In this document: piece after piece, positions 1 to 64,000 of the stretch
Layout of the letters: each line of letters starts with the position of its first letter
Position numbering within the stretch: position 1 is the first letter of the stretch
Assembly: GCF_947623445.1 (NCBI RefSeq)
Contig: NC_135243.1
Coordinates: forward strand, 20,034,479-20,098,478
Origin: Clavelina lepadiformis
Taxonomy: Eukaryota > Chordata > Ascidiacea > Aplousobranchia > Clavelinidae
DNA length: 64,000 nt
Direction: 5' to 3'
Notes under the pieces: generated by a model
Seen by the model: the letters and a program-made list of their open reading frames with translations, nothing else
Databases searched by the model: none
What the model was told of the DNA's origin: nothing
Program-made: the position numbers and the translations under genes

Positions 1-921
1 AAAATTTAGGGTTTCTTCAATTTCTTTTTGTTTTTTCAACACTTCTCCAGAGTTTTAATCTTGTCCGTTCGAAGCCCTTCCATTGTTAAGCGCTTTGTGG
101 ATTGACCATGAAGATTCTTTTAAATTTATTCTTAAAAGCAAAGAATAAATAGTTTTACAAGCAGGTATTAGTATCTTTTAAAGTTTGCAGTGCATACACT
201 GCGGTTCGTAGTTGATCTCGATACACTCTCAGTCGGACGGTCTTGCATTTTGTGTTAAAAGGTAACACAGCTACTTGAGTTGTACTAAGGACAAAGCTTG
301 TTTCGTTACACGCTAAATCGTCGGTTTCCTGTGTACAATGAAAGCAGGAGGAGTTTTTCCTTTAACCAAATAAAACTTGACTTGACTTTTTTGAAATTTT
401 AGGGAATGCTTTATCCGACTATACTTATAGTTTCAATTGGAATTGTAAGCCAAACCGAAGGTTTATTCCAACGTTTGTTTGTTTCTTTGTCCAATTATAC
501 TAAATGTATTCTACATTCTATTAAAAGATTTATGAAAAGTAGACTAGCCGTCTTTCAATTACTGCAAAGTTTTTGATTTTGATTTGCAGTCGAATGATTA
601 ATTAATTATCCTTTGAGTTTGGTCGGGCTATTATAGCTACAATACGTACATGAAGACTTCCTTTGGCAGTGCATTGTGCTTGATATAATGTCATTCCATG
701 TTACATTTATAGGTTATTATAATACAGTAGGTCAAGTTTGTAACAGTTTTGACATCACATTGCCATTTATTGCAATACCGACTTCACCCAGTCGGAAATT
801 TATCTTTGACCATACTATGTGAAATCGACTGCACATGTTAAGAACAAAGTTGGCCCAAGGTACGTCCGCCATTCAACAACCACACTTATATGTAAGAAGC
901 AGGTCAGGAATTTTGACAATG
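1..921. repeat. Tail of a preceding array unit, no gene
   Basis: No coding region is visible. Bases 1-340 match 6460-6788 in the same orientation and 9233-9520 inverted. Bases 340-615 match 8950-9233 inverted, and 620-830 match 6780-6980 inverted. At about 605-620 this copy runs uninterrupted through the site where 6982-8945 carries a transposon, so it is the empty-site version. Elsewhere in the window this block always follows the 3' end of a synthetase gene, so another + strand synthetase copy probably lies just upstream of the window (inference). The segment 830-921 is not seen again. Confidence 0.7.
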
Positions 922-1801
922 TGCAATGATTGGCCCAAGTATGACTAACCGATCGTAAGCCTTATATTACCATGCAAGAGCCTTAAATACTTCTTAAAAC
1001 TGCTTTATAACTGTAAAAAAATCGTTTAGTTTGAGCAATAGAACTGAACATATTTAACGATTGAAGATATAATTACTATCGGTGATTATGTTACATTTTA
1101 AATGATTTGAATGTGTGTAGATGGTCGTGTTTAGAATAAGACACATTTTAACTGTTGCGCCTTATCTAGCAGGAAAATATCTTTCCGGTATAACTGAAAA
1201 TTTTGACATCATTTCCGGGTGCTTCTTATTGAAGCCATACGATTTCCTGCAACGACAGCGTTAGGAGTCCGATAGGCTTAGCTTATTTGTAGTCAGTTTA
1301 ATATAAACGTAACACGTAAAAAACGAACGGTACAACAACTTTTTTGAAAAGCACTTACGAGAAGTGCATGAAAGTATCGGAGTAGAAGTTTGATGTTTTG
1401 CCAGGAATGATGACCACTCGATGAGACACCATGTGGAGTAAAAATATGGACATGTACATTGTTAAAAGTAAAATTAAGTTTTCCTATTCGTTGTAGATGT
1501 TTTAAGTGATAGTAAGGTTTCATTTCTAGTACTTCATGGCTTAAGAAACGTACGAGAGCCAATATTAGTCGCATTACATGTGTTAATAATACTAATACCA
1601 ACACTAGATGAAGGCATCGCCCCAACAAATAAGTTTTATCGCTTTAAAAGTATTATCGTTTATTTTGCGCTATGGGCTGTGAAGGCTACAAACCGTTTAC
1701 GACTTACATTGCACAAGAGATTTTCAAGCAATAAAAGATATTCTGTTAAATACATGACAGAAACTTAACAGTATTGTGCAAGTCCTTGCATTAAAAGCAA
1801 C
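922..1801 (+). promoter_or_regulatory. 5' flank of synthetase gene 1a
   Basis: This 0.9-kb sequence lies directly upstream of the start codon of synthetase 1a. It recurs upstream of 2a (about 33029-33904), inverted upstream of 1c and 2c (about 30193-31020 and 61295-62110), and as detached copies at about 20385-20860 and 56960-57440. Conservation upstream of every intact copy suggests it carries the promoter and 5' leader. I see no clear core promoter element that I would defend. Confidence 0.4.
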
Positions 1802-4800
1802 ATGTTTTCATTGTGTTCCAAACTGGAAAAAGAAAATGTCAACAGCTTGGTGGAAAGTACACGTGACCTTTGCGTTTCAAAAGGAATTGTTATGCGGAAA
1901 ATAGATAGCCAATCACAAACCAAGGTTTGTATTTTAACAATAGTTTGTTTCATGATGCACATATACGGAGTGTTGATATTAACAGTACAGCGTTTTCAAG
2001 TTTACATTCACTACCATCATTATCATCTAAAATTTCAAAATAACTTAGATAAAATTTTATTGGAAAAACGAACAACTTGTTAAAACTCATTGAAACCAGT
2101 TCCGAAAGTTGGCTTATATTGCATATGTTGACATATAAGCTACATATGTTGACATCTTTGACAATACTGATAACTTAGAGCCTTGGAAGGAGGAGAATAA
2201 TGAGGAGGAGCTAATAGGAATAATGAGGAATTACTAAGTATAATGCGTGCTGCTGTAATATACCCATACTTTAGCTCCGCGTGTCTGCATCCAATAAAGA
2301 GCGTGGTTGACCCACTTTATGGACTGACCACAAAGACACGAAAGCAATGCTCAAAAACAAACATAACAGGACACGTGATCTTTGAATCGTTATCCACAAA
2401 ATCGCTCGTAGTTTAAGATTTATAAGTTTCATCACAGCGTGATATGTTGAATGTCATTTACATTTTTGTACGAGCCAACAGAGAACAGCAGAATACGTCT
2501 GGAGGCCGACTTGAAACGTCTTGAACTGTATTCTTGTAATAATACCGTCATACAAAGTTCTATAACAGCAAGAGTGAGGCATATTTTCAAAATTTGCAAG
2601 TTGGGTTAGTGAAAATTTCAAAATCTTGCAATGCCCTATGCTTATTAAAAAACGGAAAGCCTGATTGCAAGTTAGGTCTTTATATTGCTTGTTACGCAAA
2701 TTTGCATTCTTGTTTTCGTATATACCGTAAGATCTTTTTTCGGTTAACGAATACTTGCTTCATCATGCAATTACAAGTATCTTTACTGCTAACGCATTAA
2801 ATTATGAATATTTTAATGATTCAAGATTTGAATTAAGGGTGTCCAACCAATTCAGTTACAGTATTATGCATTAAATAAAACTAAGAGGTATAGTCTTGGA
2901 CTGGGCAGAAATACCTAACTTGTTACTTTGCTGGTTTCCTTTTGTTTGTAGACTTACATGTGTGTTCCATGCTCTTTGCTACCTTCACCTATCCCCAAAG
3001 ATGGATTTCAACTCTTGACATTTTTACAACCTCACATCAATAAGTTGATACATGATGTTAGCCAAGACGATGAATTTATGTCATCTGCTTTTAAGAAGTG
3101 AGAGTGAGACGTTAAGTAACTTTTCGTTAGCGTTTAATGCTCATTTCTTACAAACACCACGACATTTAAAGCTATTAATCCCTTTCATAGTGTTATCAAA
3201 GTTGATGATTTCACCAAGAGGCTATATGATATTTACAAAGCTTCAAAGGCATCTGATAAACAAGTATGTACCCATTGTGATGACTTTCAACTTTGGCAGA
3301 AAGTTTTTCAGTTTTGCCATATACTTTTGTTTAACGTTTTCCCCAGCTTCATAACGACTATCTTAAAACATCTACTGCATGTAACGTGTGGCTTGTTACT
3401 GGTAAATATTCTGTGTCACCGTGTAAAAGTTGTAAAGTGCAATATCATATTATAAAATTTGAAAAAAACTAATTTGCTTTATTATATTTTTGCCTAGAGG
3501 TTAGATTTCGGGATTTTGCGCTCTGATTACATGTTTGAATGCGTTGTCGACAAAAGTGGAAAAGAGTTTTTCAATCCCAAGCAAATTGAAATAAATACCA
3601 TTGCTTCAGGTGGCATAAAACTTGGCAGTGGACTGAGTTCTGTCCATTCTGATGTTTTACAATATGCAAAAATAAAAGAACTTACCGCTCATCTGCCTAA
3701 AAATGAAAGCTTAAGTAAAATTACCCAAGGATTTTTAACCGCTTGGAAAGATTACGGCAACCCAAATGCTATTATCCTAATCCTATGCAAAGATAATACA
3801 CCAAATATTTTTGATCAACGGGCTGTGGAATATGCAATTTATAACCTCGATGAACACATCACAGTGAGAAGGAAGACATGTTGGGAGCTTATTGCAAGCA
3901 TCGCACTGTCACCAGATGGCAAGCTCTTTGTGTGAGTGCATTTTTCGAATTACAGTATATCCACAAATATGTTAAACATTCGTAAAAAACACGCATGATG
4001 TCTTGTAAATTATTGATACTTCACCATAGTGACGACGAAGAAGTTGCCATTGTTTACTTTCGAGTTCTTTACACTGCAGACGATTACACCGATGAGCAGG
4101 TACTTGTCAAAAAACAATATTGTATATCAAAAAAGTTTCACATAACATAAATCTATTTTATCCATTGCTGTTAATCAAATGTTTCTGCAAGTTTTAGCAA
4201 ACTCTTAATATGTTTAAACACGATTGCAGTTTTGGGATGTTCGCCTCAAAGTCGAAATGAGTCGTGCCATACTTTGTCCCAGTATTGGCTACCAACTTGC
4301 CGGATGCAAAAAGATGCAAGAAGTCCTGGCAAAACCCGATGTTCTTGAAAGATTTATTGATGATGTCGATGTTGTCCGAAAAATAAGGAGCACTTTTGCT
4401 GGATTCTATGAGTTAAAAATGGTAAATTTATTTGAATATTGTTTCAAAAATGCCAAGCAACGTCATAAATAATCTTTATTATTTCATGCAATTTGAAAAT
4501 AATGTAATTACATTAAGCAAGGTTTATTTTAAGTGAAATCAAAAACAATGTTTTTCTTAATTTTGTTTTGTATAAAACATTGCATTCATAATTTATGCTT
4601 CATTTTTGATCACCAAACTTAGCATCTTATTTTTTATATTTAAATAGAAAAGCTTAATTTGCTATTTGTCATTGCTATTGATTTCCTTCTTTATCATTTT
4701 TGCTGAAACTTTTGTTTTATTGCTTGTTTGTATTTCCTGCTGCTGCTAAACTTGATGTTCAGACTTTATGACGTAGACAGAACCATATACTGTAGATTAT

Positions 4801-5461
4801 ACACTTAACAGAATTCTGATGGCGACAATGCTGTGCAGATGGCTCTCACAAATCCTGACCTTTATGTTCTAAAACCACAGCGGGAAGGAGGAGGTGAAGT
4901 CTTTGAAACAGTTGTCTTATTCGATTAGAAATGTTTCAAAGTATTTTCTCTATCAACCACCTAACTACATTGAAAAGCTTTTGTTTATTTCTCTTTTAAG
5001 GGAACAACATTTATGGTGAACATATAGTGACTTTACTCAGTGAGATTGGCAACGATGAAAGACGATGTGCTTATATTTTGATGGAAAAAATCTGCCCAAA
5101 ACCATTGGATAATATATTTGTTACTGCGAGTGGTCACCAAAATGTACAAGCTATAAGCGAGTTAGGAACATTTGGTGTAATACTGGCGTAAGTTTTGTTA
5201 TTATGCTTTTGTATTGCTCAAGGTATTACTGTAACTCGGGTGACACCAATAAAGCATTTTGTAGAAAAGGAATAATTGAAAGTTTTGAAGCATTGCTTTG
5301 TGAACCAAATTTGTCTAACTTAAGTTTTGTTTTGCAGACGAGGAAATGATGTTATTGAAAATTATTCTGCTGGTCATCTTCTGCGTTCAAAGTCCCACGA
5401 ACATAATGATGGAGGTATTGATAACGGCCTATCCGTACCGGATTCACCATTTCTTGTCTGA
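1802..5461 (+). CDS. GSS: Glutathione-synthetase-like ligase, copy 1a (9 exons, intact)
   Basis: Exons are 1802-1924, 2952-3097, 3191-3263, 3498-3931, 4030-4099, 4230-4421, 4812-4893, 5001-5187 and 5338-5461. All introns are GT-AG, phases agree, and the spliced length is 1431 nt (476 residues; human GSS 474). Family members are cytosolic homodimeric ATP-grasp enzymes that join gamma-Glu-Cys and glycine using ATP. Visible motifs are RSDYMF, EINTI (Mg ligands), NIFDQRA, QLAGCKK, KPQREGGGNNIYGEH (Gly-rich ATP loop), ILMEKI, ISELGTFGV and GHLLRSK. Oddities are IASG where the family has I-S-x-S, Thr at human position 214, and GGIDNGLSV where glutathione synthetases have GGVAAG-type loops. ATP chemistry looks preserved but substrate choice may differ. 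A solo LTR starts 114 bp after the stop. The family assignment is firm; the exact substrate is not. Confidence 0.93.
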
Positions 5462-6788
5462 AATCAGCTTTTACAACTGTGTAGTTACACAAACTAGCGG
5501 TTTGCATGTCACAAAATCTATAGCATCGCCTCTTACAGATACCTTGCGATCCTTAAAAAACCACTTATTACATCTGTCACCGGAATATTTTTAGAAGCAT
5601 TGCATTTTAATGTTATATAATCCAGTTTTTAAGGCACTAGTTTGCGGTGTAGATAGTCATTGTGTAAGTTGGTAATATTTTGAGACTTGTGACCCTTTTA
5701 ATCGTTTTTAGCGATTTGTAGATGTAGATACACGTACACGTTTTTCTTTGTTCCCTACAACTCTTCCCCGAAACATGTCACGTTACCCGCGAGCAACGGT
5801 GGATGGTACAATGGTTTGTTGACCAAGGGTTGACTAGTCATTCTACGTTTTGGTTTAATATAACAAAGACGGTTGTTTTTATTGAAGGGATGCAAATATC
5901 TTTGTTTTTATTCTGCACACGCAGGAGTTAAGAAATAGAATGCTAATAAAAGTTAGAAGAGCATAGGCGGGCTAATGGACTAGCCGTAAGAGCGGGAAGT
6001 TTCCTGAGTAAAGAAAATCTTGGTTACACATCTAGTAACTATTGTTATCATAATTATCGTCAAATAAGTGGAGAATTTTGTCGTTCACGAAGCCATGTCT
6101 AATTCCACGTTTTCGGTGAAACGCTACACACTTAACTGTGAGTAACTATATACTGTACTGTATAACGTTGTCAAGCTAATATAATAAACCGATGATCTTT
6201 GAAAATCCACATTTAATTGGTCACAGCCAGACAACGACCAAAAACCCCTTAAAATAGCGCACAACCTTTATATTTGACAAGGCTGCCAAACCATGTGATC
6301 AAATTAGCCAAGAACAAACAAGCAAAAGTTTCTAATTGGTTAAAACGCTTCAAACGAAAACACGACGATAAGCAACCATACAATACGCGAGAAACATAGT
6401 TTGCAACACATACATACATGGTATTTTTTTTATCCATCAGTGCTTTCCACCTCATAAAACATTTAGAGTTTCTTCAATTTCTTTTTGTATTTTCAACACT
6501 TCTCCAGAGTTTTAATCTTGTCCGTTCGAAGCCCTTCCATTGTTAAGCGCTTTGTGCATTGACCATGAAGATTCTTTTAAATTTATTCTTAAATGCAAAG
6601 AATAAATAGTTTTACAAGCAGGTATTAGTATCTTTTAAAGTTTGCAGTGCATACACTGCGGTTCGTAGTTGATCTCGATACACTCTCAGTCGGACGGTCT
6701 TGCATTTTGTGTTAAAAAGTAGCACGGCTACTTGAGTTGTACTAAGGACAAAGCTTGTTTCGTTACACGCAAAATCGTCGGTTTCCTG
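4385..6788 (+). repeat. Inverted repeat, left arm
   Basis: From exon 6 of synthetase 1a to about 6788 the sequence matches the reverse complement of about 9233-11659. It includes exons 6 (part) to 9, the 3' flank, one solo LTR and the block also seen at 1-340. The centre (6789-9232) is asymmetric and holds the Chapaev-like element. The same palindrome occurs in unit 2 with a piggyBac inserted into its right arm. Confidence 0.8.
5575..6028 (-). mobile_element. Solo LTR (LTR retroelement remnant)
   Basis: On the - strand this runs from TGTAACC to GTGACA, the canonical TGT...ACA LTR ends. It is flanked on the + strand by the 4-bp duplication CATC at 5571-5574 and 6029-6032. Related copies lie at 9974, 13785 and 16704. 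No internal coding region is attached, so I read it as a solo LTR left by recombination. The superfamily cannot be assigned from ends and target duplication alone. Confidence 0.6.
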
Positions 6789-6981
6789 CTATGGCCAAAG
6801 ATAAATTTCCGACTGGGCGACGTCGGTATTATAATAAACGGCAATGTGATGTCAAAACTGTTACAAACTTGACCTACTGTATTATAACAACCTACAAATG
6901 TAACATTGAATGACATTATATCAAGCACAATGCACATGTACGTATTGTAGCTATAATAGCCCGACCAAACTCAAAAGATAA

Positions 6982-8945
6982 CACTGGTCAACACGATTTT
7001 TTATGCCAAAGATTTGACAACGATTTTAGGCTAATTTGGGGTCGCTGATTTCAAAAATGGCAATCATTTTTCTCAATTGGCTCTAGTTTTTGAGATATTT
7101 AGATTTTTCACTTTCGGAAATTCCACTCATATCACACATAACGCAGTACTAGGTTTCAGGTCTCAGCCAACTGTAATACACTTGGACAATAGCCAGTAAT
7201 ATAATCAAATGCATAAATATCACAATACTAAATCAATCAGTGCGTAATAAGTCTATTTTTATATATAGTTGCTGGTGAATCGCTTTTTGTATGACTTTTT
7301 TTATGGCGGACGTCAGTACAATAATGCTGAAAACACCAACATTAGTCTGCCATCATGTTTTTCTCCCATCTGCCCTGGTATCTTTCTTCCATCACCTTTA
7401 TGTCCTGATGAAATCTCTCCCCTTGTTCTTCAGAAAAATCTCCCAAATTGTCAGGAAATTTATCCAAATGGCTGTGGAGATAGTGCACTTAAATGCTCAT
7501 ATTTGCCCCTACCTGTTGGTAGGCCTCGAGCATATTTTCCACCAGCTCTGGATAGTTTTCTGCTTTGTGGTTTCCAAAAAGTTCTTCGCCACAGACACAA
7601 AACAGGACCAAGCTTTGAATTCCACATTGTTCATGCTTGTTCCAAATTTGAATGATTGATTAATTTGCGAATTTGAGGCCCATCAAAAATGCCTGCTTTC
7701 AATTTTTCGATTGTCAGTTTTGGAAAACGTCTACAAAAACTTTTACAACAATCACATTTGCCTGACATGGAGAGGTGGTAAAATGATCTTCTTTCTTTGA
7801 AACAAAGGTTCTTTAATCACATTTGCTTTACCTACTTTCAGGTCTTCTCTTGTGAACCATGCCTTTTTACCCAGTGCTGGATTTTTGCCCTGCTGTCCCA
7901 CAAGCACATAAAGCAGGGATAATTAGTTTATCCACTTTGCTGCCCAAGCAAAAAATTTCACCATCTTTAAGTCAACACAAATCGACCACTGGTGCTCAGC
8001 ATAGCAGATCTTCCGTACAACTAATTGGACGTTTTCATACTCTTCTTTCAGTTTTGTAGAGATGCATAGCAGTTGCCATTATGCAACAGAATGCATTTCA
8101 AACTTCTGGTAGAGCTGTCTATAAACAATCGCCAGTCTTCTTGTTTGTAGTCTAGGAATTTTCATTTTGAGGAGAAGTCCAGTTATATCATTTCAATATA
8201 CAAGGTCTGCATCTTGACTGAAGAAGGAAGGAGTTCCTCTTCTCTAGTCCGGTAAGCTGTTATCTTTGCATCCGCCTTTAGACAGTTCTTCTCCTTCAGT
8301 CTGGAAGCTGAAACCTCAGATGCTTCTTTTGATAAGTTAAGGTCTCTGATAAATTCCTTTTGTGTGAACTGTTCGAGAGTGGAAGAACTTTCTTTGTAAT
8401 CAATAAAACTGTCACCATTTGCTTCACTATGTTTCCTTTCATGCTTTTCCTCAATATCTGTTTCTTGAAAATCTGGTACTGATGTAAACGCAGGTACGGG
8501 AATGCTTTTGCAGTGCTCAACCGGTCGCCTTACTAACTAGTTTTAAGAAGAGTAACGCTTTATACACCTGCAACTCGAAAGAAGCAAACTTGTTCAAGGT
8601 CAGCGATTCTTGCCTTCAGTGCATTAAAAATTTCAAGAAATCAGGAGAAATTAGCGCATTTTTATCAGTACATCAACAAATAAGGCAGGTTTATTTAATA
8701 AGAATCACAATTGAGTCTATTCTGAGGTTTCAACCCAAACGCAAACAATGATGTGATAGCTAAAACACTGTCACTAATGCCAGAAATAGTGAAAAATGCT
8801 GAAATAAAGAAAATGACTATATCTCGAAAACTAGAACCAATTCAGCAAAACCAATGCTAAATTCGGAATCAGCGACCTCAAATTACCCTAAATCCGTTGA
8901 AACATCGCTGGCAACTAAAAAAAAATTTTTTTTTGTTGGGCAGTG
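6982..8945. mobile_element. Chapaev-like (CMC) DNA transposon, eroded
   Basis: The 1,964-bp element starts CACTGGTCAACA and ends TGGGCAGTG, with long imperfect terminal inverted repeats of about 120-130 bp (GGTCGCTGATT is shared near both ends). It is flanked by the 4-bp duplication ATAA at 6978-6981 and 8946-8949. The copy at about 605-620 shows the empty site. CACTG termini with a 4-bp duplication are what Chapaev elements of the CMC superfamily show. The placement rests on ends and duplication, not on the transposase. An identical-length copy is at 39114-41077, so the insertion predates the segmental duplication. Confidence 0.6.
7270..7660 (-). pseudogene. Transposase C-terminal remnant in Chapaev-like element
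   Basis: The - strand reads a recognisable family segment containing NYPELVENMLEAYQ, HSHLDKFPDNLGDFSEE, GERFHQDIKVMEERYQG and NMMAD. This block is widespread in transposase-derived hypothetical proteins of invertebrates. It is interrupted by two in-frame stops (after NMSI and after NMMAD) and a frameshift just before GNHKAEN. The longer open frames on the + strand over the same bases are shadows. No other part of a transposase is readable in the element, so it is not autonomous. Confidence 0.6.
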
Positions 8946-9973
8946 ATAATTAATTAATCATTCGACTGCAAATCAAAATCAAAAACTTTGCAGTAATTGA
9001 AAAACGGCTAGTCTACTTTTCATAAATCTTTTAGTAGAATGTAGAATACATTTAGTATAATTGGACAAAGAAACAAACAAACGTTGGAATAAACATTCGG
9101 TTTGGCTTACAATTCCAATTGAAACTATAAGTATAGTCGGATAAAGCATTACCTAAAATTTCAAAAAAGTCAAGTCAAGTTTTATTTGGTTAAAGGAAAA
9201 ACTTCTCCTGCTTTCATTGTACACAGGAGGCCACCAATTTTTCGTGTAACGAAACAAGCTTTGTCCTTAGTACAACTCAAGTAGCTGTGCTACCTTTTAA
9301 CACAAAATGCAAGACCGTCCGACTGAGAGTGTATCGAGATCAACTACAAACTGCAGTGTATGCAGTGCAAACTTTAAAAGATACTAATACCTGATTATAA
9401 AACTATTTATTCTTTGCATTTAAGAATAAATTTAAAAGAATCTTTATGGTCAATGCACAAAGCGCTTAACAATGGAAGGACTTCAAACGGACAAGATTAA
9501 AACTCTGGAGAAGTGTTGAAAAAAAAGAATTTGAAGAGACTTTAAATGTTTTAAGAGGTGGAGAGAAATGATGGAGAAAAAAGTCCATAAATGTACGTGT
9601 TGCGAACTATGTTCTTCGCGTATTGTATGGTTGCTTATCGTCGTGTTTTCGTTTGAAGCGTTTTGACTAATTAACACCTTTTGCTTGTTTGTTCTTGGCT
9701 ATTTTGATGACATGGTTTGATAGCCTTGTCAAATATAAAGGTTGAGCGCTTTTTTAAGAGGTTTTAGTCGGTGTCTGGCTGTGACCAATTAAATGTGGAT
9801 TTTCAAAAATCATCAGTATGTTTTATAAGCTTGACAACGCTACACTGTATATAGTTATTCACATTTAAGGGTGTTGCGGTTCACCGTAAACGTGGAATTA
9901 AACCTGGCTTCATGAACGACAAAATTCTAGTCACATATGTGACGATTATTATGATAACAATAGTTAATAGATA

Positions 9974-10464
9974 TGTAACAAGATTTTCTTTAGCCAGGAA
10001 ACTTCCCCCGCTCTTACGGCTAGTCCATTAGCCCGCCTATGCTCTTCTAACTTTTATTAGCATTCTATTTCTTAACTCCTGCGTGTGCAGAATAAAAATA
10101 AAGGTATTTGCATCCTTTAAATAAAAACAACCGTCTTTGTTATATTAAACCAAAACGTAGAATGACCAGTCAACCCTTGGTCACCAAACCATCGTACCAT
10201 CCACCATCATTAATCAACGAGAAAAAGGATTCGCGGGTAGCGTGACATGTTTCGGGGAAGAGTTGTAGGGAACAAAGAAAAACGTGTACGTGTATCTACA
10301 TCTACAATTTGCTAAAAACGATAAAAAGGGTCACAAGTGCCACAAGGGTAAAATATTACTACACAATAACGAACTACACCGCAAACTAGTGCCTTAAAAA
10401 TTGGATTATATAACATTAAAATGCAATGCTTCTAAAAGAGGTGCGTAAAAGTTTTCCCGTGACA
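9974..10464 (+). mobile_element. Solo LTR
   Basis: It runs TGTAACAAG...CCCGTGACA over 491 bp with flanks GATA and GATG, a slightly decayed 4-bp duplication. It is the inverted-repeat counterpart of 5575-6028, sitting in the same place relative to synthetase exon 9. One insertion was therefore copied when the palindrome formed. No internal region is attached. Confidence 0.6.
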
Positions 10465-10580
10465 GATGTAATAAGCGTTTTTTTAAGGATCGCAAGGTAT
10501 CTGTAAGAGGCGATGCTATAGATTTTGTGACATGCAAATCGCTAGTTTGTGTAACTACTACACAGTTGTAAAAGCTGATT

Positions 10581-11659
10581 TCAGACAAGAAATGGTGAAT
10601 CCAGTACAGCTAGGCCGCTACCAATACCTCCATCATTATGTTCGTGGGACTTTGAACGCAGAAGATGACCAGCAGAATAATTTTCAATAACATCATTTCC
10701 TCGTCTGCAAAACAAAAACTTGAGTTAGACAAATTTTGTTCACAAAAAACAATGCTACTAAACTTTCAATTATTCCTTTCCTACCAAATGCTTTATTGGT
10801 GTCACCCGAGTTACAATAATACCTTGAGCAATACAAAAGCATAATAACAAAACTTACGCCAGTATTACACCAAATATTCCTAACTCGCTTATAGCTTGTA
10901 CTTTTTGGTGACCACTAGCAGTAACAAATATATTATCCAATGGTATTGGGCAGATTTTTTCCATCAAAATATAAGCACATCGTCTTTCATCGTTGCCAAT
11001 CTCACTGAGTAAAGTCACTATATGTTCACCATAAATGTTGTTCCCTTAAAAGAGAAATAAACAAAAGCTTTTCTATGTAGTCAGGTGGTTGATAGAGAAA
11101 ATACTTTAAAACTTTTCTAATCGAATGAGACATCTGTTTTAAAAATTTTATCTCCTCCTTCCCGCTGTGGTTTTAGAACATAAAGATCAGGATTTGTGAG
11201 AGCCATCTGCACAGCATTGTCGCCATCAGAATTCTGTTAAGTGTAAAATCTACAGTTTATGTTTCTGTCTACGTCATAAAGTCTGAACATCAAAATCAGC
11301 AGCAGCAGGAAATACAAACAAGCAAAATAACAAAAGTTTCGGCCAAAATGAAAAAAAAGGAAATCAAAAGCAATGTATAATGAAAAAATTAAGCCTTTCC
11401 ATTTAAATACTAAACGAGAGATGCTAAGTTCGGTGATCAAAAATGAAGCATAAATTATGAAAGTAAAATTTTATACAAAACAATTTACACAAATATTGTT
11501 TTTTATTCCACTTAAACTAAATTTTGCCGAATGTAATTGCATTATTTTAAAATTGCATCAAATAGTAGAGATTATTCATGACTTTGCTTGGCATTCGTGA
11601 TACAATATTCAAATAATTTTACCATTTCTAGCTCATAGAATCCAGCAAAAGTGCTCCTT
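10581..11659 (-). pseudogene. Glutathione-synthetase-like pseudogene 1b (3' exons only)
   Basis: Exon 9 is at 10581-10704, exon 8 at 10858-11044, exon 7 at 11152-11233 and the last 37 nt of exon 6 at 11623-11659. Upstream exons 1-5 are missing, because homology ends inside exon 6 where an unrelated segment begins. The donor after exon 7 reads GGAGGAG|AT rather than GT, so the remaining exons would not splice normally. The Gly-rich ATP loop still reads QREGGG and the acceptor loop reads GGIGSGLAVLDSPFLV. Length and splice loss make this a pseudogene. It remains useful for tracing the acceptor-loop history of the family. Confidence 0.88.
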
Positions 11660-12120
11660 CATTCAGTGCTAGCGTGGAATTTCAGTGGTGTATTAGACTG
11701 CCTTTCACTGGCATCGTTGTTGGGATAAGATGTTCGATGTGTCGAAGAAACCGGAGCCAAAATAAGAACAAGGTAGATACTGCCAACTACAAGCGAGATA
11801 AATTCCATTTCTTGCTGGGCTTGAGGTCTGGGAACTTTCACAACTCAATGATCGCAATCAGGCGGATGAGAGAACAGTTTTGCTTAACACTGTCAACTGT
11901 GACCGTGATGGAAATTGGACAGACCGGTCGCCTTCAAAATAGTACAAGGTCAACACAAATAACCCTGGGGCTATTTGTCTAAGATGATTTTTTGACAAAA
12001 AATGGACAAGAAATAAATACCGTCTATAAACGGTGACCGTCTTTAATACCGGCAAGGCAGACTTCAACTTTATACTTCAAACAGCTTGACATACTGTCAT
12101 TCCATGTCACATTTAAGATA
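11660..12120 (+). other. Segment joined to the broken end of pseudogene 1b
   Basis: About 110 bp (11668-11775) matches the reverse complement of about 21390-21490. Frames over 11670-11980 contain short Cys/Trp/Asn-rich stretches such as VNCDRDGNWTDRSPSK, but no frame is open throughout. It may be a worn exon of an unidentified host gene or part of an unknown repeat. I cannot name it. Confidence 0.35.
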
Positions 12121-13784
12121 AAGCACTCTTGAAAGAGGTTTTGGATCACTTGCTATGTCGCTTGAACAGCTCTAAATCCATTTGATGTGGGTATAAACGA
12201 CCACCCTTCTTTACGGTCAACTCGCATTAAATTTGTAAAGATTATCAAGATACCAGTTAAAGTTATATTAAGAATATTTAAATACATAGGAAATAAAGGT
12301 AATCTACTTCAAAAATCTTTTTAACACTAGTAAATTTCAGCTGTAGTTCAGTTTATATAAAACAAGTAACATTTATTTGAAAATCTTTGCTTAATAAAAG
12401 TTTTAGATGATGTATACATAATTTGTATACAAATTCTACAATCCTGGTGATTTTAATCAATCCTTGCCCGATTCTAAAACCTGTCTACAATAATTGATTA
12501 CATCGACAAGCCGTTAAGCAGGAGAAACCTCACAGACAAACGGACCGAAAAACTCTGTCAAAACTCCGCTCTGCCGACTAGCAATGTGCGTCGTCTCGAT
12601 ATATTGCTTCGGCCTGTCTGCTAGGTAGACGAGTGGCTAGGGCGCTGGGAACGGTAATAACGGCAATAACGGTCTTCGATACCCGGTGGCGCGACTGTTG
12701 TAAATTGTAATTGCCCTTAACCAAAGTATTAACGATGTGTGCTTCTGTTCAATGGCGTTGTTGAACAGTCTCACATTCGGAAAAAAATGTATTTTTCAAC
12801 CGGAACTTGCACAACAACTAGCTTAGTTACCGGGATTGTAGCTGCTAATAAAAGGAACGTAGTAATAGGCTTTCCATAGGCCGATGTTATTATCATACTA
12901 TACATTTTTTTCACGGTGTACCACATAAAGTAGTTGATTTTACTTAGGAGTTACTTTAAGTTACAAAAACGATTTTCGTGTGATGGTGTAACACTATCTA
13001 CAGTCTACACTGTACAAAAAGGCAAGATTCCATTCAAAACACTGTACAATGAAAATGCCCAAAAGCGATTGAACAGACTCATTTCGCTAACCCAAGATTT
13101 CCGAGTTTTCTTTAAGTGAATTGGTTTTGTTTGTTAGTGCGTTTTTACGGTTAGCGTTTGCGCAGATGTTGTCTTTAAATCAAAATAGATTGCTATGGAG
13201 CAATTTATTTCTGGAGAAACAGTAATTCAATAATTCATAAATTCAATTATACATCTCTTAAAATCAGTTAAATTATAGATTTTAATAATTTATCCTTATA
13301 AACAATAAACTGGTTTTCTTATAGAAAAACACCAGTGCTGAATTAAACATCGAAATATGGTTTTGGAAAGTATCAAAAGTAGCAGCACTATAAAATGATA
13401 GTGCATGGCTGATTGATATTATGACATTTCAAAGTATATGGTAACAGTAGTATCGATCCCGGACTGGTATTTTCCAACGGTGAAATCTTTATTTTGTTCA
13501 AACATTCCACAAGAAGTTTAAAATTAAGCGTAAAGCGTTTTTCAAACGCAAAGTGAACGTATACTGTATATGAGACGCGAAACAAAATGATTGCGTTTAA
13601 ACGCTGACAACGCTCGGAACCAAACGAAAACATACAAACTTACTATGCCCTTTACAATCAACTCGTACTAAAGAAATTGCGATAACTCAACATGTTAAAT
13701 ACTGTATTTAAATGTAAGAAATATTCAATAAAAATGTGCGTTGTTGGTATAATTTTATTGTTTTGACGTTTCAAGCAGTAATTT
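12121..13784. other. Gene-free stretch
   Basis: AT-rich sequence repeated in unit 2 (about 46456-48135) almost unchanged. Apart from a SINE-like repeat near 12618-12770 I see no gene, RNA or transposon. The short open frames at 12934-13119 and 13388-13633 match nothing I recognise and have no splice or start context that supports them. Confidence 0.5.
12618..12770 (+). repeat. tRNA-derived SINE-like repeat
   Basis: A pol III A-box-like TGGCTAGGGCG (12634-12644) is followed about 30 bp later by a B-box-like GGTCTTCGATACC (12671-12683). Next comes TTGCCCTTAACCAAAGTATT, which resembles the conserved stretch after the tRNA head in many animal tRNA-SINEs. The head does not fold as a clean tRNA. 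The counterpart in unit 2 is at about 46953-47105. Target duplications are not obvious. Confidence 0.4.
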
Positions 13785-14273
13785 TGTAACCAAGATTTTC
13801 CTTGGCCAGGAAACCTCCCGCTCTTACGGCTAGACGATTAGCTGGTTTCTGTTCTCCTATCTTTTATGAGCACTCCTTTGATAAAAACAAACGTCCTTTC
13901 TATATTAATACCAAATGTAGGTTGACCCAACTCTTTTCTAACAAAACACAGCGTAACCATTTAATTATCATTAGGGTGTCAGATTGGAAATTACGGGCAG
14001 CGTAACATACCTCGGGGGGAAGTTGTGGGTAAAGGCGAAAAACGTGTAGACGTGTAGAAAATTTACTAACAAGAAAAGGATTCACAAGTGACATATCGAC
14101 GACTAATGCTATATAAAAACGCAGTCTCACATTATGACCACAACAATACGGGTGAAATACATCTTAATATAAATATAAAAAGACGTCGTGGATAATACAT
14201 CTAATTATACAACTAAAAACGTATCAAGGTGCAGTGCTTCTTAAAACAAGTGTGTAAAAATAATCCCGTGACA
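13785..14273 (+). mobile_element. Solo LTR
   Basis: 489 bp, TGTAACCAAG...CCCGTGACA, with the perfect 4-bp duplication ATTT at 13781-13784 and 14274-14277. A TATA-like TATATAAAA lies at about 14111. It ends 95 bp past the 3' end of the fucosyltransferase gene on the opposite strand. The exact duplication makes this the best-supported member of the family in unit 1. Confidence 0.65.
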
Positions 14274-14367
14274 ATTTTACATCACTTATACTCTGACAAA
14301 CACGACAAGTTTTCATTACAATGTAACTGTATCTTTTTTGACACGATACTTTGTTTTTCTTTTGTTG

Positions 14368-17300
14368 TTAAGGCATTAGGCATTCACTAGGATTCGCATC
14401 CCAAAACTCTTTCTTCAGGGAAGAAATAATTTTTGTATGATTGTTTTCTAGTAGTTTATCACAAAAGTTCTTCATTGACATTTGCACGTCCAGGTTAGGG
14501 TACTTCGTCTTTGTTAATTTGATCATTTTTTCATCAGTCATGCTTTCGTCTTCTCTCCAACTGAAAAACTTTCGGTACTCAGCGCTGTTTTTATCCAAGT
14601 ACAATAAATATTCGACCAAGTCCTTGGGTGATTTAAAATCTTCGACATATATGAAAGAGTCCAAAGGAGCAACTCTAAGAATGTCTTCCTTTTTTGGTCC
14701 CCAAACTACTGGGACGGCCCCACTTCTCAAGGCGTTGTCCCAAAACTTTTCAGTGATGTAGTCAGTGCAATGCAACGCGTTTTCAAAGGACAGATAAAAT
14801 TTGTAATTTTTTATAGTATCATGAGGATAAGTAAAGTCTTTGGTTCTCGGTACAGGTCGTTCAAAGCATTTTCCGTATCCTGTGAAGTTAAGACCGGCTT
14901 CTTGCATCTCTTTGACGTATTTCATTCGCATTCTAGCACCGTGTGTGTAATCACATCCGCTAACTATCCAAACCTAAACGATTATACATAAAGCATGATG
15001 AAATAGAAGAGTATATTGTATAACAACGTATATATTTTACTGCATTGATACCTATTCAATAAATGTAAAAAACACCAACGTTTTACGTGAAACAGAAAAC
15101 GGATTATGCCGCAAGCTCCTTTGCCTTAAATAAAAAGTTTCATAAACAGGTGATTACTTTCGAAATTGGGAAAATTTTTAAAACAATGATATGGTATTGC
15201 ACAGAGGAAATTAAACGAAAGTATGCATATGGAACTAAAAGATACGGTTCATTAGATCCATCATAGTTGTTAAAATATTTTAATGTTGTCATTACTTTGA
15301 TGAAGGAAATGCTGTGTTTGCCACAAACGCAACAAAGAATTCTTTTTAGGTATACATAGCACCTTTAAGGTTAAAATAACTGGTTGTAGCAATAAATATG
15401 TTCATGAGCTATACAAAATACGTCCCGACTGAACGCCTCGATCAACAAATCACCACTCCTAACAATGTGCACATGAACAGCCTATAATTTTTATAGGGCA
15501 TTTATAACTTAATATACAGGCATATTTTCCTGCTTTCAAATTAAACTTTGTTTCACAAAGGTGGTTTAATGATATTAAAAAGTGATTTTACCGCTAAAAA
15601 TCATCACAGCACGCAAAAGATTCTCAAAAAAATTTTATGCATACATATATGCAGTACATCTCATGTACAGTTCAGCTTTTTGACATGTAAATACTTGGTA
15701 AATACAACGAGAAGCTAAGATATTAGGTATACAAGCGAATATGGAGCAAGCATATTTAACGTTGCAAAATGTGTGCCGAAAACTTAATCAATGTTCATCT
15801 CATCAAAAATAAATTAACCATATAATATTATTAACAATATATTAACCATATATATTAAAAAATATATATATATTAACAAATATATATATATTAACAAATA
15901 TATATATATTAACAAATATATTAACCATATATATATATATATACTATAATGTTTTACATATTGAAAACAAGAAAACAAAAAAAGTAACACGAAGTTATTG
16001 TACTTTCAGTAATTTCTTAAACAATATTTTTAATTGTATATGTGTTAAACACTTCAAATGCTTACCGCTAAAGCGGTTTTTGCTGCGACCAACTCATCGA
16101 CAACTTTCTTTCCTTTCGCTACAGAGTTAATAACGTGACCCCGATATCCGTAATTACGCGCAACGTCCGCATCTCGGCGGTAGGTCCAGGTCCAGGTCCA
16201 GTTAAAAAAACCGTCATAGCCTCCTAGTTTTATTCCGTCTAGACGCAAAACGGAAGGACCTTCAGCTGACCACCACACAAACAACTGTTTGGGATTTCTG
16301 CAACCAAATAGATGTCCGTCACAAAAATGACAAATTTACCAAAGCTTAATAACATTTTTGACGTAGTCAAATTTATTTTGTCAATTTATTAAGGTTTAGA
16401 TCAATTTCTTTTATAAGTGACTATAGATATGACCATGTCGTGAATATGGTTTCGTCAATACTATAAGTTATAAGTTAAAGCTATATATTCGAAATTCTAT
16501 CCCTAATTCAAAAATACTTTGATTGGCTTGCCATCAGGCATATTAACATCAAATGCAACATACAACGCACAAATGGTGAAATTCAGAAATTTATTTCTGC
16601 TAACGTTTCCTTAATCCATTCGGGTTGGCCTCATCCAATCAACGAGTATTGTATTTAAACCTTTGCGTATAGTATAGAATTACAATTGTTCACGTAGTAA
16701 TCGTGTAAACAGGATTTTCCTTAGCCAAGAAACTTCCCGCTTTACAGCTAGTCAATTAGCTCCTTTTGCTTTACTAACTTTTAATAGCATTTCTTAGAGA
16801 AAAAACAACCGTCTTTCTTCTAAAAAGTCCAAATGTAGACTGCCTTAACACTCGCCCAGCCGAGCGCAACACCACACAAACACAGATTCCACTGTTGTCA
16901 CGCAATGAGAAAATAAACGCGGGACGCTAAATACCAATTAGGCCCTAGGCCCTAGGCCCTAGGGGTAGCAATGTAAGACGTCACAAGAGATCCACTAAAA
17001 ACGTGTGTTCATATGAATAGGTAAAATACGGCAGCACGTGAGCAAACATAAGAAAACCTGACCAGCATGCATACGAATGACACAAAGCTCTAAAACGGGT
17101 GCATAAAACTAATCCCGTGACAATTGCTTCGATGTAATTCAGCAAGTTGTGAATTCTATACTTTCGAAAAAATTAAAATACGTTTTCCATTGCCCTAATG
17201 AATACAATGCGAACGTGTTAATGAAATGTTGGGAGAACTAAATGTCTTTAGTTCACCAGTTGTGCCCTGTATTTGATGAGCTAACCCTACTTGTCTTGCA

Positions 17301-18923
17301 TCAATGTTGAAGCACCAGCGCTGCTAACTCATATAGCCTAATATTAGGTAAGTTTTGGAGGTGAAACTTTTTTTTTCTATGATAAAATTGAAACCTTCCA
17401 TTTTTGATATTATCAAAGCGTTTGAAAAATGAAATTCTAGCAATTTTAACAAAAGTGGCATGGTTTGCGAGGCCCGGAGATTTTTTCAAAGTCAACTGAG
17501 CTGCCTGTTGGCCAACTGACGCCAGCTAAAATGAAAGAAGCTTGCATATAAATTGAACTGTGTCATTTTTTGTGTTGTACAGAAACTATTAAATATCTTT
17601 TTCGGGTCTTTTGATATCGCAGTCGGGTTGGTCGAGTTTTCAAAAACTATTTACACACTTACTCAATAATATAATCAATAACTCACAAAATGCTAATTAT
17701 TAAAAGCTGCAAAGAGAGTTATGTGGCTAAAAGGCTGTCGGGAAATTTCAAGGTAAACCCAGTTTTAACGCATAGATATATTGCAACAGGTTTTGGCATA
17801 TTTTCGAGGCAAAACGTTGTGTTATAAGTTATACCATGTCGGATAATATACAACTTTTTTTCTTTTGGTCTTAAATTGTCATATTTGTTAGAAAAAGCGA
17901 TTAAAAGAAGCCACGCACCATTCTCAGAAGCTTCAGATTGAAACCACACGTTTATATTCATCAATGTCTCGCATATGACGTCTGTCCCATATGTAATATT
18001 AGTCCGACATATGATTGAGTGAGGTGAGTTAAACAGGTTAGAAAAAAATGAAACCACAACAGACCTAATGATAACGAAGTCAAAATGGCCTAAATCGTTG
18101 TTTTTACATTTATCATAAGTAAGGTAAGAAGCTTATGCTATGTACGGAAAAAGCAATGAATTTTATCCAGTTTGTAAACAGTTTATTATTATAGAACAGG
18201 TAGTTTTATTATATACTATTACTTTTTTTACAAGCGTTTAAAAACTCAATGTTGGCTGGACCTATATGAGGATAGAAAAAAAAGAAATTTATTAGAACAA
18301 AGAAATAAACTCTTCCGTATGATTTAGGACGGTAGCAAGTAAAATAGAAAGTAAAAAACAATAAATTTACTAGAACAAAAAAATGGATTTAAATTATTTT
18401 ACGTAGACTAAGTTGTTGGTGCCTTTTACAGATGTTTATTTCGTTTTCTTTAACTATTTCCATTTGCTTTTTAAATTTTTAAGTCGAGCCAGTCAAATTC
18501 ACGTTCTTTGAGATCTACTAAGCTAAGCAAGAGCTTAGCCACGTATAAACACCTGTAATATTTCCAAGGCAAGTCTTCTGCACGAATGGTTGTGTAATGA
18601 AAAGCGATAGCGTCTGCTTCAACTATTCTACTTCGGTCATAGGTTGTGTCGCAAATGCCTATCTTTTGTCCTTCTGGCGCTCCACTACTTTTATCATGCC
18701 AAGGATATCCCCAATATAAAATCAGAGGAGGTTTGCGCAGGTCGATTTTTTTCGATGTGTGTTTAACTGGTGTTGGCGCTGGCTGATACCAAGCCTGGGC
18801 CTGTTTTGATGAAGCATGTTCATAGAGTGTAGTAGTCTGTGTTCTATAGACGGACCATAATACAACAGCCAATATCACAAGTACAGAATATATAAAAGCG
18901 GTCACAAACGCTTTCCTAATCAT
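14368..18923 (-). CDS. Alpha-1,3-fucosyltransferase (GT10), copy 1
   Basis: Three exons read on the - strand: 18553-18923, 16066-16297 and 14368-14973, all GT-AG with matching phases. They total 1209 nt (402 residues). Residues about 6-26 form a hydrophobic anchor expected of a type II Golgi enzyme, followed by a stem and the catalytic domain. GT10 hallmarks are FNWTWTWTYRRDADV, WIVSGC, YKFYLSFENALHCTDYITEK and AVPVVWGP. Family enzymes move fucose from GDP-fucose to GlcNAc on glycans; the acceptor here cannot be told. Compared with copy 2 it has an extra Trp-Thr in the FNWT motif from a 6-bp repeat. Intron 1 (16298-18552) hosts a solo LTR. Confidence 0.9.
15830..15955. repeat. AT-rich microsatellite
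   Basis: Irregular ATATAT / TTAACAAATATATA repeats lie in intron 2 of the fucosyltransferase. The corresponding site in unit 2 (about 50160-50225) is mainly a TA dinucleotide tract of different length, as expected for slippage. Confidence 0.8.
16704..17122 (+). mobile_element. Solo LTR in fucosyltransferase intron 1
   Basis: 419 bp, TGTAAACAGG...CCCGTGACA, with flanks ATCG and ATTG that could be a worn 4-bp duplication. It contains a short CCCTAGG tandem run at about 16942-16962 that has fewer units in copy 2. TTAA at 16845-16848 is the empty site of the piggyBac inserted in the unit 2 copy. The 3' part is about 80 bp shorter than in unit 2. Confidence 0.55.
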
Positions 18924-20384
18924 ACTCTAAGCGAAAGCTTTGTCTGTAAAAATCTTCATAAGTGAGAAACAGTTAAATCTAAAAAACAAGTTGATAGTTG
19001 TCAGTAAGTATGCCGGGAAAGGATTTTTCAAACATGTTTTGTAACGAAGCACTTATTGAAAAAAAATTTAGCAAACCTGCTGCTACAATTATGATGAAGG
19101 TGACGGAATTTATGACGTTTCCACGTGAAATGAACACGCTTTGTCTTCTGAATCAGTTATGGTAGTAAAGATGACATAAGTCTTTTGGACATAAAATGAC
19201 TCCACAATTAGGTTGCAGTGGATGTTTATCACCAACAAAGGTTACACAAATAATATGCTGTGCTGTACTTACCATCATGTACTTACCACAGTAGTTTATA
19301 ACATGTTATCTATAGTGAAGCATTCATATCTTTGAGGCAGTTAGCTGTTCCGAACTAGGCCTTAGCACCGAGTGCCAACTCTAACGATGTTAAGCTGTAC
19401 CTTAGTATTTATCATGACCAATATAAATACATCAATCGGAAGTTAAGTTATAGGCTTTGTAACACCGGACCTTTTAGTTACGCACTTAGGTACCCTTTAA
19501 ATATACCTTAATCTTGTTCTTTAAACGAAACGTTATATTTATTTACTTGATTCAAATCACTACAAAAACGTTTCTTTTTGAAACATTTTTCAGGTACCGA
19601 CGTATTTACAGCATAATCTCGGTTCAGTTCGCACCAGGTTAACTTTTCAGAAATTTTTTTTCAGAAACTTTTCAGAATTTTTCAAAATATCTGGGTACTT
19701 TCAGTAAACCAAGCCTGTATGTTAAAGAAGTAGCTTAGCTAAAATTCACGATTCACAATATAGAATTATTAAACAAAAGCTAACATGTTTCAAACAACAT
19801 TTGGTTTTTGTCAAAGCCAGAAAAAATTAAAGTGGTTCATTAACGGATGTAAATATTTTACAATATTACAAGACCGAAAAATAGTGATAAACATAATTAA
19901 GTAAGTACCAGGGGTTATCAAGAGTTATTAGTGAGCAGAAAACAAAATAATGACAACAATGAGTTTGTAGCGATTTGTGAGATATGAAAGTTAAAGAAAG
20001 GAGGTACATAGCGGTAAACTGCATGTTGCTAGGCATGACATTATGTTTCGGTCTTAAGTAAATTTTCAAAAACAATGAATACCATTCTCGAATGCCTGTT
20101 TGCTTAGCCGAGGATTCAGCTGCTTAATAAGTAATGCTTCTTGAATTTAACATTTATAATCACTACGAAATTTTCCAATATTTTTGAAATCGAGTGTATT
20201 GAAATATTCCCTTTGTTAACTCGCCTCGATTGATCTTAATTCTTTCTTGTGCTTTGTTTCTGCTTGGGAAAAGTGTTTTTTTCTTCTTCGTACACTACAC
20301 CGTTAGCATTGTGACAAACGAACTTATTTTAGCAATGAGGTTGTGTGACTTTGCTTATCCTTGTTCCTGAATTTCCTACAACCA
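18924..20384. other. Intergenic, fucosyltransferase 5' flank
   Basis: No gene or classified repeat is seen. The first few hundred bases should include the fucosyltransferase promoter, but no element is distinct enough to mark. The stretch is repeated in unit 2 at about 55500-56959 with scattered substitutions. Confidence 0.5.
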
Positions 20385-21378
20385 CTTAAAACATCTACAA
20401 AGAATAGAAATTTAATTTTACGTTTAATAATGTATCTGTCCATGTTTTTATTCAATATGGTGTCTTATCGAGTGGTCATCATGCCTGGCAAAACATCAAA
20501 CTTCTACTCTGACACCTTCATTTCTCGTTAATGCTTCGCTGTACCGTTCCTTTTCCACATTATTACATTTATATTAAACTGACTACAAACAAGTTAAACC
20601 TATCGGACTCCTAGAGCTGTCGTTGCAGGAAATCGTATCGCTTCAATAAGAAGCACCCGGAAAGGATGTACTGTAATTAGATAAAGGCGCAACAATTAGA
20701 ATAGTGTCTTTAATGTCTTATTCTAAACACTACCATCTGTACACATTCAGATCAACACAATCACTGACAACAGTTATATGTTCAATCGTTAAATACATTC
20801 AGTTCTACTGCTCAAACTAAACAAATACTTCACAGTTATAAAGCGGTTTTAATTGTCGGCAAATATTCGATTTTGGACCTCTTTTGTACGGTATCAAAAG
20901 TAGAATCTGTAGGCTCTGGCTCAGGCTAAAACTAAAAGGTTGATAATATCTTGACAAGTCTGTACTCAAGATAATAATGTGTATAAGTTACAAACTAATG
21001 TACAACATGCTTAAGTAGGTAATTACTAGAGTATTTAAGGACAATAAACGAAAGAATGATGAAATGATTGATGATAAATGCTACACGTTACAGCCATAAA
21101 TTAAAGGGTATTTAAAGATTTTGTTGTTGTTTTAAATTAAAGTGAACAGCATGAATTGCGGCGGGGTCAATATGTATTTACGTACATTTTGAATGATCAT
21201 TGGGCTGAAATATAAACCTTTAAGTTAAGAGAGTGATCATTTCACCGAAAGTAGGTTACATAACTCATAGGTACATATAGGCGGTTATGTTAGGACAGTG
21301 GCTTTCAAGCTTTCGTGGTTCGTGGCTCCCTTATAGTGACCCTCAAAATCCGTGTTCTTCCTGCTCATCAACAGAAAA
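20385..21378 (-). repeat. Detached synthetase 5'-flank copy plus truncated hAT-like MITE
   Basis: This is a direct repeat of about 30485-31360, the upstream region of synthetase 1c, but located downstream of that gene. It holds no synthetase exon. Its outer part (21296-21378) is the left end of the hAT-like MITE that is complete at 31271-31570, cut off where an unrelated segment begins. It looks like what is left of another - strand synthetase copy whose body was deleted. Confidence 0.65.
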
Positions 21379-21659
21379 TGCAGATTTTTGTTCCTATTTT
21401 GGCTCCGGTTTCCTCGACACATCGAACATCGTATCCCAACAATGATGCCAGTAAAAGGCAGTTTAATAGACCACTGAAGTTCCATCCCACTGTAGTTCTA
21501 TTGCACATTGTGCTGTTGACATTACCTTCCCACGCCTCACGGTAAAAATAGGTGTCCATAAGAGGTGTTGGTCTGTTTGGTTTATTCTGAATCTGAATCG
21601 TTTGTTCAAAAATGGTCTTCAATAACTGTGTAACTACTATACAGTTGCAAAAGCTGATT
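21379..21659 (-). other. Unidentified segment 3' of synthetase 1c
   Basis: On the - strand, after the synthetase stop, one frame stays open to about 21368 and includes NSTMCNRTTVGWNFSG and VRCVEETGAK. Part of it (21390-21490) matches 11668-11775 inverted, where the frame is broken. It could be a fragment of an unrecognised host gene. There is no start or splice evidence, so I do not call it a gene. Confidence 0.3.
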
Positions 21660-24600
21660 TCAGACAAGAAAGGGTGAATCTAGTACGGCTAGGCCGCTAC
21701 TAATACCTCCATCATTATGTTCGTGGGACTTTGAACGCAGAAGATGACCAGCAGAATAATTTTCAATAACATCATTTCCTCGTCTGCAAAACCAAAACTT
21801 GAGTTCAAACACGAATTTTGTTCACAAAAAAACAATGCTTCAAAACTTTCAATTATTCCTTTCCTACCAAATGCTATTTTGGTGTCAAACGAGCTACAGT
21901 AATATATTGAGCAATAAAAAAGCATACTAACAAAACTTACGCCAGTATTACACCAAATATTCCTAACTCGCTTATAGCTTGTACTTTTTGGTGACCACTA
22001 GCAGTAACAAATATATTATCCAATGGTTTTGGGCAGATTTTTTCCATCAAAATATAAGCACATCGTCTTTTATCGTTGCCAATCTCACAGAGTAAAGTCA
22101 CTATATCTTCACCATAAATGTTGTTCCCTTAAAAGAGAAATAAACAAAAACTTCTCTATGTAGTCAGGTGGTTGATAGAGAAAATACTTTGAAACTTTTC
22201 TAATCGAATGAGACATCTGTTTTAAAGATTTCACCTCCTCCTTCCAGCTGTGGTTTTAAAACATAAAGGTCAGGATTTGTGAGAGCCATCTGCACAGCAT
22301 GGTTGCCATCAGAATTCTGTTAAGTGTAAAATCTACAGTATATGGTTCTGTGTACGTCATAAAGTCTGAACATCAACATCAGCAGCAGCAAGAAATACAA
22401 ACAAAAATAAAACAAAATTTTCGGCCAAAATGAAAAAAAAGGAAATCAAAAGCAATGACAAATAGCAAATTAAGCCTTTCTATTTAAATATAAAGAGAAG
22501 ATACTAAATTCGGTGATCAACAATGAAGCATAAATTTTGAATGTAGGTTTACATACAAAACAAATTTACAAAAACATTGTTTTTTATTTTACTTAAAATA
22601 TATCTTGCTAAATGTAATTACATTTTTTTTAAATTGCATGAAATAATAAAGATTATTTATGATTTTACTTGGCATTTGCGAAAAAAAAACATTGAAATTA
22701 ATTTACCATTTCTAACTCATAGAATCCAGCAAAAGTGCTCCTTAATTTTTGGACAACGTCGACGTCATCAATAAATCTTTCAAGAACATCAGGTTTTGCC
22801 AGGACTTCTTGCATCTTTTTGCATCCGGCAAGTTGGTAGCCAATACTGGGACAAAGTATGGCACGACTCATTTCGACTTTGAGGCGAACATCCCAAAACT
22901 GCAATCGTGTTTAAACAATTTAAGATTATGTTACAGCTTGCAGAAACATTAGATTTTCAACAGCAATGCATAAAATAGATTTATGTTATGTGAAAGTTTC
23001 TTTGTATACAAGATTGTTTTTAGACAAGTACCTGCTCACCGGTGTAATCGTCTGCAGTGTAAAGAACTCGAAAGTAAACGATGGCAACTTCTTCGTCGTC
23101 ACTATGGTGAAGTATCAATAATTTACAAGACATCATGCGTGTTCTTTATGAATATTTAACACATTTGTGGATATACTGTAATTCGATAAAAGCACTCACA
23201 CAAAGAGCTTGCCATCTGGTGATAGTGCGATGCTTGCAATAAGCTCCCAACATGTCTTTCTTCTCACTATGATGTGTTCATCGAGGTCATAAATTGCATA
23301 TTCCACAGCTCGTTGATCAAAAATGTTTGGTTTATTTTCGTTGTATAAGATTAAGATAATGGCATTTGGGTTGCCGTAATCTTTCCAAGCGGTTAAAAAT
23401 CCATGGGCAACTCTACTTAAGCTTTCATTTTTAGGCAGATGAGCAGTAAGTTCTTTCATTTTTGCATATTGTAAGACATCAGAATGGACAGAACTCAGTC
23501 CACTGCCAAGTTTTACGCTACCTGAAGCAATTGTATTTATTTCAATTTGCTTGGGAACGAAAAATTCTTTTCCACTCTTGTCCGCAATGCATTGAAACAT
23601 GTAATCAGATCGCAAAATCCCGAAATCTAACCTCTAGGCAAAAATACAATAAAGCAAATTATACAAACCTACAACCTCTACAAACCACTCAGGCAACTAA
23701 TTAAGCGATTACTACTACCAGACAGTCTCACGCAGCAGATTCAACCAGAAGGTAAAAAACAAAAAGTCCTTTTTAGGACTATACCCCTCCCCCCCTCCCT
23801 AACGGGAAAGAAAGATATGGCTCTGACATATAAAGACAGAGTAAAAAGAAGAGAGGAATGGAAATTTAAAATTCCAGCAGATTACAATAAAGATAGAGAA
23901 GTCTCCATTAAACTGACGGACCACGCAACAAGGAAAGAAATATATCTGTTGCTAACTTCAGCTAAAGTTCAACTATCCGACATAGAAGGCATAGTACAAC
24001 GCCCAGGAAAGATAGTTGAACTCACATGCCAGTCAAAGGAGAGAGCCTTAAGAGTGGCTGAAAAACTCAAGCATAGAGACAACATATCAAACGTAATTGC
24101 ACACGGCGACGAATACGCAAAACTAACAGTAGGATGGGTCCCCATTGACTTTCCTCAAAGAGCGATTGACGAAGCATTTAGCAGAATGGGCTACGTAAAA
24201 CCAGCAATCCATGCAAAAGACACAATCTGCAGAAAGCAAGACGGACGGAGAATCCTGACGTACAAAAAAGAAAATCTAGAAAAAGTAAGACCACCTTCGT
24301 ATATCCACTTTGGACACTATCGCTTTTGGATAGAATACGAAGGACAGGAAAAAACATGCAGTTACTGCTCGGAACCAGGACATCTCGTACGAGATTGCCG
24401 ATACAGAATCCAAAACCAAGCAAAAACCTCACACACTTCGGAAGACCAGGAAAACCACACAACGACGGAAGGAATCACCTTCACACAAAACAATCCCGAT
24501 GCCACAGACGAACCCGACCCAACTCCAGCCGAATCTGTACAGCCGAGATACAACAAAGTACAGCACTCCACACCAGCAAACAAGCAACAAACGAAAGGTA

Positions 24601-27600
24601 ACGCAATCGAAAAACAATTGTTTGACCTATTCGATGGTTCTCCTCTAGCCACTAGCATAACCGAAGAAACAACGCCACAACGACAAAGAGACATAGCAGC
24701 CGCCTACTCGAACCGGGAAAACCAACAAAGGCAGAAAAGCACCAAGCGAAGGGAAAGAACACCTAACAATTCGAGCGACGAAAAACCTCCCCCACGAAAA
24801 CACAAAGAAGACGAAGACTCGGAAACTGACAGCACAGGATCAGACGACACAAGCACCGTCTTTAATAGTTCAATTGATGAAGGTACGTCAAAAGTTACAT
24901 GCAAATGTGGGGCCGAAGTGATGAGGCCAACAGCAAATGAAAAAATAGAATGCCCTAGTTGTTTAAACACATGGTTCTTATGTCATTGTGATGATAACAA
25001 CTTACAATATACAAATAGATACAGACAGTTTCAATGTGATGTATGCACCTATAGCCATGTTCCAGATGAGATGCAAACGAACCACACTGTATAATATTAT
25101 TTTAGAACTTATTTGTTTTTTGTGATGTCAAAACCTTTACCCGTGTTTTTTACAGAAGTTGAACGTACATTGTTACCCACCAAATCTCTTATCTTAATTA
25201 CCCTCATGGCCGCTTATCTCAAACTAAACACTTTAAATTGCCAAGGGCTTAATTGCAAATCGAAACGCACAGAACTCTTCGAATTCCTAAAAAGGCAAGA
25301 CGCGCACGTGCACCTGCTGCAAGAAACCAGATGTGCTCCGCACAACGAATTAAAATGGCGCTCGGAATGGGGCAAAGATAAAGCAATATTTAACTCGTGT
25401 TCTAGAAAATCAATGCCCAACAAAGGAGTAGCAATCTTAATTAACCACCCAGCCATAGAATTTAAGAAATGGGACCTGGACGAAGAGGGCCGACTGATCG
25501 CTGCGACCCTAACAATTTACCACGAAGTAATAAAACTCATAAATGTTTACGCCCCAAATGTAAAAGCCCACTCGACAAACGAAAACAACCTATTTTTTGA
25601 ACGCGCCCACCAGTATTTCACAGACAACGTCCCGACAATACTCGCAGGCGATTTTAACATCGTCGACGACCCCCAACTCGATAAAGACCCCCCGAAGCGA
25701 ATCAACGCAAGGAAAAGCGAACTGAAAGTCCTATGCGAAACCCATGACCTAAAAGACCACTTTCGAACTTTAAAGGGCAACGAAAAACAGTTCTCTTGGC
25801 AAGACGGCAACAGTAAATCGCGCCTAGACAGATTCTACCTGTCAAATAACATAACGGCTACGGAAATAGAATACGAGCACACGCACCTGTCAGACCATAA
25901 AATCGTAAAAATCCACATCAATGTTACAGCCCCCCCACCAAGGGGAAAACGCCGATGGATAAACAACACGCAGATATACAAATTTGAACCTTTTTTAAAC
26001 GCGATAAAAGAAAAATGGCCGCTTTGGGCAACGCTCAAGCCATTGTACTTCGACAATCCAAGCGACTGGTGGACCGAAATTAAAAAAAGACTAAAAACGC
26101 TGATACGCCGATCTACCAAAGAAATGAACGCGGCAAACAACGAGAAAAGTGCAGAAACGATAAAAGCCTACGAAGATGCAATCGCAGCCTTAGGCAACAA
26201 TGAAATAACATACAGCGAGTACCTGGACGCAAAACGCAACCTACGAAACCAAAGAAAAAAAGAAACCATAGAAAAAACGGCCAAAAACAGAAAATTCGAA
26301 GGAAAACTAGGCAGCAAAGCGTTTTTTCAAAAATATAAAAACAAACAGAAACAAACGTTTATATCCGAACTCTACGATGAAAACTTCCTCCCAACTCAAA
26401 ACCCAAAAGAAATGACAAAACTCGCTCAGTCATTTTACGAACAATTGTACAAAAAAACGGAAACGAACGAAAACGCGCAGTATGCTTTCTTAAACGAAAC
26501 CACCCGAAAATTAAATACGGAAGATAACAAAAATCTAGAAAAACCAATAACCATAGAAGAAATTGAAAACGCAGTAAAATCTATGAAAAACGGAAAATCA
26601 CCCGGCCCTGACGGCTTATCCGCAGAACTCTATAAAGAATGTTGGCCACTAATAAGAAACGAAATACGAGAGCTCATACAATACTGGTTTGACCAAAAAG
26701 TAATCCCCAGGGAAATTAAAAAAGGTATCATAACTCTCATCCACAAAAAAGGAGATGACGCAGACCTAAAAAATTATAGGCCCATAACGCTGCTAAACGT
26801 AGAATACAAAATATATACCAAAATATTAACAAACAGATTAAAAGAAATTATGCCAAATTTGATAGGAGACGGTGGGAAAAACAATAAGCGAAGGCACCAC
26901 CCTTCTAAGAGACCTCTTCGAACAGAGCTCAAAAAGAGGGCTCGAGGCGTTTCTTGTCTCACTAGACTTTGAAAAAGCTTTCGATTCTATAGAAAAAGAC
27001 TGGCTAAAAAAAAATCTGTGCGCGATAAATCTATCCACTAAAATACGGCACATTATCGAAAACCTATACGAAGACAGCACCGCCGAAATTATGATAAACG
27101 GTCACCGATCAGCGGAAATAACGCTAGACAGAGGAGTAAGACAAGGCGACCCACTAAGCTTTTTTTTATTTCTAATCGCAACCGAACCCTTGACTGAAAA
27201 ACTGAGCAAAACCCAAGACATAAAAGGAATCCAATTAAGCGGTCGAAGAGAAATTAAGAATGTCAGCTATGCAGACGATGTGACTCTAACACTGAAAAAT
27301 ATCGCTTCAGTTGAAAAAGCCCTAGACCTCGTCGAAAAATTTAAACCCGCCTCGGGACTTAAATTAAACATCAAAAAAACCCAAGGCCTGATAATAAACG
27401 GCGACCCCCCAACACTCCTACTACCAGATATAAAATGGAACAAAACAACCCTAAATCTACTCGGCACGACAATCGGAATAATAAATTTGAACCACCTCTG
27501 GCAAGAAACCCAAAAACAAGTCGAAAACAAAATAGAAGAAATTAAAAAAACGTACGCCACGCTCGACGCTAAAGAAATTCTAATCAAATCGAAGCTTTTA

Positions 27601-30192
27601 GCAATCACCAACAACGCGGCGCAAACGTATCCTCCCCCAGTAAACAGAATGCGATCAATAAACGAAAAAGTAAAAAATTACGCAGTAGGAAAATTCCCCC
27701 ACGTAAATATAGACACCCTTCAACTCCCGAAACTCGAGGGCGGCCTAAACCTCCCAAACTTCGAAATATACGCGGACTTAACGTATCTAAAATCCATCAG
27801 AAAATACTGCCTTGCCAGAGTTCTAAACGAGCCCCTTAGCGCCCACAACAGCTATATCGAATACCAGATTGGCCACGTAATTCCCCGAACTTTAGAAGTT
27901 GTACACCTAAACAATCTCCCCCACACCGACATCCGATCCCCATATTATGAAAAAGTAATCGAAATTATTAAAAAATACGATCTGAAAAAAATTGACCTCA
28001 TCTGCGGAAGTCTAAAAAAACGTACAACAGAATAATAAGCAAACCAAGAACACAATCCAGAAATACCCAAACAGAACGCAAAAGATGGGAGAGAATACAC
28101 TGCCCTGAACTCCCAAGCTATCTACGGACCTTTAACTTTAAACTCGAAAGCAACCTGCTACCTTTTAACACAGATATAAACCAATACGCACCAACAACAA
28201 AAAACAGCTGCCGTTTTTGTAGAATCGGACCAGATACCGCCTACCACTTATTTCACAAATGCCCCCAGACCAAGATACAATGGAAAAAAACAATAACGAT
28301 CGCCGAAAAAACATTAAACCTAAAAATTAATAAAGAAAATGTCGAGAAGCTGTGCGCCCTCAGGCACGACATGGGACTCGAACTAAACACCGACAAAGTT
28401 CTCACCGTACTAATTACAACGATGAACCACCAAATATGGAAAACGAGACTTAAATGCGTAATCGAGAACCAACAGTTCTCCTCAGAAAAACTGTCGAACG
28501 ATATTTACAGAAGTTTTAAATACAGAATCTCCACCCTACGCAAAAATAACCCAGACATTGTAAGAAACCTTACCATCCCCCTCTGAACATGTAACGTCTA
28601 TACCATTTGTGTGTTTATATGCGTTCTGGAATGTACGCCTTTACCTACTTTTGTCTTCGCACTGTTTATGCTTCAGTCTCATAATGCGTATTGTGAAATA
28701 TAAAATGACAATCTATCACAAATATATATGTAATCATTCCTCATCAATTGCATCTGTCTGAATATAATTATTTACATGACATGTATATGCCTCCAAAACG
28801 GAGAAATATTGTACCAAGAACACTCATTATAGTACTCTCATCATGTATTCGCATTGTCTATGCTTCATTCTCATAATGTGTATTGTGAAACATAAAATGA
28901 CATCCTATCACAACTATATATGTTATCATTCCTAATCAATTGCATCTGTCTGAATATAAAGATTTATATAACATGTATACGCCTCCAAAACGGAGAAATA
29001 TTGTACCAACACTTGCTGTAACTTAAACGAAATGATTTTTGATCTCGTTCTTTTTTTAAATCCTTTATTCGCGTGCAAATAATCCTTTTAATCGTGAATA
29101 AACAAAAAAAAAAAATACAATAAAGCAAATTAGAGTTTTTCTCGTTCTATAATAATATATTGCACTTTATACATTTTACACGGTGGCACAGAATATTTAC
29201 CAGTAACAAGCCACACGTTACATACAGTAAATATTTTAAGATAGTCGTTATGAAGCTGGAGAAAACTTTATACAAAAGTATATGGCAAAACTGAAAAACT
29301 TTCCGCCAAAGTTGATAGTACAATAGGTAGGCCTATATACCTTTTTACCAGATGCCTTTGAAGCTTTGTAAATATCATACAGCCTCTTGGTAAAATCATC
29401 AACTTTGATAACGCTATGAATGGGATTAACAGCTTTAAATATCGTGGAGTTTATAAGAAATGAGCATTAAACGCTAACGAAAAATTACTTAACGTATCAC
29501 TCTCACTTCTTAAAAGCAGATAACATAAATTCATCGTCCTGGCTAACATCATGTATCAACTTATTGATGTGAGGTTGTAAAAATGTCAAGAGTTGAAATC
29601 CATCTTTGGGGATAGGTGAAGGTAGCAAAGAGCATGGAACACACATGTATGTCTACAAACAACAGGAAACCAACAAGGTACTAAGTTAGGTATTTGTGAG
29701 TGAGTCCATAAAGTGAGTCTACCACGCTCTTTAACGGATGCAGACACGCGGAGCTAAAGTATGGGTATATTACAGTAGCACGCATTGTTCGCAGTTAACC
29801 TCGTTCCAAGGCACTAAGTTATCAGTATTGTCAAAGATGTCAACATATGTAGCCTATATGTCAATATATGCATTATAGGCCAGAATTCGCAACTGGTTTC
29901 AATGAGTTTAAACAAGTTGTTCGTTTTTCCAACAAAATTTTATCTAAGTTTTTTTGAAATTTCGGATGATAGGGGTGGTGAGTATAAACTTAAAAACGCT
30001 GTACTGTTAATATCAACACTCCGTATATATGCATCATGAAACAAACTACTGTATTGTTAAAATACAAACCTTTGTTGGTGATTGGCCATCTCTTTTCCGC
30101 ATAAGAATCCCTTTTGAAACGCAAACGTCACGTGTACTTTCCACCAAGCTGTTGACATTTTCTTTTTCCAATTTGGAACACAATGAAAACAT
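21660..30192 (-). CDS. GSS: Glutathione-synthetase-like ligase, copy 1c (9 exons, LINE in intron 3)
   Basis: Exons in reading order are 30070-30192, 29507-29652, 29341-29413, 23200-23633, 23032-23101, 22707-22898, 22235-22316, 21941-22127 and 21660-21783. Every exon has the same length as in 1a, giving 476 residues with GT-AG introns. ATP-grasp motifs EINTI, QLAGCKK and ILMEKI are present. Differences from 1a: the Gly-rich loop reads KPQLEGGG (Arg to Leu at a position otherwise Arg in copies 1a, 1b, 2a, 2b and human), human position 214 is Lys, and the acceptor loop reads GGISSGLAVLDSPFLV. Intron 1 is 417 bp against 1027 bp in 1a. A 5.45-kb LINE in antisense orientation enlarges intron 3 to 5.7 kb. 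The reading frame is intact, but both the Leu change and the LINE could lower function. Confidence 0.9.
23641..23661. repeat. LINE target-site duplication, left
   Basis: 21 bp beginning AAAATACAATAAAG, repeated exactly at 29112-29132. The uninterrupted site in unit 2, with two substitutions, is at about 60216-60236, inside intron 3 of synthetase 2c. Confidence 0.92.
23817..25094 (+). CDS. LINE ORF1 protein with CCHC zinc knuckle
   Basis: 425 residues from ATG. ORF1 proteins of this group bind RNA and act as nucleic-acid chaperones in the LINE ribonucleoprotein. The N-terminal half (about 60-180) has the character of the RRM-like region seen in Tx1 ORF1s. A CCHC knuckle CSYCSEPGHLVRDC lies at about residues 181-194. 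A long Gln/Glu/Lys/Ser-rich low-complexity stretch follows (about 200-350). The C terminus carries a second Cys-rich cluster with CKCGAEV, CPSC and CDVC, suggesting an additional zinc-binding module. The frame is fully open. The stop lies about 30 bp before the first candidate start of ORF2. Confidence 0.88.
   Translation: MALTYKDRVKRREEWKFKIPADYNKDREVSIKLTDHATRKEIYLLLTSAKVQLSDIEGIVQRPGKIVELTCQSKERALRVAEKLKHRDNISNVIAHGDEYAKLTVGWVPIDFPQRAIDEAFSRMGYVKPAIHAKDTICRKQDGRRILTYKKENLEKVRPPSYIHFGHYRFWIEYEGQEKTCSYCSEPGHLVRDCRYRIQNQAKTSHTSEDQENHTTTEGITFTQNNPDATDEPDPTPAESVQPRYNKVQHSTPANKQQTKGNAIEKQLFDLFDGSPLATSITEETTPQRQRDIAAAYSNRENQQRQKSTKRRERTPNNSSDEKPPPRKHKEDEDSETDSTGSDDTSTVFNSSIDEGTSKVTCKCGAEVMRPTANEKIECPSCLNTWFLCHCDDNNLQYTNRYRQFQCDVCTYSHVPDEMQTNHTV
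25125..28586 (+). pseudogene. LINE ORF2: endonuclease-reverse transcriptase, two frameshifts
   Basis: Candidate starts are ATG at 25125 or 25206. The endonuclease domain shows LNTLNCQG, LLQETR, LAGDFNIV, SRLDRFYLS and LSDHKIV. RT motifs follow: KSPGPDGLSAELYKE, NYRPITLLNVEYK, SLDFEKAFDSIE, RGVRQGDPLS and the catalytic YADD. A C-terminal CRFC...H...C knuckle occurs near 28210-28265. The frame shifts near 26865-26871, where the stretch before GKTISEGTT is shortened, and again in an A-run near 28012-28020, after which the original frame resumes to the stop at 28586. The total of roughly 1,150 residues is normal for the clade. Domain order is complete, so the copy was disabled by only a few events. 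Confidence 0.88.
28655..29012 (+). repeat. Tandem duplication in LINE 3' UTR
   Basis: Two direct copies of about 165 bp, 28655-28818 and 28849-29012, each running from a TCGCA-TGT-TATGCTTCA-type start to CGGAGAAATATTGTACCAA. They differ by scattered substitutions, so the duplication is older than this insertion and probably belongs to the LINE lineage. Confidence 0.85.
29112..29132. repeat. LINE target-site duplication, right
   Basis: Exact repeat of 23641-23661, directly after the A-rich tail of the LINE and followed by resumed synthetase intron 3 sequence. Confidence 0.92.
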
Positions 30193-31020
30193 GTTGTTTT
30201 AAATGCAAGGACTTACACAATACTGTTAAGTTTCTGTTATGTATTTAAAAGAAAATCTTTTATTTCTTGAAAATCTCTTGTGCAATGTAAGTCGTAAACG
30301 GTTTGTAGCCTGCACAGCCCATAGGGCAATGTAAGCGATAATACTTTTAAAGCGATAAGATTTATTTGTTGAGGCGATGCCTTCATCTAGTGTTGGTATT
30401 AGTATTATTAACACATGTAATGCGACTAATGTAGGCTCTCGTAAGTTTCTTAAGCCATTCAGTAGTAGCAAATCAAACTTAACTATCACTTAAAACATCT
30501 ACAACGAATAGGAAAACTTAATTTTACTTTTAACAATGTACATGTCCATATTTTTACTCCACATGGTGTCTCATCGAGTGTTCATCATGTCTGGCAAAAC
30601 ATCAAACTTTTACTCTGACACTTTCACTTCTCGTAAGTGCTTTTCAAAAAGGTGTTGCACCGTTCCTTTTTCACATGTTACATTTATATTAAACTGACTG
30701 CAAACAAGCTAAGCCTATCGGACTCCTAACACTGTTGTTGCAGGAAATCGTGTCGCTTCAATAAGAAGCACCCGGAAATGATGTCAAAATTTTCAGTTAT
30801 ACCGGAAAGATATTTTCCTGCTAGATAAGGCGCAACAGTTAAAACAGTATCCGTAGTGTTTAATTCTAAACACGACCATCTACACACATTCAAATCATCT
30901 AAAATGGAACATAATCACCGATAGCAATTATATGTTCAATCGTTAAATATATTCAGTTCTATTGCTCAAACTAAACAAACATTTTACAGTTGTAAATCAG
31001 TTTTGAAGAGTATTTTAAAA
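30193..31020 (-). promoter_or_regulatory. 5' flank of synthetase gene 1c
   Basis: This is the inverted counterpart of the region upstream of 1a. It includes an 87-codon open frame (30226-30489, -) ending 34 bp before the synthetase start, also open upstream of 2c but interrupted upstream of 2a. It probably contains the promoter and leader. No individual element is assigned. Confidence 0.35.
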
Positions 31021-31270
31021 AAACGAATGAATGATGAAACGATTGATGATAAATGTTACTTATTATAGCCATAAAATGAAGCGTATTTAAAGATTTTGTT
31101 GTTGTTTTAAATTACAGTGAACAGCATAAAATGCGGCGGGGTCAATATGCATTTACGTACATTTTCAATGATCATTGGGCTGAAACTTAAACCTTTAAGT
31201 TAAGAGAGTGATCATTTCACCGAAAGTAGGTCACGTCACTCATAGGTACAGATAAGTGGTTATGTTAGGA

Positions 31271-31570
31271 CAGTGGCTTTCAACCTTTCATGGCTCGTGT
31301 CCCCCTTATAGTGACCCTCAAAATCCGTGCCCCTTGCACATCAATAAAATATGCAAATTGTTGATTGCAAAACACTTCTGTACTTCACTACTACATTTGC
31401 AGTAGCTGTCGAGCCGTAAATTTTGCACGGCAAGCATAAGCACAAAAACGTGAGAAACTTGTGTCCCGCTTTGCCTCGACTTCCATTACTACTACACTAT
31501 AGCTCAATAGTGAGGCATCTGCTCGTGGCCCGCTGAGAAAGACCCCATGGCCCCCGTTTGAGAAACCCAG
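31271..31570. mobile_element. hAT-like MITE
   Basis: A 300-bp non-coding element starting CAGTGGCTTTCAACC and ending TTTGAGAAACCCAG, the style of many hAT ends. Flanks TGTTAGGA and GGTTAAAA may be a worn 8-bp duplication (GGTTAGAA at the unit 2 copy, a 6 of 8 match). Inverted repeats are imperfect. The complete copy in unit 2 is 62373-62672; truncated copies are at 21296 and 57872. Confidence 0.5.
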
Positions 31571-31675
31571 GGTTAAAAAAATTGTTTTGCAAAATCTTGA
31601 TTTTAGTTATCTAGGGTTTCATTAAACTTAGATTTAGATTAGAAGGTAGATTTGCATTTTTTTATAACATCTAAC

Positions 31676-32509
31676 TTAGGTTAACAAGAAACTGTGAAAA
31701 AGAGCTTTGAACGCACGATTTTTTTCCGGTGAAATTGTGGAAGCCTTAAGTTAACGTAACGTGCAAACGCACATGTAGGCCTACAAACTTCTCCAGATGT
31801 CAAAAACATTCCTTTCTATCCGATTTTAAAGCATTTTTATTTCTTACGCTTTAGGTTAAAGGTATTCTGACATCACAATGTTACAGAAAACAACCAAACG
31901 CGTTGCAATGACAAACCCATGAAGCCTGTAGTAAAGGGAACATGGGCAATGTCCATTTTACTAGCAACCGTTCTAGGTTTCAGGAGGTTTGTATTTGAGT
32001 TACACAGTGTGGCCAATAAACAAAAAGCATTACAACTGGCCGCTGTTGTATGTATAAGACCAAACCAACCACAGCAAACTAGATTTTTGTCCTAAGGATA
32101 AAGAAAAACAGTTTCAGTTTCATTTAAACATGTCATATAAGATGCGGAAAATCTACTTCGTTGTATATATTTCTTATGACAAGGGTGGGAATCAGTTCGT
32201 GTCAACTTGACCTGGTGAAGGCCAGGTTACTGCATTTTGCATTTCATTATCAGGAGAAACAAAACATCCAGAAATATCGTTTTTCCGAAAGCAAATCTTT
32301 TTGTGTAAACTCATTTAGATTAACGAGACTTACTTGTTCCATTATTTTTATTAGGTTTGTATGAAAAGTGTTGCCGGTTGGCATACGCTACGCAGCAGTA
32401 CTCATCCAGTGAGCTGTCCAGTGATCAAGATGAGGATCAAGACCTTTTATCATCGTACAAGACTTGAAAGTAGTGGTCTTGCATCTTGGTAACATTCCTT
32501 TATCTGGAT
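31676..32509. other. Unit-1-only spacer
   Basis: After the homology with unit 2 ends, about 830 bp has no counterpart in the window. I see no gene here. A short acidic reading frame near 32400-32465 has no supporting context. Confidence 0.5.
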
Positions 32510-32966
32510 GCAACCAACTCAGTTACAGTATTATGCATTAAACAAAACTAAGAGGTATAGTCTTGGGCTAAGCAGATATACCTAACTTGTTACTTTGTTG
32601 GTTTTCTGTTGCTTGTAGACATACATATGTGTTCCATGCTTATTGCTACCTTTACCTATCCCTTTCATAGTGTTATCAAAGTTGAAGATTTCACCAAGAG
32701 GCTATATGATATTTACAAAGCTTCAAAGGCATATGATAAACAAGTATGTACCCATTGTGATGACTTTCAACTTTGCAGAAAGTTTTTCAGTTTTGCCATG
32801 GACTTTTGTTTAACGTTTTCCCCAGCTTCATAACGACTATCTTAAAACATCTACTGTATGTAACGTGTGGCTTGTTACTGGTAAATATTCTGTGCCACCG
32901 TGTAAAAGTTGTAAAGTGCAATATCATATTATAAATCTTGAAAAAAAATAATTTGCTTTATTATAA
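32510..32966 (+). pseudogene. Glutathione-synthetase-like fragment 1d (exons 2-3)
   Basis: This includes the 3' end of intron 1, the acceptor and first part of exon 2 (from 32620, reading TYVCSMLIATFTYP-like sequence), then jumps directly into the end of intron 2 and all of exon 3 (about 32676-32748), followed by intron 3 sequence to 32966. The internal deletion joins two sites sharing the short sequence ATCCC, typical of microhomology-mediated loss. It ends at the duplication junction. It is a relic, and shows that a further + strand copy once stood here. Confidence 0.82.
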
Positions 32967-33060
32967 CAATGGGCAATGATTGGCCCAAGTATGACTAACC
33001 GGCAATGATTGGCAATGATTGGCAATGGGCAATGATTGGCCCAAGTATGACTAACCGATC
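32967..33060. repeat. Duplication junction with short templated repeats
   Basis: The 13-mer GGCAATGATTGGC and its neighbours occur several times in a row before the sequence settles into unit 2 at about 33029. A longer piece (GGGCAATGATTGGCCCAAG...CTAACC) appears twice. The source is the single copy at about 915-950. Repeated short templated copies at a breakpoint fit template switching during repair or replication. Confidence 0.75.
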
Positions 33061-33904
33061 GTAAGCCTTATATTACCATGCAAGAGCCTTATAAATACTT
33101 CTTAAAACTGCTTTACAACTGTAAAAAAATCGTTTAGTTTGAGCAATAGAACTGAACATATTTAACGATTGAAGATATAATTACTATCGGTGATTATGTT
33201 ACATTTTAAATTATTTGAATGTGTATAGATGGTCGTGTTTAGAATAAGACACATTTTAACTGTTGCGCCTTATCTAGCAGGAAAATATCTTTCCGGTATA
33301 ACTGAAAATTTTGAAATCATTTCCGGGTGCTTCTTATTGAAGCGATACGATTTCCTGCAACGACAGCGTTAGGAGTCCGATAGGCTTAGCTTGTTTGCAG
33401 TCAGTTTAGTATAAATGTAACACGTAAAAAACGAACGGTACAACGCCTTTTTGAAAAGCACTTACGAGAAGTGAAAGTATCGGAGTAGAAGTTTGATGTT
33501 TTGCCAGGAATGATGATCACTCAATGAGACACCATGTGGAGTAAAAATATGGACATGTACATTGTTAAAAGTAAAATTAAGTTTTCTTATTCGTTGTAGA
33601 TGTTTTAAGTGAAAGTAAAGTTTTATTTCTAGTACTTCATGGCTTAAGAAACGCACGAGAGCCAATATTAGTCGCATTACATGTGTTAATATTACTAATA
33701 TAAACACTAGATGAAGGCATCGCCCCAACAAATAAATTTTATCGCTTTAAAAGTATTATCGTTTATTTTGCGCTATGGGCTGTGCAGGCTACAAACCGTT
33801 TACGATTTCCATTGCACAAGAGATTTTCAAGCAATAAAAGATTTTCTGTTAAATACATGACAGAAACTTAACAGTATTGTGCAAGTCCTTGCATTAAAAG
33901 CAAC

Positions 33905-36900
33905 ATGTTTTCATTGTGTTCCAAACTGGAAAAAGAAAATGTCAACAGCTTGGTGGAAAGTACACGTGACCTTTGCGTTTCAAAAGGAATTGTTATGCGG
34001 AAAATAGATAGCCAATCACAAACCAAGGTTTGTATTTTAACAATAGTTTGTTTCATGATGCACATATACGGAGTGTTGATATTAACAGTACAGCGTTTTC
34101 AAGTTTACATTCACTACCATCATTATCATCTAAAATTTCAAAAAAACTTAGATAAAATTTTATTGGAAAAACGAACAACTTGTTGAAACTCATTGAAACC
34201 AGTTCCGAAAGTTGGCTTGTATTGCATATGTTGACATATAAGCTACATATGTTGACATCTTTGACAGTACTGATAACTTAGAGCCTTGGAAGGAGGAGAA
34301 TAATGAGGAGGAGCTAATAGGAATAATGAGGAATTACTAAGTATAATGCGTGCTGCTATAATATACCCATACTTTAGCTCCGCGTGTCTGCATCCAATAA
34401 AGAGCTGGGTTGACCCACTTTATGGACTGACCACAAAGACACGAAAGCAAGGCTCAAAAACAAACATAACAGGACACGTGATCTTTGAATCGTTATCCAC
34501 AAAATCGCTCGTAGTTTAAGATTTATAAGTTTCATCACAGCGTGATATATTGAATGTCATTTACATTTTTGTACGAGCCAACAGAGAACAGCAGAATACG
34601 TCTGGAGGCCGACTTGAAACGTCTTGAACTGTATTCTTGTAATAATACCGTCATACAAAGTTCTATAACAGCAAGAGTGAGGCATATTTTCAAAATTTGC
34701 AAGTTGGGTTAGTGAAAATTTCAAAATCTTGCAATGCCCTATGCTTATTAAAAAACGGAAAGCCTGATTGCAAGTTAGGTCTTTATATTGCTTGTTACGC
34801 AAATTTGCATTCTTGTTTTCGTATATACCGTAAGATCTTTTTTCGGTTAACGAATACTTGCTTCATCATGCAATTACAAGTATCTTTACTGCTAACGCAT
34901 TAAATTATGAATATTTTAATGATTCAAGATTTGAATTAAGGGTGTCCAACCAATTCAGTTACAGTATTATGCATTAAATAAAACTAACAGGTATAGTTTT
35001 GGACTGGGCAGAAATACCTAACTTGTTACCTTGCTGGTTTCCTTTTGTTTGTAGACTTACATGTGTGTTCCATGCTTTTTGCTACCTTCACCTATCCCCA
35101 AAGATGGATTTCAACTCTTGACATTTTTACAACCTCACATCAATAAGTTGATACATGATGTTAGCCAGGACGATGAATTTATGTCAGCTGCTTTTAAGAA
35201 GTGAGAGTGAGACGTTAAGTAACTTTTTGTTAGCGTTTAATGCTCATTTCTTTCAAACACCACGACATTTAAAGCTATTAATCCCTTTCATAGTGTTATC
35301 AAAGTTGATGATTTCACCAAGAGGCTATATGATATTTACAAAGCTTCAAAGGCATCTGATAAACAAGTATGTACCCATTGTGATGACTTTCAACTTTGGC
35401 AGAAAGTTTTTCAGTTTTGCCATGTAGGCTACTTTTGTTTAACGTTTTCCCCAGCTTCATAACGACTATCTTAAAACATCTACTGCATGTAACGTGTGGC
35501 TTGTTACTGGTAAATAATCTGTGTCACCGTGTAAAAGTTGTAAAGTGCAATATCATATTATAAAATTTGAAAAAAACTAATTTGCTTTATTATATTTATG
35601 CCTAGAGGTTAGATTTCGGGATTTTGCGCTCTGATTACATGTTTGAATGCGTTGTCGACAAAAGTGGAAAAGAGTTTTTCAATCCCAAGCAAATTGAAAT
35701 AAATACCATTGCTTCAGGTGGCATAAAACTTGGCAGTGGACTGAGTTCTGTCCATTCTGATGTTTTACAATATGCAAAAATAAAAGAACTTACCGCTCAT
35801 CTGCCTAAAAATGAAAGCTTAAGTAAAATTACCCAAGGATTTTTAACCGCTTGGAAAGATTACGGCAACCCAAATGCTATTATCCTAATCCTATGCAAAG
35901 ATAATACACCAAATATTTTTGATCAACGGGCTGTGGAATATGCAATTTATAACCTCGATGAACACATCATAGTGAGAAGGAAGACATGTTGGGAGCTTAT
36001 TGCAAGCATCGCACTGTCACCAGATGGCAAGCTCTTTGTGTGAGTGCATTTTTCGAATTACAGTATATCCACCAATATGTTAAACATTCGTAAAGAACAC
36101 GCATGATGTCTTGTAAATTATTGATACTTCACCATAGTGACGACGAAGAAGTTGCCATTGTTTACTTTCGAGTTCTTTACACTGCAAACGATTACACCGA
36201 TGAAAAGGTACTTGTCAAAAAACAATATTGTATATCAAAAAAGTTTCACATAACATAAATCTATTTTATCCATTGCTGTTAATCAAATGTTTCTGCAAGT
36301 TTTAGCAAACTCTTAATATGTTTAAACACGATTGCAGTTTTGGGATGTTCGCCTCAAAGTCGAAATGAGTCGTGCCATACTTTGTCCCAGTATTGGCTAC
36401 CAACTTGCCGGATGCAAAAAGATGCAAGAAGTCCTGGCAAAACCCGATGTTCTTGAAAGATTTATTGATGATGTCGATGTTGTCCGAAAAATAAGGAGCA
36501 CTTTTGCTGGATTCTATGAGTTAGAAATGGTAAATTTATTTGAATATTGTTTCAAAAATGCCAAGCAACGTCATAAATAATCTTTATTATTTGATGCAAT
36601 TTGAAAATAATGTATTTACATTAAGCAAGGTTTATTTTAAGTGAAATCAAAAACAATGTTTTTCTTAATTTTGTTTTGTATAAAACATTGCATTCATAAT
36701 TTATGCTTCATTTTTGATCACCGAACTTAGCATCTTATTTTTTATATTTAAATAGAAAAGCTTAATTTGCTATTTGTCATTGCTATTGATTTCCTTCTTT
36801 TTCATTTTTGCCGAAACTTTTGTTTTATTGCTTGTTTGTATTTCCTGCTGCTGCTAAAGTTGATCTTCAGACTTTATGACGTACACAGAACCATATACTG

Positions 36901-37569
36901 TAGATTATACACTTAACAGAATTCTGATGGCGACAATGCTGTGCAGATGGCTCTCACAAATCCTGACCTTTATGTTCTAAAACCACAGCGGGAAGGAGGA
37001 GGTGAAGTCTTTGAAACAGTTGTTTTATTCGATTAGAAATGTTTTAAAGTATTTTCTCTATCAACCACCTAACTACATTGAAAAGCTTTTGTTTATTTCT
37101 CTTTTAAGGGAACAACATTTATGGTGAACATATAGTGACTTTACTCAGTGAGATTGGCAACGATGAAAGACGATGTGCTTATATTTTGATGGAAAAAATC
37201 TGCCCAAAACCATTGGATAATATATTTGTTACTGCTAGTGGTCACCAAAAAGTACAAGCTATAAGCGAGTTAGGAACATTTGGTGTAATACTGGCGTAAG
37301 TTTTGTTATTATGCTTTTGTATTGCTCAAGGTATTACTGTAACTCGGGTGACACCAATAAAGCATTTGGTAGAAAAGGAATAATTGAAAGTTTTGAAGCA
37401 TTGCTTTGTGAACCAAATTTGTCTAACTTAAGTTTTGTTTTGCAGACGAGGAAATGATGTTATTGAAAATTATTCTGCTGGTCATCTTCTGCGTTCAAAG
37501 TCCCACGAACATAATGATGGAGGTATTGATAACGGCCTATCCGTACCGGATTCACCATTTCTTTTCTGA
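33905..37569 (+). CDS. GSS: Glutathione-synthetase-like ligase, copy 2a (9 exons, intact)
   Basis: Exons are 33905-34027, 35055-35200, 35294-35366, 35606-36039, 36138-36207, 36338-36529, 36920-37001, 37109-37295 and 37446-37569. Lengths and splice sites equal those of 1a; the product is 476 residues. It differs from 1a at about eight residues, including Ile for Thr near the end of exon 4, TANDYTDEK for TADDYTDEQ, Glu for Lys at the end of exon 6, Lys for Asn in exon 8, and a C-terminal Phe instead of Val. It shares the unusual IASG loop, Thr at human position 214 and the GGIDNG acceptor loop. The ATP-binding KPQREGGGNN is intact, so with 1a it is the better candidate for an active enzyme. Confidence 0.93.
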
Positions 37570-37685
37570 AATCAGCTTTTACAACTGTGTAGTAGTTACA
37601 CAAACTAGCGGTTTGCATGTCACAAAATCTATAGCATCGCCTCTTACAGATACCTTGCGATCCTTAAAAAACCACTTATTACATC

Positions 37686-38139
37686 TGTCACCGGAATATT
37701 TTTAGAAGCATTGCATTTTAATGTTATATAATCCAGTTTTTAAGGCACTAGTTTGCGGTGTAGATTGTCATTGTGTAAGTTGGTAATATTTTGAGACTTG
37801 TGACCCTTTTAATCGTTTTTAGCGATTTGTAGATGTAGATACACGTACACGTTTTTCTTTGTTCCCTACAACTCTTCCCCGAAACATGTCACGTTACCCG
37901 CGAGCAACGGTGGATGGTACAATGGTTTGGTGACCAAGGGTTGACTGGTCATTCTACGTTTTGGTTTAATATAACAAAGACGGTTGTTTTTATTGAAGGG
38001 ATGCAAATATCTTTGTTTTTATTCTGCACACGCAGGAGTTAAGAAATAGAATGCTAATAAAAGTTAGAAGAGCATAGGCGGGCTAATGGACTAGCCGTAA
38101 GAGCGGGAAGTTTCCTGAGTAAAGAAAATCTTGGTTACA
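37686..38139 (-). mobile_element. Solo LTR
   Basis: Unit 2 counterpart of 5575-6028, with the same CATC duplications on both sides. It starts 116 bp after the stop of synthetase 2a. Confidence 0.6.
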
Positions 38140-39113
38140 CATCTAGTAACTATTGTTATCATAATTATCGTCAAATAAGTGGAGAATTTTGTCGTTCACG
38201 AAGCCATGTCTAATTCCACGTTTTCGGTGAAACGCTACACACTTAACTGTGAGTAACTATATACTGTACTGTATAACGTTGTCAAGCTAATATAATAAAC
38301 CGATGATCTTTGAAAATCCACATTTAATTGGTCACAGCCAGACAACGACCAAAAACCCCTTAAAATAGCGCACAACCTTTATATTTGACAAGGCTATCAA
38401 ACCATGTGATCAAATTAGCCAAGAACAAACAAGCAAAAGTTTCTAATTGGTTAAAACGCTTCAAACGAAAACACGACGATAAGCAACCATACAATACGCG
38501 AGAAACATAGTTTGCAACACATACATACATGGTATTTTTTTTATCCATCAGTGCTTTCCACCTCATAAAACATTTAGAGTTTCTTCAATTTCTTTTTGTA
38601 TTTTCAACACTTCTCCAGAGTTTTAATCTTGTCCGTTCGAAGCCCTTCCATTGTTAAGCGCTTTGTGCATTGACCATGAAGATTCTTTTAAATTTATTCT
38701 TAAATGCAAAGAATAAATAGTTTTACAAGCAGGTATTAGTATCTTTTAAAGTTTGCAGTGCATACACTGCGGTTCGTAGTTGATCTCGATACACTCTCAG
38801 TCGGACGGTCTTGCATTTTGTGTTAAAAAGTAGCACGGCTACTTGAGTTGTACTAAGGACAATTAAAGCTTGTTTCGTTACACGCAAAATCGTCGGTTTC
38901 CTGCTATAGCCAAAGATAAATTTCCGACTGGGCGACGTCGGTATTATAATAAACGGCAATGTGATGTCAAAACTGTTACAAACTTGACCTACTGTATTAT
39001 AACAACCTACAAATGTAACATTGAATGACATTATATCAAGCACAATGCACTGCCAAAGGAAGTCTTCATGTACGTATTGTAGCTATAATAGCCCGACCAA
39101 ACTCAAAAGATAA

Positions 39114-41077
39114 CACTGGTCAACACGATTTTTTATGCCAAAGATTTGACAACGATTTTAGGCTAATTTGGGGTCGCTGATTTCAAAAATGGCAATCATT
39201 TTTCTCAATTGGCTCTAGTTTTTGAGATATTTAGATTTTTCACTTTCGGAAATTCCACTCATATCACACATAACGCAGTACTAGGTTTCAGGTCTCAGCC
39301 AACTGTAATACACTTGGACAATAGCCAGTAATATAATCAAATGCATAAATATCACAATACTAAATCAATCAGTGCGTAATAAGTCTATTTTTATATATAG
39401 TTGCTGGTGAATCGCTTTTTGTATGACTTTTTTTATGGCGGACGTCAGTACAATAATGCTGAAAACACCAACATTAGTCTGCCATCATGTTTTTCTCCCA
39501 TCTGCCCTGGTATCTTTCTTCCATCACCTTTATGTCCTGATGAAATCTCTCCCCTTGTTCTTCAGAAAAATCTCCCAAATTGTCAGGAAATTTATCCAAA
39601 TGGCTGTGGAGATAGTGCACTTAAATGCTCATATTTGCCCCTACCTGTTGGTAGGCCTCGAGCATATTTTCCACCAGCTCTGGATAGTTTTCTGCTTTGT
39701 GGTTTCCAAAAAGTTCTTCGCCACAGACACAAAACAGGACCAAGCTTTGAATTCCACATTGTTCATGCTTGTTCCAAATTTGAATGATTGATTAATTTGC
39801 GAATTTGAGGCCCATCAAAAATGCCTGCTTTCAATTTTTCGATTGTCAGTTTTGGAAAACGTCTACAAAAACTTTTACAACAATCACATTTGCCTGACAT
39901 GGAGAGGTGGTAAAATGATCTTCTTTCTTTGAAACAAAGGTTCTTTAATCACATTTGCTTTACCTACTTTCAGGTCTTCTCTTGTGAACCATGCCTTTTT
40001 ACCCAGTGCTGGATTTTTGCCCTGCTGTCCCACAAGCACATAAAGCAGGGATAATTAGTTTATCCACTTTGCTGCCCAAGCAAAAAATTTCACCATCTTT
40101 AAGTCAACACAAATCGACCACTGGTGCTCAGCATAGCAGATCTTCCGTACAACTAATTGGACGTTTTCATACTCTTCTTTCAGTTTTGTAGAGATGCATA
40201 GCAGTTGCCATTATGCAACAGAATGCATTTCAAACTTCTGGTAGAGCTGTCTATAAACAATCGCCAGTCTTCTTGTTTGTAGTCTAGGAATTTTCATTTT
40301 GAGGAGAAGTCCAGTTATATCATTTCAATATACAAGGTCTGCATCTTGACTGAAGAAGGAAGGAGTTCCTCTTCTCTAGTCCGGTAAGCTGTTATCTTTG
40401 CATCCGCCTTTAGACAGTTCTTCTCCTTCAGTCTGGAAGCTGAAACCTCAGATGCTTCTTTTGATAAGTTAAGGTCTCTGATAAATTCCTTTTGTGTGAA
40501 CTGTTCGAGAGTGGAAGAACTTTCTTTGTAATCAATAAAACTGTCACCATTTGCTTCACTATGTTTCCTTTCATGCTTTTCCTCAATATCTGTTTCTTGA
40601 AAATCTGGTACTGATGTAAACGCAGGTACGGGAATGCTTTTGCAGTGCTCAACCGGTCGCCTTACTAACTAGTTTTAAGAAGAGTAACGCTTTATACACC
40701 TGCAACTCGAAAGAAGCAAACTTGTTCAAGGTCAGCGATTCTTGCCTTCAGTGCATTAAAAATTTCAAGAAATCAGGAGAAATTAGCGCATTTTTATCAG
40801 TACATCAACAAATAAGGCAGGTTTATTTAATAAGAATCACAATTGAGTCTATTCTGAGGTTTCAACCCAAACGCAAACAATGATGTGATAGCTAAAACAC
40901 TGTCACTAATGCCAGAAATAGTGAAAAATGCTGAAATAAAGAAAATGACTATATCTCGAAAACTAGAACCAATTCAGCAAAACCAATGCTAAATTCGGAA
41001 TCAGCGACCTCAAATTACCCTAAATCCGTTGAAACATCGCTGGCAACTAAAAAAAAATTTTTTTTTGTTGGGCAGTG
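39114..41077. mobile_element. Chapaev-like DNA transposon, eroded, unit 2 copy
   Basis: 1,964 bp, essentially identical to 6982-8945, with CACTG ends and flanking ATAA. The transposase remnant on the - strand at about 39402-39792 has the same stops and frameshift. Both copies therefore derive from a single insertion already decayed before the duplication. Confidence 0.6.
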
Positions 41078-41889
41078 ATAATTAATTAATCATTCGACTG
41101 CAAATCAAAATCAAAAACTTTGCAGTAATTGAAAAACGGCTAGTCTACTTTTCATAAATCTTTTAGTAGAATGTAGAATACATTTAGTATAATTGGACAA
41201 AGAAACAAACAAACGTTGGAATAAACATTCGGTTTGGCTTACAATTCCAATTGAAACTATAAGTATAGTCGGATAAAGCATTACCTAAAATTTCAAAAAA
41301 GTCAAGTCAAGTTTTATTTGGTTAAAGGAAAAACTTCTCCTGCTTTCATTGTACACAGGAGGCCACCAATTTTTCGTGTAACGAAACAAGCTTTGTCCTT
41401 AGTACAACTCAAGTAGCTGTGCTACCTTTTAACACAAAATGCAAGACCGTCCGACTGAGAGTGTATCGAGATCAACTACAAACTGCAGTGTATGCAGTGC
41501 AAACTTTAAAAGATACTAATACCTGATTATAAAACTATTTATTCTTTGCATTTAAGAATAAATTTAAAAGAATCTTTATGGTCAATGCACAAAGCGCTTA
41601 ACAATGGAAGGACTTCAAACGGACAAGATTAAAACTCTGGAGAAGTGTTGAAAAAAAAGAATTTGAAGAGACTTTAAATGTTTTAAGAGGTGGAGAGAAA
41701 TGATGGAGAAAAAAGTCCATAAATGTACGTGTTGCGAACTATGTTCTTCGCGTATTGTATGGTTGCTTATCGTCGTGTTTTCGTTTGAAGCGTTTTGACT
41801 AATTAACACCTTTTGCTTGTTTGTTCTTGGCTATTTTGATGACATGGTTTGATAGCCTTGTCAAATATAAAGGTTGAGCGCTTTTTTAA

Positions 41890-44088
41890 CCCTAGGACTA
41901 CCACAGGGGTCAATTGACCCTTTTGCAATTTTTTTTTTTATTTTAACAAGAAGTGTTTTCTGCTAGGAACCTCAAACTTTTTTACTTTTATTCTTTCTGG
42001 TTATTTGACACATCATCAACACGACAATCGAAATTTTTTTTCAAAACAGGTGTTTTGGAATGAAAAACGGTGAATTACCACAGGGGTCAATTGACCCCTA
42101 AGCCGAAAATATTCATTTGTTCAGTTACATTTCGAAACAACTTTTACACACAGGTGTACTACACGTTCCACAAACAAACTTTGAAAAGTTATAACATTGT
42201 ACCCTTGTTTTGTTTGACTGGCATATTTTACATTTGGTTCTTTATTGAGTGGTAATTCTTCTTCAGCATGTTCTCGTGTGCGTTTCAGATGAAAAACTTG
42301 CGGAACTGTACGTCTTCTGTTTTTCTCTGCTAGGCACAGCTTTTCAGCCAGTTCGATAATAAAATCCCTCCTCTTTTTAATTGTTATTTGCACATCTTTG
42401 CATATTACGTATGCATCCAGTGTCACAATGTCCAACAAGTTGAAAAATGCAGCAAGTGGCCATCTTCGTGATGCTGCTTTAGTAGAGTAAGCGCGGAGCA
42501 TTTCATCAGCGGTATCCACTCCACCCTTACTATCGTTGTAGTCTAGAATAGCCCTTGGTTTCTTCTTGGCTTTATCATCTACCTCCATAACATTGTGAAG
42601 TGAAGAAAGTAGATACACTACTTTATTCTTCTTCGCCTTATAACTGAGAAGCATAATATTTTCTTGGGAATGTGTGAAAACAAATTTTGAAGTGTACAGT
42701 GGCGTATTTTTTCCAAGCTGAACATCAGAGGGAATTTCTCGGCGATGGGATCTGATAGTGCCAATAATTGTAGTGTTCCTCTCAAGTAACTTCCTAGCAA
42801 GAGCCAATGATGTAAAGAAGTTGTCAGTAGTTACATTGAGCCCACAGTTCTTGTAAGCTTCCATCAACGACAATACCACATGCTCCCCAAGTCCACCTTC
42901 CCGGTCTTCTTTTCCAACATAAGGAAAAGCTTTCAAAACGTAGTAGGTCGTAGCATCGCACAACATCCAAAACTTTATACCAAATTTCGCTGGCTTTTGG
43001 GGCATGTACTGTATGAATGAGCATCTAAATGTTGATACGAATATAAATTGATACAGAGAGTACAGATATGGTAATTGTATGCAACAACAAGTATATGTAG
43101 CCTTACCTTGGTCTGCAAGGGAAAAGTTGCTCATCAACTGTAACATGTGAATGAGGAAAATAAGACTTTTGGCAGTTGTCCATCACTGCATTCCACAAAT
43201 CTCGAATTGCCGCAAACTTGTCAGTTGTCATTTTGTCAAACTTGTCATTTTGTGTTGGAAACTCAGGTGCCCAAATGGTACCATCTCTACTGACTATCTT
43301 CTCTCTTTTTTGCGAAGTAGGGACATCATTTTCCGAACTACTTTCTTCTTGCACAACATCTTGCTCTATGTCAAACTCTTTGTCAATCTCACGTATGCTT
43401 GGTTCTGGCTAATCAAAGTCTTCTTCATCTGAGTCTTCATCAACTCGAAGAATTCGAAGAACTTCTTGGAAATTATACCTTCTATCTGCTGTAAACCTAG
43501 ACATAGTAGATAACTGCACACTACAAATTACAATTTAGCATTTGCCCTAACAGTAGCAACAGCGTTAAAGTCTGAAACAAAAACCGGTGTCTGAGACTAA
43601 TAGCTACAGAATGTCTGTAAAACACAGTAAAGGCCGCTATCTAACGCTCAACTATGAAATTTCAGATACTCGTTGGCTAGGAATGCTGTAAGATTACTGG
43701 TATCCTTCAAGCAACTTTACAAGGCTATCAACTAGATTAGTTTCTTGCTGCTTGTTATCAATGACAAATTCATTGTCTTCTGCAAAGTTTGCGCCGTCAA
43801 AAAGTCACTGCATTTATCTCAAAATCACGATAAGCACTTCAAAAAACTAAGCAAATTATTTAAATCCAGAGAACATTGACTTCACACAATGATATTGTTA
43901 GTGTGCAAAGCGAAACAATTAAAACAGTGTGATGTCATTAAAGACAAAGGTCACAATGTCTAATCTAATTTCTATAAAAATATATGAGAAAAATGGTGAT
44001 ATTTCGTTAAAAAGCCTTCATATTAAACGCAAGGGTCAATTGACCCCTTTGGTAATTCTCGAAGTAAAAAATTCTAGTAGTTCTAGGG
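41890..44088 (-). mobile_element. piggyBac-like transposon, copy 1
   Basis: 2,199 bp between TTAA duplications at 41886-41889 and 44089-44092. Ends are CCCTAGGACTACCAC and, inverted, CCCTAGAACTACTAG. The palindrome GGGTCAATTGACCC occurs near both ends (41906-41920, 42083-42098, 44033-44047). The empty TTAA site is at 9754-9757 in unit 1. It is essentially identical to 51127-53325 but in the opposite orientation, so both moved recently. The transposase gene inside is defective. Confidence 0.95.
42121..43504 (-). pseudogene. piggyBac transposase, internally deleted (copy 1)
   Basis: Reading from ATG at 43504, with an 82-bp GT-AG intron at 43025-43106 that joins LFPCRPR to CSFIQYMPQKPAKFG exactly as in intact family members. 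The three catalytic aspartates can be placed: VTVDEQL, NVTTDNFF and SKGGVDTADEM. Codon 32 is TAG. Compared with typical piggyBac transposases, more than 100 residues between the GTIWAPEFPT region and VTVDEQL appear to be missing. The Cys-rich C-terminal zinc finger (CGTCSTPVCKSC) is out of frame with the main body. The gene is not expected to make a working transposase. Confidence 0.85.
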
Positions 44089-44308
44089 TTAAGAGGTTTT
44101 AGTCGGTGTCTGGCTGTGACCAATTAAATGTGGATTTTCAAAAATCATCAGTATGTTTTATAAGCTTGACAACGCTACACTGTATATAGTTATTCACATT
44201 TAAGGGTGTTGCGGTTCACCGTAAACGTGGAATTAAACCTGGCTTCATGAACGACAAAATTCTAGTTACATATGTGACGATTATTATGATAACAATAGTT
44301 AATAGATA

Positions 44309-44799
44309 TGTAACAAGATTTTCTTTAGCCAGGAAACTTCCCCCGCTCTTACGGCTAGTCCATTAGCCCGCCTATGCTCTTCTAACTTTTATTAGCATTC
44401 TATTTCTTAACTCCTGCGTGTGCAGAATAAAAATAAAGGTATTTGCATCCTTTAAATAAAAACAACCGTCTTTGTTATATTAAACCAAAACGTAGAATGA
44501 CCAGTCAACCCTTGGTCACCAAACCATCGTACCATCCACCATCATTAATCAACGAGAAAAAGGATTCGCGGGTAGCGTGACATGTTTCGGGGAAGAGTTG
44601 TAGGGAACAAAGAAAAACGTGTACGTGTATCTACATCTACAATTTGCTAAAAACGATAAAAAGGGTCACAAGTGCCACAAGGGTAAAATATTACTACACA
44701 ATAACGAACTACACCGCAAACTAGTGCCTTAAAAATTGGATTATATAACATTAAAATGCAATGCTTCTAAAAGAGGTGCGTAAAAGTTTTCCCGTGACA
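44309..44799 (+). mobile_element. Solo LTR
   Basis: Unit 2 counterpart of 9974-10464, identical in ends and position relative to pseudogene 2b. Confidence 0.6.
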
Positions 44800-44915
44800 G
44801 ATGTAATAAGCGTTTTTTTAAGGATCGCAAGGTATCTGTAAGAGGCGATGCTATAGATTTTGTGACATGCAAACCGCTAGTTTGTGTAACTACTACACAG
44901 TTGTAAAAGCTGATT

Positions 44916-45994
44916 TCAGACAAGAAATGGTGAATCCAGTACAGCTAGGCCGCTACCAATACCTCCATCATTATGTTCGTGGGACTTTGAACGCAGAAGA
45001 TGACCAGCAGAATAATTTTCAATAACATCATTTCCTCGTCTGCAAAACAAAAACTTGAGTCAGACAAATTTTGTTCACAAAAAACAATGCTACTAAACTT
45101 TCAATTATTCCTTTCCTACCAAATGCTTTATTGCTGTCACCCGATTGACAGTAATACCTCGAGCAATACAAAAGCATAATAACAAAACTTACGCCAGTAT
45201 TACACCAAATATTCCTAACTCGCTTATAGCTTGTACTTTTTGGTGACCACTAGCAGTAACAAATATATTATCCAATGGTATTGGGCAGATTTTTTCCATC
45301 AAAATATAAGCACATCGTCTTTCATCGTTGCCAATCTCACTGAGTAAAGTCACTATATGTTCACCATAAATGTTGTTCCCTTAAAAGAGAAATAAACAAA
45401 AGCTTTTCTATGTAGTCAGGTGGTTGATAGAGAAAATACTTTAAAACTTTTCTAATCGAATGAGACATCTGTTTTAAAAATTTCATCTCCTCCTTCCCGC
45501 TGTGGTTTTAGAACATAAAGATCAGGATTTGTGAGAGCCATCTGCACAGCATTGTTGCCATCAGAATTCTGTTAAGTGTAAAATCTACAGTTTATGTTTC
45601 TGTCTACGTCATAAAGTCTGAACATCAAAATCAGCAGCAGCAGGAAATACAAACAAGCAAAATAACAAAAGTTTCGGCCAAAATGAAAAAAAAGGAAATC
45701 AAAAGCAATGTATAATGAAAAAATTAAGCCTTTCCATTTAAATACTAAACGAGAGATGCTAAGTTCGGTGATCAAAAATGAAGCATAAATTATGAAAGTA
45801 AAATTTTATACAAAACAAATTACACAGATATTGTTTTTTATTCCACTTAAACTAAATTTTGCCGAATGTAATTGCATTATTTTAAAATTGCATCAAATAG
45901 TAGAGATTATTCATGACTTTGCTTGGCATTCGTGATACAATATTCAAATAATTTTACCATTTCTAGCTCATAGAATCCAGCAAAAGTGCTCCTT
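44916..45994 (-). pseudogene. Glutathione-synthetase-like pseudogene 2b (3' exons only)
   Basis: Exon 9 44916-45039, exon 8 45193-45379, exon 7 45487-45568 and the end of exon 6 45958-45994. It has the same truncation and the same lost donor after exon 7 (GGAGGAG|AT) as 1b, so both defects predate the segmental duplication. The acceptor loop is GGIGSG. Confidence 0.88.
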
Positions 45995-48135
45995 CATTCA
46001 GTGCTAGCGTGGAATTTCAGTGGTGTATTAGACTGCCTTTCACTGGCATCGTTGTTGGGATAAGATGTTCGATGTGTCGAAGAAACCGGAGCCAAAATAA
46101 GAACAAGGTAGATACTGCCAACTACAAGCGAGATAAATTCCATTTCTTGCTGGGCTTGAGGTCTGGGAACTTTCACAACTCAATGATCGCAATCAGGCGG
46201 ATGAGAGAACAGTTTTGCTTAACACTGTCAACTGTGACCGTGATGGAAATTGGACAGACCGGTCGCCTTCAAAATAGTACAAGGTCAACACAAATAACCC
46301 TGGGGCTATTTGTCTAAGATGATTTTTTGACAAAAAATGGACAAGAAATAAATACCGTCTATAAACGGTGACCGTCTTTAATACCGGCAAGGCAGACTTC
46401 AACTTTATACTTCAAACAGCTTGACATACTGTCATTCCATGTCACATTTAAGATAAAGCACTCTTGAAAGAGGTTTTGGATCACTTGCTATGTCGCTTGA
46501 ACAGCTCTAAATCCATTTGATGTGGGTATAAACGACCACCCTTCTTTACGGTCAACTCGCATTAAATTTGTAAAGATTATCAAGATACCAGTTAAAGTTA
46601 TATTAAGAATATTTAAATACATGGGAAATAAAGGTAATCTACTTTAAAAATCTTTTTAACACTAGTAAATTTCAGCTGTAGTTCAGTTTATATAAAACAA
46701 GTAACATTTATTTGAAAATGTTTGCTTAATAAAAGTTTTAGACGATGTATACATATATTGTATACAAATTTTACAATCCTGGTGATTTTAATCAATCCTT
46801 GCCCGATTCTAAAACCTGTCTACAATAATTGATTACATCGACAAGCCGTTAAGCAGGAGAAACCTCACAGACAAACGGACCGAAAAACTCTGTCAAAACT
46901 CCGCTCTGCCGACTAGCAATGTGCGTCGTCTCGATATATTGCTTCGGCCTGTCTGCTAGGTAGACGAGTGGCTAGGGCGCTGGGAACGGTAATAACGGCA
47001 ATAACGGTCTTCGATACCCGGTGGCGCGACTGTTGTAAATTGTAATTGCCCTTAACCAAAGTATTAACGATGTTTGCTCCTGTTCAATGGCGTTGTTGAA
47101 CAGTCTCACATTCGGCAAAAAATGTATTTTTCAACCGGAACTTGCACAACAACTAGCTTAGTTACCGGGATTGTAGCTGCTAATAAAAGGAACGTAGTAA
47201 TAGGCTTTCCATAGGCCGATGTTATTATCATACTATACATTTTTTTCACGGTGTACCACATAAAGTAGTTGATTTTACTTAGGAGTTACTTTAAGTTACA
47301 AAAACGATTTTCGTGTGATGGTGTAACACTATCTACAGTCTACACTGTACAAAAGGGCAAGATTCCATTCAAAACACTGTACAATGAAAATGCCCAAAAG
47401 CGATTGAACAGACTCATTTCGCTAAACCAAGATTTCCGAGTTTTCTTTAAGTGAATTGGTTTTGTTTGTTAAAGCGTTTTTACGGTTAGCGTTTGCGCAG
47501 ATGTTGTCTTTAAATCAAAATAGATTGTTATGGAGCAATTTATTTCTGGAGAAACAGAAATTCAATAATTCAATAATTCAGAAATTCATAAATTCAATTA
47601 TACATCTCTTAAAATCTGTTAAATTATAGATTTTAATAATTTATCCTTATAAACAATAAACTGGTTTTATTATAGAAAAACACCAGTGCTGAATTAAACA
47701 TCGAAATATGGTTTTGGAAAGTATCAAAAGTAGCAGCACTATAAAATGATAGTGCATGGCTGATTGATATTATGACATTTCAAAGTATATGGTAACAGTA
47801 GTATCGATCCCGGACTGGTATTTTCCAACGGTGAAATCTTTATTTTGTTCAAACATTCCACAAGAAGTTTAAAATTAAGCGTAAAGCGTTTTTCAAACGC
47901 AAAGTGAACGTATACTGTATATGAGACGCGAAACAAAATGATTGCGTTTAAACGCTGACAACGCTCGGAACCAAACGAAAACATACAAACTTACTATGCC
48001 CTTTACAATCAACTCGTACTAAAGAAATTGCGATAACTCAACATGTTAAATACTGTATTTAAATGTAAGAAATATTCATTAAAAATGTGCGTTGTTGGTA
48101 TAATTTTATTGTTTTGACGTTTCAAGCAGTAATTT
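45995..48135. other. Gene-free stretch, unit 2
   Basis: Near-identical to 11660-13784. It contains the unit 2 SINE-like repeat (about 46953-47105) and a small AATTCA repeat expansion at about 47560-47600 that is shorter in unit 1. No gene is seen. Confidence 0.5.
46953..47105 (+). repeat. tRNA-derived SINE-like repeat, unit 2 copy
   Basis: Same A-box-like and B-box-like motifs and the same downstream TTGCCCTTAACC stretch as 12618-12770, with a few substitutions in the tail. Confidence 0.4.
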
Positions 48136-48624
48136 TGTAACCAAGATTTTCCTTGGCCAGGAAACCTCCCGCTCTTACGGCTAGACGATTAGCTGGTTTC
48201 TGTTCTCCTATCTTTTATGAGCACTCCTTTGATAAAAACAAACGTCCTTTCTATATTAATACCAAATGTAGGCTGACCCAACTCTTTTCTAACAAAACAC
48301 AGCGTAACCATTTTATTATCATTAGGGTGTCAGATTGGAAATTACGGGCAGCGTAACATACCTCGGGGGGAAGTTGTGGGTAAAGGCGAAAAACGTGTAG
48401 ACGTGTAGAAAATTTACTAACAAGAAAAGGATTCACAAGTGACATATCGACGACTAATGCTATATAAAAACGCAGTCTCACATTATGACCACAACAATAC
48501 GGGTGAAATACATCTTAATATAAATATAAAAAGACGTCGTGGAATATACATCTAATTATACAACTAAAAACGTATCAATGTGCAGTGCTTCTTAAAACAA
48601 GTGTGTAAAAATAATCCCGTGACA
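48136..48624 (+). mobile_element. Solo LTR
   Basis: Counterpart of 13785-14273 with the ATTT duplication on both sides. It ends 94 bp from the stop codon of the fucosyltransferase on the opposite strand. Confidence 0.65.
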
Positions 48625-48718
48625 ATTTTACATCACTTATACTCTGACAAACACGACAAGTTTTCATTGCAATGTAACTGTATCTTTTTTGACACGATAC
48701 TTTGTTTTTATTTTGTTG

Positions 48719-51700
48719 TTAAGGCATTAGGCATTCACTGGGATTCGAATCCCAAAATTCCTTCTTCAGGGAAGAAATAACTTTTGTATGATTGTTTTCC
48801 AATAGTTTATCACAAAAGTTCTTCAGTGACATTTGCACGTCCAGGTTAGGGTACTTCGTCTTTGTTAATTTGATCAGTTTTTCATCAGTCATGCTTTCAT
48901 CTTCTCTCCAACTGAAAAACTTTCGGTATTCTGCGTCGTTTTTATCCAAGTACAATAAATATTCGACCAAGTCCTTGGGTGATTTAAAATCTTCGACAAA
49001 TATGAAAGAGTCCAAAGGAGCAACTCTAAGAATGTCTTCCTTTTTTGGTCCCCAAACTACTGGGACGGCCCCACTTCTCAAGGCGTTGTCCCAAAACTTT
49101 TCAGTGATGTAGTCAGTGCAATGCAACGCGTTTTCAAAGGACAGATAAAATTTGTAATTTTTTATAGTATCATGAGGATAAGTAAAGTCTTTGGTTCTCG
49201 GTACAGGTCGATCAAAGCATTTTCCGTATCCTGTGAAATTAAGACCGGCTTCTTGCATCTCCTTTGCGTATTTCATTCGCATTCTAGCACCGTGTGTGTA
49301 ATCACATCCGCTAACTATCCAAACCTAAACGATTATACATAAAGCATGATGAAATAGAAGAGTATATTGTATAACAACGTATATATTTTACTGCATTGAT
49401 ACCTATTCATAAATGTAACAAACACCAACGTTTTACGTGAAACAGAAAACGGATTATGCCGCAAGCTCCCTTGCCTTAAATAAAAAGTTTCATAAACAGG
49501 TGATTACTTTCGAAATTGGGAAAATTTTTAAAACAATGATATGGTATTGCACAGAGGAAATTAAACGAAAGTATACAAATGGAACTAAAAGATACGGTTC
49601 ATTAGATCCATCATAGTTGTTAAAATATTTTAATGTTGTCATTACTTTGATGAAGGAAATGCTGTGTTTGCCACAAACGCAACAAAGAATTCTTTTTAGG
49701 TATACATAGCACCTTTAAGGTTAAAATAACTGGTTGTAGCAATAAATATGTTCATGAGCTATACAAAATACGTCCCGACTGAACGCCTCGATCAACAAAT
49801 CACCACTCCTAACAATGTGCACAAGGACAGCCAATAATTTTTATAGGGCATTTATAACTTAATATACAGGCATATTTTCCTGCTTTCAAATTAAACTTTG
49901 TTTCACAAAGGTGGTTTAATGATAATAAAAAGTGATTTTACCGCTAAAAATCATCACAGCACGCAAAAGCTTCTCAAAAACATTTTATACATACATATAT
50001 GCAGTACATCTCATGTACAGTTCGGCTTTATGACATGTAAACACTTGGCAAATACAACGAGAAGCTAATATATTGGGTATAAGCGAAAATGAAGCAAGCA
50101 TATTTAACGTTGCAAAATGTGTGCCGAAAACTTAATCAATGATCATAACACCGGGACAAATATATTAACCATATATATATTTATAGATATATATATATAT
50201 ATATATATAAATATATATACACTATAATGCTTTACATATTGAAAACAAGAAAACAAAAAAAAGTAACACGAAGTTATAGTACTTTCAACAATTTCTTAAA
50301 CAATATTTTTAATTGTATATGTGTTAAACACTTCAAATGCTTACCGCTAAATCAGTTTTTGCCGCGACCAATTCATCGACAACTTTCTTTCCTTTCGCTA
50401 CAGAGTTGATAACGTGACCCCGATATCCGTAATTACGCGCAACGTCCGCATCTCGGCGGTAGGTCCAGGTCCAGTTGAAAAAACCGTCATAGCCTTCTAG
50501 TTTTATTCCGTCATGACGCAAAATGGCAGGACCTTCAGCTGACCACCACACAAACAACTGTTTAGGATTTCTGCAACCAAATAAATGTCCGTCACAAAAA
50601 TGACAAATTTACTAAAGTTTAATAACATTTTTGACGTAGTCAGATTTATTTTGTCAATTTATTAAGGTTTAGATCAATTTCTTTTATAAGTGGCTATAGA
50701 TATGGCCATGTCTTGAATATGGTTTCATCAATACTATAAGTTATAAGTTAAAGCTATATATTCGAAAATCTAACCCTAATTCAAAAATACTTTGATTGGC
50801 TTGCCATCAGGCATATTAACATCAAATGCAACATACAACGCACAAATGGTGAAATTCAGAAATTTATTTCTGCTAACGTTTCCTTAATCCATTCGGGTTG
50901 GCCTCATCCAATCAACGAGTAAGTTATTGTATTTAAACCTTTGCGTATAGTATAGAATTACAATTGTTCACGTAGTAATCGTGTAAACAGGATTTTCCTT
51001 AGCCAAGAAACTTCCCGCTTTACAGCTAGTCAATTAGCTCCTTTTGCTTTACTAACTTTTAATAGCATTTCTTAGAGAAAAAACAACCGTCTTTCTTCTA
51101 AAAAGTCCAAATGTAGACTGCCTTAACCCTAGAACTACTAGAATTTTTTACTTCGAGAATTACCAAAGGGGTCAATTGACCCTTGCGTTTAATATGAAGG
51201 CTTTTTAACGAAATATCACCATTTTTCTCATATATTTTTATAGAAATTAGATTAGACATTGTGACCTTTGTCTTTAATGACATCACACTGTTTTAATTGT
51301 TTCGCTTTGCACACTAACAATATCATTGTGTGAAGTCAATGTTCTCTGGATTTAAATAATTTGCTTAGTTTTTTGAAGTGCTTATCGTGATTTTGAGATA
51401 AATGCAGTGACTTTTTGACGGCGCAAACTTTGCAGAAGACAATGAATTTGTCATTGATAACAAGCAGCAAGAAACTAATCTAGTTGATAGCCTTGTAAAG
51501 TTGCTTGAAGGATACCAGTAATCTTACAGCATTCCTAGCCAACGAGTATCTGAAATTTCATAGTTGAGCGTTAGATAGCGGCCTTTACTGTGTTTTACAG
51601 ACATTCTGTAGCTATTAGTCTCAGACACCGGTTTTTGTTTCAGACTTTAACGCTGTTGCTACTGTTAGGGCAAATGCTAAATTGTAATTTGTAGTGTGCA

Positions 51701-54700
51701 GTTATCTACTATGTCTAGGTTTACAGCAGATAGAAGGTATAATTTCCAAGAAGTTCTTCGAATTCTTCGAGTTGATGAAGACTCAGATGAAGAAGACTTT
51801 GATTAGCCAGAACCAAGCATACGTGAGATTGACAAAGAGTTTGACATAGAGCAAGATGTTGTGCAAGAAGAAAGTAGTTCGGAAAATGATGTCCCTACTT
51901 CGCAAAAAAGAGAGAAGATAGTCAGTAGAGATGGTACCATTTGGGCACCTGAGTTTCCAACACAAAATGACAAGTTTGACAAAATGACAACTGACAAGTT
52001 TGCGGCAATTCGAGATTTGTGGAATGCAGTGATGGACAACTGCCAAAAGTCTTATTTTCCTCATTCACATGTTACAGTTGATGAGCAACTTTTCCCTTGC
52101 AGACCAAGGTAAGGCTACATATACTTGTTGTTGCATACAATTACCATATCTGTACTCTCTGTATCAATTTATATTCGTATCAACATTTAGATGCTCATTC
52201 ATACAGTACATGCCCCAAAAGCCAGCGAAATTTGGTATAAAGTTTTGGATGTTGTGCGATGCTACGACCTACTACGTTTTGAAAGCTTTTCCTTATGTTG
52301 GAAAAGAAGACCGGGAAGGTGGACTTGGGGAGCATGTGGTATTGTCGTTGATGGAAGCTTACAAGAACTGTGGGCTCAATGTAACTACTGACAACTTCTT
52401 TACATCATTGGCTCTTGCTAGGAAGTTACTTGAGAGGAACACTACAATTATTGGCACTATCAGATCCCATCGCCGAGAAATTCCCTCTGATGTTCAGCTT
52501 GGAAAAAATACGCCACTGTACACTTCAAAATTTGTTTTCACACATTCCCAAGAAAATATTATGCTTCTCAGTTATAAGGCGAAGAAGAATAAAGTAGTGT
52601 ATCTACTTTCTTCACTTCACAATGTTATGGAGGTAGATGATAAAGCCAAGAAGAAACCAAGGGCTATTCTAGACTACAACGATAGTAAGGGTGGAGTGGA
52701 TACCGCTGATGAAATGCTCCGCGCTTACTCTACTAAAGCAGCATCACGAAGATGGCCACTTGCTGCATTTTTCAACTTGTTGGACATTGTGACACTGGAT
52801 GCATACGTAATATGCAAAGATGTGCAAATAACAATTAAAAAGAGGAGGGATTTTATTATCGAACTGGCTGAAAAGCTGTGCCTAGCAGAGAAAAACAGAA
52901 GACGTACAGTTCCGCAAGTTTTTCATCTGAAACGCACACGAGAACATGCTGAAGAAGAATTACCACTCAATAAAGAACCAAATGTAAAATATGCCAGTCA
53001 AACAAAACAAGGGTACAATGTTATAACTTTTCAAAGTTTGTTTGTGGAACGTGTAGTACACCTGTGTGTAAAAGTTGTTTCGAAATGTAACTGAACAAAT
53101 GAATATTTTCGGCTTAGGGGTCAATTGACCCCTGTGGTAATTCACCGTTTTTCATTCCAAAACACCTGTTTTGAAAAAAAATTTCGATTGTCGTGTTGAT
53201 GATGTGTCAAATAACCAGAAAGAATAAAAGTAAAAAAGTTTGAGGTTCCTAGCAGAAAACACTTCTTGTTAAAATAAAAAAAAAAATTGCAAAAGGGTCA
53301 ATTGACCCCTGTGGTAGTCCTAGGGTTAACACTCGCCCAGCCGAGCGCAACACCACACAAACACAGATTCCACTGTTGTCACGCAATGAGAAAATAAACG
53401 CGGGACGCTAAATACTAATTAGGCCCTAGGCCCTAGGCGTAGCAATGTAAGACGTCACAAGAGATCGACTAAAAACGTGTGTACATATGAATAGGTAAAA
53501 TACGGCAGCACGTGAGCAAACATAAGAAAACCAGACGAGCGTGCATACGAATGACACAATGCGAATAAAAACAGAAGTTGACCCACACATTTGACTAAAT
53601 TAACCTATAAGAGTGGTGCGAACAAACAGTGTACAATGTGATGGCTCTAAAACGGGTGCATAAAACTAATCCCGTGACAATTGCTTCGATGTAATTCAGC
53701 AAGTTGCGAATTCTATACTTTCGAAAAAATTAAAATACGTTTTCCATTTCCCTAATGAATACAATGCGAACGTGTTAATGAAATGTTGGGAGAACTAAAT
53801 GTCTTTAGTTCACCATTTGTGCCTTGTATTTGATGGGCTAACTATTACTTGTCTTACACCAATGTTGAAGCACCAGGGGTGCTAACTCATATAGCCTAAT
53901 ATTAGGTAAGTTTTGGACGTAAAAGTTTTTTTTTTCTATGATAAAATTGAAACCTTCCATTTTTGATATTATCAAAGCGTTTGAAAAATGAAATTCTAGC
54001 AATTTTAACAAAAGTGGCATGGTTTGCGAGGCCCGGAGATTTTTTCAAAGTCAACTGAGCTGCCTGTTGTCCAGCTGACGTCAGCTAAAATGAAAGAAGC
54101 TTACATATAAATTGAACCGTGTAATTTTTTGTGCTGTACAGTAACTATTAAATATCTTTTTCGGGTCTTTTGGTATTACAGTCGGGTCGGTCGAGTTTTC
54201 AAAAACTATTTACACACTTACTCAATAATATAATCAATAACTCACAAAATGCTAATTATTAAAAGCTGCAAAGAGAGTTATGTGGCTAAAATGCTGTCGA
54301 GAAGTTTCAAAGTAAACCCAGTTTTAACGTATAGATATATTGCAACAGGTTTTGGCATATTTTCGAGGCAAAACGTTGTGTTATAAGTTATACCATGTCG
54401 GATAATATACAACTTTTTTTCTTTTGGTCTTAAATTGTCATATTTGTTAGAAAAAGCGATTAAAAGAAGCGACGCACCATTCTCAGAAGCTTCAGATTGA
54501 AACCACACGTTTATATTCATCAATGTCTCGCATATGACGTCTGTCCCATATGTAATATTAGTCCCACATATGATTGAGTGAGGTGAGTTAAACAGGTTAC
54601 AAAAAAATGAAACCACAACAGACCTAATGATAACGAAGTCAAAATGGCCTAAATCGTTGTTTTTACATTTATCATAAGTAAGGTAAGAAGCTTATGCTAT

Positions 54701-55499
54701 GTACGGAAAAAGCAATGAATTTTATCTAGTTTGTAAACAGTTTATTATTGTAGAACAGGTAGTTTTATTATATACTATTACTTTTTTTACAAGCGTTTAA
54801 AAACTCAATGTTGGCTGGACCTATATGAGGATAGAAAGAAAAGTAGGATAGAAAAAAAAGAAATTTATTAGAACAAAGAAATAAACTCTTCCGTATGATT
54901 TAGGACGGTAGCAAGTAAAATAGAAAGTAAAAAACAATAAATTTACTAGAACAAAAAAATGGATTTAAATTATTTTACGTAGACTAAGTTGTTGGTGCCT
55001 TTTACAGATGTTTATTTCGTTTTCTTTATTTATTTCCATTTGCTTTTTAAATTTTTAAGTCGAGCCAGTCAAGTTCACGTTCTTTGAGATCTACTAAGCT
55101 AAGCAAGAGCTTAGCCACGTATAAGTACCTGTAATATTTCCAAGGCAAGTCTTCTGCACGAATGGTTGTGTAATGAAAAGCGATAGCGTCTGCTTCAACT
55201 ATTCTATTTCGGTCATAGGTTGTGTCGCAAATGCCTATCTTTTGTCCTTCTGGCTCTCCACTGCGTTTATCATGCCAAGGATATCCCCAATATAAAATTA
55301 GAGGAGGTTTTTGCAGGTCGATCTTTTTCGATGTGTGTTTAACTGGAATTGGCGCTGGCTGATATATAGCCTGGGCCTGTTTTGATGAAGCATGTTCATA
55401 GAGTGTAGTAGTCTGTGTTCTATAGACGGACCATAATACAACAGCCAATATCACAAGTACAGAATATATAAAAGCGGTCACAAACGCTTTCCTAATCAT
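48719..55499 (-). CDS. Alpha-1,3-fucosyltransferase (GT10), copy 2
   Basis: Exons in reading order are 55129-55499, 50345-50570 and 48719-49324; 1203 nt, 400 residues. It has the same N-terminal membrane anchor and GT10 motifs as copy 1, with FNWTWTYRRDADV lacking the extra Trp-Thr. About 19 residues differ from copy 1, clustered in the stem and at the C-terminal end of the catalytic domain. Intron 1 (50571-55128) contains a solo LTR which itself contains a piggyBac on the opposite strand. The reading frame is open throughout, so the gene is probably functional if the intron is still spliced. Confidence 0.9.
50160..50225. repeat. TA microsatellite
   Basis: A nearly pure TA dinucleotide tract in intron 2 of fucosyltransferase copy 2. 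Confidence 0.85.
51127..53325 (+). mobile_element. piggyBac-like transposon, copy 2
   Basis: 2,199 bp with TTAA at 51123-51126 and 53326-53329. It is the reverse complement of 41890-44088 with the same length, ends and palindromes. It sits in the solo LTR within intron 1 of the fucosyltransferase, antisense to the gene. The empty site is 16845-16848 in unit 1. Confidence 0.95.
51711..53094 (+). pseudogene. piggyBac transposase, internally deleted (copy 2)
   Basis: ATG 51711, TAG at 51804-51806, intron 52109-52190, main frame to 53094. Same missing segment upstream of VTVDEQL and same out-of-frame C-terminal zinc finger as copy 1. Sharing all defects means both copies were mobilised by a transposase supplied from elsewhere. 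Confidence 0.85.
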
Positions 55500-56959
55500 A
55501 CTCTAAGCGAAAGCTTTGTCTGTAAAAATCTTCATAAGTGAGAAACAGTTAAATCTAAAAAACAAGTTGATAGTTGTCAGTAAGTATGCCGGGAAAGGAT
55601 TTTTCAAACATGTTTTGTAACGAAGCACTTATTGACAAAAAATTTAGCAAACCTGCTGCTACAATTATGATGAAGGTGACGGAATTTATGACGTTTCCAC
55701 GTGAAATGAACACGCTTTGTCTTCTGAATCAGTTATGGTAGTAAAGATGACATAAGTCTTTTGGACATAAAATGACTCCACAATTAGGTTGCAGTGGATG
55801 TTTATCACAAACAAAGGTTACACAAATAATATGCTGTGCTGTACTTACCAGCATGTACTTACCACAGTAGCTTACAACATGTTATCTATAGTGAAGCATT
55901 CGTATCTTTGAGTCAGTTAGCTGTTCGGAACTAGGCCTTAGCGCCGAGTGCCAACTCTAACGATGTTAAGCTGTACCTTAGTATTTATCATGGCCAATAT
56001 AAATACATCAATCGGAAGTTAAGTTATAGGCTTTGTAACACCGGACCTTTTAGTTACGCACTTAGGCACCCTTTAACTATACCTTATTCTTGTTCTTTAA
56101 ACGAAACGTTATATTTATTTACTTGATTCAAATCACTACAAAAACGTTTCTTTTTGAAACATTTTTCAGGTACCGACGTATTTACAGCATAATCTCGGTT
56201 AAGTTCGCACCAGGTTAACTTTTCAGAAATTTTTTTTCAGAAACTTTTCAGAACTTTTCAAAATATCTGGGTACTTTCAGTAAACCAAGCCTGTATGTTA
56301 AAGAAGTAGCTTAGCTAAAATTCACGATTCACAATATAGAATTATTAAACAAAAGCTAATATGTTTCAAACAACATTTGGTTTTTGTCAAAGCCAGAAAA
56401 AATTGAAGTGGTTCATTAACGGATATTAATATTTTACAATATTACAAGACAGAAAAATAGTGATAAATATAATTAAGTAAGTACCAGGGGTTATCAAGGG
56501 TTACTAGCGAGCAGAAAACAAAATAATGGCAGCAATGCGTTTGTAACGATTTGGGAGATTATGAAAGTTAAAGAAAGGAGGTACATAGCGGTAAACTGCA
56601 TGTTGCTAGGCATGACATTATGTTTTGGTCTTAAGTAAATTTTCAAAAACAATGAATACCATTCTCGAATGCCTGTTTGCTTAGCCGAGGATTCAGCTGC
56701 TTAATAAGTAATGCTTCTTGAATTTAACATTTATAATCACTACGAAATTTTCCAATATTTTTGAAATCGAGTGTATTGAAATATTCCCTTTGTTAACTCG
56801 CCTCGATTGATCTTAATTCTTTCTTGTGCTTTGTTTCTGCTTGGGACAAGTGTTTTTTTCTTCTTCGTACACTACACCGTTAGCATTGTGACAAACGAAC
56901 TTATTTTAGCAATGAGGTTGTGTGACTTTGCTTATCTTTGTTCCTGAATTTCCTACAAC
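55500..56959. other. Intergenic, fucosyltransferase copy 2 5' flank
   Basis: Counterpart of 18924-20384. No gene or classified element seen. Confidence 0.5.
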
Positions 56960-57954
56960 CACTTAAAACATCTACAAAGAATAGAAATTTAGTTTTACTT
57001 TTAATAATGTATCTGTCCATGTTTTTATTCAATATGGTGTCTTATCGAGTGGTCATCATGCCTGGCAAAACATCAAACTTCTACTCTGACACCTTCATTT
57101 CTCGTTAATGCTTCGCTGTACCGTTCCTTTTCCACATTATTACATTTATATTAAACTGACTACAAACAAGTTAAACCTATCGGACTCCTAGAGCTGTCGT
57201 TGCAGGAAATCGTATCGCTTCAATAAGAAGCACCCGGAAAGGATGTACTGTAATTAGATAAGGCGCAACAATTAGAATAGTGTCTTTAATGTCTTATTCT
57301 AAACACTACCATCTGTACACATTCAGATCAACACAATCACTGACAACAGTTATATGTTCAATCGTTAAATACATTCAGTTCTACTGCTCAAACTAAACAA
57401 ATACTTCACAGTTATAAAGCGGTTTTAATTGTCGGCAAATATTCGATTTTGGACCTCTTTTGTACGGTATCAAAAGTAGAATCTGTAGGCTCTGGCTCAG
57501 GCTAAAACTAAAAGGTTGATAATATCTTGACAAGTCTGTACTCAAGATAATAATGTGTATAAGTTACAAACTAATGTACAACATGCTTAAGTAGGTAATT
57601 ACTAGAGTATTTAAGGACAATAAACGAAAGAATGATGAAATGATTGATGATAAATGCTACACGTTACAGCCATAAATTAAAGGGTATTTAAAGATTTTGT
57701 TGTTGTTTTAAATTAAAGTGAACAGCATGAATTGCGGCGGGGTCAATATGTATTTACGTACATTTTGAATGATCATTGGGCTGAAATATAAACCTTTAAG
57801 TTAAGAGAGTGATCATTTCACCGAAAGTAGGTTACATAACTCATAGGTACAGATAGGCGGTTATGTTAGGACAGTGGCTTTCAAGCTTTCGTGGTTCGTG
57901 GCTCCCTTATAGTGACCCTCAAAATCCGTGTTCTTCCTGCTCATCAACAGAAAA
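56960..57954 (-). repeat. Detached synthetase 5'-flank copy, unit 2
   Basis: Counterpart of 20385-21378, including the truncated hAT-like MITE end from 57872. It is a direct repeat of about 61590-62440. Confidence 0.65.
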
Positions 57955-58235
57955 TGCAGATTTTTGTTCCTATTTTGGCTCCGGTTTCCTCGACACATCG
58001 AACATCGTATCCCAACAATGATGCCAGTAAAAGGCAGTTTAATAGACCACTGAAATTCCATCCCACTGTAGTTCTATTGCACATTGTGCTGTTGACATTA
58101 CCTTCCCACGCCTCACGGTAAAAATAGGTGTCCATAAGAGGTGTTGGTCTGTTTGGTTTATTCTGAATCTGAATCGTTTGTTCAAAAATGGTCTTCAATA
58201 ACTGTGTAACTACTATACAGTTGCAAAAGCTGATT
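57955..58235 (-). other. Unidentified segment 3' of synthetase 2c
   Basis: Counterpart of 21379-21659 with the same open frame after the synthetase stop. Not recognised. Confidence 0.3.
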
Positions 58236-61200
58236 TCAGACAAGAAAGGGTGAATCTAGTACGGCTAGGCCGCTACTAATACCTCCATCATTATGTTCGT
58301 GGGACTTTGAACGCAGAAGATGACCAGCAGAATAATTTTCAATAACATCATTTCCTCGTCTGCAAAACCAAAACTTGAGTTCAAACACGAATTTTGTTCA
58401 CAAAAAAACAATGCTTCAAAACTTTCAATTATTCCTTTCCTACCAAATGCTATTTTGGTGTCAAACGAGCTACAGTAATATATTGAGCAATAAAAAAGCA
58501 TACTAACAAAACTTACGCCAGTATTACACCAAATATTCCTAACTCGCTTATAGCTTGTACTTTTTGGTGACCACTAGCAGTAACAAATATATTATCCAAT
58601 GGTATTGGGCAGATTTTTTCCATCAAAATATAAGCACATCGTCTTTCATCGTTGCCAATCTCACAGAGTAAAGTCACTATATCTTCACCATAAATGTTGT
58701 TCCCTTAAAAGAGAAATAAACAAAAGCTTTTCTATGTAGTCAGGTGGTTGATAGAGAAAATACTTTGAAACTTTTCTAATCGAATGAGACATCTGTTTTA
58801 AAGATTTCACCTCCTCCTTCCAGCTGTGGTTTTAAAACATAAAGGTCAGGATTTGTGAGAGCCATCTGCACAGCATGGTTGCCATCAGAATTCTGTTAAG
58901 TGTAAAATCTACAGTATATGGTTCTGTGTACGTCATAAAGTCTGAACATCAACATCAGCAGCAGCAAGAAATACAAACAAAAATAAAACAAAATTTTCAG
59001 CCAAAATGAAAAAAAAGGAAATCAAAAGCAATGACAAATAGCAAATTAAGCCTTTCTATTTAAATATAAAGAGAAGATACTAAATTCGGTGATCAACAAT
59101 GAAGCATAAATTTTGAATGTAGGTTTACATACAAAACAAATTTACAAAAACATTGTTTTTTATTTTACTTAAAATATATCTTGCTAAATGTAATTACATT
59201 TTTTTTAAATTGCATGAAATAATAAAGATTATTTATGATTTTACTTGGCATTTGCGAAAAAAAAACATTGAAATTAATTTACCATTTCTAACTCATAGAA
59301 TCCAGCAAAAGTGCTCCTTAATTTTTGGACAACGTCGACGTCATCAATAAATCTTTCAAGAACATCAGGTTTTGCCAGGACTTCTTGCATCTTTTTGCAT
59401 CCGGCAAGTTGGTAGCCAATACTGGGACAAAGTATGGCACGACTCATTTCGACTTTGAGGCGAACATCCCAAAACTGCAATCGTGTTTAAACAATTTAAG
59501 ATTATGTTACAGCTTGCAGAAACATTAGATTTTCAACAGCAATGCATAAAATAGATTTATGTTATGTGAAAGTTTCTTTGTATACAAGATTGTTTTTAGA
59601 CAAGTACCTGCTCACCGGTGTAATCGTCTGCAGTGTAAAGAACTCGAAAGTAAACGATGGCAACTTCTTCGTCGTCACTATGGTGAAGTATCAAAAATTT
59701 ACAAGACATCATGCGTGTTCTTTATGAATATTTAACACATTTGTGGATATACTGTAATTCGATAAAAGCACTCACACAAAGAGCTTGCCATCTGGTGATA
59801 GTGCGATGCTTGCAATAAGATCCCAACATGTCTTTCTTCTCACTATGATGTGTTCATCGAGGTCATAAATTGCATATTCCACAGCTCGTTGATCAAAAAT
59901 GTTTGGTTTATTTTCGTTGTATAAGATTAAGATAATGGCATTTGGGTTGCCGTAATCTTTCCAAGCGGTGAAAAATCCATGGGCAACTCTACTTAAGCTT
60001 TCATTTTTAGGCAGATGAGCAGTAAGTTCTTTTATTTTTGCATATTGTAAGACATCAGAATGGACAGAACTCAGTCCACTGCCAAGTTTTACGCTACCTG
60101 AAGCAATGGTATTTATTTCAATTTGCTTGGGAACGAAAAGTTCTTTTCCACTCTTGTCCGCAATGCATTGAAACATGTAATCAGATCGCAAAATCCCGAA
60201 ATCTAAACTCTAGGCATAAATATAATAAAGCAAATTAGTGTTTTTCTCGTTCTATAATAATATATTGCACTTTACAACTTTTACACGGTGGCACAGAATA
60301 TTTACCAGTAACAAGCCACACGTTACATACAGTAGATATTTTAAGATAGTCGTTATGAAGCTGGAGAAAACTTTATACAAAAGTATATGGCAAAACTGAA
60401 AAACTTTCTGCCCAAGTTGAAAGTACAATGGGTACTTACCTTTTTACCAGATGCCTTTGAAGCTTTGTAAATATCATACAGCCTCTTGGTGAAATCATCA
60501 ACTTTGATAACGCTATGAATGGGATTAACAGCTTTAAATTTCGTGGAGTTTATAAGAAATGAGCATTAAACGCTAACGAAAAATTGCTTAACGTATCACT
60601 CTCACTTCTTAAAAGCAGCTGACATAAATTCATCGTCCTGGCTAACATCATGTATCAACTTATTGATGTGAGGTTGTAAAAATGTCAAGAGTTGAAATCC
60701 ATCTTTGGGGATAGGTGAAGGTAACAAAGAACATGGAACACACATGTATGTCTACAAACAACAGGAAACCAACAAGGTAATAAGTTAGGTATTTGTGAGT
60801 GAGTCCATAAAGTGAGTCAACCACGCTCTTTAACGGATGCAGACACTCGGAGCTAAAGTATGGGTATATTACAGTAGCACGCATTGTTCGCAGTTAACCT
60901 CGTTCCAAGGCACTAAGTTATCAGTATTGTCAAAGATGTCAACATATGTAGCCTATATGTCAATATATGCATTATAGGCCAGCATTCGCAACTGGTTTCA
61001 ATGAGTTTAAACAAGTTGTTCGTTTTTCAAACAAACTTTTATCTAAGTTTTTTTGAAATTTATGATGATAGGGGTGATGGTGAGTATAAACTTAAAAACG
61101 CTGTACTGTTAATATCAACAGTCCGTATATATGCATCATGAAACAAACTACTGTATTGTTAAAATACAAACCTTTGTTGAAGATGGGCCATCTCTTTTCC

Positions 61201-61294
61201 GCATAAGAATCCCTTTGGAAACGCAAAGGTCACGTGTACTTTCCACCAAGCTGTTGACATTTTCTTTTTCCAATTTGGAACACAATGAAAACAT
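58236..61294 (-). CDS. GSS: Glutathione-synthetase-like ligase, copy 2c (9 exons, intact)
   Basis: Exons in reading order are 61172-61294, 60606-60751, 60440-60512, 59776-60209, 59608-59677, 59283-59474, 58811-58892, 58517-58703 and 58236-58359. Exon lengths equal those of the other copies, giving 476 residues. Intron 3 is only 230 bp because the LINE of 1c is absent. It shares with 1c the Arg-to-Leu change in KPQLEGGG, Lys at human position 214 and the GGISSG acceptor loop, so these changes predate the segmental duplication and have been kept without frame loss. Activity is uncertain for the same reason as in 1c. Confidence 0.92.
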
Positions 61295-62110
61295 GTTGTT
61301 TTAAATGCAAGGACTTACACAATACTGTTAAGTTTCTGTTATGTATTTAAAAGAAAATCTTTTATTTCTTGAAAATCTCTTGTGCAATGTAAGTCGTAAA
61401 CGGTTTGTAGCCTGCACAGCCCATAGCGCAAAGTAAACGATAATACTTTTAAAGCGATAAGATTTATTTGTTGAGGCGATGCCTTCATCTAGTGTTGGTA
61501 TTAATATTATTAACACATGTAATGCGACTAATGTAGGCTCTCGTAAGTTTCTTAAGCCATTCAGTAGTAGCAAATCAAACTTAACTATCACTTAAAACAT
61601 CTACAAATAATAGGAAAACTTAATTTTACTTCTAATAATGTATCTGTCCATGTTTTAACTGCACATGGTGTCTCATCGAGTGTTCATCATGTCTGGCAAA
61701 ACATCAAACTTCTACTCCGATACTTTCACTTCTCGTAAGTGCTTTTCAAAAAGTTGTTGTACCGTTCCTTTTTCACATGTTACATTTATATTAAACCGAC
61801 TGCAAACAAGCTAAGCCTATCGGACTCCTAACGCTGTCGTTGCAGGAAATCGTGTCGCTTCAATAAGAAGCACCCGGAAATGATGTCAAAATTTTCAGTT
61901 ATACCGGAAAGATATTTTCCTGCTAGATAAGGCGCAACAGTTAAAATAGTATCCGTAGTGTTTAATTCTAAACACGACCATCTACACACATTCAAATCAT
62001 CTAAAATGGAACATAATCACCGATAGCAATTATATGTTCAATCGTTAAATATATTCAGTTCTATTGCTCAAACTAAACAAACATTTTACAGTTGTAAAGC
62101 AGTTTTGAAG
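61295..62110 (-). promoter_or_regulatory. 5' flank of synthetase gene 2c
   Basis: Counterpart of 30193-31020. The 87-codon upstream frame (61328-61591, -) remains open with two substitutions. No specific promoter element is assigned. Confidence 0.35.
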
Positions 62111-62372
62111 AGTATTTTAAAAAAACGAATGAATGATGAAACGATTGATGATAAATGTTACTCATTATAGCCATAAATTAAAGCGTATTTAAAGATTTTG
62201 TTGTTGTTTTAAATTACAGTGAACAGCATGAAATGCGGCGAGGTCAATATGCATTTACGTACATTTTGAATGATCATTGGGCTGAAACGTAAACCTTTAA
62301 GTTAAGAGAGTGATCATTTCACCGAAAGTAGGTCACGTCACTCATAGGTACAGATAGGCGGTTATGTTAGGA

Positions 62373-62672
62373 CAGTGGCTTTCAACCTTTCATGGCTCGT
62401 AGCCCCCTTATAGTGACCCTCAAAATCCGTGCCCCTTGCTCATCAATAAAAAATGCAAATTGTTGATTGCAAAACACTTTTTTGCTTCACTACTGCATCT
62501 GCAGTAGCTGTCGAGCCGTAAATTTTGCACGGCAAGCATAAGCACAAAAACGTGAGAAACTTGTGTCCCGCTTTGCCTCGACTTCCATTACTACTACACC
62601 ATAGCTCACTAGTGAGGCATCTGCTTGTGGCCCCCTAAGAAAGACCCCATGACCCCTGCTTGAGAAACCCAG
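62373..62672. mobile_element. hAT-like MITE, unit 2 copy
   Basis: 300 bp, CAGTGG...AAACCCAG, flanked by TGTTAGGA and GGTTAGAA. Same insertion as 31271-31570. Confidence 0.5.
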
Positions 62673-62784
62673 GGTTAGAAAAATTGGTATGCAAACGCTT
62701 GATTTTAGTTATCTAGGGTTTAATTTAAGTTAGATTTAGATTAGAAGGTAGATTTACATTTTTACATTTTTTATAACATCTAAC

Positions 62785-64000
62785 AATTCCAGTCTTCAAA
62801 CCTGATTTTTCACTCCTTGTTGTCGTAAAAATAAGATTAAAACCACTGGAATATGCTAATGACCCTATTAAACATAGTTAAAGATCGTAGGCTGTATTAA
62901 AATATGACGCTATTACTACAAAAAACTTCAAGATTCAATCATTTTATCCACAGAATGATTCTACAAATCACTTATCCCCAAAGCTTGCTGAATCGTGACC
63001 TGTGAAAAAGCGGCCGACAAGTGGCGGTAGTGAGAAGTAATTTGAAATAAACTTCTGCTGTATTCGTACTGACTTCTTCCATAATTCATTCCGTTTCGTG
63101 TTTGCGTTTCGCTTTCCGTTGTAGGTTTCTATGTATAAGCTATTTCAATGCTGGTTGATGAGTAATTGTTATGTTTTCTAAACGCAGCGTGTCATTCTAA
63201 ATTACTACTGCTTAGACTGCCTTCGTTATGAAAAATATGTGTATACCGCGAGAAGTTAGTTTCGATTTTTTGATAATATATGGAATAATACTGTAGATAT
63301 ATAATTGCGATATATCGCGGTTTATTTGGTCGTTGCATTGTCCTACAACCAACAGAATTGTTTTTGATGTATTCAATAAATGATGCAAACGGGCACTCCT
63401 TAGCTGCTATAACTTCGTTCACCAGCAAGTTTGTCTTGGCTTGCTTGTGTAAACTTATCGGATGTATTAAGCATTTTAATTCAGCTTGATTGTGCAATAG
63501 AGAAAGCCGTTGTCATAATTTAAGTTAAGACCGTAAATCATTGCGTGTTTAGCTTGGTGTACTTCGCGAGTGCTACAGTTGGTTATTGTAATATAAGTTA
63601 AATCGAAAATCACTTTATGCTATATATACTTTACGCTTGTCTGTTGTTTCAACATATAGAGTAAGATTGTCTTCACGTTTCAAAGACCATGATACAGAAT
63701 CCTTTAATTACAGAAGATAAAGTTTAGTTCAGACTCTTGTTAAAGTATATACGTAATTGGGACACTTCACAAGCCTTTGCTTTCAAGTGAAATTTAACAA
63801 TGGCAACCTCGTGCCAAAAATGTCCGATGTCTGTATGTGAGAGACACGCCGAAGAAATGTAAGCCATCCACTGGACATCTGTCAACGGTTCCAACTTCCA
63901 ACTGACCTCACCACGTAAAGAGTGAAAATGAGTAATTAACTTTCAGAAATCAGAATGATTTTGTTTAGTTTTACGCTGAAAGCGTGCATACGGCGTCACC
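62785..64000. other. Unique flank beyond unit 2
   Basis: This stretch does not match anything else in the window. The open frame at 63192-63497 (-) has no recognisable motif. A very short frame at about 63800-63860 reads MATSCQKCPMSVCERH, loosely like a Cys-rich zinc finger, then stops. I see no supportable gene. Confidence 0.5.

What the first reader, a model, noticed from the sequence alone, without database searches (positions are those of the whole stretch)
3498..3931. Synthetase copies have lost the conserved gamma-Glu-Cys binding loop
Exon 4 of 1a and the matching exons of 1c, 2a and 2c align without gaps to human GSS, yet the I-S-x-S-F-x-G loop after EINTI (human about 148-151) reads I-A-S-G, and Glu214 is Thr (1a, 2a) or Lys (1c, 2c). 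These positions contact the gamma-glutamyl moiety in human GSS (family knowledge, from memory). The ATP/Mg residues are kept. An enzyme with preserved chemistry and altered donor pocket may join a different peptide. This is the strongest candidate for an undescribed function in the window.
Basis: partly seen in the sequence, partly recalled or inferred. Interest (0 to 1): 0.85.

Follow-up and report, generated by a model that had tools for sequence, protein, structure and literature searches.

The report
Sea-squirt glutathione-synthetase paralogs with altered pockets
A sea squirt carries a cluster of extra glutathione-synthetase genes whose ATP machinery is mostly kept but whose substrate pocket has changed, on the same chromosome as a near-canonical copy and alongside altered copies of the preceding enzyme, which hints at a second, uncharacterised peptide-making route.

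Summary
The window is chromosome 4 of the ascidian Clavelina lepadiformis: contig C4 has exactly the published scaffold N50 length. The observation's core is right. 1a/2a read IASGG with Thr214; 1c/2c read IASGS with Lys214. Contacts S149, S151 and E214 are gone; R125, N216, Q220, R267, Y270 and R450 stay. Two details were wrong: the human alignment has gaps, and 1c/2c carry R367L.

A near-canonical GSS (E214, S151, F152) lies about 90 kb away. Further changes sit at Q211 and in the acceptor-side A-loop. In the young paralog clade 3 of 8 columns with three or more residues are pocket sites; against the near-canonical copy the pocket is not enriched for change. dN/dS of 0.26-0.40 (0.54-0.63 in the two youngest pairs) suggests constraint. 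Unexpectedly, glutamate-cysteine ligase has three tandem copies, two with changes in a conserved motif.

Best reading: neofunctionalised GSS-type ligases with changed specificity, resembling nematode GS-like proteins but in a chordate. Substrate unknown; expression untested.

The parts
1802..5461 (+). Copy 1a: GSS-like gene, 9 exons (1796-1924 as modelled, ATG at 1802; 2952-3097; 3191-3263; 3498-3931; 4030-4099; 4230-4421; 4812-4893; 5001-5187; 5338-5458; TGA 5459-5461), 476 aa
   Evidence: spliced alignment; junctions and stop
3498..3931 (+). Exon 4 of 1a, the reported feature; carries the donor-binding loop and positions 211-220
3603..3617 (+). 1a codons for human positions 149-153 (A S G G I; human S A S F G)
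3789..3800 (+). 1a codons for human positions 211-214 (K D N T; human Q E K E)
5420..5425 (+). 1a codons for A-loop positions 462-463 (D N; human A A; soybean homoglutathione synthetase L P)
10584..11658 (-). Copy 1b: 3' fragment (end of exon 6 to exon 9), frame broken at the exon 7/8 junction in the model; relic
21660..23633 (-). Copy 1c exons 4-9 and stop (IASGS, N211, K214, R367L, A-loop SS)
23662..29112 (+). LINE-like insertion inside intron 3 of 1c, absent from the matching place in 2c
   Evidence: blocks; zinc-knuckle ORF; the endonuclease/reverse-transcriptase nature of the other ORFs is my reading, no search was run on them
29341..30192 (-). Copy 1c exons 1-3 from the ATG
   Evidence: modelled there as 1d
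33905..37569 (+). Copy 2a: GSS-like gene, 98.5% identical in protein to 1a (IASGG, K211, T214, A-loop DN)
44919..45993 (-). Copy 2b: 3' fragment matching 1b; relic
58236..61294 (-). Copy 2c: GSS-like gene (IASGS, N211, K214, R367L, A-loop SS)

Best explanation
The window copies are duplicated, neofunctionalised eukaryotic-type glutathione synthetases of an ascidian. Shown: full-length GSS homology and shared gene structure; R125, R267 and R450 kept, and in 1a every ATP-side position tested; loss of S151 and E214, which hold the gamma-glutamyl group, and of Q211, which positions Y270; a changed A-loop, which meets the incoming amino acid. Inferred: they still activate a carboxylate with ATP and join it to an amino acid, but gamma-Glu-Cys is not the donor, or not the preferred one. 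Because the carboxylate clamp R267 and the Cys-side clamp R125 remain while the contacts S151 and E214 are replaced by Gly and Thr/Lys, I propose a donor that keeps a head carboxylate but has a missing, masked or different alpha-amino group; the acceptor may be an amino acid other than glycine. Two of three tandem glutamate-cysteine ligase copies with changes in a conserved motif could supply that donor.
For: Residue table over the Clavelina copies plus human, potato, soybean and yeast; contacts from the T. brucei GSH complex. A near-canonical copy at chr4 19.942-19.945 Mb could free the others from making glutathione. Close paralogs: chr9 10.29-Mb copy vs 1a, 2c and p0, 4 of 12 pocket sites each, against 42, 43 and 47 of 478 overall, P 0.015, 0.017, 0.023; 1a vs p0 4 of 12, P 0.012. 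Of 8 columns with three or more states among five young loci, 3 are pocket sites (211, 214, 462), Fisher P = 6e-4. Against human, the pocket is conserved beyond the rest in potato, soybean and yeast (0, 1, 0 of 12 changed) and in the near-canonical copy (2 of 12, P 0.003), but no longer in 1a or 2c (6 of 12 each, P 0.31 and 0.36). Nonsynonymous deficit in the 5 young-clade pairs tested, P 3e-4 or lower. GCLC triplication with motif changes in G2 and G3; dN 0.152, dS 0.64 between them. Precedent: nematode GS-like proteins that lost gamma-EC activity while keeping the ATP site (PMC5919673).
Against: No expression, enzymology or structure. Against the near-canonical copy the pocket of the young copies is not enriched for change (4 to 6 of 12, P 0.13-0.49), nor in any comparison with the chr9 11.28-Mb copy (P 0.26-0.55); 1a vs 2c (P 0.094) and 2c vs p0 (P 0.33) are not significant. 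1c/2c carry R367L, which could mean loss of activity. dN/dS near 0.4, and 0.54-0.63 in the youngest pairs, is relaxed compared with 0.17-0.21 in deep comparisons. The chr9 10.29-Mb copy keeps all six Glu-pocket residues with a changed loop, so a changed loop alone need not mean a new donor. A-loop Ser or Gly falls near natural variation (PMC2845819).
Confidence: 0.5

Rival explanations
1. They are still glutathione synthetases: the tunicate enzyme tolerates these pocket changes and the extra copies add dosage or differ only in kinetics.
For: R125, N216, Q220, R267, Y270 and R450 are intact in 1a, 1c, 2a and 2c; S149A already occurs in the near-canonical copy; A-loop Ser or Gly occurs in genuine GS enzymes (PMC2845819).
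Against: E214, S151, R267 and N216 are described as strictly conserved across T. brucei, human and yeast, and Lys at 214 reverses the charge. Position 214 has three residues within a clade of about 90% identity.
Confidence: 0.2
2. Relaxed or dying copies, or pseudoenzymes: duplicates on the way to loss, or inactive subunits that pair with the canonical GSS and tune it (GSS is a dimer).
For: Relics sit in the same cluster (1b, 2b, a stop-bearing copy at 20.029-20.033 Mb); the chr9 15.50-Mb copy has lost its exon 5 donor site; R367L in 1c/2c; ATP-side changes in the chr9 11.28-Mb (4 of 17) and 15.50-Mb (2 of 17) copies; dN/dS 0.26-0.63 in the young clade; no pocket enrichment against the near-canonical copy.
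Against: Nonsynonymous deficit in each of the 5 young-clade pairs tested; five cluster genes (1a, 1c, 2a, 2c, p0) keep open frames and splice sites; among young loci pocket sites vary more (5 of 12) than ATP-side sites (1 of 17).
Confidence: 0.25
3. Assembly or gene-model artefact: the two 30-kb units are uncollapsed haplotypes, and residues are mis-spliced or mis-aligned.
For: Units 1 and 2 are about 98-99% identical in three long blocks and 95-96% in two others, within what ascidian heterozygosity could give (recalled); 9 haplotypic duplications had to be removed by hand from this assembly.
Against: The loop and positions 211-220 lie in one uninterrupted exon, 434 bases long in all nine copies; the loop and Lys214 recur in p0 at 20.025-20.028 Mb; QV 67.4. 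Haplotypic status of unit 2 would change the copy number, not the residues.
Confidence: 0.03

Closest known systems
Eukaryotic glutathione synthetase (GSS, PF03917; human 2HGS, yeast 1M0T, potato 5OES)
   Same: Homology over the whole length; ATP-side residues in 1a/2a; R125, R267, R450; same size
   Different: S149, S151, Q211, E214 and A462-A463 replaced; many clustered copies
GS-like proteins of cyst nematodes (Globodera pallida GSS22/GSS30, PDB 5OEU/5OET; PMC5919673)
   Same: Duplicated GSS with the ATP site kept, the cysteine-side Arg kept and the gamma-Glu pocket changed; the published clade 3 members tested had lost gamma-EC activity
   Different: Host is an ascidian; nematode rows were not put in my tree, so separate descent is inferred from the clade of all nine Clavelina rows apart from human, yeast and plants. 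2 of 6 Glu-pocket residues changed in 1a/1c/2a/2c, where GSS22 and GSS30 have all six changed. No sign of a secretion signal: an in-frame TAA stands within 15 codons upstream of the ATG in all four window copies (read from the sequence; no signal-peptide program run, an upstream exon is not excluded). A-loop changes and GCLC paralogs in addition
Homoglutathione synthetase (soybean, 3KAJ) and rice hydroxymethyl-GSH synthetase OsGS2 (PMC6508825)
   Same: GSS paralogs with changed acceptor preference; the soybean A-loop reads GGVLPG, the same positions as changed here
   Different: Plant enzymes keep gamma-Glu-Cys as donor, and soybean keeps the whole Glu pocket; here the donor side is changed too

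Membership tests
Eukaryotic glutathione synthetase family (PF03917), by homology | Sequence similarity to GSS | tested here: met
   Exons of the window copies match PF03917 over the cut-off; 1a exon 4 matches 2HGS at 5e-17; 1a 39% identical to human GSS over the alignment
Eukaryotic glutathione synthetase family (PF03917), by homology | ATP/Mg-side residues | tested here: inconclusive
   0 of 17 positions changed in 1a; 1 of 17 (R367L) in 2c; 1c also has R367L
Functional glutathione synthetase (makes GSH) | gamma-Glu-Cys contacts R125, S149, S151, E214, N216, R267 conserved | tested here: not met
   S149A, S151G and E214T/K in all four copies; contacts
Functional glutathione synthetase (makes GSH) | Catalysis of gamma-Glu-Cys + Gly + ATP | not testable with these tools
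   needs recombinant protein
Homoglutathione synthetase type (changed acceptor only) | A-loop substitution with an intact donor pocket | tested here: not met
   A-loop changed (DN/SS) but the donor pocket is changed too
Nematode GS-like effector family | Descent from tylenchid GSS duplications | tested here: inconclusive
   The host is an ascidian and all nine Clavelina rows form one clade, which speaks against it; nematode sequences were not placed in the tree
Nematode GS-like effector family | Gland expression and secretion signal | not testable with these tools
   no expression data; the N-terminus was read by eye only

The most novel reading that the evidence does not exclude
Clavelina runs a second, parallel two-step peptide pathway beside glutathione: altered glutamate-cysteine ligases (chr1 G2, G3) build a non-standard dipeptide or pseudo-dipeptide, and the altered GSS cluster (window copies and p0, possibly the chr9 copies) adds a non-standard amino acid, giving undescribed small thiols or acyl-peptides, perhaps for chemical defence or metal handling. 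The two altered GSS subfamilies have changed opposite halves of the clamp on the donor head (window type loses E214 and keeps R267; chr9 11.28/15.50-Mb type has R267Q and keeps an acid at 214), so they may use different donors.
Probability: 0.3. Interest if true: 0.85.

Novelty: new variant of a known kind. Interest (0 to 1): 0.62.

Why it matters
Glutathione synthesis is deeply conserved, and PMC5919673 calls diversity in the gamma-Glu pocket highly unusual among eukaryotes. A chordate with altered copies of both enzymes of the pathway, each beside a near-canonical copy, would be another case of GSS neofunctionalisation, outside plant parasitism. It would point to an unknown metabolite in an animal already known for cytotoxic alkaloids (PMC10884593), and it is directly testable with a handful of recombinant proteins and thiol metabolomics.

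Tried and rejected
Plant-parasitic nematode origin: considered first because of the published GS-like effectors; rejected because contig C4 has exactly the length of the Clavelina scaffold N50 and C9 fits chromosome 9. The nematode cuticle-collagen search gave 0 hits but had no positive control. Not everything matches the genome note: the held genome has 209,060,895 bases in 95 contigs against 210,089,204 in 102 scaffolds, and C1 is 28,783,666 against 28,789,166, so it may be another version of the assembly.

Tunicate GH6 domain: searched, 0 hits, no positive control. Cellulose-synthase-like hit on chr9: fits a tunicate, not needed. COX1: 0 hits although 8 of 14 control genomes rang, so no mitochondrial-code test. 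The Rfam SSU search did not complete.

No structural model of the pocket was made.

Loop change alone as a sign of new function: rejected, since S149A is in the near-canonical copy and the chr9 10.29-Mb copy has a changed loop with an intact Glu pocket.

GCL motif: the block 243-263 of human GCLC was chosen after seeing the alignment (G2 4 of 12 conserved sites changed, P 0.028; G3 6 of 12, P 0.001). In a scan of the whole protein this region is the peak for G3; for G2 the peak is at 319-343. The motif claim is weaker for G2.

Full report
Where it is. The window is G000:C4:20034479-20098478. Contig C4 is 25,070,715 bases long, exactly the scaffold N50 printed in the genome note of Clavelina lepadiformis, kaClaLepa1.1; C9, 15,725,681 bases, fits chromosome 9 at 15.73 Mb (I read parts 1 and 2 of 3 of PMC10884593). 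The host is a colonial ascidian.

Exon 4 of 1a (3498-3931) encodes KQIEINTIASGGIKLGSG and, further on, CKDNTPNIFDQR. A spliced alignment gave nine-exon models with GT-AG introns and TGA stops for 1a, 2a and 2c; 1c needs a 5.4-kb LINE-like insertion to be spliced out with intron 3. 1b and 2b are 3' fragments. Units 1 (about 0.9-31.7 kb) and 2 (about 33.0-62.8 kb) are 98-99% identical over three long blocks and 95-96% over two others, and differ by transposon insertions.

The rest of the family. A whole-genome search with PF03917 gave 56 matches, all on C4 and C9. Outside the window I modelled a near-canonical copy at C4:19.942-19.945 Mb; an intact copy at 20.025-20.028 Mb (p0); a disrupted copy at 20.029-20.033 Mb (p1); and three copies on chr9 at 10.29, 11.28 and 15.50 Mb. 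In the 15.50-Mb copy the exon 5 donor is lost. In a maximum-likelihood tree of 13 rows the nine Clavelina rows stand on one side of a branch (100/100) from human, yeast and plants, with 1a+2a and 1c+2c as supported pairs; deeper forks inside are open, the root is for drawing only, and the human and yeast rows are long. I infer that the duplications arose after the split from vertebrates.

The pocket. Contacts come from the T. brucei GSH complex (PMC2845819, passages and section 3.3 in full): gamma-Glu is held by R267, S151, E214 and N216 (human numbers), Cys by R125 and S149, the glycine carboxylate by R450 and the A-loop V461-A462; a Gln or Glu, which I map to 211, positions a Tyr that I map to Y270. 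PMC5919673 (abstract and one Results section read) gives the Glu pocket as R, E, two Q, N and Y; I mapped the two Q to Q211 and Q220 by alignment. Results: human, potato, soybean and yeast share all six Glu-pocket residues. The near-canonical copy has Q211E only, plus S149A. The chr9 10.29-Mb copy keeps all six but has A149, A151 and S152. 1a/2a have K211 and T214; 1c/2c have N211 and K214; p0 has N211, K214 and F270; the chr9 11.28/15.50-Mb pair has N/H211, D214, V/L220 and Q267. The A-loop is VAA in human, potato, yeast and the near-canonical copy; VLP in soybean homoglutathione synthetase; IDN in 1a/2a; ISS in 1c/2c; IGS in p0 and the chr9 10.29-Mb copy. Of 17 ATP-side positions, against human: 1a 0 changed, 2c 1 (R367L), p0 0, near-canonical 0, chr9 11.28 Mb 4, chr9 15.50 Mb 2. 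R367 lies in QREGGGNN, which I take for the G-loop by its glycines.

More than drift? Pocket = 12 sites from the two papers. Young clade: chr9 10.29-Mb copy vs 1a 4 of 12 against 42 of 478 (P 0.015), vs 2c 4 of 12 (P 0.017), vs p0 4 of 12 (P 0.023); 1a vs p0 4 of 12 (P 0.012); 1a vs 2c 3 of 12 (P 0.094); 2c vs p0 2 of 12 (P 0.33). Against the near-canonical copy there is no enrichment (4 to 6 of 12, P 0.13-0.49), nor against the chr9 11.28-Mb copy (6 or 7 of 12, P 0.26-0.55). Against human, pocket sites are conserved beyond the rest in the near-canonical copy (2 of 12, P 0.003) but not in 1a, 2c or p0 (6, 6, 7 of 12). Across five young loci, 80 of 477 columns vary, with 5 of 12 pocket sites (P 0.035) and 1 of 17 ATP-side sites; pocket sites with their neighbours vary at 12 of 32 (P 0.003); 8 columns show three or more residues, 3 of them pocket sites (211, 214, 462; P 6e-4) and one, 268, next to R267 (1c was left out of this count because its exons lie in two pieces; it reads as 2c at the pocket sites). 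Pairwise dN/dS is 0.26-0.40 in the young clade, 0.63 and 0.54 in the nearly identical pairs 1a/2a and 1c/2c, 0.40 in the chr9 11.28/15.50-Mb pair, and 0.17-0.21 in deep comparisons. The nonsynonymous deficit is significant in the 6 GSS pairs tested, five of the young clade and the chr9 11.28/15.50-Mb pair (P 3e-4 or lower). The copies look constrained, though less than in deep comparisons.

The step before. PF03074 (glutamate-cysteine ligase) gave 20 matches, all at chr1 23.779-23.811 Mb. Three full-length tandem genes can be modelled, G1, G2 and G3, without stops, plus an exon 1-2 relic near 23.785 Mb. Of 224 positions identical in human, yeast and G1, G2 changes 24 and G3 changes 28; in a scan of the whole protein this region is the peak of change for G3, not for G2. 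G2 and G3 differ at dN 0.152 and dS 0.64, so both look constrained. That the motif lies in the active site is recalled; two paper searches gave listings with nothing usable on it.

How it most likely works. The ATP chemistry should still activate a carboxylate and let an amine attack it. R267, whose T. brucei counterpart holds the glutamyl carboxylate, and R125, on the Cys part, remain; S151 and E214, which hydrogen-bond the gamma-glutamyl group, and Q211 are replaced, and the acceptor loop is altered. I infer a donor with a head carboxylate but a different or absent amino group, and possibly a different acceptor. The chr9 11.28/15.50-Mb pair shows the opposite half-change. This is a proposal, not a result.

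What is known. GSS duplicates with changed acceptor are known in plants (PMC6508825, passages including parts of the abstract; soybean homoGSS). GSS duplicates with a changed Glu pocket and lost gamma-EC activity are known in a cyst nematode. I found no report for tunicates: 'ascidian' or 'tunicate' with 'glutathione synthetase' gave 3 and 12 papers (10 of the 12 listed), and 'ascidian' with 'glutamate-cysteine ligase' gave 8; by the titles and abstract starts shown none describes such paralogs (listings only, open-licence papers only).

Verdict. The residues are real and the pocket is altered; a near-canonical copy exists; a changed substrate is the most likely reading at about one half, with decay and retained GSH synthesis as live rivals.

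Noticed in passing
G000:C1:23776381-23810730 (L017, L018, L019, L020): Three tandem glutamate-cysteine ligase catalytic genes, two with changes in the MGFGMGxxCLQxTFQA motif; taken into the main argument.
   Followed up: yes
window 41886-44093 and 51122-53329: Two inverted copies, 100% identical over 2208 bp, of a DNA transposon with a DDE_Tnp_1_7 ORF of 341 aa (piggyBac-type by recall), in unit 2 only; looks recently active.
   Followed up: partly
window 14368-14931 and 48719-49282 (minus strand): Glyco_transf_10 (fucosyltransferase) C-terminal ORF, duplicated with the GSS copies (first copy scanned); an ORF with a likely membrane segment at 18471-18926 may be its N-terminus (by eye).
   Followed up: partly
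window 32658-32965: A further relic of the GSS exon 3 region between the two units.
   Followed up: no
L010 3467-3468 (chr9 15.50 Mb): Where the other copies have the GT donor after exon 5, this GSS-like copy reads AT (counted by eye in the sequence); probably a damaged gene, though the rest is open.
   Followed up: partly
L015 (G000:C9:12557660-12558118): Weak Cellulose_synt match with a family-2 glycosyltransferase ORF, possibly the tunicate cellulose synthase.
   Followed up: no
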